From: an uncultured Rhodospirillales bacterium
Lineage (GTDB): Bacteria > Pseudomonadota > Alphaproteobacteria > ATCC43930 > CGMCC-115725
Direction of reading: 5' to 3'
Assembly: GCA_903822185.1 (NCBI GenBank)
Contig: CAIJOA010000020.1
Span: 1 to 64,000 of the forward strand
Length of the DNA: 64,000 nucleotides
Shown here: positions 1 to 64,000 of the stretch, piece after piece
How positions within the stretch are numbered: position 1 is the first letter of the stretch
Layout: each line of letters opens with the position of its first letter
Notes under the pieces: generated by a model
Databases searched by the model: none
Told to the model about the DNA's origin: nothing
Seen by the model: the letters and a program-made list of their open reading frames with translations, nothing else
Made by a program: the position numbers and the translations under genes

Positions 1-1
1 G

Positions 2-1321
2 CTGCGCGAATTCATCGCCTTGCGCGATGCCCTGTCAATCGCGGCGGCACAGGTGCGGTTGAACAACGATGTCCTCGAAGCAAAGGTCGCGCAGCGGACC
101 CATGAACTGGCCGAGGCTAATACCGCCTTGACCGCGCAGATGGCCGCACGCGAACAGATCGAAAGTCAGCTTCGTCAGTCGCAGAAAATGGAAGCCGTGG
201 GACAGTTGACCGGCGGCATCGCGCATGACTTCAACAACATGCTGTCGATCGTCATCTCCAGCCTCAATCTTTTGCAGCGGCGGATGGAACGCGGCGACAC
301 CAATATCGGGCGCTTCGTCGATTCCGCGATGGAAGGCGCGCAACGCGCCGCAACCTTGACCAGCCGCCTGCTCGCCTTCTCGCGGCAGCAGCCGCTGGCA
401 CCGCAGATCATCGATCTCAATCGCTTGGTCGCCGATATGTCGGAGTTGCTGCGGCGGACGCTGGGCGAGTCGATCAAGATAGAGACGGTGCTTGGCGCCG
501 GGCTTTGGCGGAATCACACCGATCCGGCTCAGATTGAAAACGCGGTGCTCAATCTCGCCGTCAATGCGCGCGACGCCATGCCCGAGGGCGGGCGGCTGAC
601 GATCGAAACCGCCAACGCTTTTCTCGATGAAAAATATGTCGCGTCACTCGACGGCGTCGCGTCCGGTCAATACGTCCAGATCGCCGTGACCGACACTGGC
701 GGCGGCATGACCGAAGACGTCATCAACCATGCCTTCGATCCTTTCTTCACGACGAAGAAGCTGGGCATGGGAACGGGGTTGGGGCTGTCGCAGGTCTATG
801 GCTTCGTCAAACAATCGCGCGGCCATATCAAAATCTATTCCGAGCCGGAACACGGCACGACCATCAAGATTTATCTGCCGCGTCATTACGGCGACGCACA
901 GACCGAAGCGACGCATGCGGAGGTTCCGGCCTTGCTGACAGGCTCGCCCGATGAAGTGATCCTGGTGGTCGAAGACGAGGATAAGCTGCGGCACCTGACC
1001 GTCGATACGCTGCGCGAACTTGGTTACACCGTGCTGGAAGCCAACGGCGCCGCTCAGGCGCTCGACCTGATCGACCGGCATGGCGAGATCGATCTTCTGT
1101 TTACCGACATCGTCATGCCCGAGGTCAGCGGCCGAAAGCTGGCCGACGAAGCGTTGAGAAGGCGGCCGGACCTGCGGGTTCTTTTCACCACCGGCTTTAC
1201 CCGCAACGCCGTGGTCCATAACGGCATCCTCGACACCGGCGTTAACTTTTTGCCCAAGCCCTTCTCGATGGAAGACCTGGCCGCCAAGATCCGCCAGGCC
1301 CTCTCCGACGATCGGCCATGA
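2..1321 (+). CDS. Hybrid histidine kinase with C-terminal receiver (5'-truncated by window edge)
   Basis: The reading frame is open to the left edge, so the N-terminus lies outside the window; the TTG at 20 is only the first start-like codon inside it. Residue numbers are counted from that TTG. A coiled-coil linker leads into a HisKA domain with the phospho-acceptor His69 in GGIAHDFNN. The ATPase domain follows, with N-box NLAVNARDAMP, G1 DTGGGM, F-box FDPFFTTK and G2 GMGTGLGLS. A receiver domain closes the protein, with phospho-acceptor Asp363 (FTDIVMP) and Lys413 (PKPF). It should autophosphorylate and pass phosphate to its own receiver or to partners. The sensory part is not visible, so no signal can be named. 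Hybrid kinases of this type with the HDFNN box are common in Alphaproteobacteria. Confidence 0.93.
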   Translation: MREFIALRDALSIAAAQVRLNNDVLEAKVAQRTHELAEANTALTAQMAAREQIESQLRQSQKMEAVGQLTGGIAHDFNNMLSIVISSLNLLQRRMERGDTNIGRFVDSAMEGAQRAATLTSRLLAFSRQQPLAPQIIDLNRLVADMSELLRRTLGESIKIETVLGAGLWRNHTDPAQIENAVLNLAVNARDAMPEGGRLTIETANAFLDEKYVASLDGVASGQYVQIAVTDTGGGMTEDVINHAFDPFFTTKKLGMGTGLGLSQVYGFVKQSRGHIKIYSEPEHGTTIKIYLPRHYGDAQTEATHAEVPALLTGSPDEVILVVEDEDKLRHLTVDTLRELGYTVLEANGAAQALDLIDRHGEIDLLFTDIVMPEVSGRKLADEALRRRPDLRVLFTTGFTRNAVVHNGILDTGVNFLPKPFSMEDLAAKIRQALSDDRP

Positions 1322-1461
1322 AAGCGTTGTCAAAGAGTCACACCGCCCCGAAGAACACACAATTACCGGTTATCCGATCAGTGAAGCACGACCCGATTTC
1401 CCCTATCCTTGGGGTATCGTGAAGAATCGGAACCCACCCGCTCGTCAGATGATTATCATGT

Positions 1462-1479
1462 GCCGTGATACGACACGGC
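1462..1479. other. Small perfect stem-loop upstream of the gene at 1499
   Basis: GCCGTG and CACGGC are exact inverted repeats separated by six bases. The element sits 20 bases before the GTG start at 1499, just upstream of the GGAG at 1485-1488. No T-run follows, so it is not a typical terminator. It could be an operator half-site pair or a leader hairpin. Confidence 0.3.
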
Positions 1480-1498
1480 CTTCCGGAGAAGTTTCAGC

Positions 1499-1846
1499 GT
1501 GATCGCAAAGAAGATAGTCGAAAAGGCAGTGGAAGGCGGCTGGCGGTATTCCTGCTCGCCGACGATTTTCACTTCCCTCGGCGACGGCACGAAATGCGAT
1601 TACACCGGCGCCAACGAGCATTGGTCGGTCTGGATTCGGGTGGATAACGGCTCATCCATCTGCGTGCCGCACGAGCAGACCGTGCTGACCCGCGAATTCT
1701 GGCAAGGTCTGGCGAAGTCCCTGCGCTGGAACAAGACCGATCAGGCTTATCTCGAAAAGGCGGAGCAATTCTATCGCCTGCTGTTGATCGGCGGCGATAC
1801 AGCCGGATTCTGGGACGATTTGCTGAAAGAATCCGTGGCGGCCTAA
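1499..1846 (+). CDS. Hypothetical 115-residue protein
   Basis: I do not recognise this family. The protein is soluble-looking, with no signal peptide or membrane segment. It is rich in aromatic residues, with several Trp and Tyr (GGWRYSC, EHWSVWIRV, EFWQGLAKSL, GFWDDLLKE). The start is a GTG at 1499 with a GGAG about ten bases upstream; no better start lies downstream in the conserved-looking N-terminus. It stands alone between the hybrid kinase and the monooxygenase gene. Codon use resembles its neighbours, which supports a real gene. Confidence 0.6.
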   Translation: MIAKKIVEKAVEGGWRYSCSPTIFTSLGDGTKCDYTGANEHWSVWIRVDNGSSICVPHEQTVLTREFWQGLAKSLRWNKTDQAYLEKAEQFYRLLLIGGDTAGFWDDLLKESVAA

Positions 1847-1920
1847 CCCACCGGCTCCATTCCATCGCGCTTTACCCTTGGCGACCCTGCGCATAAGCTT
1901 TGTGGCGGGAAGGAAACGCC

Positions 1921-3039
1921 ATGAACGATACCAATCCGCTGTTTGGCCGGAACCGGCTGAAGCTTGGCCTTTTCGGCGTCAATGTCAGCAACGGCTGCGC
2001 CGTCACAACCGTGCCGGAGCGGTTCGGCGCGACTTGGCCCGAAGCCCTTGCCATCGCCCAGATGGCCGATGGTTTCGGTTTCGAGGCTCTGGTTCCGGTC
2101 GCGCGCTGGAAGGGTTTCGGCGGCGAGACCAACATGAACGGCACCAATTTCGACACTTACACGTGGGCCGCGGGCATCGCCCAAGCGACCAAGCGCATCG
2201 GCGTCCTGACCACCTCGCATGTGCCGACGGTGCATCCGATCATGGCCGCCAAGCAATCGACCACCGTCGATCACATCAGCAACGGCCGTTTCGCTCTCAA
2301 CATCGTTTGCGGCTGGTTCGCGCCGGAACTCGAAATGTTCGGCCGCGACATCATGGAACACGACACACGGTACGATTACGCCGCCGAGTGGATCGAGATC
2401 ATGAAGCTGTTGTGGTCGCGCGAAGATGAATTCGATTACGAGGGAAAATTCATCCGCGTCAAAAAAGGCTTCGCCATGCCGAAGCCGATCCAGAAGCCGT
2501 TTCCGCCGCTGATGAACGCCGGCAGTTCCGGCAAGGGACGCGACTTCGCGGCGAAATATGCGGATATCGCGTTCCTCCATATCGACGCCAGCGACCTCGA
2601 TAAGGCCAAGGCGCATATCGACAGTTATCGCAAGCTAGCGCGCGAAGAATATGGCCGCGAGATTCACATCTGGTCGAATTGCCATGTGACCCAACGCGAC
2701 ACGCAGAAAGAAGCCGAGGATTATCTGCAGCATTACGTCGTAACCAAAGGCGACGATGTCGCCGCGGAGAACATCCTCGCTATCCAGGGCGTCCAGATGC
2801 AGCGCCTGCTGAGCGAAGAGCGCGAATACCGTAAGTTCAACGTTAAGGCCGGCTGGGGCGGCATGCCGTTGGTCGGCACCGCCGATCACATCGTCGAGAA
2901 GCTTATCAAGCTGAGCAGCATCGGCCTCGATGGCATTCTGCTGAGCTGGGTCGATTATCTCGACGGGATGAGGCGCTGGCACCGCGACGTGACACCACGA
3001 TTGGAGCAGGCCGGATTACGCTTGCCGCTGACCGATTAG
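1921..3039 (+). CDS. LLM class flavin-dependent monooxygenase (luciferase-like)
   Basis: This is a 372-residue TIM-barrel flavoenzyme of the bacterial luciferase superfamily, close in style to the SfnG/RutA-type two-component monooxygenases. Visible family features are the N-terminal GLFGVNVSNG strand, the mid-protein NIVCGWFAPELEMFG segment, and PPLMNAGSSGKGRDFAAKYADIAF as the phosphate-binding side of the barrel (quoted only as family landmarks at residues ~195-220). Such enzymes use reduced FMN and oxygen to oxidise small organic substrates and need a separate flavin reductase, which is not seen nearby. ATG 1921 is chosen over an in-frame GTG at 1900 because AAGGAAA lies just before it. 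It heads a group of oxidative catabolic genes. Confidence 0.88.
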   Translation: MNDTNPLFGRNRLKLGLFGVNVSNGCAVTTVPERFGATWPEALAIAQMADGFGFEALVPVARWKGFGGETNMNGTNFDTYTWAAGIAQATKRIGVLTTSHVPTVHPIMAAKQSTTVDHISNGRFALNIVCGWFAPELEMFGRDIMEHDTRYDYAAEWIEIMKLLWSREDEFDYEGKFIRVKKGFAMPKPIQKPFPPLMNAGSSGKGRDFAAKYADIAFLHIDASDLDKAKAHIDSYRKLAREEYGREIHIWSNCHVTQRDTQKEAEDYLQHYVVTKGDDVAAENILAIQGVQMQRLLSEEREYRKFNVKAGWGGMPLVGTADHIVEKLIKLSSIGLDGILLSWVDYLDGMRRWHRDVTPRLEQAGLRLPLTD

Positions 3040-3062
3040 CCCGCGAGCGCCAATTCATTTTT

Positions 3063-3148
3063 ATTCGTCACCCCCGCGAAAGCGGGGGGTCCATCTATCA
3101 ACGACACGGTTTGCGCCATGGATTCCCGCTTTGGCGGGAATGACGAAT
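3063..3148. repeat. Intergenic palindromic repeat, CGTCAyyCCCGC family
   Basis: Two arms (3063-3094 and 3118-3148) are imperfect inverted copies: ATTCGTCACCCCCGCGAAAG on the left and its counterpart ending in GGGAATGACGAAT on the right. Each arm itself contains the CCCGC-GAAAGCGGG hairpin. The element fills the space between two convergent genes and touches the stop codon of the minus-strand gene. This is a widespread alphaproteobacterial type of dispersed hairpin and may help end transcription on both strands. Confidence 0.8.
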
Positions 3149-4104
3149 TATAAGGGGCGCTTCAAACTCGGCATCAGTCGCAGCGCGTTCTCATATTCGA
3201 TCGCGCGAATATCGGCAGCGCTGAGCCCAAGCCCAGCTAGGCCATCGACCGTGCTTTCCGGCTTCACGTAGGGAACGTCCGTCCCGAACAAAAGCTTTAC
3301 CGCGGTCGTCAGCGCCAGCAGCGCCGCCATCGCCGGCGGATTAGTCACCGACACGACGTCGAAATTGAGTTTGCGGAATTCGGCAATGGCGCCGTCTGGC
3401 ATCAGTTCGGCAAGATCCTTGCGGACATTCACCAGATTGGCGACGCGATGCGCCAGCATGGGGATGGTGCCGCCGCCGTGCGAGAAGATAAAGTTGATAT
3501 CCGGGCAACGCTTTACCGTGCCGCCATAGACGAGACTCATGATCGCCCGCGTCGTATCGAACGGATATTCGATCATCGGCGCGTTGAGATCGGGCAGCAG
3601 ATTGCTGCAGCAGCCCGGCACCGTCGGATGAAAAAAGATCGTCGCCTTACGGCGGTTCAATTCGTCGAACACCGGCGCGAACGCCGGATCGCCCGGCCAT
3701 TGCGTTTCGTAACTCGTCTGCATCTTGAAGCCATCGCATTTCAAGACGTCGGCGGCATATTCGATTTCCTTGAGGCACAGATCGACATGCGGCAGCGGCA
3801 ACAACGCGAACATACCGAAACGGCCTGGGTGATCGACCGTCAATCGCGCGGCGAACTCGTTGCAGTCGCGCGCCAACGCATGCGCGCGCGCCGGATCGTC
3901 CGGGCGCGTGATCACTGTCGAGATCGACGTGACGGTCGTCGCGATGCCGGCGCGGTCCATCGCGTCGAGCGACATGCTGGGCGTCCATTGCGCGATGGTA
4001 TCGAAGCCGAGCGCGCGGCCTGCCATCCGCTCACGCTCTTCGTCGATCCAGCGCGGCGGCAGGATGTGATGATGGACGTCGATGCGATGCGGTGCCGTGC
4101 TCAT
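3148..4104 (-). CDS. Amidohydrolase family protein, ACMSD/gamma-resorcylate decarboxylase type
   Basis: This 318-residue protein belongs to the amidohydrolase-2 fold. The metal-binding HxH lies at the very N-terminus (DVHHHILPP, residues 10-17). The later landmarks are FFHPT, FSHGGGTIP and the catalytic-Asp segment FGTDVPYVKPEST. Members include aminocarboxymuconate-semialdehyde decarboxylase and hydroxybenzoate decarboxylases, which remove CO2 from aromatic or muconate acids using a divalent metal, and also some hydrolases. The gene runs opposite to the flanking oxygenase genes, back to back with the flavoprotein at 4221. A decarboxylase or ring-cleavage-product hydrolase role fits the context; the substrate is unknown. 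Confidence 0.87.
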   Translation of the reverse strand: MSTAPHRIDVHHHILPPRWIDEERERMAGRALGFDTIAQWTPSMSLDAMDRAGIATTVTSISTVITRPDDPARAHALARDCNEFAARLTVDHPGRFGMFALLPLPHVDLCLKEIEYAADVLKCDGFKMQTSYETQWPGDPAFAPVFDELNRRKATIFFHPTVPGCCSNLLPDLNAPMIEYPFDTTRAIMSLVYGGTVKRCPDINFIFSHGGGTIPMLAHRVANLVNVRKDLAELMPDGAIAEFRKLNFDVVSVTNPPAMAALLALTTAVKLLFGTDVPYVKPESTVDGLAGLGLSAADIRAIEYENALRLMPSLKRPL

Positions 4105-4220
4105 GATGTCTTCCTCCCGACTCTTTTAGATTTCTATCGGCCAGCTTAGCAGAAGCGCGTCCTTGTCCGCCAAAGTCGTTCTGCTAACGTCGATAACAAT
4201 AAAAGATAGGGAGACCGCCA

Positions 4221-5414
4221 ATGACCGAAACCGCGGCATCGCTGCTGGCCAAGGCAAAAGAGCTCGCACCGTTCTTCAGCGCGAATGCGCCGCGCAACGA
4301 AGCCGCCGGGATGCTGGTACCCGAAACCATCGACGCGCTGAAAAGCAGCGGCCTCTTTCACATGCTGGTCCCAAGCTGCTTCGGCGGCGTCGAGGTCGAT
4401 CCGGTCCAAGCGCTCGAAATCATCGAGGCGGTCAGCTACGGCGACGGCTCGACCGGTTGGGTGCTGATGGCGGCGCAGATCTGCACCGGCGCGGCCGCGG
4501 CCTATCTTCCACCCGAGACGGCGAAGGCGCTGTTTACGAACGCGACACCGGTCGTGGCAGGACAGGGAGCGCCGAACGGCCGCGCCGTTCGCGATGGTGA
4601 CGGCTTTCGTCTCAGCGGCAAGTGGGGCTATGCCAGCGGGCTGCGTCACGCTGATTACATTCATACCGGCGGTACGGTGATCGAGGACGGCAAGCCGCGC
4701 CTGATCCCCGGCACCAACCAGCCGGATTACCGTACCTTCATCGTCCCCGTGCGCGACGCCAAGTTTGAGGGAAACTGGGACGTGATGGGTTTGAAGGCGA
4801 CGGGCAGCATCGATTACAGCATCGACAATGTCTTCGTGCCCGAAGCCTTCACCCATTCGCCGATATCGACCACGCCCAACCAGGGCGGAAGCTTCTTCCA
4901 TCTCGGCCTGCTCGCCATGACATCGATCGGCCATAGCGGCTTTGCCCTCGGCGTCGGCCGGCGGGCGCTCGATGAGTTGGCCGCGCTGATGCAGCAGAAA
5001 GCGCCGCGGCGCGGCTTCCTGCCGCCGGTCGCGGAGACGGACGGTTTCCAGGAACGCTTTGGCGCGGCCGAGGCGGATCTTCGCGCGGCCCGCGCCTTCA
5101 TTTATGAAATCTGGGGCGATATCCGCGACACGGTTCAACGCGGCGATCCATTGAGCACGCGGCAGATGACCTTGCAGCGGCTTGCCCTCAACCATGTCAC
5201 CACGGCCGTCGCCGAGATCGTCACCTTCACCTACAAAGCCGCCGGCGGAGTCGCCCTGCGCGAGAGCGTCGTGCAACGCTGTTTCCGCGACATGTTCGCC
5301 GGGACACAGCATTTCCTCACCACGCCCACCGTCCTCAAAGAGTGCGGCCGGGAACTGGCCGGGCTGGCCGATGGGCAGGTTTGGAATATCTTGGGCCTCG
5401 TGGATCGTCCCTGA
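4221..5414 (+). CDS. Acyl-CoA dehydrogenase-fold flavin monooxygenase (HsaA/DszC-like)
   Basis: This 397-residue protein has the acyl-CoA dehydrogenase fold. The N-terminal helical domain carries LVPSCFGGVEVDP, the central sheet carries GKWGYASGLRHADYI and GLKATGSIDY, and the C-terminal helices resemble those of group D flavin monooxygenases (HsaA, DszC, HpaB-like). In these enzymes FMNH2 from a partner reductase activates oxygen to hydroxylate aromatic or sulfur compounds. The dehydrogenase catalytic Glu pattern is not evident, which favours the monooxygenase reading. GGGAG precedes ATG 4221. It is followed 93 bases later by a second luciferase-like monooxygenase on the same strand, so the two may be cotranscribed. 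No reductase gene is adjacent. Confidence 0.84.
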   Translation: MTETAASLLAKAKELAPFFSANAPRNEAAGMLVPETIDALKSSGLFHMLVPSCFGGVEVDPVQALEIIEAVSYGDGSTGWVLMAAQICTGAAAAYLPPETAKALFTNATPVVAGQGAPNGRAVRDGDGFRLSGKWGYASGLRHADYIHTGGTVIEDGKPRLIPGTNQPDYRTFIVPVRDAKFEGNWDVMGLKATGSIDYSIDNVFVPEAFTHSPISTTPNQGGSFFHLGLLAMTSIGHSGFALGVGRRALDELAALMQQKAPRRGFLPPVAETDGFQERFGAAEADLRAARAFIYEIWGDIRDTVQRGDPLSTRQMTLQRLALNHVTTAVAEIVTFTYKAAGGVALRESVVQRCFRDMFAGTQHFLTTPTVLKECGRELAGLADGQVWNILGLVDRP

Positions 5415-5507
5415 GGCGAAGACTCGTAGGGCTGGAAATTCCGTGGGCGGATCGGTAGGTTTCCGAGAGTCGCGATACACGTAAAAGCAGGTCCGGAGGA
5501 AACGTTC

Positions 5508-6548
5508 ATGGATTTCGGGATTTTTTCGAATAGCCGGCGCCCGACCCGCGCCCTGGCGGATTCCTGGACCCGTGACATCGAGGAAATTCAGGTCGCCGAC
5601 CAGTTGGGCATGAACGTCGCCTGGATCAGCGAGCATCAATCGCCCGCCGAATTGATCATCTGCAAAGCCGCCGGCGTGACCAAGAACATCAAGCTGGGCT
5701 CGGCCGTGCGCCCGCTGGCCTATTACCACCCGCTGCAAGTCGCGATCGAGGCCAACGCCTGCGATCAGCTGACCAACGGGCGTTACCAACTGGGCGTCGG
5801 CTTTGGTTTTTACCCGGCGCAAATGCAGCAGCGCGGGCTCGATTTCGCCAAGACGCGCGACATGATGCACACCTCGGTCGAGCTGATCCTGAAGTTGTGG
5901 AACAGCAAAGAGCCGATCGATTTCGACGGCCCGTTCTGGACCGGCCGCGCGATGGAAGCGAAGCCCGAACCGGTGCAGAAGCCGCATCCGCCGATCGGCA
6001 TCGCCCTCAGCAAGACCGCGTCCTCGGCCCAGCTCGCGGGACGGTTGGGCCTCCTGCCTCTGACGGGCGATTTCATTCCCGTGCCGCGCCTCAAAATGAT
6101 GGGCGACGCTTTCGTCGCCGCGCAGGTCGCCGCCGGCAAGCCCGCGCGCCGCAAGGATCTGCACGCGACCCGCGTCATCTATGTCGCCGAGACCGATGCG
6201 AAGGCGCGCGAGGATATGCGCGAGTCCTATGAAGAAACCATCCGCTGGGAAATCAAGAACACGCCGCATCATCAGGTCGAGCGCATTCCCGAAGGCGGCA
6301 CGCTCAACGACATCACCTATGATTACCTGATCGAGACCGGCAACCTGTTCATCGGCAGCCCGGAGACGGTCCAGAAGCGCATCGCCGATTTCTACGACAA
6401 GAGCGGCGGCTTCGGCACGCTGATGTTCCACGCTGGCCGCGACTATGCGACGCCGGAAAAACTCAGCCGCTCGATGAAACTGTTCATGGACGAAGTCGCG
6501 CCGCGCATCCGCCATCTCGATCCCGATCAGGCGCTCGCAGCGGAATAA
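5508..6548 (+). CDS. LLM class flavin-dependent monooxygenase (second copy type)
   Basis: This 346-residue luciferase-superfamily protein starts MDFGIFSNSRRP and shows the family pattern: WISEHQSPAELIICKAAGV near residues 43-61, RPLAYYHPLQVAIEANACDQ with the family's early barrel strands, and a QLGVGFGFYPAQM turn. The C-terminal GSPETVQKRIADFYDKSGGF segment is typical. It is not a close duplicate of the enzyme at 1921. GGAGGAAA just before ATG 5508 is a strong ribosome site. Reaction: FMNH2/F420-type dependent oxidation; the cofactor cannot be told from sequence alone, though the proteobacterial setting favours FMN. Confidence 0.88.
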   Translation: MDFGIFSNSRRPTRALADSWTRDIEEIQVADQLGMNVAWISEHQSPAELIICKAAGVTKNIKLGSAVRPLAYYHPLQVAIEANACDQLTNGRYQLGVGFGFYPAQMQQRGLDFAKTRDMMHTSVELILKLWNSKEPIDFDGPFWTGRAMEAKPEPVQKPHPPIGIALSKTASSAQLAGRLGLLPLTGDFIPVPRLKMMGDAFVAAQVAAGKPARRKDLHATRVIYVAETDAKAREDMRESYEETIRWEIKNTPHHQVERIPEGGTLNDITYDYLIETGNLFIGSPETVQKRIADFYDKSGGFGTLMFHAGRDYATPEKLSRSMKLFMDEVAPRIRHLDPDQALAAE

Positions 6549-6575
6549 AGAAGGTCGATTGCACTCGACCCCGAG

Positions 6576-6667
6576 CCCTTCGACAAGCTCAGGGTGAGGT
6601 GAAAGCGAGACTGGCCCTTCGGTCGATGCCCGACACAGACCATCCTCACCCTGAGCCTGTCGAAGGG
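6576..6667. repeat. Intergenic palindromic repeat, CCTTCGACAAGCTCAGG family
   Basis: Arms at 6576-6599 and 6644-6667 are 24-base inverted copies with one mismatch (CTTGTCGAAGGG versus CCTGTCGAAGGG when aligned). The 44-base loop has no other visible feature. It lies between a stop codon at 6548 and the next gene. This is a repeat type known from many proteobacterial genomes; one copy is seen here. Confidence 0.85.
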
Positions 6668-6822
6668 CGCTGGATGAAATTGCAACGAAACGACAAACGG
6701 CGCAGATGATCTCCGCGCCGTTTTCATTTGTCCGCGATGGCACGCTTGCCGTCAACCTTCCAGTGTGGCCAAATCAGTCTCACAGCGGCTTTCGAAATGC
6801 CGCGACGATTTGGAGGAACACC

Positions 6823-7947
6823 TTGAAACATTGGCTGATCGCCGCCTTGCTGCTCGCCGCCACACCCGCCTTTGCGCAGGAAGCGGCGCCGGAAATACCG
6901 TTCGATTCCGCACCCGACTTCCTCAAGCTGCCCAAGGACATGTATCTGGGCGAAGCCTCGGCGGTCGCGGTCAATTCCAAGGGCCATATCTTCGTCTTCT
7001 CGCGCGGCGGGTCCAGCATGGGGCCGGCCTTTGCCGAGACGGCGGCGCAGTTGCTGGAATTTGCGCCGAACGGTCAGTTCGTGCGCGAGATCGGCAAGAA
7101 TCTTTATGCCTGGTCCTTCGCCCATGGCGTGAAGATCGACCGGCACGACAATATCTGGGCCATCGATAAAGGCTCGGACATGATCGTCAAGTTCAAGCCC
7201 GACGGCCGCGTCGATATGGTGTTCGGCCGCAAGCAGGAAGCGTCGGACGACGATACCGCGCCGCTGAAACATCCGAACCCGCCACTGCCCGCGGTCGATG
7301 GCCGCTTCCGCCAGCCGACCGACGTCGCCTTCGACCAGCACGACAATGTCTTCATCAGCGACGGCTACATCAATTCGCGCATCGCCAAGATCAACAAGGA
7401 CGGCTTCTGGGTGAAGTCCTGGGGCGATCGCGGCAGCGAGCCGGGCCAGTTCAGCACCGCCCACGGCATCGGCACCGACGCCCAAGGAAACGTCTATGTC
7501 GCCGACCGCAGCAACCGCCGCATCCAGGTCTTCGACGGCGACGGCAAATTCCTGCGCCAGTTCAGCATCGACCAGCCGGTGCCCGCCGACGCTTACGAGA
7601 TCATCGGCAACAAGCCGGCGGATTCGATGGCTGCGGGCACGCCGCCCCTGCTGAAGCCGGGCGCGCCTTGGGTTATCTGCATCAGCCCGCCGCCGCATCA
7701 GTTCCTCTTCACCGCCGATGCCTTCCCGGGCCGGGTCTATAAAATGACCCTCGACGGCAAGGTGGTCGGAATGCTGGGCAAGGCCGGGCGGCAGTTGAAG
7801 CAGTTCGGCTGGATTCACGGCATGGCCTGCCCGAACGAGAACACCCTGTTCGTGGCCGAGGCGCTGAATTGGCGGGTCCAGAAACTGACCCTTCACCCGG
7901 CGAAAACGGCCCAAGCCGACACCGCGAAGACCGCCAAGGCCAAATGA
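6823..7947 (+). CDS. Exported NHL-repeat beta-propeller protein (PAL/SMP-30-like)
   Basis: The start is a TTG at 6823, preceded by GGAGGA at 6812-6817; it gives a clean signal peptide (MKHWLIAALLLAATPAFAQ) and a 374-residue precursor. The earlier ATG at 6706 would place about 39 unlikely residues ahead of that signal peptide. The mature part carries NHL-type blades: GEASAVAVNSKGHIFVFSR, QPTDVAFDQHDNVFISDGY, STAHGIGTDAQGNVYVADR. This architecture resembles peptidyl-hydroxyglycine lyase-like and other NHL proteins. A periplasmic binding or lyase role is possible, but nothing proves catalysis. It ends with an Ala/Lys-rich tail. Confidence 0.82.
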   Translation: MKHWLIAALLLAATPAFAQEAAPEIPFDSAPDFLKLPKDMYLGEASAVAVNSKGHIFVFSRGGSSMGPAFAETAAQLLEFAPNGQFVREIGKNLYAWSFAHGVKIDRHDNIWAIDKGSDMIVKFKPDGRVDMVFGRKQEASDDDTAPLKHPNPPLPAVDGRFRQPTDVAFDQHDNVFISDGYINSRIAKINKDGFWVKSWGDRGSEPGQFSTAHGIGTDAQGNVYVADRSNRRIQVFDGDGKFLRQFSIDQPVPADAYEIIGNKPADSMAAGTPPLLKPGAPWVICISPPPHQFLFTADAFPGRVYKMTLDGKVVGMLGKAGRQLKQFGWIHGMACPNENTLFVAEALNWRVQKLTLHPAKTAQADTAKTAKAK

Positions 7948-8037
7948 CGGGTGGGCGCGCGGCGTGGGCCGCCGCGCGCTTGACCTAAACCCCGCTTCAA
8001 GCGACCCTGCGCGCCTTCAAGCAGGAAAGCCTTTGCC

Positions 8038-9597
8038 ATGGATTCGACCGAACGCCGCACGCCCTCCGCCAACGATCTCGACCGGTTCGGGTTGAGGCGG
8101 TTCCTTGAGGACGCGGTCGCCGCAGGCCTTTGCGACGTTCACACCGCACCGATCGACCTCGCCGATGTCGCCGAGAAGATGGAAAGCGACAACGCCGTCT
8201 GGTTCAAATCCGCCGGCCCGGAAAAGGCCGAGCTGGCCGGAGGCGTTATGGGCAGCCGGTCGCGCCTCGCCCTCGCCTTCGGCGTCAAACCGGACAAGCT
8301 GCTGGCCGAGGTCATGCGCCGCCTGCAGAACAAGCCCGAGATCGTCGAGATCAGCCGCGACCAGGCCCCGGTGCAACAGGTCGTCCTGACCGGCGACCAG
8401 ATCGATCTGACCACCCTGCCGGCGCATCTGTCGCACGGCCTCGACGGCGCGCCGTACATCTCGGCCTCGATCGACTATGTCTTCGACAAGGCCACCGGCC
8501 TCACCAATGTCGGCGTCCGCCGCCTGATGCTGCGCGGCCCGACCGAGACCGGTGTCGATCTGGTCAGCCCCAGCGATCTGCGCGCCATCTATGAACAACA
8601 TGCGGCGCGCGGCGAGAATCTGCCGGTCGCCTTCACCGTCGGCGTCAATCCGATCGACATGGTCGCGGCGACGATGCGCATGCCCGTCGATGAGATGGGC
8701 CTTGTCGCATCATTGCGCGATGCGCCGCTGCATGTCGTCAAATGCATCACCAACGACATCCGCGTTCCCGCCGATGTCGAATATGTCATCGAGGGTTATT
8801 TCGATTCGCGCGGCCATGTCGAATCCGAAGGGCCGTTCGGTGAGTTCCTCGGCTATTACGGCGGCGTCAAACAGAACCCGGTGTTCCATTGCACCGCGAT
8901 CACCCACCGCCGCAATCCGGTGTTCCAGGCCGCGACCATCGGCGGTTATCGCAACGACCGCACCGACACGGCGATGCTGAATGGGCTTCGTACCGAAGCG
9001 ATCGTGTGGCAGTCGCTGCAAACCGCGGTACGCGAGCCGCTGAACGTTTATGCGACGCCGGCGTCGGGCGGCATGTTCAATGTCCGCATTTCGATGCGCC
9101 AGCGCGTGCCGGGCGAGGCGCGCAACGCGATCCTCGCCGCCTTCTCGTGCCTGGCGAACATCAAGAACGCCTTCGTCGTCGATCCCGATATCGACATCTT
9201 CTCGGATTCGCAGATGGATTGGGCGCTGGCGACCCGGTTCCAGCCCGATCGTGACCTGATCGTCGAAAGCGGCCTCAGGACCCTGCCGCTCGACCCGTCG
9301 ATCGCGCACGGCACCCGCGTCGGCGGCAAGGCGGGCTTCGACCTGACCTGGCCCTTCGGTACCGGCGGCGCGATGGAGCGCACCGTGCCCGAGACGCCGA
9401 AATACCAGGGCAAGAAATTCGCCAGCGTCGAGGCCGCCCTGACCGACGGCCCCAAGACCTTCGAGGAGTTGATGACCGCGATCGGCAGCCGGGATGGGCG
9501 CGAAATCGTCCGGACGCTGGACGGTTTCCGCAAGGCCGGAACGCTGGGCCGCGACGAGCGTGGGCGGTGGGCCTTGCGCCCAACCCAAACCCCGTGA
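8038..9597 (+). CDS. UbiD family decarboxylase
   Basis: The 519-residue protein is a UbiD-type (de)carboxylase, which uses prenylated FMN and a metal to decarboxylate unsaturated or aromatic acids. Landmarks are the N-terminal RRFLEDAVAAG, the domain core NVGVRRLMLRGP, the E-x-GPFGEF motif (ESEGPFGEFLGYYGG), and HCTAITHRRNPVFQA. The ESEGPFGE segment carries the active-site Glu residues of the Fdc1/UbiD family. The C-terminal ~70 residues form an extra winged-helix-looking tail (SVEAALTDGPKTFEELMTAI). The prFMN-making partner UbiX is not in this window. It precedes the beta-keto acid cleavage gene by 33 bases, so both are probably cotranscribed and part of one catabolic route. Confidence 0.92.
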   Translation: MDSTERRTPSANDLDRFGLRRFLEDAVAAGLCDVHTAPIDLADVAEKMESDNAVWFKSAGPEKAELAGGVMGSRSRLALAFGVKPDKLLAEVMRRLQNKPEIVEISRDQAPVQQVVLTGDQIDLTTLPAHLSHGLDGAPYISASIDYVFDKATGLTNVGVRRLMLRGPTETGVDLVSPSDLRAIYEQHAARGENLPVAFTVGVNPIDMVAATMRMPVDEMGLVASLRDAPLHVVKCITNDIRVPADVEYVIEGYFDSRGHVESEGPFGEFLGYYGGVKQNPVFHCTAITHRRNPVFQAATIGGYRNDRTDTAMLNGLRTEAIVWQSLQTAVREPLNVYATPASGGMFNVRISMRQRVPGEARNAILAAFSCLANIKNAFVVDPDIDIFSDSQMDWALATRFQPDRDLIVESGLRTLPLDPSIAHGTRVGGKAGFDLTWPFGTGGAMERTVPETPKYQGKKFASVEAALTDGPKTFEELMTAIGSRDGREIVRTLDGFRKAGTLGRDERGRWALRPTQTP

Positions 9598-9630
9598 ATA
9601 TTACGCGCCTTCAAGTTTCAGGAGAGTGAG

Positions 9631-10515
9631 ATGGCACGGAAAGTCATGATTTCCTGCGCGCTGACCGGCGCCGCGGATACCCCCGGCAAAAACCCGGCCG
9701 TTCCGGTGACGCCGAAAGAGATCGCCGAATCCGGCATCGCCGCTGCCAAGGCGGGCGCCGCCATCATCCATATCCATGTCCGCGACCCCCAGACCAAGGG
9801 GCCGAGCATGGAATTGGCCTATTATAAAGAGGTCATGGATCGGGTTCGCGACAGCGGCACCGACGTCATCATCAACCTGACCACCGGCGCGGGCGCCCGC
9901 TTCGTCCCCGGCAGCAACGATCCGATGATCCCCGATCCGCGTTCGACCATGGTGTCGCCCGCCGAACGCGTCAGCCATGTGGTCGAACTGAAACCCGAAA
10001 TCTGCTCGATCGATATGGGCAGCATCAACATGGGCAACTTCGTCTTCATCAACACGGTGCCGCAGATCGAAGAGATCGCCACGGCGATCCGCGATGCCGG
10101 CGTCGTACCCGAGATCGAAGTGTTCGAACCCGGCCATATCCTTCTCGCCAACAAGATGATCCAGAGCGGCCACTTCAAGACGCCGACCCTGTTCCAGGTC
10201 TGCCTGGGCGTCCTCTGGGGCACGCCGGCCACGCCCGACGCGATGAAGTTCATGACCGACCTTCTGCCGAAGCAGGACTGCACCTGGTTCACCTTCGGCT
10301 GCGGCGCGCAGCAGTTCCCGATGGTCGCGCAGGCGATGCTCTATGGCGGCCATGTCCGCGTCGGCCTTGAGGACAATCTCTATCTCGCCAAGGGCCAGCT
10401 CGCCCCGTCGAACGCGGCGCTGGTCGCGAAAGCGGCAGGCATCATCGAAACGTTGGGCGAAGAGCTGGCGACCCCGGCCGAAGCCCGCAAGATGCTGGGC
10501 CTCAAGGCCGCTTAA
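9631..10515 (+). CDS. BKACE family beta-keto acid cleavage enzyme (DUF849, Kce-like)
   Basis: This 294-residue TIM-barrel enzyme condenses a beta-keto acid with acetyl-CoA and cleaves it into acetoacetate and a new CoA ester (Kce reaction type). The zinc ligands are visible as HIHVRDP near residues 49-55 and the Glu of RVGLEDNLYL near 247. The N-terminal SCALTGA strand and the NLTTGAGA segment also match. The family accepts many R-groups, so the substrate here is unknown. CAGGAGAG lies before ATG 9631. Together with UbiD just upstream it suggests processing of an acid produced by the flavin oxygenases. Confidence 0.92.
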   Translation: MARKVMISCALTGAADTPGKNPAVPVTPKEIAESGIAAAKAGAAIIHIHVRDPQTKGPSMELAYYKEVMDRVRDSGTDVIINLTTGAGARFVPGSNDPMIPDPRSTMVSPAERVSHVVELKPEICSIDMGSINMGNFVFINTVPQIEEIATAIRDAGVVPEIEVFEPGHILLANKMIQSGHFKTPTLFQVCLGVLWGTPATPDAMKFMTDLLPKQDCTWFTFGCGAQQFPMVAQAMLYGGHVRVGLEDNLYLAKGQLAPSNAALVAKAAGIIETLGEELATPAEARKMLGLKAA

Positions 10516-10521
10516 TTTCTA

Positions 10522-10600
10522 CGTCATTGCGAGAAGCGTCAGCGACGAAGCAATCCAGTGGGCTTACAGACTGGATTGCTTCGCTTCGCTCGCAATGACG
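10522..10600. repeat. Intergenic palindromic repeat, CGTCATTGCGAG family
   Basis: Outer arms CGTCATTGCGAG (10522-10533) and CTCGCAATGACG (10589-10600) are exact inverted copies. Inner arms CGAAGCAATCCAG (10546-10558) and CTGGATTGCTTCG (10571-10583) are also exact. The element occupies nearly all the space between the convergent BKACE and hmgA genes, so it may act as a two-way terminator. This hairpin type is widespread in proteobacterial genomes. Confidence 0.87.
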
Positions 10601-10604
10601 ATTT

Positions 10605-11888
10605 CTAACTCTTGAATAATTTCTCGAATCCGTTCCAGACCGAATCATAATCGCGCTGCAGCGCTGTTGTTTCGAGCGCGAAGCGGGTCGGGCACAGCAC
10701 CTGCTGCGTCTCGAACATGAAGGCGAGGCCGAGGTCCCAGTAGAACGGTTTGAGGTCCGCGGTCGAGTTCGTCACGAAGCTCGCCTGATCGGGACCATGG
10801 CCGGCCATGCAGTTATGAAGACTGCCCCCGCCCGGCACGAAGCCGCCGGCCTTGGCGTCATAAGCGCCGTTAATGAGCCCCATATATTCGTTCATCACAT
10901 TGCGATGAAACCACGGCGCGCGAAAGCTGTGTTCCGCCACCATCCAGCGCGGCGGGAAAATGACGAAGTCGAGATTGGCCGTGCCGGTAACGCCCGACGG
11001 CGAGGTCAGCACGGTGAAGATCGACGGGTCGATATGATCGAAGCTGACCGTGTTGATCGTGTTGAAGCGGGCGAGGTCATATTTGTACGGCGCATAATTG
11101 CCGTGCCAGGCGACGACATCGAGCGGGCTGTGTCCGATCTCGGTCGCCCACAGATGACCGGCAAATTTCTGCACGATCTGCGTCTTCGGATCGCGATCTT
11201 CGAATGACGCAACCGGCGTTTGGAAGTCGCGTGACGCAGCAAGACCGTTCGATCCAATCGGCCCCAGTTCGGGGAGACGCAACATCGCGCCGTAATTTTC
11301 GGCGACATAGCCGCGCGCCGTCGCATCCAGAATCTCGGCGCGGAATTTGACGCCGCGCGGCATGACCGCGATCTCACCGGGGGCGATATCAACGATACCC
11401 AGTTCGGTGACGAGACGCAGGCGGCCTTCCTGCGGCACGAACAACAATTCACCGTCGGCATCGAAAAAGACGCGATCCGTCATCGAGCGGTTGGCGCGAT
11501 AAAGATGCACCGCCATGCCGGTATGTGCGGCGGCCTCGCCATTGCCGCAGATCGTTACCAGCCCGTCGATGAAATCGGCCGGCCCGTCCGGCATCAGCAG
11601 CGCATCCCAGCGCAGACGATTGGGCGTCGGCTCGGCTTCGGTGAACGGCGCGCTGCGGATGAGGCCGTCATCCAACCGCTTGAACGGCGGATGCATCGCC
11701 GAAGGACGAATACGATAGAGCCAACTGCGCCGGTTTTCGGCGCGCGGTGCGGTGAAGGGCGTGCCGCTGAATTGTTCGGCGTAGAGCCCCAGCGGCGCTT
11801 GCTGCGGTGAGTTTTGTCCGGACGGCAACGCGCCCGCAACGGCCTCGGTCGCGAAATCGTTGCCGAAGCCGGATAGATAGTTTGTCAC
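10605..11888 (-). CDS. hmgA: Homogentisate 1,2-dioxygenase
   Basis: The enzyme opens the ring of homogentisate to maleylacetoacetate, the central step of tyrosine and phenylalanine breakdown, using Fe(II). The N-terminal [13 protein letters not shown] is a family hallmark, followed by LPSGQNSPQ and [15 protein letters not shown]. The iron-ligand region is seen in [13 protein letters not shown] and in [14 protein letters not shown]. The start is GTG at 11888, sharing GTGA with the stop of the upstream monooxygenase; this gives 427 residues, the usual length. A longer ATG-type start would run 93 bases into the neighbour. The partners fahA and maiA are not adjacent. Confidence 0.95.
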
Positions 11889-13087
11889 CGCAACATGCCC
11901 GACCGCCGCAGCGAGGCGATCATCGAGGTTTCGAGGAGATGCGTGTAGGTCGCCTCGCGCGATGCGCCGAGCGCGCGCCAAGCATCGAGGTTACGCGCCC
12001 GTACTTCCGGGTCACGTTCTTCCATCAGCTTCTTGTTGCGCCCCGTCTGGCCGAGGATCGCCTGAACCGCTTCGGGTTTGCGTTGTGGCTCGTAGCCGTC
12101 GAGTTCGCTTTCGGGCGCTTCGCCGTGCCAGACGCGCGCGAGACGTTGCGTCAGATTGACCGCATCGTGAATGCCGCCATTGAGGCCGAGCCCACCCAGC
12201 GGATTGTTGATATGCGCCGCGTCGCCGGCAAGAAAGCCGCGGCCGCGACGATAGGTCTGCGCCACGCGCTGACTGACGCGATAGATCGCTTTAACGACGA
12301 TCTCGTAAGGCTCCGAACGCGGCCAGAGATTTTGCAGGCAGTTCTGCAGATAGGCTTCCTGCATCGCATCGTCCGGTTCGACGTTCGGATCGACCGGCGC
12401 CACGATACGCCACATGTCGGGGATTTCCAGCAGCACATACCAGTTGTCGGGATCGGCTGTGTAATTGACCGAACAGATATCGCCCATCTGCGTCTTGAAG
12501 TCGTAGCGCGTGCCGGCGACGAGGAAATGTTCGGGATAGGTGAAGCCTTCGAATTCGATATTCAGCGCCTTGCGGACGAGGCTGCGCCCGCCATCGCCGG
12601 CGATGAGAAAATCGCCTTTGAAGGTCTTCGGTCCCAAAGGACCTGTCGTCTCAACGACGGCCTCGTCATCGCCCATCGTGACTTTCGTCACCTCGTGCGA
12701 GAGCAACAGTTCGACGTTCGGCATCTTGCGCAGTTCGGGATAGAGCCAGCCGACCAGCTTGAATTGTTCGCATTGCAAACGGTACGGATGCCGCGTGTCG
12801 TTCTTGAGCATCGTCATGTCGAATTCGACGATCTTGCCTTGCTGCCGGTCGCGATATTGCATCAGCGGACAGATGAGGCCCATCGACACCATTGCCTGCG
12901 CCGCACCGCATTCCTCCAACAGATCAAGCGTCGGCGGCTGAATCGTCGATGCGCGATAATCGAGGACGACATCGTCGGCCCGTTCCAACACCGTCACCGG
13001 AATGCCGCGCTGCGCCAACAACAACGCCGCGACGGAACCCACCGGCCCGCCGCCGACGATAAGAACGCGATCATGCTTCAGCCGCAT
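11885..13087 (-). CDS. FAD-dependent aromatic monooxygenase (PHBH fold)
   Basis: This 400-residue class A flavoprotein monooxygenase has the three expected motifs: [17 protein letters not shown] near the N-terminus for FAD, a DG segment ([15 protein letters not shown]) in the middle, and GD ([21 protein letters not shown]) near residue 280. Such enzymes use NAD(P)H to hydroxylate phenolic rings. The ATG at 13087 is preferred over an in-frame GTG at 13102 because it clears the upstream stop by two bases. It is coupled to hmgA through a GTGA overlap, so formation of homogentisate or a related hydroquinone is a reasonable inference. The exact substrate is not determined. Confidence 0.88.
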
Positions 13088-13089
13088 CG

Positions 13090-14496
13090 TTACGCCTTGC
13101 ACATCGGCGGAGTGCCAAGCCGTTCGCGCGGCGTGCCGAGGACGCCTTCGACAGCACAGGCGATCGCCACCAGTTTCTCGTCATCGCCGCCTTTGGCAAT
13201 CAGCTGCAGCCCGACCGGCATGCCGAGACGATCGAGCCCGACCGGCAGGGTTGCGGCGCAGAGCCGGAGGAAATTTCCCGGCACCAGATTGTGAACGATG
13301 CCGCGATTGCGCGCCCAGAATTTTTCCGGTCCTTGTTCTTCGGTCATGACATGCGGCGTCAGCATCACGGTCGGCGTTGCGATGACATCGACATCGTCGA
13401 ACCGGGCGACGGCGCGTTTTTCCGCATCGGCCAAGCGCATCAGCCGCGTCAGATATTCGCGCGCGGGGATATTGGCCGCGCCATTGACCGCCGGCGCGTT
13501 GACGGGGTCGATGGTCGCCAGCCAATCCGGCAATTCACGATCGAGGAAGGCGCGGAACTCGATGCCCGAGACGCCGCCTTCGGCAAAGACCGCGAAAGCT
13601 TCGGCCGCTTCCGGCAAAGACTTCTCGCGGACCATCGCACCAGCACTTGCGAGGGAATCGAGCGCCTGTTTTACGACTTTGGCGATACCGTTTTCGCAGC
13701 CGTCCCAGAACCAGGAGTCCGCGAGGCCGATGCGCAGCCCCTGCACACCCGACGGCACGCGGCGCATAAAGTCGAAGCCGTCGCCCAGTTGCGGATCGAG
13801 CGCGGCGAAGCTGAAGGCCGCATCGGCCATACTGCGCGCCATGATGCCCGGCGTATCGAAGGTGAAGCTGAGCGGGACGATGCCTTCGCTGGACCAGCGG
13901 TCCTTGGTGAATTTCAAACCGGCATTGCCGGTCATCGACGCGGGCAACCGCACCGATGCTGCCGTGTCGCTGCCGAAAGCGAGCAGCGCCGAGCCTTCGC
14001 AAATTGAAACGCCCGCGCCGCTCGACGAGCCGCCGGGCGAGCGATGTAGCTTCGCATCCCAGGGATTGCGCGGTGCGCCGTAATGCGCGTTATGGCCGGT
14101 GCCGCCGAAGGCGAATTCGACCATATGCGTCTTGCCCATCACCGTGCCGAGTTGTCGGCGCAGGCTGGCGACGACGGGACCATCGACTTCGAATTTTGCC
14201 GGCAGGCGTTTCGGCGATCCCGCATAGGTTGGAAAGCCCGAGACGGCAAAAAGATCTTTGATCGAAGTCGGTATGCCCTGCAGCGAACCGGCACGTGCGC
14301 CGACGGCGAAAGCCGCATCGGCGGCATCGGCGCATTTACGCGCATGATCCGGCGCCCATTGCGAATAGGCCATCAGCTTCTCGCCGCAGCGATCGTGATT
14401 GGCGATCGCTTCTTCGGCCAAAGTACGCGCCTTGATCTCGCCTTCGCCCATCAGCACGGCAAGCTCGGCGATGGGGCGTGTCAGCGCCTCGGTCAT
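13090..14496 (-). CDS. Amidase signature family hydrolase
   Basis: The 468-residue protein has the Ser-cis-Ser-Lys triad of the amidase signature family: Lys80 in TSIKD, the cis-serine in GGSSSG (residues 155-160) and the nucleophile Ser181 in SDTAASVRLPA. The usual GG before the nucleophile is replaced by AA, which is uncommon but seen in aryl and fatty amide hydrolase subgroups. It should cleave an amide to acid and amine in the cytoplasm. It is placed 12 bases after an amidotransferase gene and 2 bases before the FAD monooxygenase, so the product acid could feed the aromatic route. Substrate unknown. Confidence 0.9.
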   Translation of the reverse strand: MTEALTRPIAELAVLMGEGEIKARTLAEEAIANHDRCGEKLMAYSQWAPDHARKCADAADAAFAVGARAGSLQGIPTSIKDLFAVSGFPTYAGSPKRLPAKFEVDGPVVASLRRQLGTVMGKTHMVEFAFGGTGHNAHYGAPRNPWDAKLHRSPGGSSSGAGVSICEGSALLAFGSDTAASVRLPASMTGNAGLKFTKDRWSSEGIVPLSFTFDTPGIMARSMADAAFSFAALDPQLGDGFDFMRRVPSGVQGLRIGLADSWFWDGCENGIAKVVKQALDSLASAGAMVREKSLPEAAEAFAVFAEGGVSGIEFRAFLDRELPDWLATIDPVNAPAVNGAANIPAREYLTRLMRLADAEKRAVARFDDVDVIATPTVMLTPHVMTEEQGPEKFWARNRGIVHNLVPGNFLRLCAATLPVGLDRLGMPVGLQLIAKGGDDEKLVAIACAVEGVLGTPRERLGTPPMCKA

Positions 14497-14508
14497 CGTG
14501 GCCTCCCT

Positions 14509-15213
14509 TTATTTCTTGTCGAGTTGATCGATCCAGTCATTGAGCACGCTCTGCGCCTTGGGCGCAAGCAGCGGTGCGTATTGTCCGGCATCGGCGCGCA
14601 GCGTGCCGAGCGCGACACCCGGCGTCGTCGCGATCTCAAGCGTATGACCGACATACCAGCGTTCGAGCCCCTTGCCGCTGGCCTCAAGATGAAATTGCAG
14701 CGCGAGCCCATGTTTCTCCCAGGCGAAAGCTTGGTTCGACGTCAGTTCGGTCGAGGCGAGATGCGTCGCGCGGTCGGGCAGATCGAAGGTGTCGCCGTGC
14801 CAATGCAGAACCTTGGAACCGGGCGTCACGAAACGCAGTGGCGAAACTTGGCCGTCTTCGCTGAGATTGATCGGCGCCCAGCCGAGTTCCTTCTTGCCCG
14901 GATAAACCCGCGCGCCCAGGACCCGCGCCATCAACTGCGCGCCAAGGCAGATACCGATCACCGGACGATTCTGCTTGAGCCGCGTTTCGATCAAACGCAG
15001 TTCGGCATTGATGAACGGATAGGACGCTTCTTCATAAGCACCAATCGGCCCGCCCAACACCGCCAGCACGTCGCACGAAGCAAGGTCCGGTGCGGTCAGA
15101 TCATCGACCGGTGCATCGCGATAGCTGATTTGATAACCGCGCGCTTCGAGCGGCGCGGCAAAGCCATCCAGATCCTCGAAGGCGACATGACGGATCGCGA
15201 TGAGGTTCGGCAT
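14509..15213 (-). CDS. Class I glutamine amidotransferase-like protein
   Basis: This 234-residue single-domain protein resembles the stand-alone GMP synthase-type amidotransferases. It has the nucleophile elbow GICLGAQLMA with Cys89, the HWHGDTFDLP segment, and a QFHLEAS motif with the catalytic His and Glu. Relatives hydrolyse glutamine or gamma-glutamyl compounds such as gamma-glutamyl polyamines or anilides. No synthetase domain is attached. It lies 2 bases after gpsA and 12 bases before the amidase in one minus-strand run. A gamma-glutamyl hydrolase role in the same catabolic unit is possible. Confidence 0.88.
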   Translation of the reverse strand: MPNLIAIRHVAFEDLDGFAAPLEARGYQISYRDAPVDDLTAPDLASCDVLAVLGGPIGAYEEASYPFINAELRLIETRLKQNRPVIGICLGAQLMARVLGARVYPGKKELGWAPINLSEDGQVSPLRFVTPGSKVLHWHGDTFDLPDRATHLASTELTSNQAFAWEKHGLALQFHLEASGKGLERWYVGHTLEIATTPGVALGTLRADAGQYAPLLAPKAQSVLNDWIDQLDKK

Positions 15214-15215
15214 GG

Positions 15216-16223
15216 TTATCCCTTCGCCGTTTCGGTTTTAAAGGGCCGCGCCAACAGCCCCTCAATGGTTTTGTCGATCGCAGCGCCGTGATGCAGCACT
15301 GCCTCGACGGCCGCGACGATCGGCATGTCCACCTTCAACTTGCGGGCAAGTTCCGCCGTCGCCGCCGCCGAGCTGACGCCTTCGGCAACCGAACGCCGCG
15401 CGGCGAGATAGGTTTTCAAATCCTCGCCTTTGCCCAATGCAAAGCCCAACGCGTGATTGCGCGATTGCGTGCTGGAACAGGTGAGGGTGAGATCGCCGAG
15501 GCCCGAAAGCCCCATCAGCGTTTCCGGCCGTCCGCCCATTGCGAGCGCCAGCCGCACCATCTCGTTGAGGCCACGCGTGATCAAAGCCGCGCGCGCGTTG
15601 TCGCCGAAATCGCGACCCATCACGATGCCGCAAGCGATGGCGAGAACATTCTTCACCGCGCCGCCGATCTGCGCACCGGCGACATCGTCCGACAGATAGG
15701 GTCGGAATTCACGCGTGCCCATCGCGGCGATAAGTTGTTGTCCCAACGCCGCATCGGCGGCGGCGAGCGTTACCGCCGTCGGCAAGCCACGCGCAACCTC
15801 GGCCGCAAAGGTCGGACCGGACAGCACGGCGACAGATGCTTGCGGTAAGGCCGCCGCAACCACGTCGCTGAGCATCGCGCCGGTTTTTTCTTCAATGCCC
15901 TTGGCGCAGATCACCGCCGGCGTCCCGGCTGCGACATGCGATACCAGCGCTGCACAGGTCGCACGCAGATGTTGCGCCGGCGGCACGAGCAGCAGCGCCT
16001 CAGCCGTCGCCACCGTGGCGAGATCGTTCGTTGCAACGATGCCTGAATTGAGCGCGATGCCCGGCAGAAAGACTTTGTTCTCGTTCTGGCGATTGATCGT
16101 CTCGACAACGTCCGCTTCACGCGCCCACAGCACGACGTCGCGGCCGGCGCGATGCAGCACTTGCGCTAAAGCCGTGCCCCAGGCGCCGCCGCCGATGACG
16201 CCGAACCGTTGCATCGCACTCAT
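15216..16223 (-). CDS. gpsA: NAD(P)-dependent glycerol-3-phosphate dehydrogenase
   Basis: The 335-residue enzyme makes sn-glycerol-3-phosphate from dihydroxyacetone phosphate for phospholipid synthesis. The Rossmann motif [14 protein letters not shown] opens the protein. The family segments [17 protein letters not shown], the catalytic Lys in [13 protein letters not shown], and [11 protein letters not shown] are all present. It overlaps the end of tsaD by four bases (ATGA), the common alphaproteobacterial tsaD-gpsA pairing. Downstream genes are unusual partners (amidotransferase, amidase and aromatic catabolism) and follow with almost no gap. Confidence 0.96.
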
Positions 16224-17284
16224 GCCTTCACCCCCGCACCACGCATCGGCGCCGCGCCCGGATCGAGCGGCCAGCGCGGACGCGGCGCGAAATCCAATCC
16301 ATCGACCAAGCCAAGTTTCATCCGTTCGAGTCCGGCCCAGCCGATCATCGCGCCATTATCGGTGCAGAGCGATACCGGCGGCGCGACGAAATCGAGACAG
16401 GCGTTTTGCGCCAAGTTGGTCAGTCGCGTCCGCAGCGCCGTGTTTGCGGCAACCCCACCGGCAACGACCAGTGTCTCTCCGTCCGGATGGCGGTTGCGGA
16501 AAATCGCGATCGCGTGGCGCGTCCGGTCGGCAAGGCTATCGACGATCGCGGCCTGAAGCCCGGCGGCGAGATCGGCTTGGTCTTGCGCCGCAAGGACACC
16601 GTCCGGCGCTTGGCGCTCGACCGCCAGCCTGAGCGCCGTCTTGAGACCCGAAAAGGAGAAATCGCAGCCATCCCGCCCAAGCATGGGCCGGGGCAATAGG
16701 AAACGTTTAGCGTCGCCTGCAGCAGCCGCCCGTTCGATGGCCGGGCCGCCGGGATAATCGAGGCCCAACAGCTTCGCGCCCTTGTCGAAGGCTTCGCCCG
16801 CGGCGTCGTCGATGGTAGTGCCGAGCCGACGGTAGCGCCCGACGCCCTCGACGATGAGGAACTGGCAATGCCCACCGGAAACCAGCAGCAGCAGATAGGG
16901 AAACGGAATGTCCTTCACCAGCCGGGGGCTGAGGGCATGGCCTTCGAGGTGATTGACCGCGATGAAGGGCAGGCGGCGGGCGAAGGCGATGGCTTTCGCC
17001 TCCATCACCCCAACGATCACCCCGCCGATGAGCCCGGGACCGCCGGTTGCCGCCACCGCCGACAGATCGCCGAATCCGACCCTGGCCTCAGCCATGGCCG
17101 CCTCGATCATCGGGTCGAGATGAGCCAGATGGGCGCGCGCCGCGATTTCCGGGACGATGCCGCCATAGGGGGCATGTTCGACCGTTTGGGAGAAGACGAT
17201 ATTGCTGCGGATATAGGGCGCGACGTCGGTGACCACCGCGGCAGCAGTCTCGTCGCAGCTCGTCTCGATTCCCAGCACCAGCAT
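16220..17284 (-). CDS. tsaD: tRNA N6-threonylcarbamoyladenosine synthase subunit TsaD
   Basis: This 354-residue ASKHA-fold protein transfers the threonylcarbamoyl group to A37 of tRNAs that read ANN codons, with TsaB, TsaE and TsaC/YwlC. The N-terminus [16 protein letters not shown], the metal-binding HLEGH pair ([10 protein letters not shown]), [10 protein letters not shown] and [11 protein letters not shown] are diagnostic. The ATG at 17284 matches the family N-terminus; the open frame runs on another 171 codons upstream, but that part is non-coding and covers the divergent hemC promoter and 5' end. tsaD and hemC start back to back, 84 bases apart, so promoters for both should lie in that gap. 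Confidence 0.96.
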
Positions 17285-17368
17285 GGCGGCAAGAGTAGCT
17301 TTGCCGCCCCCGGGCAGCAACGCCGCAGCCCCCTTCCTTTCGGGGCGGACAGCGCCTAAGACGACGCC

Positions 17369-18316
17369 ATGTCCACCCCTCTTTTGCGCATCGGGACGCG
17401 CGGCAGCCAGTTGGCGCTGCGCCAGTCGGCGGAATTGGCCGAACGGTTGGGCAAGGCCCATCCGTCGCTTGCCGTTCCCGGCGCCATCGAGATCACCATC
17501 ATCCGCACGACCGGCGACCGCGTTACCGACAGGCCGTTGGCCGAGATCGGCGGCAAGGGCCTCTTCACCAAGGAGCTGGAAGAGTCGCTGAAAGACGGCC
17601 GGGTCGATCTGGCGGTCCATTCGCTGAAAGACGTGCCCGCCTTCCTGCCCGACGGGCTGGTCATCGCCGCGCATCTGCCGCGCGAGGATGCACGCGACGC
17701 CCTGATCACCCCCACCGGCGCACAAACGCTGAAAGAGCTGCCGCACGGCGCGTCGGTCGGCACATCGTCGCCACGGCGTCAGGCGCTGTTGCTGCATGCA
17801 CGGCCGGACCTGCGCATCGTGCCGCTGCGCGGCAATGTCGATACGCGCCTTGCCAAGATCGCCGGCGGGTCGGCTGACGCCACCATTCTTGCTCTGGCGG
17901 GGATGCGGCGGATCGGCCGCGATGGCGAGGCGACCGCGATCCTGTCGATCGAAGAAATGTTGCCGGCGGCGACGCAGGGCATCATCGCCATCGAGATTCG
18001 CGAAGACGACAGCCGCGTACGGTCATTGCTCGCCGCGATCGATCATCGCCCGACCGCGATCTGTGCCAGCGCCGAGCGCGCGCTGCTCAAGACCCTCAAC
18101 GGCAATTGCTATACGCCGATCGCGGCGATGGCGACGCTTGACGGGAATCACATCGCCCTCGACGCGATGGTGCTGTCGTTCGACGGCAAGAATTGCCATC
18201 GCGTGAAGCGTTCGACCACCACCAGCCGCGCGCGCGACCTCGGCAACGAGATCGGCGAGAAATTGCGCGAACTGGTCGGCTCCGCCTTCTTCGACACGAC
18301 ACCGAGCCCGGCATGA
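17369..18316 (+). CDS. hemC: Porphobilinogen deaminase (hydroxymethylbilane synthase)
   Basis: The 315-residue enzyme joins four porphobilinogen units into hydroxymethylbilane in heme synthesis. [14 protein letters not shown] at the start, [21 protein letters not shown] (residues ~68-90, named as landmark), [10 protein letters not shown] and RGNVDTRL are family motifs. The dipyrromethane-anchoring Cys is in [11 protein letters not shown] near residue 248. The stop overlaps the hemD start (ATGA), so translation is coupled. Confidence 0.97.
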
Positions 18317-19047
18317 AGGTGCTGATCACCCGCGCCGAACCGGATGCCGCGCGGCTGGCGCGCGATCTGGCGGCGCATGGGATCGATTCGATCATCGAGC
18401 CGTTGATGAGCATTCGCTTCGATCCCGAAGGCGCGCATATCATCGACACAATTCTTGCCGACGCCCAAGCGGTGCTGTTCACCTCGGCCAACGGCGTGCG
18501 CGCCTTTGCCGAGGCAACGGCGCATCGCGACAGCAAGGCTTTCGCCGTCGGCGATGCGACGGCGCGCGCCGCGCGCAAGGTCGGTTTCGTGAATGTCGAA
18601 AGCGCCGGCGGCAATGTCGATGATCTCGCTGCGTTGATCATCGCGCGTCTTAAACCGTCACATGGTCCGTTGCTCCATGCTGCGGGCACCATTACGGCGG
18701 GCGATCTGTTCGGACTGTTACGTGCTGCCGGCTTCGCCGTGCGGCGGGCCGTGCTGTACGAGACCGTACCCACCGAAAAATTGAGCGATGCAGCACGGGA
18801 GGCATTGCAGCAGAGCGCGATCGACGCCGCCTTGTTTTTCTCGCCGCGCAACGCACGTCAGTTCGTCGCTTTGGCGGCGAGCATGAAGCCCGCCTGCACG
18901 CGCATCACCGCCATCGCCTTAAGCCCCGCCGTCGCCCAAGAATTATCGCCGTTGCCGTGGCATCGCATCGCCGTCGCCGCCGCACCCAATGAGGCTGCGC
19001 TGATCGCGGCGCTTGAACAAAGTTTCGCAACGGAAAGATCGTCATGA
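18313..19047 (+). CDS. hemD: Uroporphyrinogen-III synthase
   Basis: This 244-residue protein closes hydroxymethylbilane with D-ring inversion to uroporphyrinogen III. The family is poorly conserved; visible features are the start [15 protein letters not shown], a two-domain alpha/beta layout, LFTSANGVRAFAE, and DAALFFSPRNARQFV in the second half. The ATG at 18313 overlaps hemC by four bases; an in-frame start at 18193 inside hemC is rejected. Position between hemC and the mitofilin-like gene supports the call strongly. Confidence 0.93.
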   Translation: MKVLITRAEPDAARLARDLAAHGIDSIIEPLMSIRFDPEGAHIIDTILADAQAVLFTSANGVRAFAEATAHRDSKAFAVGDATARAARKVGFVNVESAGGNVDDLAALIIARLKPSHGPLLHAAGTITAGDLFGLLRAAGFAVRRAVLYETVPTEKLSDAAREALQQSAIDAALFFSPRNARQFVALAASMKPACTRITAIALSPAVAQELSPLPWHRIAVAAAPNEAALIAALEQSFATERSS

Positions 19048-20021
19048 CCGACGTGCCACCGCCGCCGCACAGCGTTGCAACGCCCGAACCGATCATCGAA
19101 ACGTCGCCGAAGAAGAAGCGTCGTTTGTCGGGCGGGACGATCGCAATTCTGGCGATGATCATCGTCGTAATCGGCGTTGCTGGAAGCGCGCCGCTGTGGA
19201 TGCCGCTGCTACCGTCATCCCTGGCCGGCAAAAGCACACCCGAACCCGATAACAGCATCACGCAACGGCTCGACGCAATCGAACAACAACTCGATCGTCT
19301 ATCCTCGATCGGCAATCGGCTCGATGCGTTGGAACAACGCCGTACGCCCGATGCGAGCGCGACCATCGCACCGCTCAACGATCACATGCAGCAACTCGAT
19401 GGACGGCTCGACCGCATCGAGACGCGCCTCACGCAGATGGCCAAGGATCAAGCGTCGCAAGGCGACAGCACCGAGCGCGTCCTGCTGATCGCGCTGGCGC
19501 AACTCGGCGGCGCGGTGTCGGGATCGCAGCCTTTCACGGCGCAACTGGCCAGCGTCGAAGCCTTGGGTCAGGGCCGTCCCGGCTGGGCTGCCGATCTGCG
19601 TCCGCTCCAAGATGTCTCGAAAAGCGGTTTGCCCAGCACCGCGATCCTGACGCAACGTTTCACCGAGACGGTCGCGCCCGCAATCCTGCGCGCCGACGCC
19701 GCCTCGCCCGGCCCCGATGAATCGATCTGGCAGGGGATGCTGTCGAAGCTGCGCAGCCTCATCGTCATTCGCCGCACCGATACGCGCCAAAGCGGCGGCT
19801 CACCCGCAACAGCGGCCGTGGCCACCGCGCAAGCCGCCCTCGATAAAGGTGATCTCGGCGGCGCGGTTCATGCGCTCGATCTTTTGAAGGGTGCCCCCGG
19901 CGATGCCGCGACCGCCTGGCTTAAAGACGCGCATCAACGGCTGCAGGCGGAAGAGACGATCGCAAAGCTGACGCAAAGCCTGTCGGCCGATCTGGCCGCG
20001 AGCACACGCGGCCGCGGCTGA
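19044..20021 (+). CDS. Mitofilin/Mic60-like inner membrane protein (COG4223 type)
   Basis: The 325-residue protein has a short cytoplasmic Lys/Arg-rich start (SPKKKRRLSGG), one membrane helix (residues ~31-52) and a long periplasmic part predicted as coiled coil (SITQRLDAIEQQLDRLSSI and following). The C-terminal third resembles the mitofilin signature region. Alphaproteobacterial Mic60 homologues sit at this exact place, between hemD and hemY, and shape intracytoplasmic membranes or membrane contact. Overlap with hemD is four bases (ATGA) and with hemY one base. Sequence conservation is low, so the call leans on gene order. Confidence 0.82.
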   Translation: MTDVPPPPHSVATPEPIIETSPKKKRRLSGGTIAILAMIIVVIGVAGSAPLWMPLLPSSLAGKSTPEPDNSITQRLDAIEQQLDRLSSIGNRLDALEQRRTPDASATIAPLNDHMQQLDGRLDRIETRLTQMAKDQASQGDSTERVLLIALAQLGGAVSGSQPFTAQLASVEALGQGRPGWAADLRPLQDVSKSGLPSTAILTQRFTETVAPAILRADAASPGPDESIWQGMLSKLRSLIVIRRTDTRQSGGSPATAAVATAQAALDKGDLGGAVHALDLLKGAPGDAATAWLKDAHQRLQAEETIAKLTQSLSADLAASTRGRG

Positions 20022-21436
20022 TGCGCGCGCTTCCAACGCTTCTCGTTCTGGCGCTGGTGATCGCCGGCGCGGTGTTTATCGCCGACCGGCCCGGCAGCGT
20101 TGCGCTGGTGTGGCAAGGCTGGCGCGTCGATACGAGCGTCACCGTGCTGCTGTTCGGCATCGCCATCGTCGCGATGATCGCCGCGGCGGCGTTTCATCTG
20201 TTGCGCCTGATCCTTGGCGGGCCGCGTGCCTTCATGCGGGGACGCCGCGAGCGGCGGCGGCAACGCGGCTATCGCGCGCTGACGCAGGGCATGGTCGCGA
20301 TCGCAGCCGGCGATGCCGCCGAAGCGAAACGCTTTGCCCGTCAAGCCGATGTGCTGTTGGCCGAACCGCCGCTGACGTTGTTGCTGTCGGCCCAAGCCGC
20401 GCAGCTCAACGGCGACGAGCGCGCGGCCGAGAAATATTTCACCGCGATGCTGGACCGGCCCGAAACCGAGTTTCTCGGTCTGCGCGGGCTAATGATGCAA
20501 GCGCTCAAGAACAACAACGAGCCCGAAGCCTTGCGGCTCGCACGACGCGCCAAGGAATTACGCCCTAAGACGCCGTGGGTTTTATCGAGCCTCTTCGAGT
20601 TGCAATCGCGTGCCGGCAAATGGGCCGAGGCCGAAACCACACTGGCGCTTGCCGCACGGCGTAAGGTCTTGCCGGAGCTGACATCGCGCCGGCATCGCGC
20701 CGTTATGCTCCACGAGCAAAGCCGCGCCGCTGAAACCGACGACCGGCATCGCGACGCAGCGCGTCTTGCCGGCAAAGCCAATTCTCTGGCGCCCGATTTC
20801 GCCGAAGCCGCGTCGCATTACGCCGCGATCCTGTCGGCCAGCGGGCAGACCAGACAGGCGCGAAAAGCGATTGAAACCGCCTGGAAAAACGAGCCCAATC
20901 CCGTGCTCGCCGCGACCTTCGATGCGCTGTTCGCCGATGAAACGCCGCTGCAACGCGTAAAGCGTTTCGAGACGCTAGCGGCGCAGAATCGCGATCATCT
21001 CGAAAGTCACATTGCCGCTGCGGGTGCAGCGTTGCGCGCGCGGCTATGGGGCGAGGCACGGCGTCATCTCGCCGCCGCCGGCGGGCGCGACGACAATGCG
21101 ATGGCAAGCCCGCGGGTCTGCCGGATGATGGCCGTGTTGGAAGAAGCCGAGCACGAGAATTTGTCCGCCGCGCGGATATGGCTGGCCCGCGCCGGTGCAA
21201 CGCCGATGCAAGACCCCGCCTATGTTTGCAGCGCCTGCGGCGGCGAAACCGCGTCCTGGATATCGATCTGCCCACATTGCCGCAGCTTCGATACCATCGC
21301 CTGGCGCGTGCCGGGCCATGGGCCAACATCGCAGTTGCGCACCGCAACCGAAATGACGCCGTCTTTGCCGATACCTGGCGGTCTTTCGGCGACCATCATT
21401 CCCATGGATAATCCGCCGGCGCGACGACCGACCTAG
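20021..21436 (+). CDS. hemY: HemY-like TPR membrane protein with C-terminal zinc ribbon
   Basis: The 471-residue protein has two N-terminal membrane helices (LPTLLVLALVIAGAVFIA and VTVLLFGIAIVAMIAAAAF) followed by the HemY_N segment (GPRAFMRGRRERRRQRGYRA) and a chain of TPR-like helices. A four-Cys ribbon lies at the C-terminus (CSACGG and CPHCRSFDTIAWR, residues ~402-427). The four cysteines resemble the rubredoxin-like end of E. coli LapB/YciM. HemY is found in heme clusters, but its enzymatic role is not settled; it is not the protoporphyrinogen oxidase of the same name in Bacillus. Confidence 0.88.
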   Translation: MRALPTLLVLALVIAGAVFIADRPGSVALVWQGWRVDTSVTVLLFGIAIVAMIAAAAFHLLRLILGGPRAFMRGRRERRRQRGYRALTQGMVAIAAGDAAEAKRFARQADVLLAEPPLTLLLSAQAAQLNGDERAAEKYFTAMLDRPETEFLGLRGLMMQALKNNNEPEALRLARRAKELRPKTPWVLSSLFELQSRAGKWAEAETTLALAARRKVLPELTSRRHRAVMLHEQSRAAETDDRHRDAARLAGKANSLAPDFAEAASHYAAILSASGQTRQARKAIETAWKNEPNPVLAATFDALFADETPLQRVKRFETLAAQNRDHLESHIAAAGAALRARLWGEARRHLAAAGGRDDNAMASPRVCRMMAVLEEAEHENLSAARIWLARAGATPMQDPAYVCSACGGETASWISICPHCRSFDTIAWRVPGHGPTSQLRTATEMTPSLPIPGGLSATIIPMDNPPARRPT

Positions 21437-21447
21437 AAGGATTTGCG

Positions 21448-21696
21448 ATGGCCCGCTTTTACGCTCCCGATTACAGCACGACGCTCGACAGCCCGTTCGC
21501 CCGTGACGCCGACAACAAGCTCGTCCGCCGATCCTACTGGATGGACATGAGCGACAAGACGCTCGTGATGGTGATGGTCAACGGCATCGGCGCCAACCTG
21601 ACGAACGAAGAAAAGCGGGCGCATTTGAGCGACTTGAAACGCGATCACCTGGTCGAGCAGGTCTGCATTCAAGAAATTCTGCCGCCGGGCCGATAA
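21448..21696 (+). CDS. Small conserved-looking hypothetical protein (82 residues)
   Basis: I do not recognise the family. The protein has no signal peptide or membrane helix; it starts MARFYAPDYSTTLDSPFARD and includes a hydrophobic strand TLVMVMVNGIGANL. AAGGA precedes ATG 21448, and only 11 bases separate it from hemY, so it is probably read from the heme operon. Twelve bases follow before the oxygenase gene. Confidence 0.7.
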   Translation: MARFYAPDYSTTLDSPFARDADNKLVRRSYWMDMSDKTLVMVMVNGIGANLTNEEKRAHLSDLKRDHLVEQVCIQEILPPGR

Positions 21697-21708
21697 GAGA
21701 ATAAGACG

Positions 21709-22335
21709 ATGCTCGAATTGGAAAAGGCGCGTTTCGCGGGCTTCTTCGAGACGCCGCTGCTCGAACATCGTTGGTCGGATGGTCCCGAACTGAACATCGT
21801 CTTACGCGCCAGCATCCTCGACCATGCACGCCGGCATCCCGGCACCGAGAATACCAATGTCGGCGGCTGGCATTCCGATGTCGGCACCCTCGAATTCTGC
21901 GGCGAGGCCGGCCGGCGTCTTCTCAAACATATGGGCGAGATGACCAAGGAAGCGACGCAGCGGCTTTTCACCAAATACGGCCAGCCCATCGAACCGATGA
22001 ATTGGTCGCTGACGGCTTGGGCAAACGTCAACAACAACGGCGACTTCAACAATTCACATACCCATCCCGGCGCGACTTGGTCGGGTGTCTATTACGTCGA
22101 TAGCGGTGAGTCCGATGCCGGCGCCAAAGGCACCGCTCTTCACATCGCCGATCCGCTGCCGTCGCGCAGTTCCAGCTTTTTCCCGACGCTTTCGAATTCG
22201 ACGCTGCTGATCCGGCCCGAGCTCGGCTTGATGCTTCTTTTCCCGAGCTACGTTCCGCACGCCGTACCGCCGCATCGCGGCGACCGGCCACGTATTTCGA
22301 TCGCCTTCAACGTGCGCAAAGATCCGTTTCCTTGA
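21709..22335 (+). CDS. Putative 2OG-Fe(II) oxygenase (TIGR02466-type)
   Basis: The 208-residue protein matches the pattern of the TIGR02466 group of putative 2-oxoglutarate/Fe(II) oxygenases. The double-stranded beta-helix ligands are suggested by NSHTHPGATWSGVYYV (His of the HxD-like site) and by the distal LFPSYVPHAVPPHRGDRPRISIAFN (His and the Arg that would bind 2-oxoglutarate). ENTNVGGWHSDVG near residue 45 is also typical. Such enzymes hydroxylate unknown substrates, and several occur in phage or secondary-metabolite settings. It runs toward the halogenase-like gene, only 10 bases from its stop. Confidence 0.82.
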   Translation: MLELEKARFAGFFETPLLEHRWSDGPELNIVLRASILDHARRHPGTENTNVGGWHSDVGTLEFCGEAGRRLLKHMGEMTKEATQRLFTKYGQPIEPMNWSLTAWANVNNNGDFNNSHTHPGATWSGVYYVDSGESDAGAKGTALHIADPLPSRSSSFFPTLSNSTLLIRPELGLMLLFPSYVPHAVPPHRGDRPRISIAFNVRKDPFP

Positions 22336-22345
22336 GAGCACCGGC

Positions 22346-23647
22346 CTAGGCGCGCGAAGACTCCGGTGGCATCTCGGGAAGTTCTTGGCCGAGACCACGG
22401 CGGTGCAATGCCGATAGAAGGTGGTAGGCAGCCTTGAAGCAAAAGATCGGAAATACCGAGCGCAGATTGCCGCGCAAATTTCCGGCCAGCATGTTGACGA
22501 TGCCGTCCCGCATCCAGAACCGGTTCGACGGCGCCATGAACATCGAGCGCATCACCGGATCGTTGATGCGGTAAATCAGCCAACTGATCCGATCCATCGC
22601 CTGCGCCAGCTCGCGATTTGTTTGCACCGCCATTTTCCGACCCTTTGCTGGATTTTCCAGCCAAGTATCCGCGGCCTTCGCGCCCAGTTCACCCGCCGTC
22701 ATCGCCATCAGCACACCGGTCGAGAACATCGGATCGACGAATCCGTAGGCATCACCAATCATCAAGAAGCCATCGCCGCTGCCCTGGCGCGCGCGATAGC
22801 TGTAATTGGCGGTGCTATAAACATCCGATACGCGCTGCGCCGCTTGCGTTCGCGCGGAGACGGTCGGACTGCCGGCGATGCGGCTCATCAGCAGTTCTTC
22901 GGGCGTGCCGGAGCGGCCCTTCCAGGCAGATTGATTGCCGACGAAACCGATGCTCATGATTCCGTCTTGCAGCGGGATCAGCCAGAACCAACCGTCCTCG
23001 GCAAGATGAATGCTGATATAGCCGGCGAATTCGCCTTCGCTTCGGGTGACGCCGGTAAAATGCGCATAGACGGCGGCGGTGTTGTTGTACTTGTTCGAGT
23101 CCTTCACGTTCATGCGCCCGGCCATGAAGGTGTCGCGGCCCGACGCATCGAGGACATAGCGGGGATGCCATTCCAGCGTTTGGCCCGCCGCATCCCGCGC
23201 CGTCACCACCGACCGCTGTCCCGATGTACCAAGCTGAACATCGGTGACGCGCGTTTCCTGAAACGCGTGAGCGCCTTCCTTGACTGCATTGGCGAACAAA
23301 AGTTCATCCAACACCGCGCGCTTCACCTGCCACGCATGCGTCCGGTCGCGGTTGAGCGCGTTGGCGAAGGGGAAGTGGCTGTGACGCCCGGTGCGATCCG
23401 AGGCGAATTCGGCGCCCGGCTTATGCACCCCGATCGCGCGCACCTGTTCCAGCACGCCCAGCCGCTCGAAGATGTCGAGATTGCGCGGCAGCAGGCTCTC
23501 GCCGATATGAAAACGGGGATGCAGGTCTTTTTCCACCAGCACGACCCGGCGTCCGGCCTTGGCAAGAAAAGCCGCCGCCGTCGAGCCGGCCGGCCCGCCG
23601 CCGATGACCACGATATCGGGTTGGGTATCGACGTTCGTCTGACTCAT
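22346..23647 (-). CDS. Halogenase-like FAD-dependent oxidoreductase
   Basis: The 433-residue flavoprotein has an N-terminal Rossmann motif (VVIGGGPAGSTAAAFLAKAG), then RFHIGESLLPRNLDIFERLGV as seen in CmlS/CndH/PltA-type halogenases. Lys76 in VHKPGAEF aligns in position with the proposed chlorinating Lys of that group. A WxWxIP-type sequence is present as WFWLIP at residues 220-225, usually associated with flavin halogenases that lack monooxygenase activity. MIGDAYGFVDPMFSTGV is the second FAD motif. Related geranylgeranyl reductase-like oxidoreductases share much of this, so halogenation remains an inference. Codon use fits neighbours. Confidence 0.8.
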   Translation of the reverse strand: MSQTNVDTQPDIVVIGGGPAGSTAAAFLAKAGRRVVLVEKDLHPRFHIGESLLPRNLDIFERLGVLEQVRAIGVHKPGAEFASDRTGRHSHFPFANALNRDRTHAWQVKRAVLDELLFANAVKEGAHAFQETRVTDVQLGTSGQRSVVTARDAAGQTLEWHPRYVLDASGRDTFMAGRMNVKDSNKYNNTAAVYAHFTGVTRSEGEFAGYISIHLAEDGWFWLIPLQDGIMSIGFVGNQSAWKGRSGTPEELLMSRIAGSPTVSARTQAAQRVSDVYSTANYSYRARQGSGDGFLMIGDAYGFVDPMFSTGVLMAMTAGELGAKAADTWLENPAKGRKMAVQTNRELAQAMDRISWLIYRINDPVMRSMFMAPSNRFWMRDGIVNMLAGNLRGNLRSVFPIFCFKAAYHLLSALHRRGLGQELPEMPPESSRA

Positions 23648-23751
23648 TGGCGGGCCTCGTTTTGAACGTTTATTCTTGCGACGCCAACTTACCGTCCCGC
23701 CGCCCTATCGACAATCGAAGTCCCGAAATGATTATCTGCTGGCCGCACGCC

Positions 23752-25503
23752 TCAATCGGATGCCGGCACGACAGGCAGCAGCAATCGCGATGACGATTTG
23801 ATCGTATTCAGACAACTCGTGCCGACGCTGGCATGGCGGAACGTCAACATTGCGGGCACCGTATCATTCTGATCGTCGCTGGCCAGGAAGAGGCGTATAC
23901 GATGGCCAGTCTTGAACCGCCGCGCGTTGGCGACCATCGGGATGCGATAGTGAACGGTCTCGCCAATCGGCACGGCGCGAAAAATCCGGCACGGCAAAAT
24001 AGGCGCGCCGGGACGACTTGCGGCTTCATCGACGTCGCGCAAGCCGGCGCGAAGATACCCAGCCGTGATGTCGGTAACGTGACCGGCCGCATCGACGTCC
24101 TGCAGAAAGACAAACCACGCCGTATCGGCCGCGGTGCTGCTGGCATCGAGCGCCAGTTCGATATCGCCGACAATGTCGATATCGTCCGTCAGCGGCGCGG
24201 TATCCCAAACGAGCGAGAAGGGCGGATCAATTTCGCTGGCCCGCGGGCGATTCAATCCGGTGCCCAATGTCATCAACGTGCGCGCGCCACTCTCTCCCCC
24301 CTCATCCTTCAATGTGCCGTCGGCGCGTAATGCCAGCGAATAATAAGTCGTATTCGGCAAGGGCCAGGTATCGGTTGCGTGCCAACCTTCCGCGCCGGGG
24401 ATGACATAACGAAAGCGCGGGCCATCCAGGATTCCAGTATCCTGTCCTTTCAGCCAATGGTCGAACCACGCCAAAGCCTCGACGTGAAGGCTTTCCCACG
24501 GCCAGGCCAAACCATGCTCGCCGAGCAGTACGACTTGGACATGCTTGCTGTTGCTGAGCTTTTCGAAAGCCGGAAAGGTAGCGGGCAAGTGCAACGGCAC
24601 GTTCTGCCAATCGCAGCCGAGATAGACCGGCACCTCGACTTTTTCCAAGAGTGGCATGAGATCGCGATCGTCCCACCAAGCATCGCGCAACGGATGTTCG
24701 ACCACGATCGCGCGCCATAGATCGTCCCAAGGATGCGGATCGTGGTGCAGCTTCAGCACCAGCTTCAGCCCGGTCATGGCGGCTTCGCCGTTCATCGTCT
24801 CGAATTTCTTGTGCACGGCCGGCGTCAGCAAAAGACGGCGCGCTGCCTCGAGCAGCTTGCTGCGCCACAGCTTGTTGGTGCGACCCGCGGTCATGCCGAT
24901 CATCGACAAGAACGGCGTGATGAAGGATATACTCACCAGACCGTGATGCGTTGCGGCTTCATAGAGATCGAAACTGCCGGCGATGGGCATGATCGCCTTG
25001 AGATGGGGCGGCCGTTCGACCGCGGCTTCCATCTGCGTCATGGCGAAATAGCTGATCCCGACCATGCCGATATTGCCGTCCGACCAGGACTGTTGCGCTG
25101 CCCATTCGACGACATCGTACATATCGCGGCGTTCCTCGCCGTCGAAAAACCCGAAGGTGCCGCCCGAGCCGCCGGTGCCGCGAAGATTGACGATGAGATG
25201 GACATAGCCGCGCGGCACGAAGAAATCGCTGGCGCCTGCTTCGACAAAACCGAGCGGGGCGCCGAGATTCTGGATTTGACGGGGATAAGGCGAAGCCGCG
25301 ATCAGGACCGGATAGCGGCCCGGCATCGCCGGCCGATAAACATCGGCAAACAGATGAACGCCGTCCCGCATCGGGATGGCAATGTCTTCATCCCGCACCA
25401 CCTCGAACTGCGGCTGCGACAGGTTGCGGTAGGCACGGCCTGATGTTTGCGGACCATTCAATTGCCGCTGCCCGGGTTCGACACCCGAAATTGCTCTATC
25501 CAT
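23752..25503 (-). CDS. CocE/NonD family alpha/beta hydrolase (peptidase S15 fold)
   Basis: The 583-residue protein has an N-terminal alpha/beta hydrolase domain and a C-terminal jelly-roll domain (SEIDPPFSLVWDTAPLTDD onward), as in cocaine esterase and X-Pro dipeptidyl peptidase. The nucleophile is Ser in GMVGISYFAMTQ; the usual final Gly of GxSYxG is Ala here. VYLGCDWQNVPLH and LLGEHGLAWPWE likely hold the Asp and His. No signal peptide is seen. The ATG at 25503 has an AAGGAAAAG site; a TTG at 25521 is less likely. The divergent TetR gene shares its control region with two palindromes, so the hydrolase is probably repressed by that regulator. Confidence 0.88.
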   Translation of the reverse strand: MDRAISGVEPGQRQLNGPQTSGRAYRNLSQPQFEVVRDEDIAIPMRDGVHLFADVYRPAMPGRYPVLIAASPYPRQIQNLGAPLGFVEAGASDFFVPRGYVHLIVNLRGTGGSGGTFGFFDGEERRDMYDVVEWAAQQSWSDGNIGMVGISYFAMTQMEAAVERPPHLKAIMPIAGSFDLYEAATHHGLVSISFITPFLSMIGMTAGRTNKLWRSKLLEAARRLLLTPAVHKKFETMNGEAAMTGLKLVLKLHHDPHPWDDLWRAIVVEHPLRDAWWDDRDLMPLLEKVEVPVYLGCDWQNVPLHLPATFPAFEKLSNSKHVQVVLLGEHGLAWPWESLHVEALAWFDHWLKGQDTGILDGPRFRYVIPGAEGWHATDTWPLPNTTYYSLALRADGTLKDEGGESGARTLMTLGTGLNRPRASEIDPPFSLVWDTAPLTDDIDIVGDIELALDASSTAADTAWFVFLQDVDAAGHVTDITAGYLRAGLRDVDEAASRPGAPILPCRIFRAVPIGETVHYRIPMVANARRFKTGHRIRLFLASDDQNDTVPAMLTFRHASVGTSCLNTIKSSSRLLLPVVPASD

Positions 25504-25517
25504 GTGCTTTTCCTTTT

Positions 25518-25533
25518 GCAAACGATCGTTTAC
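25518..25533. promoter_or_regulatory. Putative TetR operator 1 (GCAAACGATCGTTTAC)
   Basis: A 16-base near-palindrome with a perfect AAACGATCGTTT core. It matches operator 2 at 14 of 16 positions if the central bases and one arm position are ignored, and it lies next to the hydrolase start. Its centre is 40 bases from that of operator 2, close to four helical turns. Confidence 0.72.
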
Positions 25534-25557
25534 ATTTACGCCAGGGAAGTTAGAAAT

Positions 25558-25573
25558 GCAAACATCTGTTTGC
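25558..25573. promoter_or_regulatory. Putative TetR operator 2 (GCAAACATCTGTTTGC)
   Basis: The arms GCAAACA and TGTTTGC are exact inverted repeats around two central bases. The site ends 16 bases before the TTG start of the TetR gene, where a bound repressor would block the regulator's own expression. The shared arm GCAAAC with operator 1 defines a likely consensus GCAAACryyyGTTTrC. Confidence 0.78.
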
Positions 25574-25589
25574 TTTTGTGGAGTGTTCC

Positions 25590-26159
25590 TTGTCCGACCT
25601 GCCGCGCCCGCGCAAATCCGATGTCGCCCGTGACCGTATTCTGGCAGCCGCCCGGCGGATTTTTTCCGAAGAAGGCTATGAAGGCACGACTATTCGCGCG
25701 ATAGCCGCGACGGCATCGATCAACCCAGCCATGGTCATGCGCTATTACGGCTCAAAAGAAGGCCTTTTCGCCGCTGTCGCCAATCTCGATTTCAGGGTAG
25801 CGCCCTTGGCCGGCGTGCCGGTCGCCGAGCTTGGTGAAGCCCTTGTCAGGCATGTCATGGCGTTATGGGAGAACCCGCGTGACGGGGTGGTCCTCGCGGC
25901 GATGATGCGCGCCTCGATCTCGAACGAAAGTGCGCGCGAGCGTATCGTCGCGCAGTTTTCAGAACAGATCGCCGGCCTGTTTAGCGCCATTGGCCCCACG
26001 GCGGCGCCGGCGGCACCTTTTATCGCGACGCAAATTCTCGGGCTGGCGATGGCGCGTTATATCTGGCGGATCCCCGCCATTGTCGCTCTTCCGAAAGACC
26101 TCGTCGTCACGCGGATCGGCAAGACCGTGCAGCGCTATTTGACGGATATCAGCGCATAG
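25590..26159 (+). CDS. TetR family transcriptional regulator
   Basis: The 189-residue protein has an N-terminal TetR helix-turn-helix (ARDRILAAARRIFSEEGYEG, TTIRAIAATASINPAMVMRYYGSKEGLFAAV, residues ~12-60) and a helical ligand domain. TTG 25590 is chosen because GGAG lies seven bases before it; a GTG at 25578 is the alternative. It is divergent from the CocE-type hydrolase, and the intergenic space holds two matching palindromes. A simple model is autoregulation plus repression of the hydrolase, released by a substrate-like ligand. Confidence 0.92.
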   Translation: MSDLPRPRKSDVARDRILAAARRIFSEEGYEGTTIRAIAATASINPAMVMRYYGSKEGLFAAVANLDFRVAPLAGVPVAELGEALVRHVMALWENPRDGVVLAAMMRASISNESARERIVAQFSEQIAGLFSAIGPTAAPAAPFIATQILGLAMARYIWRIPAIVALPKDLVVTRIGKTVQRYLTDISA

Positions 26160-26249
26160 GTCGTGCCCCACGACGCGGCAAGCCGGCTAGTGAGTGCGAG
26201 TTTGTTAGTCGAGCGGTTCGGTCCGCTGATTCAGCGCGCTCGATGCCGG

Positions 26250-26290
26250 AAAATCCGGTCTATCCGAATTATTTTATCTGATCGGATTTT
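26250..26290. other. Inverted repeat AAAATCCG / CGGATTTT
   Basis: Eight-base exact arms are separated by 25 A/T-rich bases, about 90 bases after the TetR gene. A weak T-run follows inside the right arm. It may form part of a terminator, but the long loop makes this doubtful. Confidence 0.25.
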
Positions 26291-26347
26291 TAGACATTTG
26301 GGAACCCAGAGACGCTACGTCTTTCAAAAACTGTCGACGTTCTCTGA

Positions 26348-26378
26348 CGCAATGGGAGATAACACCTCTCCCATTGCG
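26348..26378. terminator. Perfect 12-bp hairpin between convergent genes
   Basis: CGCAATGGGAGA and TCTCCCATTGCG form an exact 12-base stem with a seven-base loop. It is ten bases from the stop of the minus-strand membrane protein and about 190 bases after the TetR gene. There is no T-run immediately after either side, so termination is likely but not certain. Confidence 0.5.
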
Positions 26379-26388
26379 GACACGGTCG

Positions 26389-26979
26389 TTAGTCTTCGAT
26401 CTTCTCATACCATTTTCTGCCCGATTTTTTGGGCCGATAAGGACCCTTGAACGTTCCAAATCGAAACTTGTTCGTTATCAACAACGCTGGAATCCATAGC
26501 CCCATCAAAAGCAGTGCCGCATCTTTCGCTTCCACCCGATATGGAGTTGGGAGAAATCCGGCAATCAGAAAGAGTGCGATAGCTGGAAAGCAGAAGCAGC
26601 CTGTAACCAAACTTGCGAACGCGTCGGGCTTTCGTTTGTGTTCGTTTTCCACTCCCACCTGCGCCAAACTCGACGGATTGGTTTCGTTTGATCTACGCCC
26701 CGACAGTCGCTCTTCCGCCTTTTCGTCAGCGGCCTTCATAAAGTTCGGCCAGACCTTTCCGTAAATAAGCCGCGCTATTAAGGCCGACGGAAAGACCGAG
26801 AATACGAAGCTAGCGAATGCAATAGTGTGTTCATTCAGGCCGAACCGGTGAAGAACGATGATTTCGATCGTAAACAAAAGGAAGCAAACTGGTATTGAGA
26901 GAACCCCAATGCCCATTTTGGCACGCCGTTCCTGAGGCGACAAATTGACATCGAGCCGGTTAAACCACCACATATTCAT
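26389..26979 (-). CDS. Hypothetical four-helix membrane protein
   Basis: The 196-residue protein is not recognised. Hydrophobic segments are seen near residues 23-43 (GIGVLSIPVCFLLFTIEIIV), 50-70 (IAFASFVFSVFPSALIARLI), 125-145 (LVTGCFCFPAIALFLIAGFL) and 155-170 (ALLLMGLWIPALLI). A charged loop of about 50 residues separates the second and third. Base composition is noticeably richer in A+T than the surrounding genes, which hints at separate origin. A perfect hairpin lies right after its stop. Confidence 0.65.
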   Translation of the reverse strand: MNMWWFNRLDVNLSPQERRAKMGIGVLSIPVCFLLFTIEIIVLHRFGLNEHTIAFASFVFSVFPSALIARLIYGKVWPNFMKAADEKAEERLSGRRSNETNPSSLAQVGVENEHKRKPDAFASLVTGCFCFPAIALFLIAGFLPTPYRVEAKDAALLLMGLWIPALLITNKFRFGTFKGPYRPKKSGRKWYEKIED

Positions 26980-27299
26980 GACAAATGTTCCAAGTGTCTT
27001 TGAAGAGAGATGTGATCGAATAGGCCCGGCAGAGATTAAGATTGGGAAAAAATCACCATCAAATGTTGTGACCCGGTAACTCGGTCCAAGGCGTCTTCGC
27101 TACCCGGCATTCAAACCAGGCTGCTCGATGACTAGGACTCCTAGGTATCAGCAGTCGTCTGATTGATCGGCCCGGATCGACCTTCTAATCGCGGCTGTTG
27201 GCTTGCCCAGAGCATCACGGTCGGCGCATCGACGACGTTACCCTTCGTGATGGATAACCTCGCCCGCAAGATTCAGGAATTGGTCAACGGTTGAAAGTT
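26980..27299. other. Gene-poor, A+T-richer gap with possible gene remnant
   Basis: No convincing gene is seen. The 13-base palindrome CTAGGACTCCTAG lies at 27132-27144. A plus-strand frame that ends in a stop at 27292-27294 reads VGASTTLPFVMDNLARKI and a few more residues, which looks like the end of a lost protein-coding gene but cannot be assigned. Upstream sequence for the minus-strand membrane protein should include its promoter near 26990-27060. Confidence 0.4.
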
Positions 27300-27319
27300 G
27301 TAGCTCCCGAGGGAGCTAC
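27300..27319 (-). terminator. Hairpin embracing the stop codon of the coiled-coil gene
   Basis: GTAGCTCCC and GGGAGCTAC are exact inverted repeats with a two-base loop. Read on the minus strand, the TAG stop of the gene at 27316 forms part of the stem and a short T-rich stretch follows. Likely an intrinsic terminator for the two-gene unit 28487-27316. Confidence 0.5.
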
Positions 27320-27948
27320 CTTGAAAAAACCTTTTGGATATAGGTCTTCGAATCGTTTTCGGTGGCGTTACCTTCGCTGGTGGCTTTGTTTTTTTCGCCT
27401 TCGGCCTGAGTAGCCGTCGCTTTGCCCTCATCCGAAAGCTTTGATTTCACGCCTTCCGACACGTTCAGCGTCGCTTTTCCTTGATCGGAAAGATTCGACT
27501 TTACGCCCTCGGAAAGATTGCGGTTCACATCGGCCTGGGACTGGATCACGTCCGTTTTACTCGCCTCGCGCTTCAATTCCTGATCGATGTAATCATTCGC
27601 ACGTGCCGCACGTGCGCGTTCGACATCGAGCTGAATTTTTTCGTGCTCCAGCGCGAGTTTCGCCTTTTCGTCTTGAAGAGACTGGACACGTGCTTTGTCT
27701 TTTAGACGCTCGTCATCCGCGGCTTTCGCGGCCTCTGCCCGTCGTCTTGCATCCGCAGCTTGAGCCGCGCGAGCTTCCGCCTGTTGCTGCTGCTCAAAAA
27801 GCCTTTGTTGCTGCAACCGATTTTGCTCATCTGCTTTTCGGTCTTGTTCGACTCTTTGCAAATTTTGGATTTGAGAATCGAGAGCCGATTGAGCACGGGC
27901 TTGGGCTGCTCCTAAAATTAGGAGCAGCGTCAGTAACAACGATTTCAT
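27316..27948 (-). CDS. Exported coiled-coil protein with C-terminal repeats
   Basis: The 210-residue precursor has a signal peptide (MKSLLLTLLLILGAAQARAQ), then a long Gln/Arg/Ala-rich coiled coil (residues ~25-130, with a QQQQ run). Two near-identical 17-residue units follow (each SEGVKS-LSD-GKAT, residues ~144-177), then a Lys/Glu/Thr-rich tail. It should be periplasmic or surface associated. CGGAG precedes ATG 27948, and the lipoprotein gene ends 14 bases upstream, so they form an operon. I cannot name a function. Composition is less G+C-rich than the surroundings. Confidence 0.7.
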   Translation of the reverse strand: MKSLLLTLLLILGAAQARAQSALDSQIQNLQRVEQDRKADEQNRLQQQRLFEQQQQAEARAAQAADARRRAEAAKAADDERLKDKARVQSLQDEKAKLALEHEKIQLDVERARAARANDYIDQELKREASKTDVIQSQADVNRNLSEGVKSNLSDQGKATLNVSEGVKSKLSDEGKATATQAEGEKNKATSEGNATENDSKTYIQKVFSR

Positions 27949-27962
27949 CGATCGGCTCCGAA

Positions 27963-28487
27963 CTAGCTTTTCGAGCCTGTGTCAGCGGGGCAGCTTGAAT
28001 TCGGCTGCACGCGCGTTTCGTTCGGTCCAGTGGAGATCAACACGGAAGGACCTAGTTTATATTCGCACACGCGACCGACTTGCGTTGATGAAAGCGTTTT
28101 GTCGTTCTCGACGTAGGTCAACGTCACACCATCGACGAGCACTTTATCGGAAACGAGAGAACCCGCCGCAACGCCGGCACCGGCACCGCCCGCAACGCCA
28201 ACCGCGGTTCCCACTAGATTTCCGTTTCCGAGCGTATTGCCGAGAACGGCGCCGCCGACAGCGCCGAGCACGCCGCCGATAACCTGCGCCGTTTGCTTAG
28301 CCTGCGTATTCGGAACTTCGACTTTGGCCGGAAGAATGACCAGGACCGAAATTACCTTCGCATCTTGGACCTGATTGATCTGATTCGCTTTATAGACATT
28401 GGCCTGATATTCGGCGCCTGGCGGCGTGCACGCCGTGATTGCGACCAAGGTGAAAGCGACACCCGTCGCGCGCATAAGGTTCTTCAC
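27963..28487 (-). CDS. Lipoprotein with glycine-zipper domain (SlyB/PcP-like)
   Basis: The GTG at 28487 follows GGGGAG by eight bases and gives a 174-residue precursor with a lipoprotein signal ending in AITAC. The middle holds a Gly-zipper two-helix segment (IGGVLGAVGGAVLGNTLGNG and VGVAGGAGAGVAAGSLV) as in the SlyB/17 kDa antigen group. The tail is a small beta domain with one Cys pair (RVCEYKLG, NSSCPAD). It is likely an outer membrane lipoprotein with structural role. A longer in-frame ATG at 28595 is rejected because it would bury the signal peptide. Confidence 0.8.
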   Translation of the reverse strand: MKNLMRATGVAFTLVAITACTPPGAEYQANVYKANQINQVQDAKVISVLVILPAKVEVPNTQAKQTAQVIGGVLGAVGGAVLGNTLGNGNLVGTAVGVAGGAGAGVAAGSLVSDKVLVDGVTLTYVENDKTLSSTQVGRVCEYKLGPSVLISTGPNETRVQPNSSCPADTGSKS

Positions 28488-28865
28488 TGAAAAGTCTCCC
28501 CCCGATTTGTCTTGTATGTCGCCCTTGAAAATGGCCCACCACCCCGGGTTTAAGACCCAGGGTTCAGTTCGCCACGGACCGGATATTACCGGCAATCAGG
28601 AACAGATACAGCCCAAATTTGCACCTTGCGTCCGGATTTGTGCAACGCAAACTATCGGAAACCCTTAGATAAACGCCCCGTCGGAAGCGGGATTCCGGTT
28701 CGCCACAAAATTCGCGTGAAAAGAATTCACGCGGCTCCGGGGGATAAGATTTCATCCTGACAGGCCGTCCGCGTGGCGATATCCCGCCAAACCGCCCTTC
28801 TGCCGGGCTTTTAATTGACGATTCAGGCTTGTGGCCGTAAGTTCCGCGGCGCTTCCAAACACGGC
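28488..28865. other. Gap with hairpin and tRNA promoter
   Basis: No gene is seen in 378 bases. Near 28487 the space should hold the lipoprotein promoter (minus strand). CGCGTGAA (28713-28720) and TTCACGCG (28726-28733) form a perfect hairpin with five-base loop and no T-run. A tRNA promoter candidate is described separately. Confidence 0.5.
28815..28843 (+). promoter_or_regulatory. Candidate promoter for tRNA-Thr
   Basis: TTGACG at 28815-28820, a 17-base spacer and TAAGTT at 28838-28843 resemble a sigma-70 type promoter. Transcription would begin near 28850, about 15 bases before the tRNA. The -35 element is strong, the -10 weak. Confidence 0.45.
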
Positions 28866-28940
<75 letters not shown>

Positions 28941-28981
28941 TCCCTCGCCCGTCTGAAGGGCGTTCTGGTAAGATCAGGGCC

Positions 28982-29149
28982 ATGCAGCCACCGTCCGGCG
29001 CCAAAAGCCCTTCACCCTGCATCAAAGTCTGCATTCTCGACCCACGCACCCAGCGCTGCATAGGGTGCGGCCGCACAATCGCGGAGATCGCCGCCTGCGG
29101 CGAGGAAGCTCTCGCGGCGCAAGCGGTCGCCGGGAAAGCGCCGGGATGA
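28982..29149 (+). CDS. DUF1289 family small cysteine-rich protein
   Basis: The 55-residue protein shows the DUF1289 pattern: SPCIKVCILDPRTQRCIGCG followed by RTIAEIAACGEEAL. Four conserved Cys (two CxxxC-like pairs) suggest metal or Fe-S binding. The Trp usual in EIxxW is Cys here. Function of the family is unknown. Its stop overlaps the next gene by four bases (ATGA), so the two are coupled. The tRNA ends 41 bases upstream. Confidence 0.85.
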   Translation: MQPPSGAKSPSPCIKVCILDPRTQRCIGCGRTIAEIAACGEEALAAQAVAGKAPG

Positions 29150-29355
29150 TCACCTACAACATCTTGGTGATGGCGAAGGATAGCGGCCACTACATCAAGG
29201 GTGGGCAGAAGAATTTTGCCGAGGCACCTGCCATCGGCGCGGCGATCGAGGCTGAAACGGATGGCCGTACCGTTCGCGGCACGATCGACCAAATCCATGT
29301 TCCACCGGGCTGCGACGAGCATTGCATCGGGACGATTTTCTTGCGCGAAAGCTGA
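29146..29355 (+). CDS. Small hypothetical protein (69 residues)
   Basis: The gene overlaps the DUF1289 stop by four bases (ATGA). The protein starts MITYNILVMAKDSGHYIKGG and has a mixed alpha/beta look with two Cys near the end (PPGCDEHCIGTI), which might bind metal. No family is recognised. ATG 29146 is chosen over an upstream in-frame ATG because of the coupling. Confidence 0.6.
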   Translation: MITYNILVMAKDSGHYIKGGQKNFAEAPAIGAAIEAETDGRTVRGTIDQIHVPPGCDEHCIGTIFLRES

Positions 29356-29440
29356 AACGATCGTCGCTGCCGGCAGCAGGGAACAATCTGTGTGAACTCG
29401 GGTTTTATACCCGGGCAATACAAACGCACAGGTCGCAGCC

Positions 29441-29596
29441 ATGATACGAACCTTACTGCTCATCATTCTCATCATTATGTTGATCGGCGCTCTGCCGGCT
29501 TGGCCTTACAGCGCGGGCTGGGGTTATTACCCCTCGGGCGGCGCCGGCGGACTTCTGGTGATCATCCTGGTCTTAATATTAGTTGGCGTGCTGTAG
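29441..29596 (+). CDS. DUF3309 small membrane peptide
   Basis: The 51-residue protein has the typical DUF3309 shape: a hydrophobic start (MIRTLLLIILIIMLIGALP), the central WPYSAGWGYYPSGG segment, and a second hydrophobic stretch (LLVIILVLILVGVL). It is a small inner membrane peptide common in Alphaproteobacteria and of unknown role. The gene stands alone. Confidence 0.87.
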   Translation: MIRTLLLIILIIMLIGALPAWPYSAGWGYYPSGGAGGLLVIILVLILVGVL

Positions 29597-29613
29597 CTCG
29601 CCACCACGAACGA

Positions 29614-29910
29614 ATGGCAAACAGCACCACCCAGCAGGCGGTGCCGTTTGCTTATCAACGCGATAGCCACCGTTCTGAAATCAAATATTCACGGAGTGCG
29701 TGCATAACACTGACTTGGCTTCGCCGATCATCGGGGACAGGCATGTTGGTTCTAGTGTGCGTTTCGAGCATGGGCGGCGTCGTCATCGGCAGTGTTGCCG
29801 CGGCGGCCGCGGATGTTTTTCCGGCCTATCGCAGTAATTTGCAGCGGTGGGGCGCGAGCCTGGTCGTCGGCAGCGTCGCACTGATCGGCCTTACATTTCC
29901 GATGATCTAA
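29614..29910 (+). CDS. Small membrane protein, unknown
   Basis: From ATG 29614 the product is 98 residues: a polar N-terminus, then two hydrophobic stretches (GMLVLVCVSSMGGVVIGSVA and ASLVVGSVALIGLTFPMI). A later ATG at 29743, preceded by GGGGA, would give a 55-residue two-helix protein and may be the true start. No family is recognised, and it does not look like a Flp pilin. Confidence 0.45.
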   Translation: MANSTTQQAVPFAYQRDSHRSEIKYSRSACITLTWLRRSSGTGMLVLVCVSSMGGVVIGSVAAAAADVFPAYRSNLQRWGASLVVGSVALIGLTFPMI

Positions 29911-30026
29911 TCGGCCTCGTGATCTGATTCGCCCGGCGATCTAATCCTCGCCTTCCTTTTCACGCTTCATTAACCACGTTCGGGTGACACTACCCTCAAG
30001 GAAATATTTTTCCGCGAGGGTTCACC

Positions 30027-31103
30027 GTGCATTCGATCACCGACGGCAAGCGCCTTAAGGCGCGCAAGATTTCGACGATTGCCATGCTGATGGCGGCGTT
30101 CGGCGCGACCGTATCCGGTTGCAGCGGCACCGACATGTCGTCGCCCTTCACGGCGATGTCGAGCACCTTCGATCAGATCACATCGCTTCCCGGCAAGCTG
30201 GGTGACGTCATGCCCGCCGCTTACCCGAAGCAGAGCGGCAAGCCCAAGAATATCGCCTCTCTTATTCACGCCGGCGATGTCGCCAGCGACCGTGGCGATC
30301 TCGACGCCGCAGCGGCTGCCTATTCGAAAGCAGCCATGGGCGATCCGCAATCGATCGAGGCGCAGCTGCGCCTGGGCCAAACCGAGTTGGCGCGCAAGAA
30401 CCAGGACGCCGCCTTCGCCGCCTATCAGGCTGCGCAAGCCATCGCCCCGCAGGATCCCGAAGCCGCTTTTCGTTTGGGCGAGATCGCGCTGACGCGCGGC
30501 GATGCCGAAACCGCAACGACTCAATTCAGCATCACGCTCCTCACGCGCCAGAACGACCCCAAACTCTACAACGCCGTGGGCGTCGCCTATGCGATGCAGG
30601 GAAAATACGATCTGGCGCAGAAAAGCTATGACGCCGGCATCGCCATCGATCCGAACTATGCGTCGTTGCGTAATAACTACGGTTTGATGCAGCTGGCGAC
30701 CGGCGATCTTCCCGCCGCCTTCACCACGTTTTCCTCGTTGGTTGAATCGCCGCAAGCGAACGATCGTTACCGGATGAATCTGGCGCTGGTGAATTTGGCG
30801 CTCGGGAAAACGAGCGATGCCTTGGCGACGGCGCCCGGTGTCGATGAACAGGAACTGAGGCAAACGCTGGCGACGTACTACCGTCCGGCTCCCGCGGCGA
30901 AAGACGCAGCGGACACGACAACGCCGGAGATCGCGACAGCCGACACCGCGCCGGCACCGCAAGTGAATTTCACCGGACGGCCGGTCAGCAAACCCGCTGT
31001 CGCTGCGGTCGCCCCCGATGAGACACAAGCGCCGAGCGCACCAGCCGCCATACCGACAGCACCGATTGCAGCGTTGGCTTCGCCCGAGGTCATGGGTAAT
31101 TAA
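30027..31103 (+). CDS. tadD: TPR lipoprotein, TadD-like
   Basis: The 358-residue protein begins at GTG 30027 (GAGGG eight bases before) and has a lipoprotein-type signal ending VSGC. Five or so tetratricopeptide repeats occupy residues ~75-260, each with Ala-rich helix pairs (DLDAAAAAYSKAAMGDP, DAAFAAYQAAQAIAP, KYDLAQKSYDAGIAIDP). The C-terminal ~80 residues are Pro/Ala-rich and disordered. TadD proteins help Tad secretin assembly. It lies before the cpaB-tadC genes on the same strand, which supports the role. Confidence 0.82.
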   Translation: MHSITDGKRLKARKISTIAMLMAAFGATVSGCSGTDMSSPFTAMSSTFDQITSLPGKLGDVMPAAYPKQSGKPKNIASLIHAGDVASDRGDLDAAAAAYSKAAMGDPQSIEAQLRLGQTELARKNQDAAFAAYQAAQAIAPQDPEAAFRLGEIALTRGDAETATTQFSITLLTRQNDPKLYNAVGVAYAMQGKYDLAQKSYDAGIAIDPNYASLRNNYGLMQLATGDLPAAFTTFSSLVESPQANDRYRMNLALVNLALGKTSDALATAPGVDEQELRQTLATYYRPAPAAKDAADTTTPEIATADTAPAPQVNFTGRPVSKPAVAAVAPDETQAPSAPAAIPTAPIAALASPEVMGN

Positions 31104-31215
31104 CCTATCTGAAATGCGCTAAAATCAAGGCTTTTGCGCTTCTTTCATGGGTTTTTAACCCAACTGCATAAAAATCGCTCCTTGTGATAACTGCCTATGG
31201 CACGAGGGGCTTCCG

Positions 31216-31266
31216 ATGAAGCAAGACAACCGTTTCGAACGCATCGCTTTCGGCATGATGGCCTAA
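31216..31266 (+). CDS. Possible micro-ORF (16 codons)
   Basis: ATG 31216 follows GAGGGG by six bases, a good ribosome site, and reads MKQDNRFERIAFGMMA then stop. It lies in the space between tadD and cpaB where many loci carry a Flp pilin. It is too short to be a pilin and could be a leader peptide, a truncated remnant or chance. Confidence 0.3.
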   Translation: MKQDNRFERIAFGMMA

Positions 31267-31296
31267 GGGGCATCGGTCCAGGCCAAGGAAACGCGC

Positions 31297-32205
31297 ATGC
31301 AACAAACAATGTCGTCCCGTCGCATTCTGCTGCTGACCGCCGCCATGGCGCTTTCTTTGGCGACAGCAATGATCGTGCGCGCATGGGTCACTGAAGCGCG
31401 CTTGAGCGCCATGCAGACCGGCGTCACCGAAGAGATCGCGAAACCCGTTCCGAAAAAGATTCTCGTCGCCTCCCATACCTTGCCCGCCGGCCAGTTCGTC
31501 AAGGAAGACGACATGCAGTGGCAGGAATGGCCGAACGACAGCATCAACTCGAATTACATTCTCGAAGGCACGCGGCAGATCGACACCATCATCGGGTCGG
31601 TCGTGCGAAACAACATCGGCGCCGGCGAGCCGGTGCTCGACGACCGGCTGATCAAAAAAGGCGATCGTGGTTTTCTGTCCGCCGTGATGACGGCCGGTAC
31701 GCGCGCCGTCACCGTCCAGCTGCAACAGAATGCCGGCCTCGGCGGCCTGGTCGTTCCCGGCGATCACGTCGATGTTCTTTTGACGGCAATCATCCCGGGT
31801 TCGCAGGGCGAGCCGGAACATCGCGCAACGCAGACCGTACTCGACGATATCCGCATCATCGCCATCGATCAAAAGATGAGCGACACCGCGACCGAAAACG
31901 TGATGGCCCGCAGCGCGACCCTCGAAGTCACGCCGAAGCAGGCTGAAATTCTCGCGCTGGTCAGCGACATGGGCAAACTGTCCCTGACCTTGCGTTCGAT
32001 CGCGAAAGGTGAAGAACCGGCTCCGGCCGTCAACGCCAAGGGCGAACCGGTGAAGCCGTCCGTCACCTGGGACGCCGATGCGACCAATATTGGATTGATG
32101 CGGCATGTACCGCAGTCGGCAAAAACCGGCAGCGGCGAAGAGAAGGTCGATATCGTTCGCGGTAGCGAGATGAAATCGACGACATTCCCGAAAGGCGGCA
32201 ACTAA
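31297..32205 (+). CDS. cpaB: Flp pilus assembly protein CpaB
   Basis: The 302-residue protein has an N-terminal membrane helix (ILLLTAAMALSLATAMIV) and a periplasmic SAF/AFP-like domain (VASHTLPAGQFVKEDDMQW), then LTAIIPGSQGEPE and TLEVTPKQAEILALVSDMGKL, typical of CpaB/RcpC. It is a periplasmic part of the Tad machine near the secretin. AAGGAAA precedes ATG 31297; the secretin gene follows after two bases. Confidence 0.92.
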   Translation: MQQTMSSRRILLLTAAMALSLATAMIVRAWVTEARLSAMQTGVTEEIAKPVPKKILVASHTLPAGQFVKEDDMQWQEWPNDSINSNYILEGTRQIDTIIGSVVRNNIGAGEPVLDDRLIKKGDRGFLSAVMTAGTRAVTVQLQQNAGLGGLVVPGDHVDVLLTAIIPGSQGEPEHRATQTVLDDIRIIAIDQKMSDTATENVMARSATLEVTPKQAEILALVSDMGKLSLTLRSIAKGEEPAPAVNAKGEPVKPSVTWDADATNIGLMRHVPQSAKTGSGEEKVDIVRGSEMKSTTFPKGGN

Positions 32206-32207
32206 GC

Positions 32208-33974
32208 ATGAAACGGGGTTCGTTCACCGTTGCACGGACGGCCATGGCATTGGTGATCGCATTCACCAGCCTGCCCATGCCGTCGCTGCACGCAGCGCCG
32301 CAAATCATCGCGCCGAACGGCGTGCCGATGAGCATCGACGTGGGTAAGGGCTTGATCGTCCGTTTAGATCGTCCCTGCGCCAGCGTCTTCGTCTCCGATC
32401 CGACGATTGCCGACGTTCAGTTGAAGTCGCCGACCGTGCTCTATGTCATGGGCAAGTCGGCCGGCGAAACCACGATCTATGCCGTCGATCAGGGCGATGT
32501 TGTCTTGCTCAACAGCCGGGTCGATGTGAAGCAGGACATCGATCGCCTGCAACGCGAAATCCAGACCATGGCGCCGGGCACGGCCGTCCGCGCCAAAGCA
32601 GTCGATGATTCGATCGTGCTCGAAGGCTTGGCCAAAAGCGCATCCGAAGGCGACGATATCCGCAAGATCGCGGCGCGCTATGTCGCGACGCCGGCGCAGG
32701 TCGTCAACAAGATGACGCTTGATACGCCGAACCAGATCAATCTTCAGGTGCGTATCGCCGAAGTGAATCGCTCGGTGCTGAAGCAGTTCGGCATCAACTG
32801 GGAAAACGTCGCCCAAAACAGCACGACCTCGTTCGGTCTCGTCAGCGCCGGCACCTCGGTGATCAACCAGGCGAGCGGCACGGCGAAGGTCGTTCCCTTG
32901 CTGCCGGGTCAAAGCTCGACCGCGGCGACCTTCCTCGGCTTCAACACCCAGAGCGGGACGCTGATCGGCAACGCGACGAACAACAACCTCGTCGGTGGCT
33001 ATAAGAACGGTCAGTTCAACATCAACGCGATGGTCGATGCGTTGGCGCAGCAAGGTCTTATCACCGTACTAGCCGAACCGAACCTGACCACCGTTTCGGG
33101 CCAGAAGGCGAGCTTCCTCGCCGGCGGTGAATTCCCCGTCCCCGTGCCGCAAGCCGGCGCCGGCATATCGGCGTCGATCACGATCGACTGGAAACAATTC
33201 GGCGTCAGTCTCAACTTCACCCCGACCATTCTCAGCAACGGCCGCATCGCGCTGCATGTTGCGCCGGAGGTCAGCCAGCTCGCGCCGCAGCAGGGCGTCA
33301 CCATCCAGGGCGTCACCGTGCCGGGCATCACCACCCGCCGTGCCGACACGACGGTCGAACTCGGCAGCGGCCAGAGCTTTGCCATCGCCGGTCTGTTGCA
33401 GAACCAGACGCAGCAGCAGCTTCAGGCTTATCCGTGGATCAGCGACATTCCGATCGTCGGTGCCCTCTTCCGCTCGACCGCGTTCCAGCGCGGCGAAACC
33501 GAGCTGGTCATCATCGTGACGCCGCTTCTGGTGGAACCCGTGTCCTCGGCCACGGCACTGAAGACCCCGACCGACGGCTTCTTCGCGCCCAGCGATAGCG
33601 AGCGTGTCCTCGGCGGCGCCTTGAATGGCAAAGCACCCAGCCGTGGCGACGTGAAGCAACCCGGCACTGCCGCGGTCGCACCGCCGACCCGCGAAGCCGA
33701 CGCCGCGCCCGTGTCCGCACCGCGTGATCCCGTCCCGGCACCAGCACCGCTGCCCGTTGCTCCAGTCGCTGCTGTTCCCGAACCGGTCCCAGCCCCCGCG
33801 CCGGCCCCTGCGCCCGTTGCCGCCGCTGCGCCGCCCGCACCTGTCCCGGCTATCGCACCGGTCGCGGCTGCCCCGACGCCCTTGGCACCGCCCGTCGCCG
33901 CCTTGCCCAAAGCCGCCACCGCTGCTGCCGCGCCGCGTGGTCCGGCTGCCGTCTCCGGTTTTGAGATCGATTGA
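32208..33974 (+). CDS. cpaC: Tad secretin CpaC/RcpA with long Pro/Ala tail
   Basis: The 588-residue protein is the outer membrane ring of the Tad system. It has a signal peptide, an N-terminal BON/T2SS-N-like domain (LDRPCASVFVSDPTIADVQL), and the secretin core with VLAEPNLTTVSGQKASFLAGGE and a final strand ELVIIVTPLLVEPV near residue 440. From about residue 475 a Pro/Ala/Val-rich tail of ~110 residues follows, probably disordered. Such a tail is longer than usual for CpaC. Gene order is normal. Confidence 0.93.
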   Translation: MKRGSFTVARTAMALVIAFTSLPMPSLHAAPQIIAPNGVPMSIDVGKGLIVRLDRPCASVFVSDPTIADVQLKSPTVLYVMGKSAGETTIYAVDQGDVVLLNSRVDVKQDIDRLQREIQTMAPGTAVRAKAVDDSIVLEGLAKSASEGDDIRKIAARYVATPAQVVNKMTLDTPNQINLQVRIAEVNRSVLKQFGINWENVAQNSTTSFGLVSAGTSVINQASGTAKVVPLLPGQSSTAATFLGFNTQSGTLIGNATNNNLVGGYKNGQFNINAMVDALAQQGLITVLAEPNLTTVSGQKASFLAGGEFPVPVPQAGAGISASITIDWKQFGVSLNFTPTILSNGRIALHVAPEVSQLAPQQGVTIQGVTVPGITTRRADTTVELGSGQSFAIAGLLQNQTQQQLQAYPWISDIPIVGALFRSTAFQRGETELVIIVTPLLVEPVSSATALKTPTDGFFAPSDSERVLGGALNGKAPSRGDVKQPGTAAVAPPTREADAAPVSAPRDPVPAPAPLPVAPVAAVPEPVPAPAPAPAPVAAAAPPAPVPAIAPVAAAPTPLAPPVAALPKAATAAAAPRGPAAVSGFEID

Positions 33975-33981
33975 GTAGAGA

Positions 33982-34716
33982 ATGATGCGCGCTTTTACTT
34001 TGACATCGATGCTTCTCGCTTCGTTCACGCTGGTCGGCTGCGTCGGCACAGCCGACCCGCCGTCCGCAATCCCGGAAAGTCCCAATCCGATCACGCAGAA
34101 GCATGCGGAATATCCGTTCGAGCTGCGTTTCTTCGGCAACACCGTCGATCCCGACCGCAACGAGATCGATCGGCTGCAAGGCTTCCTGCAAACTTCGAGC
34201 GCACGTCCAGGCGACAAAGTCACGGTCAGCAGCGAGAACACGCCGCTGGGTCAAAACCGCCGCGCCCGCATCAGCGATATCCTCGCCCGCGCCGGCCTCG
34301 CACCGATTTCGGGCGTCGATCTGCGCGTCGGTCCCAACGCCGTTTCATTGGTCTTGGACGAAATCGTCGCCGTGGCGCCAGAATGCGGCCCTTGGCCGAT
34401 CTATGCCGGCGACCAGCCGCAGAACGCGCCGTCGCTCAATCTCGGCTGCGCCTTGCATAACAACATCTATCAGATGGCCGTCGATAAGCGCGATCTCGTC
34501 GTTGGTCGCACGCCCGGTCCGGGCGATGCCGAACCCGGCATGCGTGCGGTTCAAACCTATCGCGAAGGCAAGTCGCCGCTCGGCGATAGCAGCGGCGCAG
34601 GGGCAGCCGGCGGTGGTGGCGGAGCGGCCACGACGGCGGCGACCAATGCCGTTGCAGCGGCCACCGGCGCCTCAAGTCTCGCGAACACGATGCCGGGGAG
34701 TGGCAATGGCCAGTGA
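33982..34716 (+). CDS. cpaD: CpaD family pilus assembly lipoprotein
   Basis: The 244-residue protein has a lipoprotein signal (SMLLASFTLVGC), an OmpA/CpaD-like domain with NTVDPDRNEIDRLQGFL and GQNRRARISDIL, and the CpaD-typical CGPWPIYAGDQPQNAPSLNLGCALHNNIYQM. A Gly/Ala-rich tail closes it. It is thought to stabilise the secretin. The stop lies 11 bases inside the next gene. Confidence 0.9.
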   Translation: MMRAFTLTSMLLASFTLVGCVGTADPPSAIPESPNPITQKHAEYPFELRFFGNTVDPDRNEIDRLQGFLQTSSARPGDKVTVSSENTPLGQNRRARISDILARAGLAPISGVDLRVGPNAVSLVLDEIVAVAPECGPWPIYAGDQPQNAPSLNLGCALHNNIYQMAVDKRDLVVGRTPGPGDAEPGMRAVQTYREGKSPLGDSSGAGAAGGGGGAATTAATNAVAAATGASSLANTMPGSGNGQ

Positions 34717-35944
34717 AGAGCAGCTAACGTCCCAAAGGACCGGGCCGAGGCTTCTCGCTTGCCTCACCGATCCGGCGAGCACGCAGGTCGTTCGCGACTT
34801 TGCGATCGCGCAGCGTTGGCGTAATGCATCCATCATCGAAGGCGGCATTGTTTCCGCACAGGGACAACTGCAGCAGCAAGTCGCGCCCAATCTTCTGATC
34901 GTCGATGTCGATGACGCCGAAGATCCGGTGCAGGCGCTCTATGCGCTGGCCGATCTGTGCCCGCCCGAGATGAGCGTCATCACCATCGGGCAGCGCAACG
35001 ATCTCAACCTCTATCGCGACCTGATCGAGCTCGGCGTCAGCGACTATCTGCCGAAGCCGATCACGGTGCCGATGCTGGAACGTGCGCTGAAACGTGGCAA
35101 GCAGCGGACCCAGAACGGCAGCAACGAAGAAACGCAAAAAGCGCAGATCATCACATTGATGGGCGCCCGCGGCGGCGTCGGCACGACCACGGTCGCGGCC
35201 GGTCTTGCCTGGTGTCTGGCGCATCTGCAGCATCGCACCGTCGCGCTCGTCGATCTCGACCTCCATTTCGGCAATCTCGCCCTCAGCCTCGACCTTGTGC
35301 CGGGACCGGGCCTGCGTGAAGCGCTGGAATATCCGGCGCGTATCGATGCCCGCCTGCTCTCGTCCGCAACGCTGCACGAAAGCCCGCAATTGAGCGTGCT
35401 CGCCGCCGAAGAACCGCTTGTCGATCAGCCGCAAGTTGCGGCCGGCGCCGCCGACGCGATGGCGACTGTCCTGCGCGCGGATTGCGATTTCATCATCGTG
35501 GAACTGCCGCGTCATCTCGACGATTCCGTGCGCCGCATGATCACCATCGCCAGCACGGTCGGTATCGTCACCGATCTATCGCTGACCGCCGCGCGCGACA
35601 CGTTGCGACTTGCCGAGTTCAATAAGATCCTGTCGCCGACAGCCAAGCATATGGTGATCGGCAATCAGGTCGGTTCGGTGCATCGCGGCGAAGTCGGCCG
35701 TCCCGAATTTGAACGCGTCGTCGGTCTCAACCTCGATTTCGCCGTTCCGTTCGAGCCGCAAACCGCCTTGACCACTTCATCGATGGGCACGGCGCTGCCG
35801 GCCGCACTGCGCAACAGCAAAGCGGCGCTTGAGATCATCGCCATGGCGGAACAACTCTCCGGCATCGAAGCCCCGCAGAAAAAATCCTTCTCGGCATCCA
35901 AATTCCTGCCGACATTGCCTAGCTGGCTGAAGCGGAGCGCGTAA
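34706..35944 (+). CDS. cpaE: CpaE/TadZ pilus localisation ATPase
   Basis: The 412-residue protein has a receiver-like N-terminal domain (residues ~13-125) and a ParA/MinD-like domain. The P-loop is GARGGVGTTTVAAGLAW, where the signature Lys residues of the deviant Walker A (KGGxGK) are replaced by Arg and Thr, as is common in TadZ. ATG 34706 with GGGGAG is chosen; the longer frame inside cpaD is noise. CpaE places the pilus machine at the cell pole. Confidence 0.92.
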   Translation: MASEEQLTSQRTGPRLLACLTDPASTQVVRDFAIAQRWRNASIIEGGIVSAQGQLQQQVAPNLLIVDVDDAEDPVQALYALADLCPPEMSVITIGQRNDLNLYRDLIELGVSDYLPKPITVPMLERALKRGKQRTQNGSNEETQKAQIITLMGARGGVGTTTVAAGLAWCLAHLQHRTVALVDLDLHFGNLALSLDLVPGPGLREALEYPARIDARLLSSATLHESPQLSVLAAEEPLVDQPQVAAGAADAMATVLRADCDFIIVELPRHLDDSVRRMITIASTVGIVTDLSLTAARDTLRLAEFNKILSPTAKHMVIGNQVGSVHRGEVGRPEFERVVGLNLDFAVPFEPQTALTTSSMGTALPAALRNSKAALEIIAMAEQLSGIEAPQKKSFSASKFLPTLPSWLKRSA

Positions 35945-37326
35945 TGTTTGGCCGCCGCGGCCTCGAATCGGATGGTGGACTACAGGACCGGCTGCAGGGT
36001 CTGGGTCAGCGTGCCGAACAGGCGCCGCCGCCACCGCCGGCCGCCGCGAACCCCGTCACGATGCGCAGCGCCAGCGTCGCCGACGCTGTGCCGCGCATTT
36101 ATCCGCTCGCCATTCAACGCATCGACACCGAAGTCGCCGCCAAGCTGGAACGTGACGAACTCGCGCGGCAGCTGACCGATGTCGTCGGCGAAATCATCGG
36201 CGAACTGAAACTTCAGCTCAATCACGCCGAGCAAAAACAACTCGTCACGCTGCTGCTCGACGACATGCTGGGCCTCGGTCCGATCGAGCCTTTGCTCGAG
36301 GACGAGAGCATCACCGATATCATGGTCAACGGCCCCAAGCGCGTCTATGTCGAACGCAAAGGCAAGCTGGAATTGACCGACATCACCTTCCGCGACAACG
36401 CGCATGTGATGAGCGTCTGCACCCGCATCGTCACCCAGATCGGCCGCCGCGTCGATGAATCGACACCGCTGGTCGATGCCCGTTTGCTCGACGGCAGCCG
36501 CGTCAATATCATCGTGCCGCCACTGGCCATCGACGGCCCTTCGATCTCGATTCGTAAATATTCCAAGAAATCGATCACGCTCGACATCATGGCGCGCCAG
36601 TCGAACATTTCGACGCAGATGGGGGCGGTGCTGAAGATCGCCGCGCGCAGCCGGCTGAACATCCTGATTTCCGGTGGTACCGGTTCGGGTAAGACGACGC
36701 TGCTCAACGCCATGTCGCAGATAATCGATCCGACCGAACGTATCGTCACCATCGAAGACGCGGCCGAATTGCAATTGCAGCAGCCGCATGTCGTGCGGTT
36801 GGAAACACGCCCTGCCAATCTCGAAGGCCGCGGCGAAATCATGATGCGCGACCTTTTGAAGAACGCACTGCGTATGCGTCCCGATCGCATCATCCTCGGC
36901 GAAATTCGATCGTCCGAAGCGCTCGACATGCTTCAGGCCATGAACACCGGCCATGACGGTTCTCTATCGACCATCCACGCCAACCGGCCGCGCGAAGCTT
37001 TGACGCGTCTCGAAAACCTTGTCGGCATGGCGGGCGTACAGTTGCCGCCGAAAGCCGTCCGGCAGCAGATCGCCGCCGCCGTGCATCTTATCTTGCAGAT
37101 CAGCCGTATGCGCGACGGCGTCCGCCGTGTCGTCTCCGTCACCGAAATCGTCGGCATGGAAGGCGATGTCATCACGACGCAGGATCTTTTCACCTATCAA
37201 TATGAAGGTGAGAATCCCGACGGCCGGTTGAAAGGCAACTTCGCCTCGTCCGGTTTGCGGCCGCATTTCCTTACCCGCGCCGAATATTACGGCCTCGACC
37301 AGGCTCTCTTAGAGGCCATGGCGTAA
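35944..37326 (+). CDS. cpaF: CpaF/TadA secretion ATPase
   Basis: The 460-residue hexameric ATPase powers Flp pilus assembly. The Walker A GGTGSGKTTLLN lies at residues ~243-254, the Asp box at IEDAAELQLQ, Walker B at PDRIILGEIRSSEALD, and the His box at TGHDGSLSTIHANR. All residues needed for activity appear present. It begins at TAATG shared with cpaE. Confidence 0.96.
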   Translation: MFGRRGLESDGGLQDRLQGLGQRAEQAPPPPPAAANPVTMRSASVADAVPRIYPLAIQRIDTEVAAKLERDELARQLTDVVGEIIGELKLQLNHAEQKQLVTLLLDDMLGLGPIEPLLEDESITDIMVNGPKRVYVERKGKLELTDITFRDNAHVMSVCTRIVTQIGRRVDESTPLVDARLLDGSRVNIIVPPLAIDGPSISIRKYSKKSITLDIMARQSNISTQMGAVLKIAARSRLNILISGGTGSGKTTLLNAMSQIIDPTERIVTIEDAAELQLQQPHVVRLETRPANLEGRGEIMMRDLLKNALRMRPDRIILGEIRSSEALDMLQAMNTGHDGSLSTIHANRPREALTRLENLVGMAGVQLPPKAVRQQIAAAVHLILQISRMRDGVRRVVSVTEIVGMEGDVITTQDLFTYQYEGENPDGRLKGNFASSGLRPHFLTRAEYYGLDQALLEAMA

Positions 37327-38282
37327 TGGATGCGGTACGCTTCTGTCTCATTTTCATTCTGGTGCTGGCGACGATCTTTTCCGTCTGGTGCGCCTTTTCC
37401 GAAAAGGGCCCCCGTCAGCTTCTGAAGCGCCTCGCCGGCCTTAAGAAAAGCCCGGTCAATCGCCGCGCAATGCTGACATTGCGTCTAAACACCGACGCCT
37501 CACGCCTCGACATCGTGACGGGTTTCATTCTGCCCAATGCCGAAAAGTGGCGGCGGCGGCTGGAGCGTACCGGCATGGGATGGTCGCTCGGCACGTTCGG
37601 CGCGATTTCGGCTGGCGTCGCCGTCGGCGGGCTGCTCGCCGCGATGGCCCTGCATATGTCGTTCGGCATCGCCTGCATGATCGGCGCGGCCGCGGGCATG
37701 TTCATCCCGCGTTTTATCGTCTCCTGGGCGATCAAGAAGCGCAGCAACAAATTCCTGGTGATCTTGCCCGATTCGATCGGCTTGATGGTGCGCGGCGTTC
37801 GCTCGGGTCTTCCTGTTACCGAGGCGATCGTCAATGTCGGCCGCGAAATGTCCGGCCCCGTCGGCGAAGAGTTCCGCAAGATCGCCGATCAGATCCAGCT
37901 GGGTCAGTCGCTCGAAGACGTGATGTGGCTGGCCGCGGCGCGGCTCGATATCCCTGAATTCACCTTCATGTGCATCTCGTTTTCGATCCAGCGCGAGACC
38001 GGCGGCAATCTTGCCGAGACGCTCGAAAATCTGGAAACGCTGCTGCGGCGGCGCAAGCAGATGGCGCTGAAGATTAAAGCCTTCTCGTCGGAAGCGCGCG
38101 CCAGCTCGATGATCATCGGCGCTCTGCCGTTCATCATGCTCGGGATTCTGACGGTCGTGAATTACGACTATGTCGTGACGCTGTTCATCACCTCATCGGG
38201 CCATAAATTGCTGATGGGCGCTGCGACGTCGTTGGCGTTCGGCTGTCTCGTCCTGAAAAAACTGGGCAAGTTCGAGATATGA
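37326..38282 (+). CDS. tadB: TadB-type inner membrane platform protein
   Basis: The 318-residue protein is a T2SSF/GspF-like membrane platform. Helices lie near residues 2-22, 95-135 (GLLAAMALHMSFGIACMIGA), and 260-300. The F-domain FLVILPDSIGLMVRGVRSGL and RREKQMALKIKAFSSEA-like segment (RRRKQMALKIKAFSSEA) are visible. It overlaps cpaF (TAATG) and tadC (ATGA). Confidence 0.94.
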   Translation: MDAVRFCLIFILVLATIFSVWCAFSEKGPRQLLKRLAGLKKSPVNRRAMLTLRLNTDASRLDIVTGFILPNAEKWRRRLERTGMGWSLGTFGAISAGVAVGGLLAAMALHMSFGIACMIGAAAGMFIPRFIVSWAIKKRSNKFLVILPDSIGLMVRGVRSGLPVTEAIVNVGREMSGPVGEEFRKIADQIQLGQSLEDVMWLAAARLDIPEFTFMCISFSIQRETGGNLAETLENLETLLRRRKQMALKIKAFSSEARASSMIIGALPFIMLGILTVVNYDYVVTLFITSSGHKLLMGAATSLAFGCLVLKKLGKFEI

Positions 38283-39235
38283 GCGGCCTCGTCGAGATAA
38301 TGATCGCCCTTGGCGGCGACACGCTGATGTCGGCATTCCTCATGCTGATCCTGCTGGGCGCGATGGTCGCAGCCTATTGCGCAGCGGTGCCCGGCAACGC
38401 TCTGTCCGCGCGGCTCGCCGGCCTCAAGGAACGCGTCAAAGGCAACGGTCTCGTCCAAACCAAAAAAGAGCGCTTCAAGCTCGACTTCTCGATGGCCACG
38501 CTGAAGCGGCTGGTCGAGAAATTGAAGCTGACACGCGGCACGGAAGCCGAAACCACCGCCGGCCTGCTGGCCAAAGCCGGTTATCGCTCGCGTGAGGCGT
38601 TGATCGTCTATATGGGTCTGCGCGTCTTGCTGCCCGTCATTTTCACGACATTGGTTTTTATCATCGTCGCCTCGATGCATTTGGCGATGATGCAATTGGC
38701 GCTGACCGGTGCGTCGATCGCGGTCGTTGCGACCTATCTGCCGCCGATGGTCCTGAAACGGATGATCAGCGCCCGCAACAAGCGTTTCACCCGCGCATTG
38801 CCTGACGTTCTCGATCTGTTGGTGATTTGCGCCGAAGGCGGCCTCAGTCTCGACGGCGCGCTGAGCCGTGTCTCGAAGGAATTTCGCCGCTTTCTGCCCG
38901 AAATGGGCGACGAATTGGGCCTGACAGCGATCGAGTTGGGCTTCCTGCCGACCCGGCGCGACGCCTTGATGAATCTGGGCAAGCGCGTCGATATTCCGGG
39001 TATTCGGACGCTGGTTCAAACGCTGGTTCAGACCGAGCGTTACGGTACGCCGCTCGCCCAAGCGTTGCGCACCCTGTCGGTCGAACTGCGCGACGAGCGC
39101 ATGCTGCGCGCCGAGGAAAAGGCCGCCCGACTGCCGGCGACGATGACCGTGCCGATGATTGTCTTCATCCTGCCGGCTGTCTTCATCGTCCTGATCGGCC
39201 CCGCCATGATTCAGGTCTTCAAAGCCTTCAAATAA
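38279..39235 (+). CDS. tadC: TadC-type inner membrane platform protein
   Basis: The 318-residue companion of TadB has the same GspF-like domain: ALPDVLDLLVICAEGGLSLD near residue 170 and RAEEKAARLPATMTVPMIVF near residue 280, with membrane helices at both ends. It closes the visible Tad unit. No tadE, tadF, tadG, flp or cpaA follows in this window. Confidence 0.94.
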   Translation: MSGLVEIMIALGGDTLMSAFLMLILLGAMVAAYCAAVPGNALSARLAGLKERVKGNGLVQTKKERFKLDFSMATLKRLVEKLKLTRGTEAETTAGLLAKAGYRSREALIVYMGLRVLLPVIFTTLVFIIVASMHLAMMQLALTGASIAVVATYLPPMVLKRMISARNKRFTRALPDVLDLLVICAEGGLSLDGALSRVSKEFRRFLPEMGDELGLTAIELGFLPTRRDALMNLGKRVDIPGIRTLVQTLVQTERYGTPLAQALRTLSVELRDERMLRAEEKAARLPATMTVPMIVFILPAVFIVLIGPAMIQVFKAFK

Positions 39236-39378
39236 CCGGCACAACGCCTTAGGGCATTCGCCGTCGGTGTCACTCTATTCGCATAAAGCGCAATCGGACC
39301 GCTTGCCAAATCAATCTGGCACGACAAAATCGGAACGCCGAAAGAGACGGCGGATGGCTGTGCGAGTTTGATAAGCGC

Positions 39379-40107
39379 GTGAAAAAGAAAACCCCAAAAA
39401 AGCCGTCAACGAGTTCGCGCCGTGGAACCGCCACGAACGTAGTGCGGACGCCGCGCATTCGCATGGCGCCGCAAGAGCGCGAACGATTCATTCTCGAAAA
39501 TGCGACAGGGTTCTTCGCCGAACGCGGATCGGCGGGTCAAACACGCGAGTTGGCGCGCCGCTTGGGCATCACGCAGTCGCTGCTCTATCGCTACTTCTCC
39601 AGCAAGGAAGCGCTGGTCGAGCGCGTCTATGAAAATTGGTTTGCCGATTACTGGAACCCGGATTGGGAAGAATGGATCGTCGATCGTGGCTTGCCGCTCG
39701 AACAACGGCTACTGCGCTTCTATGAGGATTATACGCAACGCGTCTATTGCGCCGAATGGGTTCGCTTGTTCGTTTTCTCGGCGCTTGACGGGTTAGACCA
39801 TCACAGCCGCTTCGTCTTGCGCAATCGCGAACGGCTCTACACCCGTATTGCCGGCGAATTGCGGCACGATCTCGGCCTGCCGACCCTCGATCAGATTCCG
39901 ATGACGGAATTCGAGATCGAGCAGTTGTGGGGCATGCACGCCACCACGTTCTATATCGGTCAGCGGCGTTGGCTTTATCATCTGCCGGTGCCGGCCGACG
40001 TCGGCGGCATCATGGCGGCGCGCGTGCGCTCGTTCATGGCCGCGGCGCCGCAACAAATCGCTGCGCACCTTACGTCGCTGCACGCGATGCGGATGGCGAG
40101 CGACTAA
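39379..40107 (+). CDS. TetR/AcrR family transcriptional regulator
   Basis: The 242-residue protein has a basic, Lys/Arg-rich N-terminal arm (MKKKTPKKPSTSSRRG) before a TetR helix-turn-helix (FILENATGFFAERGSAGQTRELARRLGITQSLLYRYFSSKEALVERVY, residues ~37-85, named as landmark). The ligand domain is Trp/Tyr-rich. GTG 39379 is the likely start; a start at MAPQERERF (about 28 codons in) is possible. It precedes the M24-fold gene on the same strand and could control it or the genes downstream. Confidence 0.88.
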   Translation: MKKKTPKKPSTSSRRGTATNVVRTPRIRMAPQERERFILENATGFFAERGSAGQTRELARRLGITQSLLYRYFSSKEALVERVYENWFADYWNPDWEEWIVDRGLPLEQRLLRFYEDYTQRVYCAEWVRLFVFSALDGLDHHSRFVLRNRERLYTRIAGELRHDLGLPTLDQIPMTEFEIEQLWGMHATTFYIGQRRWLYHLPVPADVGGIMAARVRSFMAAAPQQIAAHLTSLHAMRMASD

Positions 40108-40179
40108 ATCGCTCGTCGCTGACGCGCTTTCTCCAACGCCCCGACCGAAGCAAGCTTGTGCTGTTTCGGGGACGCTGGC

Positions 40180-41424
40180 ATGCTGATCATTCCTGGCGAC
40201 TTTAAAGAAAGCTCCTGCCGGATGACGACATCCCAACTGCCGCTCACGCCTCCCGAATTGCCCGACCGGCTGCGCCCGATCATGGAAGCGCCTTATCCGC
40301 GCTTCTCGCCGACGGAGATGAAGCGGCGACGGGACATTCTGACCGAGCTGATGGCTGCCGTTGGCGTCGATCACCTGCTGCTCTATGGCTTCAACCGCGC
40401 CGGTAACGCCGTTCATTACTACACCCATTGGCCGGTCTTCACCGAAGCAGGCTGCGTAATATCGGCCGGTGCGCGCGACAAAATGTTCGTCCAGCATCAC
40501 AATCATATCGCCCTGGCGCGGGTGATCGCGAACGATACCAACGTCGAATGGGGCGGGGCTTTCGGCATTGGTGCCGCCATCGAGGAACTGGAACATCGCG
40601 GCGCAAAGCGCGATCGGGTGGGCTTCATCGGCCCGCTGAGCTATCGCCTCCATGCGCAGTTCGTCGAGAAATTCGGCCGCGTCGCCGATCTCAACGGGCC
40701 TTATATGCAAAAGCGGCTAGTCAAATCGGCCGAGGAGCTTGAATGGTATCGCATCGGCGCGATGCTGTCGGATCGGGGGCTCGCCGGATTGCAGGGCGCA
40801 ATCCGCCCGGGCGTCACCGAACGCGAACTGGGCGCCGCGATCGAGGCGGCCTACCTGCCGTACGGCGGCACCAACGTCATCCATTTCATCGGCGCAACGT
40901 CGATGGCCGATCCCGATTGCCGCGTGCCGCGCCAATATCCCTCGACACGGCGTCTCGCCCAAGGCGATATCGTCTTCACCGAAATCAGCGCCGCCTTCTG
41001 GGAACATTCGGGACAGGTGCTGCGCAGCTTCACCGTCGATGCCGAACCGACACCGCTTTATCGCGATCTGCATCAGGTCGCGGATAAAGCATTCGAAGCG
41101 ATCACCGCCGTGTTGCGCGAAGGCGCGACCCCCGCCGATGTCATCGCCGCCTCATCGATCATCGAGGAATCCGGTTTCACGACGGACGACGATATTTTAC
41201 ACGGATATGGCGGCGGTTACTTGCCGCCGGTCATCGGTTCGAACAGCCGGCCATCCGCCGGATTGCAACCCATGACATTCCTCGCCGGCATGATGGTCGT
41301 GGTGCAGCCCAACGTCGTCACCAAAGACGGCAAGGCCGGCGTCCAGACCGGCGAATGCGTGCTCATCACCAAGACCGGCGTCGAACGACTGCACAACGCA
41401 ACACGGGGATTCGCACGCGTTTAA
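40180..41424 (+). CDS. M24-fold (creatinase-like) hydrolase lacking standard metal ligands
   Basis: The 414-residue protein has the two-domain creatinase/prolidase fold: an N-terminal domain (LTELMAAVGVDHLLLYGFNRAGNAVHYYTHWP) and a pita-bread domain. The usual five metal ligands (D, D, H, E, E) do not line up. GDIVFTEISA has Glu for the first Asp, WEHSGQVLRSF lacks the second Asp, LHGYGGGYLPP has Tyr for His, and VVVQPN has Gln for Glu. It may therefore be a metal-free amidinohydrolase like creatinase, or inactive. ATG 40180 has GGGGA seven bases upstream; 40222 is an alternative. Confidence 0.8.
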   Translation: MLIIPGDFKESSCRMTTSQLPLTPPELPDRLRPIMEAPYPRFSPTEMKRRRDILTELMAAVGVDHLLLYGFNRAGNAVHYYTHWPVFTEAGCVISAGARDKMFVQHHNHIALARVIANDTNVEWGGAFGIGAAIEELEHRGAKRDRVGFIGPLSYRLHAQFVEKFGRVADLNGPYMQKRLVKSAEELEWYRIGAMLSDRGLAGLQGAIRPGVTERELGAAIEAAYLPYGGTNVIHFIGATSMADPDCRVPRQYPSTRRLAQGDIVFTEISAAFWEHSGQVLRSFTVDAEPTPLYRDLHQVADKAFEAITAVLREGATPADVIAASSIIEESGFTTDDDILHGYGGGYLPPVIGSNSRPSAGLQPMTFLAGMMVVVQPNVVTKDGKAGVQTGECVLITKTGVERLHNATRGFARV

Positions 41425-41511
41425 TTCCCATCGTCGTTGCGCAGTCCCGTACTGCCTGCCCTCACGGCGTTGCACGCCGCTTCTGAACCTGTCAATTTAC
41501 GAACAAGAATT

Positions 41512-41528
41512 GCCGCCATAACGGCGGC
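41512..41528. other. GC hairpin before the LVIVD ribosome site
   Basis: GCCGCC and GGCGGC form an exact six-base stem with a five-base loop, ending 19 bases before ATG 41548. It could affect translation or transcription of the propeller pair. A second small hairpin (CGGCGT/ACGCCG) lies at 41465-41479. Confidence 0.3.
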
Positions 41529-41547
41529 GTTAACGGAGGGGGGACCG

Positions 41548-42915
41548 ATGAGAATCACACCATCAAAATTTGCGCAGAAATTCCGCCAGGCGCTACTCGG
41601 CGCGAGCATACTGACGCTGGCGACGATCACGGCAGCATGGGCCGATCCGATTCCGCCGGGCGGCCAGGGCGAGCATGTGAAGGTCATCGGCTATTCGGCG
41701 CTCGAAGGCCGCTATGGCGCCTTCAAGATCGCGATCAAACAGACCGATAACGGCCGCTGGTATCTTTATACCGGCCATACCTTCGATCAAGGTTGGAGCA
41801 TCGTCGATGTCACTGACCCGGCCAAGCCGCGCTATGTGAAATTCATTCCGTTCCAGACCGACGACAAAAGCATCCTGACCGCACAGGTCACGCTGCACGG
41901 CAATCTGATGATGACGTCACTCAACAGCTTTGCACCGCAAAAGAATCCGCAACCGGCAGTTCTGTTGTGGGATATCACCGATCCGGAAAACCCCAAGCAG
42001 GTCGGTTCATGGCAAGGCGGCGCAACCGGCGCGCATCGCAATTCCTATCCCGGCGGCAAATACGCTTATCTCTCGACCAGCTATCCCGGCTTCAAGGGCA
42101 ACATCATGGTCGTGCTCGACGTCAGCGATCCCGCCCATCCCAAGGACGTCGGCAAATGGTGGCAGCCCGGCCAAAAGGACGGCGAACCTGCCTTCGACGG
42201 CCCGCAAAGTTTCCATGGTCCCGTCAATATGAACCCCGACGGCAAATGGGCGACGCTTCCCTACACGCCCGACATGGTCAATCTGGACATGAGCGATCCG
42301 ACCAATCCGAAGTTGCTCGGTCGCGTCACCTTTACGCCGCCCTTCGCCAACGTCGGCTCGCAATCGGTCCATACCGTCTTGCCGCTGTGGGACCGCAAGA
42401 TCGCCTATGTCAGTTCGGAAGCGCAGCAGAGCGACTGCAAAGATTTCGGCATGAACTTCGCGGGCATGGTCGATAACAGCAACCCGGCCAAGCCGCAGCT
42501 GATCTCGATCTTCCCCTCACCGCGTCCGCCGAAGAATGCGCCCTATAAGGACTTCTGCGACAAGGGTGGCCGGTTCGGACCGCACAATACGAGCCAAGAA
42601 ATCCACAATCCCGCGATCCAACAGCCGGGCAATCTCCTCGACGTCGCCTGGTTCAATGCGGGCCTGCGCATCTTCGACATCAGCAATCCGCGCCTGCCGA
42701 CCGAGGTTGGTTATTACATGCCGCCCGAACGCGCCAACATGCCGGACAAAGGCGGCGCGCACGCATCGCCGGTCAATTGGAGTGAAGAACTGGCCGTCGA
42801 TGCGCGCGGCAATATCTTCATGAACGACGACAAGTGGGGTCTGTTCGTCATGCGCTATACCGGCAAGGAACCCACGACACCGAGCAAAGCACCCGTCAAG
42901 AAAGCCGCGAAGTAA
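41548..42915 (+). CDS. Exported LVIVD-repeat beta-propeller protein, copy 1
   Basis: ATG 41548 is preceded by a strong GGAGGGGGG site and begins a signal peptide (ALLGASILTLATITAAWA). The 455-residue precursor carries at least five LVIVD-type blades, recognisable by the DxSDPxxPxxxG turn: WSIVDVTDPAKPRYV, LLWDITDPENPKQVG, VVLDVSDPAHPKDVG, NLDMSDPTNPKLLG and RIFDISNPRLPTEVG. It should be a periplasmic or surface propeller; the function is unknown. A closely related copy follows after four bases. The tail is Lys/Pro/Ala-rich. Confidence 0.88.
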   Translation: MRITPSKFAQKFRQALLGASILTLATITAAWADPIPPGGQGEHVKVIGYSALEGRYGAFKIAIKQTDNGRWYLYTGHTFDQGWSIVDVTDPAKPRYVKFIPFQTDDKSILTAQVTLHGNLMMTSLNSFAPQKNPQPAVLLWDITDPENPKQVGSWQGGATGAHRNSYPGGKYAYLSTSYPGFKGNIMVVLDVSDPAHPKDVGKWWQPGQKDGEPAFDGPQSFHGPVNMNPDGKWATLPYTPDMVNLDMSDPTNPKLLGRVTFTPPFANVGSQSVHTVLPLWDRKIAYVSSEAQQSDCKDFGMNFAGMVDNSNPAKPQLISIFPSPRPPKNAPYKDFCDKGGRFGPHNTSQEIHNPAIQQPGNLLDVAWFNAGLRIFDISNPRLPTEVGYYMPPERANMPDKGGAHASPVNWSEELAVDARGNIFMNDDKWGLFVMRYTGKEPTTPSKAPVKKAAK

Positions 42916-42919
42916 GACC

Positions 42920-44269
42920 ATGGCAAAAATGTTTGGCATTAAAAACACCGTGGCGGCAGGGCTTTTTGCCGCCGCCACGGCCTTCTGCGGCAATGCGATC
43001 GCCGATCCCTTTCCGTCGGGCTGGCAAGCCGAGCACGTAAAGCCCATCGGCTTTTCCGCACTCGGCGGCCGTTATGGCGGCTTCAAGATGGCGCTGCGTC
43101 ACGTCAACGATCGCTGGTATCTCTATATGGGACATTCCTTCGATCAAGGCTGGAGCATCCTCGACGTCACAAATCCGGAGAAGCCCGTTCTCGCGAAGTT
43201 CATCCCTTACAACGGCCCCAAAGGGATCGTGACGTCGCAGATCACGCTGCACGACAATCTGATGATCACCTCGTTGAACGGCGACAAGGACCATCCCAAT
43301 CCGGGCGCGGCGGTGATCTTTTGGGACATCACCGATCCGATCAATCCGAAACAGATCAGCGAATGGACCGGCGGCCCGACCGGCGCGCATCGCAATTCCT
43401 ATCCCGGCGGCAAATACGCTTATCTCTCGACCAGCTATCCCGGCTTCAAGGGCGGCAACGTCCTCGTCATCATGGATGTGAGCGATCCGGCGCATCCGAC
43501 CGAAGTCGGCAAGTGGTGGCAGCCTGGCCAGAAAGACGGTGAACCCGCCCCCGGCTTCTATCAGGGCTTTCACGGTCCGGCGAATGTCAGTCCCGACGGC
43601 AAGATGATCAGCACCGGCTATACGCCCGATGTCGTCAATATCGATATCAGCGATCCGACGCAGCCGAAGCTGATCGGCAAGCTGCACATCACGTCGCCCT
43701 TCGCCAATGTCGGTTCGCAATCGGTCCATAGCGTATTGCCGTTATGGGATCGCAAGCTGCTTTATGTCAGTTCCGAAGCATCGAAGCCGAACTGCAAGGA
43801 TGACGGCATGAACTTCGCCGGCATGATCGACAACAGCGATCCGGCGAAGCCGAAACTGATTTCGATCTTCCCCACGCCGCGCCCGCCGAAGAATGCGCCT
43901 TACACAGACTTTTGCGACAAGGGCGGACGGTTCGGACCACACAACACCAATCAGGAAATCCATAACCCAGCGGTGCAGCAACCGGGCAACCTGATGTACA
44001 TCGCTTGGTTCAACGCGGGCCTGCGCATCTTCGACATCAGCAACCCGCGTCTTCCGACCGAGGTCGCTTACTTCATTCCGCCCGAGCGGCCCGGCTTACC
44101 CGAAATCGGTGGCAATCACGGCTCGCCGATCAACTGGTCGGAAGAAGTCGCGGTCGATACGCGCGGCTATATCTATCTCAACGACGATAAGTGGGGCACC
44201 TATGTGCTGCGCTATACCGGCAAAGAGCCGGTGACAGCGCCCGTTGCCAAGAAAGCCGCGGCGAAATAA
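42920..44269 (+). CDS. Exported LVIVD-repeat beta-propeller protein, copy 2
   Basis: The 449-residue precursor begins at ATG 42920, four bases after copy 1. The signal peptide is VAAGLFAAATAFCGNAIA, and the same blade turns recur (WSILDVTNPEKPVLA, IFWDITDPINPKQIS, VIMDVSDPAHPTEVG, NIDISDPTQPKLIG, RIFDISNPRLPTEVA). It is clearly a tandem duplicate of copy 1 with many conserved segments, including CKDxGMNFAGMxDNS and FCDKGGRFGPHNT. Both end in PVKKAAK/PVAKKAAAK-type tails. It ends at a strong terminator. Confidence 0.88.
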   Translation: MAKMFGIKNTVAAGLFAAATAFCGNAIADPFPSGWQAEHVKPIGFSALGGRYGGFKMALRHVNDRWYLYMGHSFDQGWSILDVTNPEKPVLAKFIPYNGPKGIVTSQITLHDNLMITSLNGDKDHPNPGAAVIFWDITDPINPKQISEWTGGPTGAHRNSYPGGKYAYLSTSYPGFKGGNVLVIMDVSDPAHPTEVGKWWQPGQKDGEPAPGFYQGFHGPANVSPDGKMISTGYTPDVVNIDISDPTQPKLIGKLHITSPFANVGSQSVHSVLPLWDRKLLYVSSEASKPNCKDDGMNFAGMIDNSDPAKPKLISIFPTPRPPKNAPYTDFCDKGGRFGPHNTNQEIHNPAVQQPGNLMYIAWFNAGLRIFDISNPRLPTEVAYFIPPERPGLPEIGGNHGSPINWSEEVAVDTRGYIYLNDDKWGTYVLRYTGKEPVTAPVAKKAAAK

Positions 44270-44294
44270 TCGCTTCGCGGCGCTGACAAGCAAA

Positions 44295-44326
44295 AGGCCC
44301 GAACTTTGCGGTTCGGGCCTTTTTTC
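44295..44326. terminator. Strong intrinsic terminator (bidirectional)
   Basis: AGGCCCGAAC and GTTCGGGCCT form a perfect ten-base stem with loop TTTGCG, followed by TTTTTC on the plus strand; on the minus strand an A-run gives CTTTTG. It separates the LVIVD genes from the convergent sigma factor gene and could serve both. Confidence 0.93.
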
Positions 44327-44345
44327 TTGGACGGATCGAAATCGA

Positions 44346-45944
44346 TTAGCGGTCGAGGAAGCCGGCGAGACGACGGTCGGGACCGCGCTGGCTCAGTTTT
44401 TTCAGCGCCTTCGCCTCGATCTGGCGAATACGTTCGCGCGTCACCTGATACTTCTTGCCGACTTCTTCGAGCGTGTGTTCGGCCGCCTGGCCGACACCGA
44501 AACGAAGACGCAGCACATCCGCTTCACGCGGCGTCAGACGGGCAAGGGCTTCTTCGGTCGCTTCGCGAAGTTCGGCGGCAGCAGCCGCTTCCAACGGGAT
44601 GACAGCCTGTTGATCTTCGAGGAAGTCGCCGATGGTCGCATCGCCGTCTTCGCCGACCGGCTGATCCATCGACACCGGATCGCGGACGAGTTCGAGGACC
44701 GTGCGCAGCTTCGCCACTGGCGTGCCGAGACGCTCGGCCAATTCCGGCTCGGTCGGCTCGCGGCGCAGTTCGCCAGCGAGGCGGCGCTGAGCGCGCAGCA
44801 CGCGGCGGACTTCGTCGGCGAGATGCGCCGGGATGCGGATCAGATGGCCCTGATCGACCAGCGCACGCGAGCAGGCCTGACGAATCCACCAGGTCGCGTA
44901 GGTTGAGAACTTGTAGCCACGGCGCCAATCGAATTTTTCGACCGCGCGCATCAGGCCGATATTGCCTTCCTGCACGAGATCCATCAGCGGCAAGCCGCGA
45001 TTGACGTGACGGCGCGCGATCCACGTGACCAACCGCAGATTGGCGGCGATCATCTGTTCCTTGGCGCGTTCGGAGTCACGCGCGCCACGCTGCAGTTCGG
45101 ACGAGCTGGAGCGGAAATGCTCGAGCTTCTGACCGGCTTGCTTGGCAATGCCTTCGATGTCGGTGCAGACGCTCGCGGCCTGCTCGCCATAGCGGCCGAA
45201 GAAAGCACGCCACGCCGTGATGCGGCGGCGACGGGCGGTCTCGAGCCATTCTTCCGAGGTTTTGGCCGCCTTGTAGCTTTCGATGAAATCTTTGCGGGCG
45301 ACGCCGCAATGCTCGACCATGCGCGCCAACGAGCCTTCGAGCTCAAGGAGCTTTTTGTTCATTTCTTTAATCTGATGCGCGAGGCGGTCGATCTCGGCCG
45401 GCTGCAGCACGATCTTTTCGAGCGCCTTCGACAGCGCCTGCGGGCGGCCCTTGCCGGCATTGATGGCGCGCGTGAAGGCAGCCTTCACGTCGGGCATCAG
45501 TTCGGCTTCGATCTGGGCGATCACGGAGGACGAACCGGACTCGTCGATCGGCGTCTCGACATCGCCTTTGATCCGGCGGCGGGTCGCCGCGAGATCGACG
45601 ACATCGCGCAACAGCACGGTATTGTCGCCGAGGCCTTCGCGCCAAACCTTGATCGAACGGCGCAGGAGTTCGCTACGGCAAAGCGCCGCCAGCATGGCTT
45701 CGCGGCCGGCCTCGATCCGCTGCGCGAGCTCGACTTCCTGTTCACGGGTCAGCAGTTCGGCGACGGAAATCTCACGCAGGTAATGCTGCATCGCATCGCC
45801 GGAGGCGGCGTCGGCGGCGACGTTACCCGCACGCGGAACTTCCGATTCGACGGCAACAGTGGTTTCTTCCTGAGTGCCTTCGGTCGTTTCGGCACTTTGG
45901 GTCGGTTGTTCCACGGCTTCGGCGGCGGCGAAATTAGCCCGCAT
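44346..45944 (-). CDS. RpoD-like sigma-70 family factor, divergent paralogue type
   Basis: The 532-residue protein has region 1.2 ([21 protein letters not shown], residues ~50-70, landmark), a long non-conserved region, regions 2.1-2.4 (residues ~292-375), 3.0-3.2 ([14 protein letters not shown]) and 4.2 ([20 protein letters not shown]). Region 1.1 is absent. In region 2.4 the -10 reader Gln (E. coli Q437) is kept as Q356, but T440 is replaced by Ser359 and R448 by His367. Housekeeping RpoD in this class is usually over 600 residues with a fully conserved 2.4, so this is probably a second, group 2-like factor. Confidence 0.85.
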
Positions 45945-46057
45945 GTTTGATTACTCGCTAAACGAAGTGAAGGAACGCCAACCCGCTAGGCTGGCCGGCG
46001 CGCATCTTGGCATAAGATTGGTGCTGGCCGCACCTGTTTTAAGTAGTCGATCAAAAA

Positions 46058-46894
46058 CTATTTAGTTCCAATTGTTTGTATCGATTTTTGGGCTTTCCAA
46101 GCGGCCACGAAACGCTGGGTTGCGGAGAACGCAAGGGTCGCTCTTATAACGCCCGAAAGTTGATTATTTCTCGCGACCGGTGTTTCAACGTCGATAACAA
46201 TATTCGCCGGCAACGAATCCATCAGATCGAATAACGGCAGCGCACCATCGCCGGGATAAAGCCGCGATCCCAAGGATTCCGCACGTAATTCCAGCCCCGC
46301 CGGAAGTAATTTTGGTGCATCGCACAATTGAAGATAAGCGATGTCCTTGGCCGGAATGGCCGCGACCTCGGCCGGAATCCCGCCGGCGCGGGCCAAATGG
46401 AGGGCGTCGATAAGCAGACCGAGGTTGGACCGGTCGCAGGCCCGAATCATGCGATGCGCCTTCGGAAGCGAATTGACGGCGGTATAAGGCATCAATTCGA
46501 GGGCGAGGCCGAGATTGAAGGACCGGGCGGCGTCGGCCAGCCGTCCCAGATTCGCGGTCATCCGCGCCTCGTCGGGGTCATTCCCGACGGCCAGGAACTT
46601 TTCGACCCCTAGCTGGGCGGCGACTTCCAGGGCGGGAAGGCAGGAATCGAGGTCGAAGTCGGGAAGAAGCCAGATCCCGGTCGCGGCATAAAGGGTGAGG
46701 CCGGTATCGGCGAGGGCGCCGGCGATGGCGGCAATCAGCGGTTTTTCACCGATCAGGGGGGCGACCGACGCGGCGCCGGGGGCGCCCAAAACCCGCAAAT
46801 CGGTCGAATCGAACCCGGCGGTATGGGCCGCGGCGATGAGGTCGAGGGGACCGAGATCGTTGACGGTGACGGGTGCGAGGGACAGGCGATTCAT
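46058..46894 (-). CDS. Sugar phosphate isomerase/epimerase-like TIM-barrel protein
   Basis: The 278-residue protein has the xylose-isomerase-like barrel pattern: MNRLSLAPVTVNDLGPLDLIAAAHTAG at the start (landmark), VEKFLAVGNDPD, LGLALELMPYTAVNSLPKA with the metal-ligand Glu, NLGLLIDALHLARAGG with Asp and His, IAYLQLCDAP, and VIDVETPVA with a final Glu. The family isomerises or epimerises sugars, or dehydrates related acids. ATG 46894 is chosen, 38 bases from the divergent gene at 46933. Its stop is 114 bases before the sigma factor gene on the same strand. Confidence 0.86.
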   Translation of the reverse strand: MNRLSLAPVTVNDLGPLDLIAAAHTAGFDSTDLRVLGAPGAASVAPLIGEKPLIAAIAGALADTGLTLYAATGIWLLPDFDLDSCLPALEVAAQLGVEKFLAVGNDPDEARMTANLGRLADAARSFNLGLALELMPYTAVNSLPKAHRMIRACDRSNLGLLIDALHLARAGGIPAEVAAIPAKDIAYLQLCDAPKLLPAGLELRAESLGSRLYPGDGALPLFDLMDSLPANIVIDVETPVARNNQLSGVIRATLAFSATQRFVAAWKAQKSIQTIGTK

Positions 46895-46932
46895 GGCAGT
46901 ATTCGTCACCCTTTCCCTGGCCTGGTTCAACC

Positions 46933-48072
46933 ATGAAACGTAGCAGCGAGCGATTTCTGACCACCCATACCGGCAGCCTGCCGCGGCCGGCAGAGCTGGT
47001 CCGGACGATGTTCGCCAAGGAGGAGGGGGTTCCGGTCGAGCGCGGGGCCCTCGACCAGCAGATCGCGGCGGCGGTTGGCGAAACCGTGCAAAAACAGGTC
47101 AAAGCCGGGATCGACCTCGTCAATGACGGCGAAATGAGCAAACCGTCCTACGCCACCTATATAAAGGACCGGCTGAGCGGTTTCGGCGGGGCCAGCAACA
47201 GCTTCGTCTATCAGGATCTGGTCGATTTTCCGGAACTGGGGCGGCGGGTGTTCGGCGACCCGGGGCGGGCCCGGCGCAAAACCCCGGCCTGCATCGCCCC
47301 GATCGCGGTCAGCGACCGGGACGCGGCCCAGACCGACATCGCCCACCTGAAAGCCGCCCTGCCCATGGACCGCGAGGGCTTCCTGACCGCCGCGTCGCCG
47401 GGCGTGATCGCGCTGTTCTTTCACAACGATTATTACAAAAGCGACGCCGACTATCTGCAGGCGATCGCCGAGGCGATGCGGCCCGAATACGAGGCCATCG
47501 CCGCCGCCGGCTTGGTCCTGCAGCTCGATTGCCCTGACCTCGCCATGGGCCGCCATATCCAGCATGCCGGTCTAAGCCTTGCCGACTTCCGCAGGGCCGC
47601 AGCCCGGCAGATCGAAGCGCTGAATTACGCCGTCGCCAACATCCCGCCCGAGCAGATGCGGCTGCATCTCTGCTGGGGCAATTACGAAGGCCCGCACCAT
47701 TGCGACGTGCCGATCGACCAAATTATCGACCTGGTTTTCACCGCGCGTCCCGCCGGCATTTCCTTCGAGGCCGCCAATCCGCGCCACGCCCATGAATGGA
47801 AAGTCTTCGAAACGACCAAGTTGCCCGACGGCAAGATTCTGATCCCCGGCGTCCTCGAATCGAAATCCAATTTCATCGAGCATCCCCAACTGATCGCGCA
47901 ACGCATCGAGCGCTACGCCCATCTGGTCGGGCGCGAGAACGTTATCGCCGGCAGCGATTGCGGCTATGGCACCTGGGTCGGGCAGGCAGCCGTCGATCCC
48001 GACGTGGTCTGGGCAAAACTGGCCGCGATGACCGAAGGCGCGCGCATCGCTTCCGAGCGGTTCTGGCGTTAA
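46933..48072 (+). CDS. MetE-C-like, cobalamin-independent methionine synthase family protein
   Basis: The 379-residue TIM-barrel protein resembles the C-terminal half of MetE and the epoxyalkane:CoM transferase-type group. It has TTHTGSLPRP with an N-terminal His, VNDGEMSKPSY, LQLDCPDLAM, LCWGNYEGPHHCDVP and GSDCGYGT, which match the zinc-binding His-Cys-Cys set. Stand-alone members transfer methyl or alkyl groups to thiols. No N-terminal MetE domain is attached. The divergent isomerase gene begins 38 bases away, so promoters must overlap. Confidence 0.85.
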   Translation: MKRSSERFLTTHTGSLPRPAELVRTMFAKEEGVPVERGALDQQIAAAVGETVQKQVKAGIDLVNDGEMSKPSYATYIKDRLSGFGGASNSFVYQDLVDFPELGRRVFGDPGRARRKTPACIAPIAVSDRDAAQTDIAHLKAALPMDREGFLTAASPGVIALFFHNDYYKSDADYLQAIAEAMRPEYEAIAAAGLVLQLDCPDLAMGRHIQHAGLSLADFRRAAARQIEALNYAVANIPPEQMRLHLCWGNYEGPHHCDVPIDQIIDLVFTARPAGISFEAANPRHAHEWKVFETTKLPDGKILIPGVLESKSNFIEHPQLIAQRIERYAHLVGRENVIAGSDCGYGTWVGQAAVDPDVVWAKLAAMTEGARIASERFWR

Positions 48073-48194
48073 TCGCCTGCTAATTACTTCAAAAGCTTGA
48101 GGTCATTCGCCGGCGGCGAAGTTGAATTAATGCGCCCTTAACAGCCGCGCCCGCATTATCCGGTCCGTCGGACTATCGGATAAAGGAACGGCCA

Positions 48195-50036
48195 ATGAGC
48201 GCATTGGCGCGCGGAGCCCAGTTCTTGGGCTCACGTTCGGGGCAAGGTTTCATCATCTTCCTATGCGTGTCGCAGCTTTTTGCGGCGGTCATCGGATATG
48301 GATTCTACGCGTCGAACCTAAGCTGGTTTAAAGAACATAAGAGAGAAGAGAAGGTCACGGCCCTTCGCCTGGTCGATGCCTTCGTCAACAATTACGCCAG
48401 CCAACGCGCAAAGCTTTCGACCACCAGCGCACCCGTTCCCGCGACTTTCCGTGCCGATTCCATTGCTGCCTTCAACAAGTCGCAAGGCGGCAGCAACGAA
48501 TTCAACCTGATGTGGGTCGGCGTTCCCGACCGCGCGATCAAGACCGGTCCGCTCGACGATGCGATGGCCGAGACGATCAACGGCTTTATCGGCAAGGACA
48601 AGCCGCTGCCGGTCTCGACGATCCTCAGCGTCAACAATCAGCAAGTCTTCCGCACGGTTTATCCGTCCTTCGCCAAGGAACAGAGCTGCGTCGATTGCCA
48701 TAACCAGCTTCAGGCCAATGGCCCGACCTGGCATCTCGGCGATCTGATGGGTGCCTTCGCGATCGACGTGCCGATGGGGCCGTTCCTCAAGAGCAACCTG
48801 ATCGAAACCTTCGGCCTAGCCTTCGCCATCTTTTTCTCGTTGGGCACGATGGGCCTCGCCTTCTCGCTGTACCACTACAAGAAGGCCAAACAGAGCGAAG
48901 CCGCCGAAGCGACCCTCGCCGAAAGCGAAGCACGCTTCCGCGATTTCGCCGAAGCGACGTCGGACTGGTTCTGGGAACAGGATGAAAATCTGCGCTTCAC
49001 GCGTTTCTCGGTCGGTGGCCGTTCGACCGAACTGACGAGCCAGAATGACCTTGGCAAGACGCGCCACGAAACCGTCAAACTGGGCGTCACCGACGAACAA
49101 TGGATCGCGCATGACGCCGAGTTGGCCGCGCGCCTGCCGTTCCATAATTTCCGCTTCCAGCGCGCGATGCCCGACGGCCAGATCGTCTATGTCAGCATCA
49201 GCGGCCGGCCTGTCTTCGACATTCACGGCGTCTTCCACGGTTATCGCGGCGCCGGGCGCGATGTCAGCGGCGAGATCGCCGTCGAAGTCGAATTGCAGCG
49301 CCGCGTCGAGGAACGCACCGCCGAACTCAAATCAACGCAAGGCGAATTGCTGCGCAAGGAACGCCTCTCGGCGCTGGGTCAGTTGACCGCGACGATGGCG
49401 CATGAATTGCGCAATCCCTTGAGCGCCATTCGCAACACGCTGTTCGCCGTCAAAGAAACCGCCGCCGCCGCGGGCATCAGCCTCGAACGGCCGGTCAGCC
49501 GGGTTGAGCGCAGCGTCGCGCGATGCGACCGGATCATCAACGACCTGCTCGATTACACCCGCATGAAAGAGCTGCATTGCAGCATCGTTGCGCCCGATGC
49601 CTGGGTCGAGGAAGTCCTCAACGACCAGCATTTCCCACCGGATCTGACGGTCGAGCACAAGCTCGATGCCGATTGCCTGATCAAGATCGACCCCGAGCGC
49701 ATGCGTCGCGTCCTGATCAATCTCCTCGACAACGCGGCGCAAGCGATGGCCGAGGGCACCGAGCGCAAGATCACGGTGACGACGGCGCTTATCGGCGACG
49801 GCGTCGAACTGGCCGTGACCGATACGGGTGGCGGCATTCCCGCCGATGTTCTGCCGAAAGTTTTCGAGCCATTGTTCAGCACCAAGAGTTTCGGCACCGG
49901 CCTTGGCTTGCCGATGGTCAAACAGATCGTCGAACAGCATGGCGGCACGATCACGATTACAAGCGAAGCCGGCAAGGGAACGCGCGTTACGCTGCGCCTT
50001 CGAAAGGTCGCGGAAGAAGAGGTTATTGCGGCATGA
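48195..50036 (+). CDS. Membrane sensor histidine kinase with CXXCH (DUF3365) sensor and PAS domain
   Basis: The 613-residue kinase has helix one at residues ~18-40, a periplasmic DUF3365/Tll0287-like domain with a heme c-binding CVDCH at residues 165-169, helix two at ~205-226, then a PAS domain (FAEATSDWFWEQDENLRFTRFS), HisKA with His403 (MAHELRNPLSAI), and HATPase_c (NLLDNAAQAMAEG, DTGGGIPADV, GTGLGLPMVKQI). A c-type heme sensor for redox, NO or oxygen is a good inference. It overlaps the double-receiver gene by four bases (ATGA). AAAGGAA precedes ATG 48195. Confidence 0.93.
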   Translation: MSALARGAQFLGSRSGQGFIIFLCVSQLFAAVIGYGFYASNLSWFKEHKREEKVTALRLVDAFVNNYASQRAKLSTTSAPVPATFRADSIAAFNKSQGGSNEFNLMWVGVPDRAIKTGPLDDAMAETINGFIGKDKPLPVSTILSVNNQQVFRTVYPSFAKEQSCVDCHNQLQANGPTWHLGDLMGAFAIDVPMGPFLKSNLIETFGLAFAIFFSLGTMGLAFSLYHYKKAKQSEAAEATLAESEARFRDFAEATSDWFWEQDENLRFTRFSVGGRSTELTSQNDLGKTRHETVKLGVTDEQWIAHDAELAARLPFHNFRFQRAMPDGQIVYVSISGRPVFDIHGVFHGYRGAGRDVSGEIAVEVELQRRVEERTAELKSTQGELLRKERLSALGQLTATMAHELRNPLSAIRNTLFAVKETAAAAGISLERPVSRVERSVARCDRIINDLLDYTRMKELHCSIVAPDAWVEEVLNDQHFPPDLTVEHKLDADCLIKIDPERMRRVLINLLDNAAQAMAEGTERKITVTTALIGDGVELAVTDTGGGIPADVLPKVFEPLFSTKSFGTGLGLPMVKQIVEQHGGTITITSEAGKGTRVTLRLRKVAEEEVIAA

Positions 50037-50770
50037 GTGCGAAGATTCTGGTCATCGACGACGACCGCGATCACGCCGAGAGCATCGTCGATATCCTGTC
50101 GATGCGCGGCTATGACGTCGAAGCCGCCTTCAGCGGCGAAGCCGGTGTCGAGATTTTCAAGGAGCAGGACTTCGATCTCGTCTTCATGGACGTGAAGCTA
50201 CCGGGCATGAACGGCGTCGAGACCTTCTTCGAGTTCAAGAAGATTCGTCCCGATGCGCGGGTCATGATGATGACTGGCTATAGCCTTGAGCAATTGATCG
50301 CGCAGGCGATCGAAAATGGCGCGCTGGGCGTGCTGCGCAAGCCGTTCGCGATCCAAGACCTGTTTCATATCCTCAACGAGGTAAAGCCGCGCGGCATGAT
50401 CGTCGTCGCGGATGACGATCCGGATTTTGCCGCAAGCCTCGAACCGATGCTGGTCAGTCAGGGCTATCGCGTCGTCACCGCGGCGACCGGCAGCGAAGCA
50501 CTCGAAAAAGCCTCGGCCGATGGCGTCAATTGCCTCGTCCTCGATGTCTCGATGCCGATCCTGACCGGGATCGACGTTTATCTTCGCCTGAAAGAACGCG
50601 GCAAGTCGGTGCCGACGATCTTCGTCACCGGCGCCGGCGATAAGACATCGGCGCTCGCGCAGCTCAATCCCGATAACGGCGTGCTGCTGAAACCTTTCAA
50701 CCCCAGCGATTTGCTCAAAGCCATTGCAGTGGCGACGAGTGGCGGGAGCAAACCGACCGCTCATGGCTAA
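50033..50770 (+). CDS. Double-receiver response regulator
   Basis: The 245-residue protein is two receiver domains and no output domain. The first has Asp9-11 and phospho-acceptor Asp53 ([12 protein letters not shown]), with LRKPF near residue 104. The second has ADDDPDF and Asp171 ([12 protein letters not shown]), with LLKPF near residue 223. Tandem receivers like this act as phosphate-sharing or sink modules. It begins at ATG 50033 overlapping the kinase, and its stop overlaps the next gene, so all three are made together. Confidence 0.93.
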
Positions 50771-52001
50771 TTCCCCCTCATCCGCGCCGCGGCAGCTTCT
50801 CATCGTCGATGACGACGAGGAATTTGCCGAATCGATCGCGGACATCCTTATCCCCGCCGGCTATGCGCCGATCGTCGCCGATCGGCCGGACACGGCCGCC
50901 ATCGCGGTGAAGCGCTACAGCCCGCCGGTCGCGATCATCGATATCCGTCTCGGCGGTATGTCCGGCGTCGAATTGCTGGCGCGGCTTAAAGCCGAACGCC
51001 CCGATCTTGTCGGCGTGATGATGACGGCGCATGTCGATACGCAGACGGCCGTCACCGCGCTGCGCAAAGGCGCTTACGATTACTTCGACAAGAGCTGCAA
51101 TCCCGACGAACTCAAAGCCGTGCTCGACCGCGCCTTCGAGCGCCATGGTCTCGAAGCCGAAAATCGCGCCGCTTACGAAACGCTACGCGTCGCGAAAGAA
51201 GCCGCCGAAGCAGCGAATCGCGCCAAGTCGGACTTCCTCGCCAATATCAGCCACGAGCTGCGCACGCCGCTCAATGCGATCATCGGCTTTTCCGAATTGA
51301 TGCTGAGCGCTGCGCACGGCCTCATCGGCAATCCGACCTATCAGGCTTACGTCAGCGACATCTTCGACGCCGGCACCGACCTGCTGAAAATCATCAACGA
51401 GATTCTCGATCTGTCGAAGGCCGAAGCCGGGCGCCTTGAATTGCTGGAAGAGACGGTCGATGTCGCTAGCGTCGTTCGTACCGTCGTTCGTTTGGTCGGG
51501 CCAAAGGCCGACGATGCCGGGCTATCGCTCGAGACCAACATTCCCGATATTCCGCCGCTGCTGTTCTGCGATCGCTTGAAGCTGAAACAGGTCCTGTTGA
51601 ACTTCCTGTCGAACGCGGTGAAATTCACCCCGACCGGCGGCAAGATCAGCGTCACCGTGACGTCCGATCTCACCAACGGCTTCATCATCGCGGTGAAGGA
51701 TAGCGGCATCGGCATCGCCGAAGCCGACATTCCGCGCGTCTTACAGCCCTTCATCCAGGTCGATAGCGCCCTCAGCCGAGCCCATAGCGGCACCGGCCTC
51801 GGCCTGCCGCTGGCCGCGGCGATGATCGAACTGCATGGCGGCCGCATTCAGGTCGCCAGCGAGCCGGGCCAAGGCACCACCGTCAGCGCCCATTTCCCCG
51901 CCGCCCGCATCGTCGGCATCGCCGACATTATGCCCGCCCTCGGCCTGCCGTTCGACACGATCGAGCAGCCGAGCGAACAGCGCGCGTTGAAGCAGGCCTA
52001 A
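50763..52001 (+). CDS. Receiver-histidine kinase hybrid, soluble
   Basis: The 412-residue protein has an N-terminal receiver with Asp60 ([12 protein letters not shown]), a helical linker, HisKA with His164 ([18 protein letters not shown]), and HATPase_c ([33 protein letters not shown]). No membrane segment is present. An N-terminal receiver on a kinase is a common arrangement for a phosphorelay step that answers the upstream membrane kinase. ATG 50763 lies eight bases inside the previous gene. Confidence 0.93.
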
Positions 52002-52017
52002 CTATTTCGGGCGAAGC

Positions 52018-53226
52018 TTAAGCCGACAGACCGTTAATCGGCAAAGTGATGGTCACCGCTAAACCGCCGTGCGACCAATCGCAATCGAGCGTGCCGTGGA
52101 ATTGACGGACGACGGTTGTTTGCGCGAGTGAACTGCCGAAGCCGGTTTTGACCGGCGGCGCATCGATGATCGGGCCGCCGCTTTCGACCCAACGCAGAAT
52201 CAACATGTCGTCTTCCCGGCGCCAGGTCACGGCCACGCGGCCTTCGGCGACTTTCAGCGCGCCGTATTTCGCCGCGTTCGTTGCCAGTTCGTGACAGATC
52301 AGCGCAATGCCGTTCGTCGCCCGGTCACCGCAGGGAACCAGCGGTCCTTCGACCGTGAAACGCAACGGTGTTTCTTTTTCGTCATGGTCATAGGGCGCAA
52401 GAATCGTCTCGACGAGTTCACGCAGATCGGGGGCGCCTGGCGCGATCGCCGTTTCGTTGAAGTCGCGGCGGATCAGCCCGTTGGCAATCGCGAGCGCGTG
52501 CATTCGGCCGGAAAGCGTTTCCGCTAACTCGTCTTTCGATCCGGCAGTCCGGGCGCTGGTGCGGATCATGCCGTCAGTGATGGCGAAGAGATTGTTAATC
52601 CGATGCCCCATCTCGCGGGTCAGCGTTTCTTGTTGTTCCAACGCCTGTTGCAGACGCTGTTCGCTGCGCACCATGCGGACGGCGATGCCGACGAAGGTCG
52701 CCAGTTCGGTCATGGCGCGGGCGTGGCCGCTGTCGAAGTGATTTTCTTTGTCGGAGACGATCCACAAAGTGCCGAGCGGTGCGACGCCGTCGAGATAGAG
52801 CGGCACCAACAGCACCTCGGGCACGACGATGTTCGCGTCGGATATCCAGTTATAAACCCGTTCGGGATGGATCGAGAGCACCGGCCCGTTATGGTCAAGC
52901 GTCACGCCGCAGGGGCTGAAATTCCGCGGCGTCGTCGCACCGTTGAAGGGCGCGAGAATGCCGCGCAGATATTGCCAACGAAAGACACCGGGCGCGGGAT
53001 TTTCCTCGTAGAGGCTGAGTCCGGCCGAAACGCCGCCGGTCATTTCCATCGCCAGATCGACGAAGCGGGGCAGCATGTCCTCGGGCTGATCGACCATCCG
53101 CGCGGCCAGATCCTGCAGCGCGTGCTTTTCTTGAAGATAGTCGAATTTCTTCGCCGGACGCTTCGCCAACGCGTCGATGGCAAAGACATCGGCGATGGAA
53201 GGTTCGAGCAGCGCGGACAAAGCCAT
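52018..53226 (-). CDS. GAF-HWE family sensor histidine kinase, soluble
   Basis: The 402-residue protein has a GAF-like domain (residues ~30-185, with CGVTLDHNGPVLSIHPERVY as a landmark of 20) and an HWE/HisKA_2 kinase core: His208 in EMGHRINNLFAI and the N-box NGIALICHELATNAAKYGAL. The family is related to phytochrome and general-stress kinases in Alphaproteobacteria. It faces the three-gene phosphorelay tail to tail, with 16 bases between stops. No PhyR or EcfG gene is seen here. Confidence 0.92.
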   Translation of the reverse strand: MALSALLEPSIADVFAIDALAKRPAKKFDYLQEKHALQDLAARMVDQPEDMLPRFVDLAMEMTGGVSAGLSLYEENPAPGVFRWQYLRGILAPFNGATTPRNFSPCGVTLDHNGPVLSIHPERVYNWISDANIVVPEVLLVPLYLDGVAPLGTLWIVSDKENHFDSGHARAMTELATFVGIAVRMVRSEQRLQQALEQQETLTREMGHRINNLFAITDGMIRTSARTAGSKDELAETLSGRMHALAIANGLIRRDFNETAIAPGAPDLRELVETILAPYDHDEKETPLRFTVEGPLVPCGDRATNGIALICHELATNAAKYGALKVAEGRVAVTWRREDDMLILRWVESGGPIIDAPPVKTGFGSSLAQTTVVRQFHGTLDCDWSHGGLAVTITLPINGLSA

Positions 53227-53356
53227 GTGCGATCCTAGGCCAATCCCCCAACCGAGGCGAGTCAAACACGGCAATAGAAGCGGGAAGTTTCCATTATTTC
53301 CGGTTCACTTGTGCACGCAAGACGGCACTTTGCCGATCAGTCGCAACAACCGAACG

Positions 53357-54361
53357 CTATTCCGGCAGCGGCGTCGCATAGCGCAGATCGACGGCTGTTT
53401 TCGCCGTGACCTCGCCCTTGACCATTCCTTGAGATTTGAACCAATCGATCTGATGCTGAATGTCTTTCATATCGAGCCGCGCCTCGGCATCGACGAAGGA
53501 AACACCCATCTTGATCTGATCGACGGTCTGGCCCGTATTCTTCGCAATGATCGCCAGAATTTCGGCCGAGCCCGGGCCGAAGGCGAGTTTGCCGTCGGGA
53601 CCGGCGAAGGCCGCGTGATATTCGCGCGTCGCCTTGCGATAGGCGCGCAGAAACCGTTCGACCGTGTCCTTGCGCTCGTTCGTCGTCTTGAAGCCGGTGA
53701 AGGCCGCGCCGAATTGATAAGACACCTCGTCACCGACATAACCCAGCAGCTTGGCGTCGCCGTTCGTGATCGACGGCATCACATAGGTGACGGGGATGAT
53801 CGAAGCATCGACCTGGCCGCCGACGATCGCGGTAACGCTGTTGGCGACGGCGCCGACCTGCACCACGCGAATCGTTTTGAGATCGACGCCGTATTTTTCG
53901 GCCAGCAGCACCAGCGAATAATGCGGCGGCGTCCCGAGCCCACCGACCGCGACGGTCTTGCCGGCGAGATCCTTGAAGCCTTTGAGGCCCGCTGCCGCTG
54001 CTTTATTTGAGGCGACGGCCGTATTGTTAGGAAAGCCCGGCGCCTCACGCGCTTGAGCCGCGATGACACGGATCGCATCCTGCGAGGCCATCGTATAGAG
54101 CGCGGCGGTAATGCCCGTCGCACCGAAATCGATATCGCCCGAGACAACGGCAACGGGGATGGTCGAGCCGACTTCGAAAAACACGATCTGCGCCGGTACG
54201 CCCTCGGCGGCGAAATAGCCGCGTTCCTGGGCGAGAAAGACCGGGCCCGAGCCCGCGGTTTTTAGAACGCCGATTTTGATGTCTTCGGCAGATGCGAGGG
54301 TCGAGGCTGCGAGGCCCAGAGAGAAACCCAGCATCAAACTTGCCCGATAGAACCGTCCCAT
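53357..54361 (-). CDS. NitT/TauT-type ABC substrate-binding protein
   Basis: The 334-residue precursor has a signal peptide (SLMLGFSLGLAASTLASA) and the SsuA/TauA/NMT1-type fold: IKIGVLKTAGSGPVFLAQERG at the start (landmark), GDIDFGATGITAALY, GLGTPPHYSLVLLAEKYGVD and GQVDASIIPVTYVM. It should bring an organic anion, sulfonate, nitrate or thiamine precursor to the fused permease across the divergent space. The second of two adjacent ATGs (54361) has better spacing from AGGGAG; 54364 is possible. Confidence 0.9.
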   Translation of the reverse strand: MGRFYRASLMLGFSLGLAASTLASAEDIKIGVLKTAGSGPVFLAQERGYFAAEGVPAQIVFFEVGSTIPVAVVSGDIDFGATGITAALYTMASQDAIRVIAAQAREAPGFPNNTAVASNKAAAAGLKGFKDLAGKTVAVGGLGTPPHYSLVLLAEKYGVDLKTIRVVQVGAVANSVTAIVGGQVDASIIPVTYVMPSITNGDAKLLGYVGDEVSYQFGAAFTGFKTTNERKDTVERFLRAYRKATREYHAAFAGPDGKLAFGPGSAEILAIIAKNTGQTVDQIKMGVSFVDAEARLDMKDIQHQIDWFKSQGMVKGEVTAKTAVDLRYATPLPE

Positions 54362-54364
54362 CAT

Positions 54365-54705
54365 TTTCTCCCTGATCGTCTTGGCGCTTGCCGCGCCTTC
54401 ATCGCAAAAGCCTAAACCCGGGGACGGGGCGGGAGCAAGGTTGGTGGCTTGAGGCAACCTTCATCACTCGCCATTTCCCTCCCCCCTTGAGGGGGAGGGT
54501 CAGGGTGGGGGGTCAAACCCACGATGTTTGATTTTATCGGCAGCGCAGCGCGATTGCGTTGATCGCGTGTGATCACCCCCCACCCAACCCTCCCCCTCAA
54601 GGGGGGAGGGCTCGCTCGTTGTTGAGTGACAAGCCCCTTCTGTCTTTCAACTGTCACAAACTTTGGCTAAACCTGCTTTGTAAATCAGTAAATCGGAACT
54701 GACCG
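54365..54705. repeat. Gap with long CCCTCCCCC / GGGGGAGGG inverted repeat
   Basis: Arms at 54477-54513 and 54575-54610 are near-exact inverted copies, each holding CCCCCTTGAGGGGGAGGG or its complement. About 60 bases of plain sequence lie between them. This hairpin type is known from many alphaproteobacterial genomes. No gene is seen in the 341 bases, which must also hold promoters for the divergent transport genes; no clear -35/-10 pair could be picked. Confidence 0.75.
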
Positions 54706-56442
54706 ATGCAACAACGCTGGGGTTTGCCCATCGTCGCCTGGCCGTCGCGCCTGCGCCCAAGCTTTTGGGACGGAATCGCGCTGCCTTTAGTCATCGGCCT
54801 TATCATGCTGATCGCCTGGGCGAGTCAGCAGATGAGCGTCCCGTTTCAGCCGGGTCAGTCCCTGGAGATTTCGCTCGATCCGATGGAGTTGCCAGCCTAT
54901 GCGCTGCGCACCGTGTTGCGCATGGTCGCGGCCTTGGGCGCGTCGCTGGTGTTCAGCCTTGGTTATGCCGCTATCGCCGCCAAGAGCAAACGCGCCGAGA
55001 AATTGCTGATCCCGATTCTGGATATTCTGCAATCCGTGCCGATCCTCGGGTTTCTGTCGATCACCGTCACCGGCTTCATCGCGCTCTTTCCCGGCAGCCT
55101 GCTTGGTTACGAATGCGCCGCGATCTTTGCGATCTTTACGTCGCAAGCCTGGAACATGACCTTCAGCCTCTATCAGTCCTTCATCGCCGTGCCGCACGAT
55201 CTGCGCGAAGCTTCACGGATGCTGCATCTGTCGCCGTGGCAAAGCTTCTGGCGGCTAGAAGTGCCGTTCGCGCTGCCGCAACTGACCTGGAACATGATGA
55301 TGTCGGTGTCGGGCGGCTGGTTCTTCGTCGTCGCGTCCGAGGCGATCAGCGTCAACAACAACCAAGTCCTGCTGCCCGGCATCGGCTCCTACATCTCGGT
55401 CGCGATCGATCATCGTGATTTGTGGGCGGTCGGTTACGCCATCATCGCCATGCTCGTGCTGATCCTGATCTACGATCAGTTGTTGTTCCGGCCGCTGCTG
55501 GCTTGGGGGCAGCGGTTCAAGTTCGAGGAACTGGGCGAAGAAGAAATCGAGACGCCGTGGTTCCTGATGATGATCCAGCGCGCCCGCTTCTTTCATCTGA
55601 TGGGCCTAGGCGTCGAGGCCAGCGCCCGCTGGGTCAGTCGCGCCTCAAGCCGCCTGCCGCGTCCGACACGGCGGCCACAAGCTGCGCCGCGCCATCGCGC
55701 CTTGGCCGATGGGATATGGAGCGGGTTTCTCGTTCTGCTGGCGCTGGGCGCGCTGGTCGAGATCGCCGACTTTGTCCGCGCCGAGGTGGGATGGAGCGAA
55801 GTGCTGCATGTCGTCCTGCTGGGGCTTCTGACATTGGTCCGCGTCGTCGTGCTGATCGCCCTCGCCGCACTGGTCTGGGTGCCGATCGGCATCTGGATTG
55901 GGTTGCGGCCGCGCGTCGCCCGCCGCGTCCAGCCGATCATTCAGTTCCTTGCCGCGTTCCCGGCCAACCTGTTCTTCCCAGTCGTCGTCTCGGCGATCGT
56001 CGTCTATCACCTCAATCCCGAGATCTGGCTGTCGCCGCTGATGATCCTCGGGACGCAGTGGTACATCCTCTTTAACGTCATCGCCGGGACGATGGCGCTG
56101 CCGACCGATTATCAGCTTGTCGCCGGCAATCTGGGCGTTCGTAATATTCTGTGGTGGCGGCGTCTGGCGCTGCCCGGCATCTTTCCCGCTTTCGTGACCG
56201 GCGCAGTCACCGCATCGGGCGGATCGTGGAACGCCGCGATCGTCGCCGAGGTCGCCAAGTGGGGCGACACGACGCTGCAAGCGACCGGCATCGGCTCCTA
56301 CATCGCGGCAATGACCGAAGCGGGGGATTTCCCGCGCATCGCGCTGGGCGTCACCGTTCTGGCGCTTTACGTTTTGCTGGTGAACCGGCTGCTGTGGCGC
56401 CGGCTTTATAACCTCGCCGAGGAAAGGCTGCGACTGGACTGA
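54706..56442 (+). CDS. Fused double-domain ABC permease (anion transport type, COG4986)
   Basis: The 578-residue protein contains two BPD_transp_1 permease domains. The first runs to about residue 275 (DLREASRMLHLSPWQSFWRLEVPFALP is the EAA-type cytoplasmic loop) and the second from about 335 to the end (NLGVRNILWWRRLALPGIFP). About 60 residues of basic linker separate them. It fits the NitT/TauT-like ATPase that starts two bases downstream. Fused permeases of this type are known for anion transport. Confidence 0.92.
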   Translation: MQQRWGLPIVAWPSRLRPSFWDGIALPLVIGLIMLIAWASQQMSVPFQPGQSLEISLDPMELPAYALRTVLRMVAALGASLVFSLGYAAIAAKSKRAEKLLIPILDILQSVPILGFLSITVTGFIALFPGSLLGYECAAIFAIFTSQAWNMTFSLYQSFIAVPHDLREASRMLHLSPWQSFWRLEVPFALPQLTWNMMMSVSGGWFFVVASEAISVNNNQVLLPGIGSYISVAIDHRDLWAVGYAIIAMLVLILIYDQLLFRPLLAWGQRFKFEELGEEEIETPWFLMMIQRARFFHLMGLGVEASARWVSRASSRLPRPTRRPQAAPRHRALADGIWSGFLVLLALGALVEIADFVRAEVGWSEVLHVVLLGLLTLVRVVVLIALAALVWVPIGIWIGLRPRVARRVQPIIQFLAAFPANLFFPVVVSAIVVYHLNPEIWLSPLMILGTQWYILFNVIAGTMALPTDYQLVAGNLGVRNILWWRRLALPGIFPAFVTGAVTASGGSWNAAIVAEVAKWGDTTLQATGIGSYIAAMTEAGDFPRIALGVTVLALYVLLVNRLLWRRLYNLAEERLRLD

Positions 56443-56444
56443 TC

Positions 56445-57770
56445 ATGGACACGATCGCACCATCGAACCCGAACCACGACGGCAACCTGATCACCGCCGA
56501 GGGCATTTCCAAGACTTATCAGCAGCCCGATCATGCCGGGCGGCTGGTGCTGGACCATATCGACTTCACCCTGAAGGAAGGCGAGATCGTCGCCATCCTC
56601 GGCAAGTCGGGGTCGGGTAAATCGACCTTCCTGCGCGTCGTCGCCGGCCTGACCCCGCCGACCGAAGGCACCGTCACCTATCGCGGCCAGCCGGTTTATC
56701 GTCCGGCCCAGGGCATCGCGATGGTGTTCCAGAGCTTCGCCTTGTTCCCGTGGCTGACGGTGCTGGGCAATGTCGAATTGGGCCTTGAAGCCTTGGGCGT
56801 GCCGCGCGAAGAGCGCCGCCAACGCGCCATCGCCGCGATCGATCTGATCGGGCTCGACGGGTTCGAGTCCGCCTATCCCAAGGAATTATCGGGCGGCATG
56901 CGGCAGCGCGTCGGCTTTGCCCGCGCCCTCGTGGTCAATCCCGACATCCTGCTGCTGGACGAACCCTTCTCGGCGCTGGACGTGCTGACCGCGGAAACGC
57001 TGCGCGGCGATATTCTCGATCTGTGGCTGGAACGGCGGGTGCCGACCAAGGGCATCATTTTCGTTTCGCATAACATCGAAGAAGCCGTCGATATCGCCGA
57101 CCGCATCATCGTCTTCGGCAGCGATCCGGGCTGCATCCAAGCCGAGATTCAAATTTCGTTGCCGCATCAGCGCGACTGGACCTCGCCCGCCTTCCGCCGC
57201 ATCGTCGATGAGGTCTATACGCTGCTGACCACCGTGCGCGGGCGTGAAGCCGGACGCCGTGGCTCGCGTGCCGATACGCTGAGCCTGCAATATCGTTTGC
57301 CCGATGCCTCGATCCAACAGCTCGTCGGTTTGCTGGAAGTGTTGACCGTCGATCCCTTCAACGGCCGTGCCGACTTGCCGCATTTGGCCGACAGCGAGCA
57401 TCTGACCACCGACGATCTCGTTGTTTTGGCAGAAGCGTTGCAGCTTCTGGGCTTCGCCCAGGTCGGCGGCGGCGATATCGAGATCACCGTGGTCGGCCGT
57501 TCCTTCGCCGATGCTGATATGTTACGCCGCAAGCAGATCTTCGCCGAACAATTGATGCGCAATATCGGCTTCATCGCCCATATCCGCCGCGTCCTCGACG
57601 AGCGCCCGGGCCATGCCGCACCGGAAGCGCGTTTCCTGGGCGAGCTGGAAGACCATTTGAGCGAAGAAGAGGCCGGCCGCGTGCTCGAGACGGTCATCAA
57701 CTGGGGCCGCTATGCGGAACTGTTCGCTTATGATTATGATCGGGGCGTGCTGAGTCTCGAAAATCCATAA
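56445..57770 (+). CDS. ABC transporter ATPase with C-terminal AAA-associated domain
   Basis: The 441-residue protein has an N-terminal ATPase: Walker A GKSGSGKSTFLR, Q-loop FQSFALFPW, signature LSGGMRQRVGFARAL, Walker B DILLLDEPFSALD and H-loop VSHN. The ~170-residue C-terminal domain (SIQQLVGLLEVLTVDPFNGRADL and following, landmark) resembles the AAA-associated regulatory domain seen with fused anion permeases. It is two bases after the permease gene and is probably cotranscribed with it. Confidence 0.94.
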   Translation: MDTIAPSNPNHDGNLITAEGISKTYQQPDHAGRLVLDHIDFTLKEGEIVAILGKSGSGKSTFLRVVAGLTPPTEGTVTYRGQPVYRPAQGIAMVFQSFALFPWLTVLGNVELGLEALGVPREERRQRAIAAIDLIGLDGFESAYPKELSGGMRQRVGFARALVVNPDILLLDEPFSALDVLTAETLRGDILDLWLERRVPTKGIIFVSHNIEEAVDIADRIIVFGSDPGCIQAEIQISLPHQRDWTSPAFRRIVDEVYTLLTTVRGREAGRRGSRADTLSLQYRLPDASIQQLVGLLEVLTVDPFNGRADLPHLADSEHLTTDDLVVLAEALQLLGFAQVGGGDIEITVVGRSFADADMLRRKQIFAEQLMRNIGFIAHIRRVLDERPGHAAPEARFLGELEDHLSEEEAGRVLETVINWGRYAELFAYDYDRGVLSLENP

Positions 57771-57775
57771 ACCGG

Positions 57776-58969
57776 ATGCTTGATCCGAACAGTCGCGGCT
57801 TCCGGGTGATGCTCGGGGCTCAGTCGATGGTATCGAGTCTCGCCATCGATATGAGCCTGCCGGCGCTGCCGGCGATCGCGGTCGCCTTCTCGGCCGATGC
57901 TGGCCAAGTCCAGCTCACCATCAGCCTTTATCTGCTCGGCTATGCGCTGGGGCAGTTGTTTTACGGACCGTTTTCGGACCGGTTCGGGCGACGGCCGCTG
58001 CTGATCATCGGCGTCACCATCTATACCGTCAGCGGCTTTGCTTGCGCCGTTGCCCCGACGATCGAAATCATGAATGCGTTCCGGCTGCTGCAGGGTCTTG
58101 GCGGCTGTGTCGGTGTCGTTGTCAGCCGCGCCGCCGCGCGCGATTATTTCAGCGGCAGCGCCCTCGCCCAGACTCTGTCGTCGATCACCGCGTTCCAAGC
58201 GTTCGGGCCCTTGATGGCGCCGGTATTGGGCGGCATCCTCGCCACCTATACGGGGTGGCACTCGATCTTTCTGGTGCAGGGCATCTTCGCCGCCTTCATG
58301 CTGGGCGTCACCTGGTTCGGCTTCGGCGAGTCTCTGCCGCAAGCCAATCCCTACGCCATCGCGCCGCGCCACCTGCTGCGCAACTACTGGACGTTCTTTT
58401 CCAACCCGCGCTGCATCGGCTTTGCCTTGGTCAGCGCCTTCGTCTTCAGCGGCCTCTTCGCGGTGCTGTCGGCCTCGCCTTTCGTGCTGATCACGCTCTA
58501 TGGCCTGTCGAGCCAGATGTTCGGGTTCTTCTTCGGCGCGTCGGTGCTGGGCTACATGCTGGGCGCGTTCGGAAACCGGCGGCTTCTGCTGAGAGGCGTC
58601 GCCGCCGATACCTTGATGCGGTATGGCCTGGTCATTCTCGTCTTTGCCGGTGCGGCGATGCTCTACTGCGCGTCGGAGCGATTGGGTGGGGTCGCCGGCA
58701 TCATGCTGCCCTATGTCGTCTATTGCATCGCCATCAGCTTCGTTCAGTCTAACTCGGTCGCGGCGGCGATGGAGCCGGTGCCGCATATGGCCGGGACGGG
58801 CGCATCGCTGATGGGCGCGATCCAGATGGCCAGCGCCGCGGGCGGCGGCTGGCTGGTCAATTACTACTTCAACGGCACCGGCACGCCGATGGGCATCGCC
58901 ATGGCCCTGGCCGCCGTCGGCGCAATGGCCGCCTATTGGCTGGTCGCACGGCGGCGAAGGACTGTTTAG
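57776..58969 (+). CDS. MFS transporter, Bcr/CflA-like
   Basis: The 397-residue protein has twelve predicted helices and the MFS motif A pattern (GPFSDRFGRRPLLIIG) after helix two, with the DMSLPALPAIA start and MNAFRLLQGLGG motif usual for Bcr/CflA drug exporters. It starts five bases after the ATPase stop, so cotranscription is likely. It probably exports a small hydrophobic molecule. Confidence 0.9.
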   Translation: MLDPNSRGFRVMLGAQSMVSSLAIDMSLPALPAIAVAFSADAGQVQLTISLYLLGYALGQLFYGPFSDRFGRRPLLIIGVTIYTVSGFACAVAPTIEIMNAFRLLQGLGGCVGVVVSRAAARDYFSGSALAQTLSSITAFQAFGPLMAPVLGGILATYTGWHSIFLVQGIFAAFMLGVTWFGFGESLPQANPYAIAPRHLLRNYWTFFSNPRCIGFALVSAFVFSGLFAVLSASPFVLITLYGLSSQMFGFFFGASVLGYMLGAFGNRRLLLRGVAADTLMRYGLVILVFAGAAMLYCASERLGGVAGIMLPYVVYCIAISFVQSNSVAAAMEPVPHMAGTGASLMGAIQMASAAGGGWLVNYYFNGTGTPMGIAMALAAVGAMAAYWLVARRRRTV

Positions 58970-59025
58970 CCGTGCTATAGTCCCTGCCAGAAGAAAAGAC
59001 GGCAGGGACATCGGGCAAGCGGCGC

Positions 59026-60714
59026 ATGAGCATTCTGTCACCATCTTTGCGCCGACAAATCCCCATCGCGATCGCGCTGCACGCCGTCGGCTTTCTCGTG
59101 CTCTATCCCATCGGCACCGTGTTTTGGCTGACCTTCGCCGGCGGCAGCACCGTCTCCGGCACGATCCCCTGGCAGGAGGCGTTCAACACGCCCGGCCTTG
59201 TCACCTCGATCCTCAATACGCTCAAGGTCGTCGCGGCGACGCAGATCATCGCGCTGCCGATCGCCCTCGTCATCGCCTGGCTGCTGGCGCGGACTGACCT
59301 ACCCGGTGCACGCTGGATCGAGTTCGGCTTCTGGGTGCTGTTCTTCCTGCCGTCGATGGGCGTGATGACCGGATGGCTGCTCTGCTTCGATCCGGATTTT
59401 GGTCTCGCCAATCGCTGGCTAAGCGCGATCGGCCTCGACCGCTTCGCCGGGTTCGACCTCTATTCCTTCGGCGGCATCGTTTTCATTCACGTTGCGACCT
59501 ACGGCATCGCGGTCAAGGTCATGCTGCTGACGCCGGCGTTCCGCAATCTCGACGCCTCGATCGAGGAAGCGTCGGCGCTCTGCGGCGCCAACCGTATCAA
59601 GACGCTGCTGCGCATCGTCCTTCCGATCATGACGCCGGCAATCCTCGTCGTCGTATTGATGTCGATCATCCGCGGCTTCGAAACCTTCGAGGTCGAATTG
59701 ATTCTCGGCACCCCGATCCGTTTTCAAGTCTTCAGCACCAAGATCTATCAGTTGATGCACAACAGCCCGCCCGAGTTCCGCGCCGCGGGCACGCTGGGCA
59801 CGTCGATCCTCGCGATCATCCTGCCGCTGATCGTGCTGCAACGCTGGGCCTCGACACGCCGCAGCTTCACCACCGTCACCGGCCGCATCGCGCGCGGCAA
59901 GGCGAAGCTGGGCGCGTGGCGCTGGCCCGCCTGCATCGCCCTCATTGGCGTCGTCGCTTTCTTCAGCCTGCTGCCGTTCGGGCTTCTGGTGATGGGCAGC
60001 TTCATGACGATGTTCGGCTTCTTCGACGTCGCCGAGGTGTGGACCATCGCGCAATGGTCGAAGGCGTTCGAGGACACGACGCTGCTGTCCAGCCTCAGCA
60101 ACACGCTCTATCTCGGTATCGGCACCGCGCTGCTGGCGACGATCGTCTATGTCGCCGTCGCTTATTGCATCGTGCGACCAAAGAGCCGGTTGCGCGCGCC
60201 GCTGGACTTCCTCACCTGGCTGCCCTTCACCGTGCCCGGCATCATCCTCGGCTTCGGCTATCTCAACATGGCGCTGCGCGTACCGATCTTCTCGCCGCTT
60301 TACGGCACCATCGGCGCGCTGATTCTCGTCAGCATCTTGAGCGCCATGCCGCTCGGCGTACAGGTCCTGAAAAACCACATGATGCAAGTCGGCGCCGAGA
60401 TCGAGGAGGCGGGACGCGTCGCCGGCGCCAGCTGGATGCAAGGCTTTCGCCGCATCCTTCTACCGCTCGCCAGCCCGACCCTCGCCATCGTCGCGATCAT
60501 GGTCTTCGCCAGCACCATTCGCGGCGTCTCGAACCTGATGCTGTTGTCGTCCGGCAGCAACCGCGTTCTGGCGGTGCTGCAGGTCGAATATCTATCCGAA
60601 GGGAATTTCGGCCCCGCCGCAGTCATCGGCACGATGATCGTGCTGATGAGCCTTGTCGCGGCGGTAATCGTGCGGCTGGTCAGCCTGCGTTACGAGATCG
60701 CGTCCCGGTCTTAG
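59026..60714 (+). CDS. Fused double-domain ABC permease, ferric/Fbp-type
   Basis: The 562-residue protein has two permease domains with EAA loops (EEASALCGANRIKTLLRIVLP around residue 180 and EEAGRVAGASWMQGFRRILLP around 465). The two-domain build, with AVGFLVLYPIGTVFWLTF at the start, is typical of FbpB/CysTW-like iron(III) or 2-aminoethylphosphonate permeases. No binding protein or ATPase gene lies next to it, so partners must be elsewhere. It ends 4 bases inside the convergent lysS gene. Confidence 0.9.
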   Translation: MSILSPSLRRQIPIAIALHAVGFLVLYPIGTVFWLTFAGGSTVSGTIPWQEAFNTPGLVTSILNTLKVVAATQIIALPIALVIAWLLARTDLPGARWIEFGFWVLFFLPSMGVMTGWLLCFDPDFGLANRWLSAIGLDRFAGFDLYSFGGIVFIHVATYGIAVKVMLLTPAFRNLDASIEEASALCGANRIKTLLRIVLPIMTPAILVVVLMSIIRGFETFEVELILGTPIRFQVFSTKIYQLMHNSPPEFRAAGTLGTSILAIILPLIVLQRWASTRRSFTTVTGRIARGKAKLGAWRWPACIALIGVVAFFSLLPFGLLVMGSFMTMFGFFDVAEVWTIAQWSKAFEDTTLLSSLSNTLYLGIGTALLATIVYVAVAYCIVRPKSRLRAPLDFLTWLPFTVPGIILGFGYLNMALRVPIFSPLYGTIGALILVSILSAMPLGVQVLKNHMMQVGAEIEEAGRVAGASWMQGFRRILLPLASPTLAIVAIMVFASTIRGVSNLMLLSSGSNRVLAVLQVEYLSEGNFGPAAVIGTMIVLMSLVAAVIVRLVSLRYEIASRS

Positions 60715-62195
60715 GCCTTCGGTCGCATGGTCGGGAAGGCGATGACGTCACGGATCGAGGGGCTGTCGGTCAGCAGCATCACCAATCGATCGATGCCAAT
60801 GCCGAGGCCGCCGGCGGGCGGCATACCGTATTCCAGCGAGGTGACGAAATCGGCGTCGAGATGCTGGGCTTCTTCGTCGCCCTTCTCGCGTTCCTGCATC
60901 TGCGCGTCGAAGCGATCCATCTGGTCGAGGGGGTCGTTGATCTCGGAAAATGCGTTGGCGATTTCCCAGCCGTTCACATAGGTCTCGAAGCGTTCGGTGA
61001 GGCGCGGATCGTGGCGATCGGCTTTGGCCAACGGCGAGATTTCGCGGGGGAGCGCGGTCACATGCGTCGGCTGGATTAGCGTGTGTTCGACCTTTGCCGC
61101 GAAGGCGGCTTCGAGCGCGCGGCCCCAGCCTGCCGTGTTCGGGCAATCGCCGCCAAGCTTGCGCGCCGTCGCGCGCGCCTCGGCATCGTCGGTGATCGCA
61201 AGAAAATCGACGCCGGTCTGTTCCTGCACCAGCTCGGCCATGGTCGCGCGCTTCCACGGACCGGCGAGCTGAATCATCTTGTCGCCGAACTTCGCCTCCG
61301 TCCCGCCCAGCACTTCTTGCGCGGCAGCGATGATGAGGCCTTCGGCCAGATCCATCATCGCGTGGTAATCGACGAAAGCCTGATACAGCTCCAGCGACGT
61401 GAATTCGGGATTGTGCCGCGGCGAGAGGCCTTCGTTGCGGAAGTTGCGATTGATCTCGAACAGCTTCTCGGACAAGCCGCCGACCAGCAGCCGCTTCAGA
61501 TGAAGTTCCGGCGCGATGCGCAGATAAAGCTGCATGTCGAGCGCGTTATGATGCGTCACGAACGGCTTGGCCGAAGCGCCGCCCGGAATCGAATGGAGCA
61601 TCGGGGTTTCGACTTCGAGAAAGCCCTGGCCGATCAATTCGCGCCGGATGGTCGCGACGATGCGGCTGCGACGGCGCAGCGTCTCGCGCGACTCCTCGCT
61701 CATGATCAGGTCGAGATAACGCTGCCGATAGCGCAATTCGACATCGGCAAGGCCGTGATATTTTTCCGGCAACGGCAGCAGCGCCTTGGCCAGTATGGTG
61801 ACCTTGCCGGCATTGATCGTCAGCTCGCCGCGCGGCGTGCGGCGGACGATGCCCTCGACACCGATCAGATCGCCCAGATCGAGCAGCTTCACCAACGCAA
61901 TCTGTTCCGGCGACAAGAAATCCTTGTGGTTGAAGATCTGGATTTTACCGGTCGTGTCGTGGAGGTCGATGAACATGCCGCTGTTGCGGTTGGCGCGGAC
62001 ACGGCCGGCCACGGCGACCTGATCCTCGGTCATCGCCCCGACCGCCAGATCGGCATAGCGCGTTTCCAGATCTTTCGCCTCGGCGCTGCGCTGGAAGCTA
62101 TAGGGATAGGGATCGACCCCCATCGCCCGGATTGCTTTCAGCTTCTCGATCCGCGCCGTGCGGAACAGATTGTCGTCTTCGCGTTCGTCAGCCAT
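60711..62195 (-). CDS. lysS: Lysyl-tRNA synthetase, class II
   Basis: The 494-residue enzyme charges tRNA-Lys. An OB-fold anticodon domain (VAVAGRVRANRNSGMFIDLHD) precedes the class II core with motif 2 (RNFRNEGLSPRHNPEFTSLELYQA) and motif 3 (GGLGIGIDRLVMLLTDS). The ATG at 62195 is preferred over a TTG three bases earlier. It overlaps the end of the ABC permease gene on the other strand. Confidence 0.97.
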   Translation of the reverse strand: MADEREDDNLFRTARIEKLKAIRAMGVDPYPYSFQRSAEAKDLETRYADLAVGAMTEDQVAVAGRVRANRNSGMFIDLHDTTGKIQIFNHKDFLSPEQIALVKLLDLGDLIGVEGIVRRTPRGELTINAGKVTILAKALLPLPEKYHGLADVELRYRQRYLDLIMSEESRETLRRRSRIVATIRRELIGQGFLEVETPMLHSIPGGASAKPFVTHHNALDMQLYLRIAPELHLKRLLVGGLSEKLFEINRNFRNEGLSPRHNPEFTSLELYQAFVDYHAMMDLAEGLIIAAAQEVLGGTEAKFGDKMIQLAGPWKRATMAELVQEQTGVDFLAITDDAEARATARKLGGDCPNTAGWGRALEAAFAAKVEHTLIQPTHVTALPREISPLAKADRHDPRLTERFETYVNGWEIANAFSEINDPLDQMDRFDAQMQEREKGDEEAQHLDADFVTSLEYGMPPAGGLGIGIDRLVMLLTDSPSIRDVIAFPTMRPKA

Positions 62196-62207
62196 CAAAC
62201 CCCATCC

Positions 62208-63974
62208 TTATGAGGGACTTTTATCAGGCGGGGGCGCCGGGCGAAAGGCGCCGATGTCCTTCTGGTGGTCATGGAACGCGGCCAAAGTGCCGCGGTGGCC
62301 GACGCTGACGATGGTTGGATGCCAGGCTGCCGTGCGCAGGAGGTCATAGAACTGCGCCTCGCTGGGCTCGTCGAGGGCAGAGGTCGCCTCGTCGAGGAAG
62401 ACGATAGTGGGTTCCGCCAGCAAGACCCGGGCGAAAGCCAGCCGCTGCTGCTCGCCCAGCGACAGGCGTTGTGCCCAATAATCGGACTCGTCGAGTCGTC
62501 CCGCAAAAGCACCGAGCCCGACTGTGGTGAGCACTTCGGCGAGACGAACGGGCGAGTAGGCTTTCGCCGGTTCCGGATAGCTCAACGCATCGCGCAGCGT
62601 GCCGAGCGGCAGATAGGGCTTTTGCGGCAGGAACAGAATCTTGCCCGCAACCATGCGGATCGCGCCTTTGCCGTAAGGCCAGATGCCTGCGATCGCGCGC
62701 AGCAAAGTGCTCTTCCCGCTCCCGGTCGGTCCGGTGATCAAGGTCGCCGTTCCGGGCCTGACGGAAAGATCGACCTGACGCAGCAGCGGAATGTTGCCGG
62801 GCAAATCGAGATCGAGCCGGGAAACGGCGAGACCTTCGCCTTCGCGCTCGACATCGATCGGCTGTTTTCCCCGCGCGGCGGCGGCGATGGTACGGACGCG
62901 ATCGTCGAATTCGACCAGACGCCGGACGACGGCGCGCCATGCCGCGATGCCCGTGTCATTAGCGCCGGTGCCGGTCGTGTAGCTATTGATGAGAAAGGAT
63001 AGGGCGCCTTGTACCGAGCCGAAGGCATCGGCCGTCTGCATCAATCCACCAAGCTGTATTTCTTTCGCGAAATAGCGCGGCGCCGCGACCAGGTAGGGAA
63101 AGATGATCGCAAATTGCGCGTAGAAATAGCTCCACCAGTTGACCAGCTTGATCCGCCGCATGATCGCGCGAAAATTTTCGACGACATGACCGAACCGGTC
63201 GAGGAAGATGCCGTGTTCGCGCTCTTCGCCGTCATAGAGCGCAACGCCTTCGGTGTTTTCGCGCAACCGTATAAGACTGAAGCGAAAGTCAGCCTCAAAA
63301 CGCTGCTGCACAAAATTCAGCATCACCAATGGACGCCCGAGTTTAAACGTGATCCACGTGCCGATGCCGGCATAGAGAATGGCGAACCAGACCATATATC
63401 CCGGGATGGTAACGGCGCCGAGGCTGCCCAGCGCGAATGTTAGAGGCCCCGATAAGCCCCAAAGAATGCCGACAAAAGAAAACAGCGTCACCACGGCATT
63501 GAGCAAACCGAGCGTGAGGAAAAGGCTGATCTCGGTGAAACGATTGAGATCTTCCGCAATACGCTGATCGGGATTGTCAGTCTGGCCGTTATCGAGTTGG
63601 AGGCGATAGTAAGCTTTTGCCTTGAGCCAATCGTGGAGATACTGCCGCGTCAGCCAGTTCCGCCACCGAATCTGCAGCATCTGTTGCAGATAGGTTTGAT
63701 AGACGCCGAGGACGATCGCGATGACCGCAAGGACCGTGAAGATGATAAGTTGATGAAAGAATTCGGGCTCGTTGTAATCCTGCAGCGTGTTGTAGAAATC
63801 ATTGCGCCAAAAATTGAAGCGCACGCTCATATAAACCGAAAAGAGATTGAGCCCGATCACCGACAGCAGCAGAATCCAGGCGAGCTTTTTGTCTTCGGAC
63901 TGCCAATAAGGCTTGGCGAGGCGCCAGGCTTCGCGCACAAAAGCGAGACGGCCGGTATTCTCGTCACGTTCCAT
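62208..63974 (-). CDS. ABC transporter, SbmA/BacA-YddA-like with fused ATPase
   Basis: The 588-residue protein has an N-terminal ABC_membrane_2 domain with about six helices (residues ~30-330; NFWRNDFYNTLQDYNEPEFF and the LTRQYLHDWLKAKAYYRLQL loop) and a C-terminal ATPase: Walker A GPTGSGKSTLLR, signature LSLGEQQRLAFARVLL, Walker B TIVFLDEATSALD. SbmA/BacA proteins move peptides and vitamin B12-like compounds, and YddA-type ones carry their own ATPase. Its stop is 13 bases before the lysS start on the same strand. Confidence 0.92.
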   Translation of the reverse strand: MERDENTGRLAFVREAWRLAKPYWQSEDKKLAWILLLSVIGLNLFSVYMSVRFNFWRNDFYNTLQDYNEPEFFHQLIIFTVLAVIAIVLGVYQTYLQQMLQIRWRNWLTRQYLHDWLKAKAYYRLQLDNGQTDNPDQRIAEDLNRFTEISLFLTLGLLNAVVTLFSFVGILWGLSGPLTFALGSLGAVTIPGYMVWFAILYAGIGTWITFKLGRPLVMLNFVQQRFEADFRFSLIRLRENTEGVALYDGEEREHGIFLDRFGHVVENFRAIMRRIKLVNWWSYFYAQFAIIFPYLVAAPRYFAKEIQLGGLMQTADAFGSVQGALSFLINSYTTGTGANDTGIAAWRAVVRRLVEFDDRVRTIAAAARGKQPIDVEREGEGLAVSRLDLDLPGNIPLLRQVDLSVRPGTATLITGPTGSGKSTLLRAIAGIWPYGKGAIRMVAGKILFLPQKPYLPLGTLRDALSYPEPAKAYSPVRLAEVLTTVGLGAFAGRLDESDYWAQRLSLGEQQRLAFARVLLAEPTIVFLDEATSALDEPSEAQFYDLLRTAAWHPTIVSVGHRGTLAAFHDHQKDIGAFRPAPPPDKSPS

Positions 63975-64000
63975 CGCCGTCGCTCCTGTTGGCCGGTTTA

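Follow-up and report, generated by a model that had tools for sequence, protein, structure and literature searches.

Do the flavin-dependent monooxygenases, the amidohydrolase, the UbiD-family decarboxylase and the beta-keto acid cleavage enzyme (BKACE) that lie side by side in the DNA of an uncultured Rhodospirillales bacterium work together, and if so, on what kind of compound? The genes occupy the first part of a 64,000-nucleotide stretch (the window), and the reading that we favour, with moderate confidence, is that they form a catabolic island specific to the genus and directed at an aromatic or heteroaromatic acid. Open reading frames and profile searches place every gene named in a preliminary description of the locus where that description had put it, with hmgA adjoining on the minus strand. 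The features are as follows.

1921..3039, plus strand: LLM1, luciferase-like monooxygenase of the RutA/SfnG/SsuD branch (PF00296, 9.6e-60)
3148..4104, minus strand: AH2, ACMSD-type amidohydrolase, probable decarboxylase or hydrolase (PF04909, 1.1e-32)
4221..5414, plus strand: HsaA/DszC-like flavin monooxygenase, oxygenase component (NF045629 HsaA and PDB matches)
5508..6548, plus strand: LLM2, second luciferase-like monooxygenase (PF00296, 4.7e-44)
about 6823..7947, plus strand: NHL-repeat protein with a signal-peptide-like N-terminus (PF01436, 5.3e-14)
8038..9597, plus strand: UbiD-family decarboxylase with a C-terminal extension (PF01977/PF20696, TIGR00148)
9403..9576, plus strand: UbiD C-terminal winged-helix-like domain, residues about 456-513 (clade alignment, AF2 model and PDB fold matches)
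9631..10515, plus strand: BKACE/DUF849 protein of the 3C6C/BsfD subgroup (PF05853, 3.7e-102)
10605..11900, minus strand: hmgA, homogentisate 1,2-dioxygenase, neighbouring operon (TIGR01015, 651 bits, cut-off 510.75)
11885..13087, minus strand: FAD aromatic hydroxylase, MhpA-like, neighbouring operon (PF01494, 5.4e-59; below NCBIfam cut-offs)
13090..14496, minus strand: amidase, neighbouring operon (PF01425, 3.6e-70)

AH2 is the sole island gene on the minus strand, all others being encoded on the plus strand. A Pfam profile search of the window genes between 1.9 and 10.5 kb found no regulator, transporter or ring-cleavage dioxygenase.

Conservation of the locus

Conservation of the neighbourhood in related genomes, on which the preliminary description made its reading depend, holds within the genus and fails in the other relatives compared. 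The whole gene set is kept only in the congener, the closest sequenced relative (locus G001, CAIKMD010000003.1), in the same order and orientation and at 72-88% identity; elsewhere homologues are scattered, mostly in different catabolic loci (gene labels partly from a reading of the sequence). LLM2 was located in 15 places, of which eight besides the window were compared widely and the other six stand at 33-35% identity. The island genes are under purifying selection (dN/dS between window and congener 0.13-0.20 for seven genes, against 0.21 for gpsA). The congener interleaves a VOC (extradiol-type) dioxygenase, which directly follows the HsaA-like gene, an Amidohydro_1 gene, an SDR gene and an unassigned 145-aa gene, and its row is also broken by a K+ transporter and a DUF4062 gene, both unrelated. 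A 61% paralogue of the VOC dioxygenase lies on contig C11 of the window's own genome.

Partial parallels occur on plasmids. Paraburkholderia sp. D15 carries an opposite-strand amidohydrolase followed by HsaA-like, VOC, flavin reductase, FAH and AH2 (47.8%) genes, and pBcn842-1 of B. cenocepacia carries a reductase with HsaA-like, VOC, BKACE (49%) and MhpA-like genes.

Chance or common function

The row might instead consist of chance neighbours among catabolic paralogues, each enzyme serving a pathway encoded elsewhere and the arrangement persisting through the closeness of the two species. The 4.27-Mb genome contains 51 LLM, 57 Amidohydro_2 (over cut-off) and 11 UbiD genes, and part of the coincidence is therefore background; furthermore, the complete set is found in the congener only, with unrelated genes inserted there, and the NHL protein has relatives at 68-70% identity in Caballeronia replicons (two stretches), away from the other cluster genes. 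Set against this, a Poisson estimate from these counts, which takes no account of the tendency of catabolic genes to cluster, gives a probability of about 1e-5 for meeting at least two LLM genes, one AH2 and one UbiD in an 8.6-kb stretch taken at random, or about 0.006 genome-wide. Order and orientation survive three insertions or deletions between window and congener, and some of the genes gained or lost are themselves of this catabolic type. We consider chance an unlikely explanation, albeit one to be taken seriously.

A narrower association concerns UbiD and Amidohydro_2. Seven of the 11 UbiD genes in the window's genome have an AH2 gene within 7 kb, a proximity with P = 0.00065 at that distance (10 UbiD genes on AH2-bearing contigs, the eleventh being left out); the distance was chosen after inspection, and tightening it to 1 kb raises P to 0.085. 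The corresponding count in the congener is 3/7 (P = 0.12, UbiD clade members only, among the AH2 matches listed). Because the distance is post hoc and the congener does not repeat the result, the linkage is suggestive only.

Oxygenases, amidohydrolase and NHL protein

The three oxygenases resemble characterised families at a distance. LLM1 scores below the NCBIfam equivalog thresholds of both SfnG (192 bits, cut-off 383) and RutA (148 bits, cut-off 498) and matches the RutA structure 5wan at 3.2e-37; a paralogue at 71% lies near LigB and Mo-hydroxylase genes (labels again partly read from the sequence). The closest solved structure to LLM2 in a PDB search is 4uwm, 3,6-diketocamphane monooxygenase (1.6e-22), a ketone monooxygenase of the Baeyer-Villiger type. 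The HsaA-like protein reaches 133 bits with NF045629 HsaA, under the cut-off of 450, and among solved structures matches Rv3094c (8.6e-37) and the 3-HSA hydroxylase (3.7e-24). The preliminary description had noted neither a flavin reductase nor UbiX alongside, and this is borne out genome-wide: the four PF01613 flavin-reductase-domain genes (own-genome search, this family only) lie on contigs C1, C11 and C28, none on C20 or near the HsaA-like and LLM genes, and the single UbiX gene (C5:34025-34528; TIGR00421, 227 bits, over 108.9) is unlinked to UbiD.

AH2, which is 82.6% identical to its congener copy, matches 2f6k (3.8e-27) and ACMSD 4ign (8e-21) in the PDB, and no NCBIfam family at E 0.001. 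Its Amidohydro_2 domain and similarity to ACMSD place it in the ACMSD/LigW type, with an activity that is predicted.

The NHL-repeat gene between LLM2 and UbiD was overlooked in the preliminary description. Its product is 81% identical in the congener, comparison with which served to place the gene start, and the N-terminus reads like a signal peptide.

The UbiD protein and its C-terminal extension

The UbiD protein exceeds the cut-offs of PF01977, PF20695 and PF20696 and that of TIGR00148 (271 bits, cut-off 244.85), and its E-R-E triad (R162, E264, E269) is kept in 29/29 clade rows. Relatives at about 60% are accompanied by Mo-hydroxylase, crotonase and FAD-monooxygenase genes. The closest solved homologue in a PDB search is HmfF (6h6v, 9.7e-64), whose H297 is tied to furan specificity (PMC7976604). 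The UbiD-HmfF alignment places Thr311 of the window protein in this column, which holds T, S, A or G in 29/29 clade rows. FDCA decarboxylation was considered and rejected because Thr311 stands in place of this active-site histidine.

The C-terminal extension is present in all 27 unique clade rows and absent from the solved UbiD relatives. It has no Pfam match at E 10 (four proteins) and a single, chance-level match to PDB sequences (E 1.5). An AF2 model built from a two-sequence alignment (core pLDDT 84-88, mean 75.2; the full-length UbiD model reaches 29.3) predicts the order H-S-H-H-S-S expected of a winged helix. Foldseek comparison with PDB folds gives a best E of 0.010 and none at or below 0.001, and VIA-align superposes the model on solved winged helices with Z up to 9.3 and an rmsd of 2.2 over 71 residues. 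Across the 27 rows the extension has 6-12 K+R and 8-12 D+E residues and is near neutral or acidic. Within the titles and abstract openings of the open-licence literature, we found no description of a winged-helix, helix-turn-helix or C-terminal extension in UbiD.

We advance, as a speculation that is rather doubtful taken as a whole, that this clade is a subfamily of prFMN decarboxylases not yet described, in which a winged helix with an invariant GxxDGR turn is fused to the C-terminus; that the domain is a docking or lid module and not a DNA binder; and that the enzymes partner ACMSD-type amidohydrolases where flavin monooxygenases drive the breakdown of heteroaromatic acids, the bacterial family being one whose LLM and amidohydrolase expansion parallels that of SAR202. 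The domain itself offers a concrete, testable variant in a well-studied enzyme family.

The BKACE protein and two further explanations

The closest solved chains to the BKACE protein in a PDB search are BsfD (9zsc, 4e-84) and 3c6c (1.5e-81). Its zinc ligands H47, H49 and E247 align with H48, H50 and E247 of BsfD, and Phe165, as in BsfD, stands where the canonical catalytic tyrosine (Tyr145/173) is expected. Arg90 lies in a loop insertion as in the 3C6C/BsfD subgroup and suggests an anionic substrate. Relatives are found beside catechol 1,2-dioxygenase or FAH genes.

Replacement of the catalytic tyrosine of BsfD by phenylalanine has recently been proposed, reportedly, to mark new chemistry, and Phe165 and Arg90 together prompted the idea of BsfD-like (acetyl-transfer) chemistry here. 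It was set aside: phenylalanine occupies the position in 10/10 aligned subgroup sequences (the alignment drew on 8 of 40 listed plasmid rows), including a member whose neighbours encode 3-hydroxyacyl-CoA dehydrogenase and thioesterase, in what we read as a carnitine operon. The residue therefore marks the subgroup and its diagnostic value is doubtful; being common to ordinary-looking catabolic relatives, it may not by itself signal new chemistry, which bears on the BsfD proposal too. The same residues, and the rank of BsfD as closest solved chain, are what would recommend a small biosynthetic cluster, with UbiD and the DUF849 enzyme helping to assemble a natural product, not to degrade one, just as BsfD takes part in making flavophos. 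Phenylalanine as a subgroup marker weakens that case, the Pfam profile search found no phosphonate, NRPS/PKS or resistance functions among the cluster genes, and we hold it to be very improbable.

The adjoining genes invite another explanation. The amidase, FAD hydroxylase and HmgA, encoded in a tight minus-strand operon that faces BKACE and is kept in the congener, could feed a product of ring cleavage, a 3,5-dioxo acid, to BKACE, which would replace or supplement fumarylacetoacetase; such an anionic acid is compatible with Arg90, and the model of the 3,5-dioxohexanoate enzyme gives BKACE 247 bits. That score is nevertheless under the cut-off of 430, BKACE and the hmgA operon lie on opposite strands, and the UbiD, LLM and HsaA genes are left unexplained. 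An extension of the homogentisate route appears improbable.

A possible degradation route

If the locus is a catabolic island, the HsaA-like and luciferase-like enzymes would insert oxygen with reduced flavin from unlinked reductases, and the ring would be opened by an extradiol-type dioxygenase such as the one beside hsaA in the congener, or its C11 paralogue here. The ACMSD-type amidohydrolase may decarboxylate or hydrolyse an intermediate, UbiD, loaded with prFMN through the single unlinked UbiX, may strip a ring carboxylate, and BKACE with acetyl-CoA would cleave a beta-keto acid whose far end is anionic to acetoacetate and an acyl-CoA. The preliminary description had proposed stepwise oxidation, decarboxylation and CoA-linked cleavage. 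An oxidative and decarboxylative locus of aromatic or heteroaromatic type, as we too would infer, agrees with the dioxygenase and hydrolase genes of the congener and the plasmid parallels; a single ordered pathway fits poorly with genes that lie apart in relatives, the K+ transporter and DUF4062 interruptions and the expanded families, and reaction order cannot be taken from gene order. The same description could match the set to no known pathway, and the open-licence titles and abstract openings searched likewise contain no such gene set. If true, this would add a degradation route in which CoA-linked cleavage joins prFMN- and flavin-dependent chemistry, from a lineage where such genes abound.

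Comparison with known systems

The locus shares an HsaA-like oxygenase with the two-component phenol hydroxylases of the hsaAB and hpaBC type, and where these come with an extradiol dioxygenase the congener likewise has its VOC gene next in line; the island in the window, in contrast, has neither reductase nor extradiol dioxygenase alongside, and its protein is below the HsaA cut-off. The pla locus of the D15 plasmid resembles window and congener in its opposite-strand amidohydrolase, HsaA-like and VOC genes and second AH2, but has a reductase, FAH and aldehyde dehydrogenase, lacks UbiD, BKACE and LLM in the 19 kb seen, and its HsaA-like gene is just 27% identical to that of the window. HmfF, the furan-2,5-dicarboxylate decarboxylase, has the E-R-E residues in common with the window UbiD, whose gene, unlike the hmf cluster, has neither Mo-hydroxylase nor CoA ligase for a neighbour and whose product bears the additional domain. 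BsfD and RaKce (3C6C) share Phe165, the Arg90 loop insertion and the zinc-ligand residues with the window BKACE, which differs in its catabolic-looking neighbourhood and whose chemistry is predicted only. On the scale of the genome, SAR202 bacteria show FMNO paralogue expansions of up to 114 copies (PMC6946804), and this genome-wide growth of luciferase-like monooxygenases is common to both; the present genome, which is neither SAR202 nor Chloroflexota, has 51 copies and adds to them 57 Amidohydro_2 genes.

Gene content of the island

The island at 1921-10515 is real and conserved, is made of known enzyme kinds and ordinary in kind, and is probably catabolic. All of the genes named for this stretch in the preliminary description are present, but an NHL-repeat gene had been overlooked, and the amidohydrolase (AH2, ACMSD-type) actually lies on the minus strand. 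The overlooked gene and the operon that borders the island are as follows:

~6823-7947, plus strand: NHL-repeat gene with a signal-peptide-like N-terminus, between LLM2 and ubiD
11885-14496, minus strand: tight operon of amidase, FAD hydroxylase and hmgA genes, hmgA above cut-off

This operon is also kept in the congener G001. The NHL-repeat protein shares 68-70% identity with Caballeronia replicon proteins, there separate from other island genes. Elsewhere in the window, GC falls locally to 0.52 at 26001-28000, a region of small ORFs only, upstream of tRNA-Thr at 28866.

Among the flavin enzymes, the luciferase-like LLM1 is placed in the RutA/SfnG/SsuD branch. The nearest relative of LLM2 is 3,6-diketocamphane monooxygenase, of the type II Baeyer-Villiger class, while the closest relatives of the HsaA-like protein are Rv3094c and 3-HSA hydroxylase. 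All three oxygenases score below the NCBIfam equivalog cut-offs. Partner genes had been described as missing nearby, which is borne out for the UbiX and Flavin_Reduct families: the genome holds a single UbiX gene (contig C5) against 11 UbiD genes, and its four Flavin_Reduct genes all lie outside the window's contig (C20).

Conservation of the gene set

Homologues were sought in 99 genomes, own counted in, and matches were found in 14 for LLM2 (1e-40), 10 for UbiD (1e-60), 24 for HsaA (1e-50) and 15 for LLM1 (1e-80). Among the relatives whose loci were compared, the congener alone has these four in a single row with the remaining genes. The G001 order (opposite strand marked <; genes missing from the window locus in brackets) is LLM1, <AH2, HsaA, [VOC, Amidohydro_1, a 145-aa gene without a Pfam match], LLM2, [<Kup, <SDR], NHL, UbiD, [<DUF4062], BKACE, <hmgA, <FAD hydroxylase, <amidase; the bracketed genes may reflect gain or loss either way. 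Between window and congener, dN/dS is 0.13-0.20 across all seven island genes, comparable to gpsA (0.21). A partial echo occurs in G014 (contig C356), where LLM1 (54%) and HsaA (38%) matches lie ~2 kb apart, and in a wider draw of 385 genomes from the class, UbiD is matched at 1e-140 in five, own counted in. A paralogous VOC dioxygenase and Amidohydro_1 pair (~60%), the counterpart of that inside the congener's cluster, adjoins an FAA_hydrolase gene on own contig C11 (L113, 6827-9385).

More distant relatives lie in loci that are catabolic, yet with a gene set differing from the window's. HsaA relatives (~58%; G008, G022) neighbour an FAD-monooxygenase-like gene, an Amdase-family protein and an alpha/beta hydrolase; UbiD relatives (~60%) neighbour Mo-hydroxylase, crotonase or FAD-monooxygenase genes; LLM2 relatives (65-67%) neighbour Amdase-family and mandelate-racemase-type genes; and plasmid BKACE relatives (49-55%) neighbour catechol 1,2-dioxygenase, FAH or VOC genes, one of them adjoining an apparent carnitine operon.

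BKACE and the UbiD extension

The nearest solved chains to the window BKACE (DUF849) are BsfD (9ZSC) and 3C6C. A preprint attributes the altered chemistry of BsfD in part to Phe166 replacing Tyr, and traces its preference for phosphonates to a loop of 20 residues that bears Arg91 (PMC12871164). Both residues are matched in the window BKACE (Phe165, Arg90). The Phe occupies its column in all ten aligned BKACE rows. At the loop position, Arg is shared by the window BKACE, its G001 counterpart and four plasmid BKACEs, whereas the BKACE of the carnitine-like operon has Glu and the remaining three have Asp, Leu and Gly. From Arg90 we infer a substrate predicted to be anionic at its far end.

The part of the island most deserving of test is the UbiD variant with its C-terminal extension (residues ~456-513; window 9403-9576), which is found in 27/27 unique clade sequences, six UbiD copies of the own genome falling in this clade. 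PDB alignments stop short of it in 40/40 relatives listed, the last residue being 456. Modelled alone with AF2, the extension forms helix, strand, helix, helix and two strands (core pLDDT 84-88). Foldseek returned chiefly winged-helix proteins (best E 0.010), with no match at E <= 0.001, and VIA-align gave Z <= 9.3; as modelled, the extension would be a winged-helix-like domain. Across the 27 sequences its charge is near neutral to acidic and a G-x-x-D-G-R turn is invariant, and from these two features it may serve in protein contact, with DNA binding as the alternative.

Genome-wide context

The own genome carries 51 LLM and 57 Amidohydro_2 genes over cut-off; Amidohydro_2 matches number 72 in the congener, 38 in each of two family members, and 8 and 6 in two more distant genomes. 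AH2-type genes lie within 7 kb, a distance chosen after inspection, of 7 of the 11 own UbiD genes (C11, C28, C30, C48, C20), and among the AH2 matches listed this proximity has no significant repeat in the congener. Random scatter would yield ~0.006 stretches like the island genome-wide, and the coincidence of genes exceeds it, though it would stand out more in a genome poor in such genes. An FMNO expansion is described in SAR202 (PMC6946804), and the LLM and Amidohydro_2 expansion of the own genome is similar to it.
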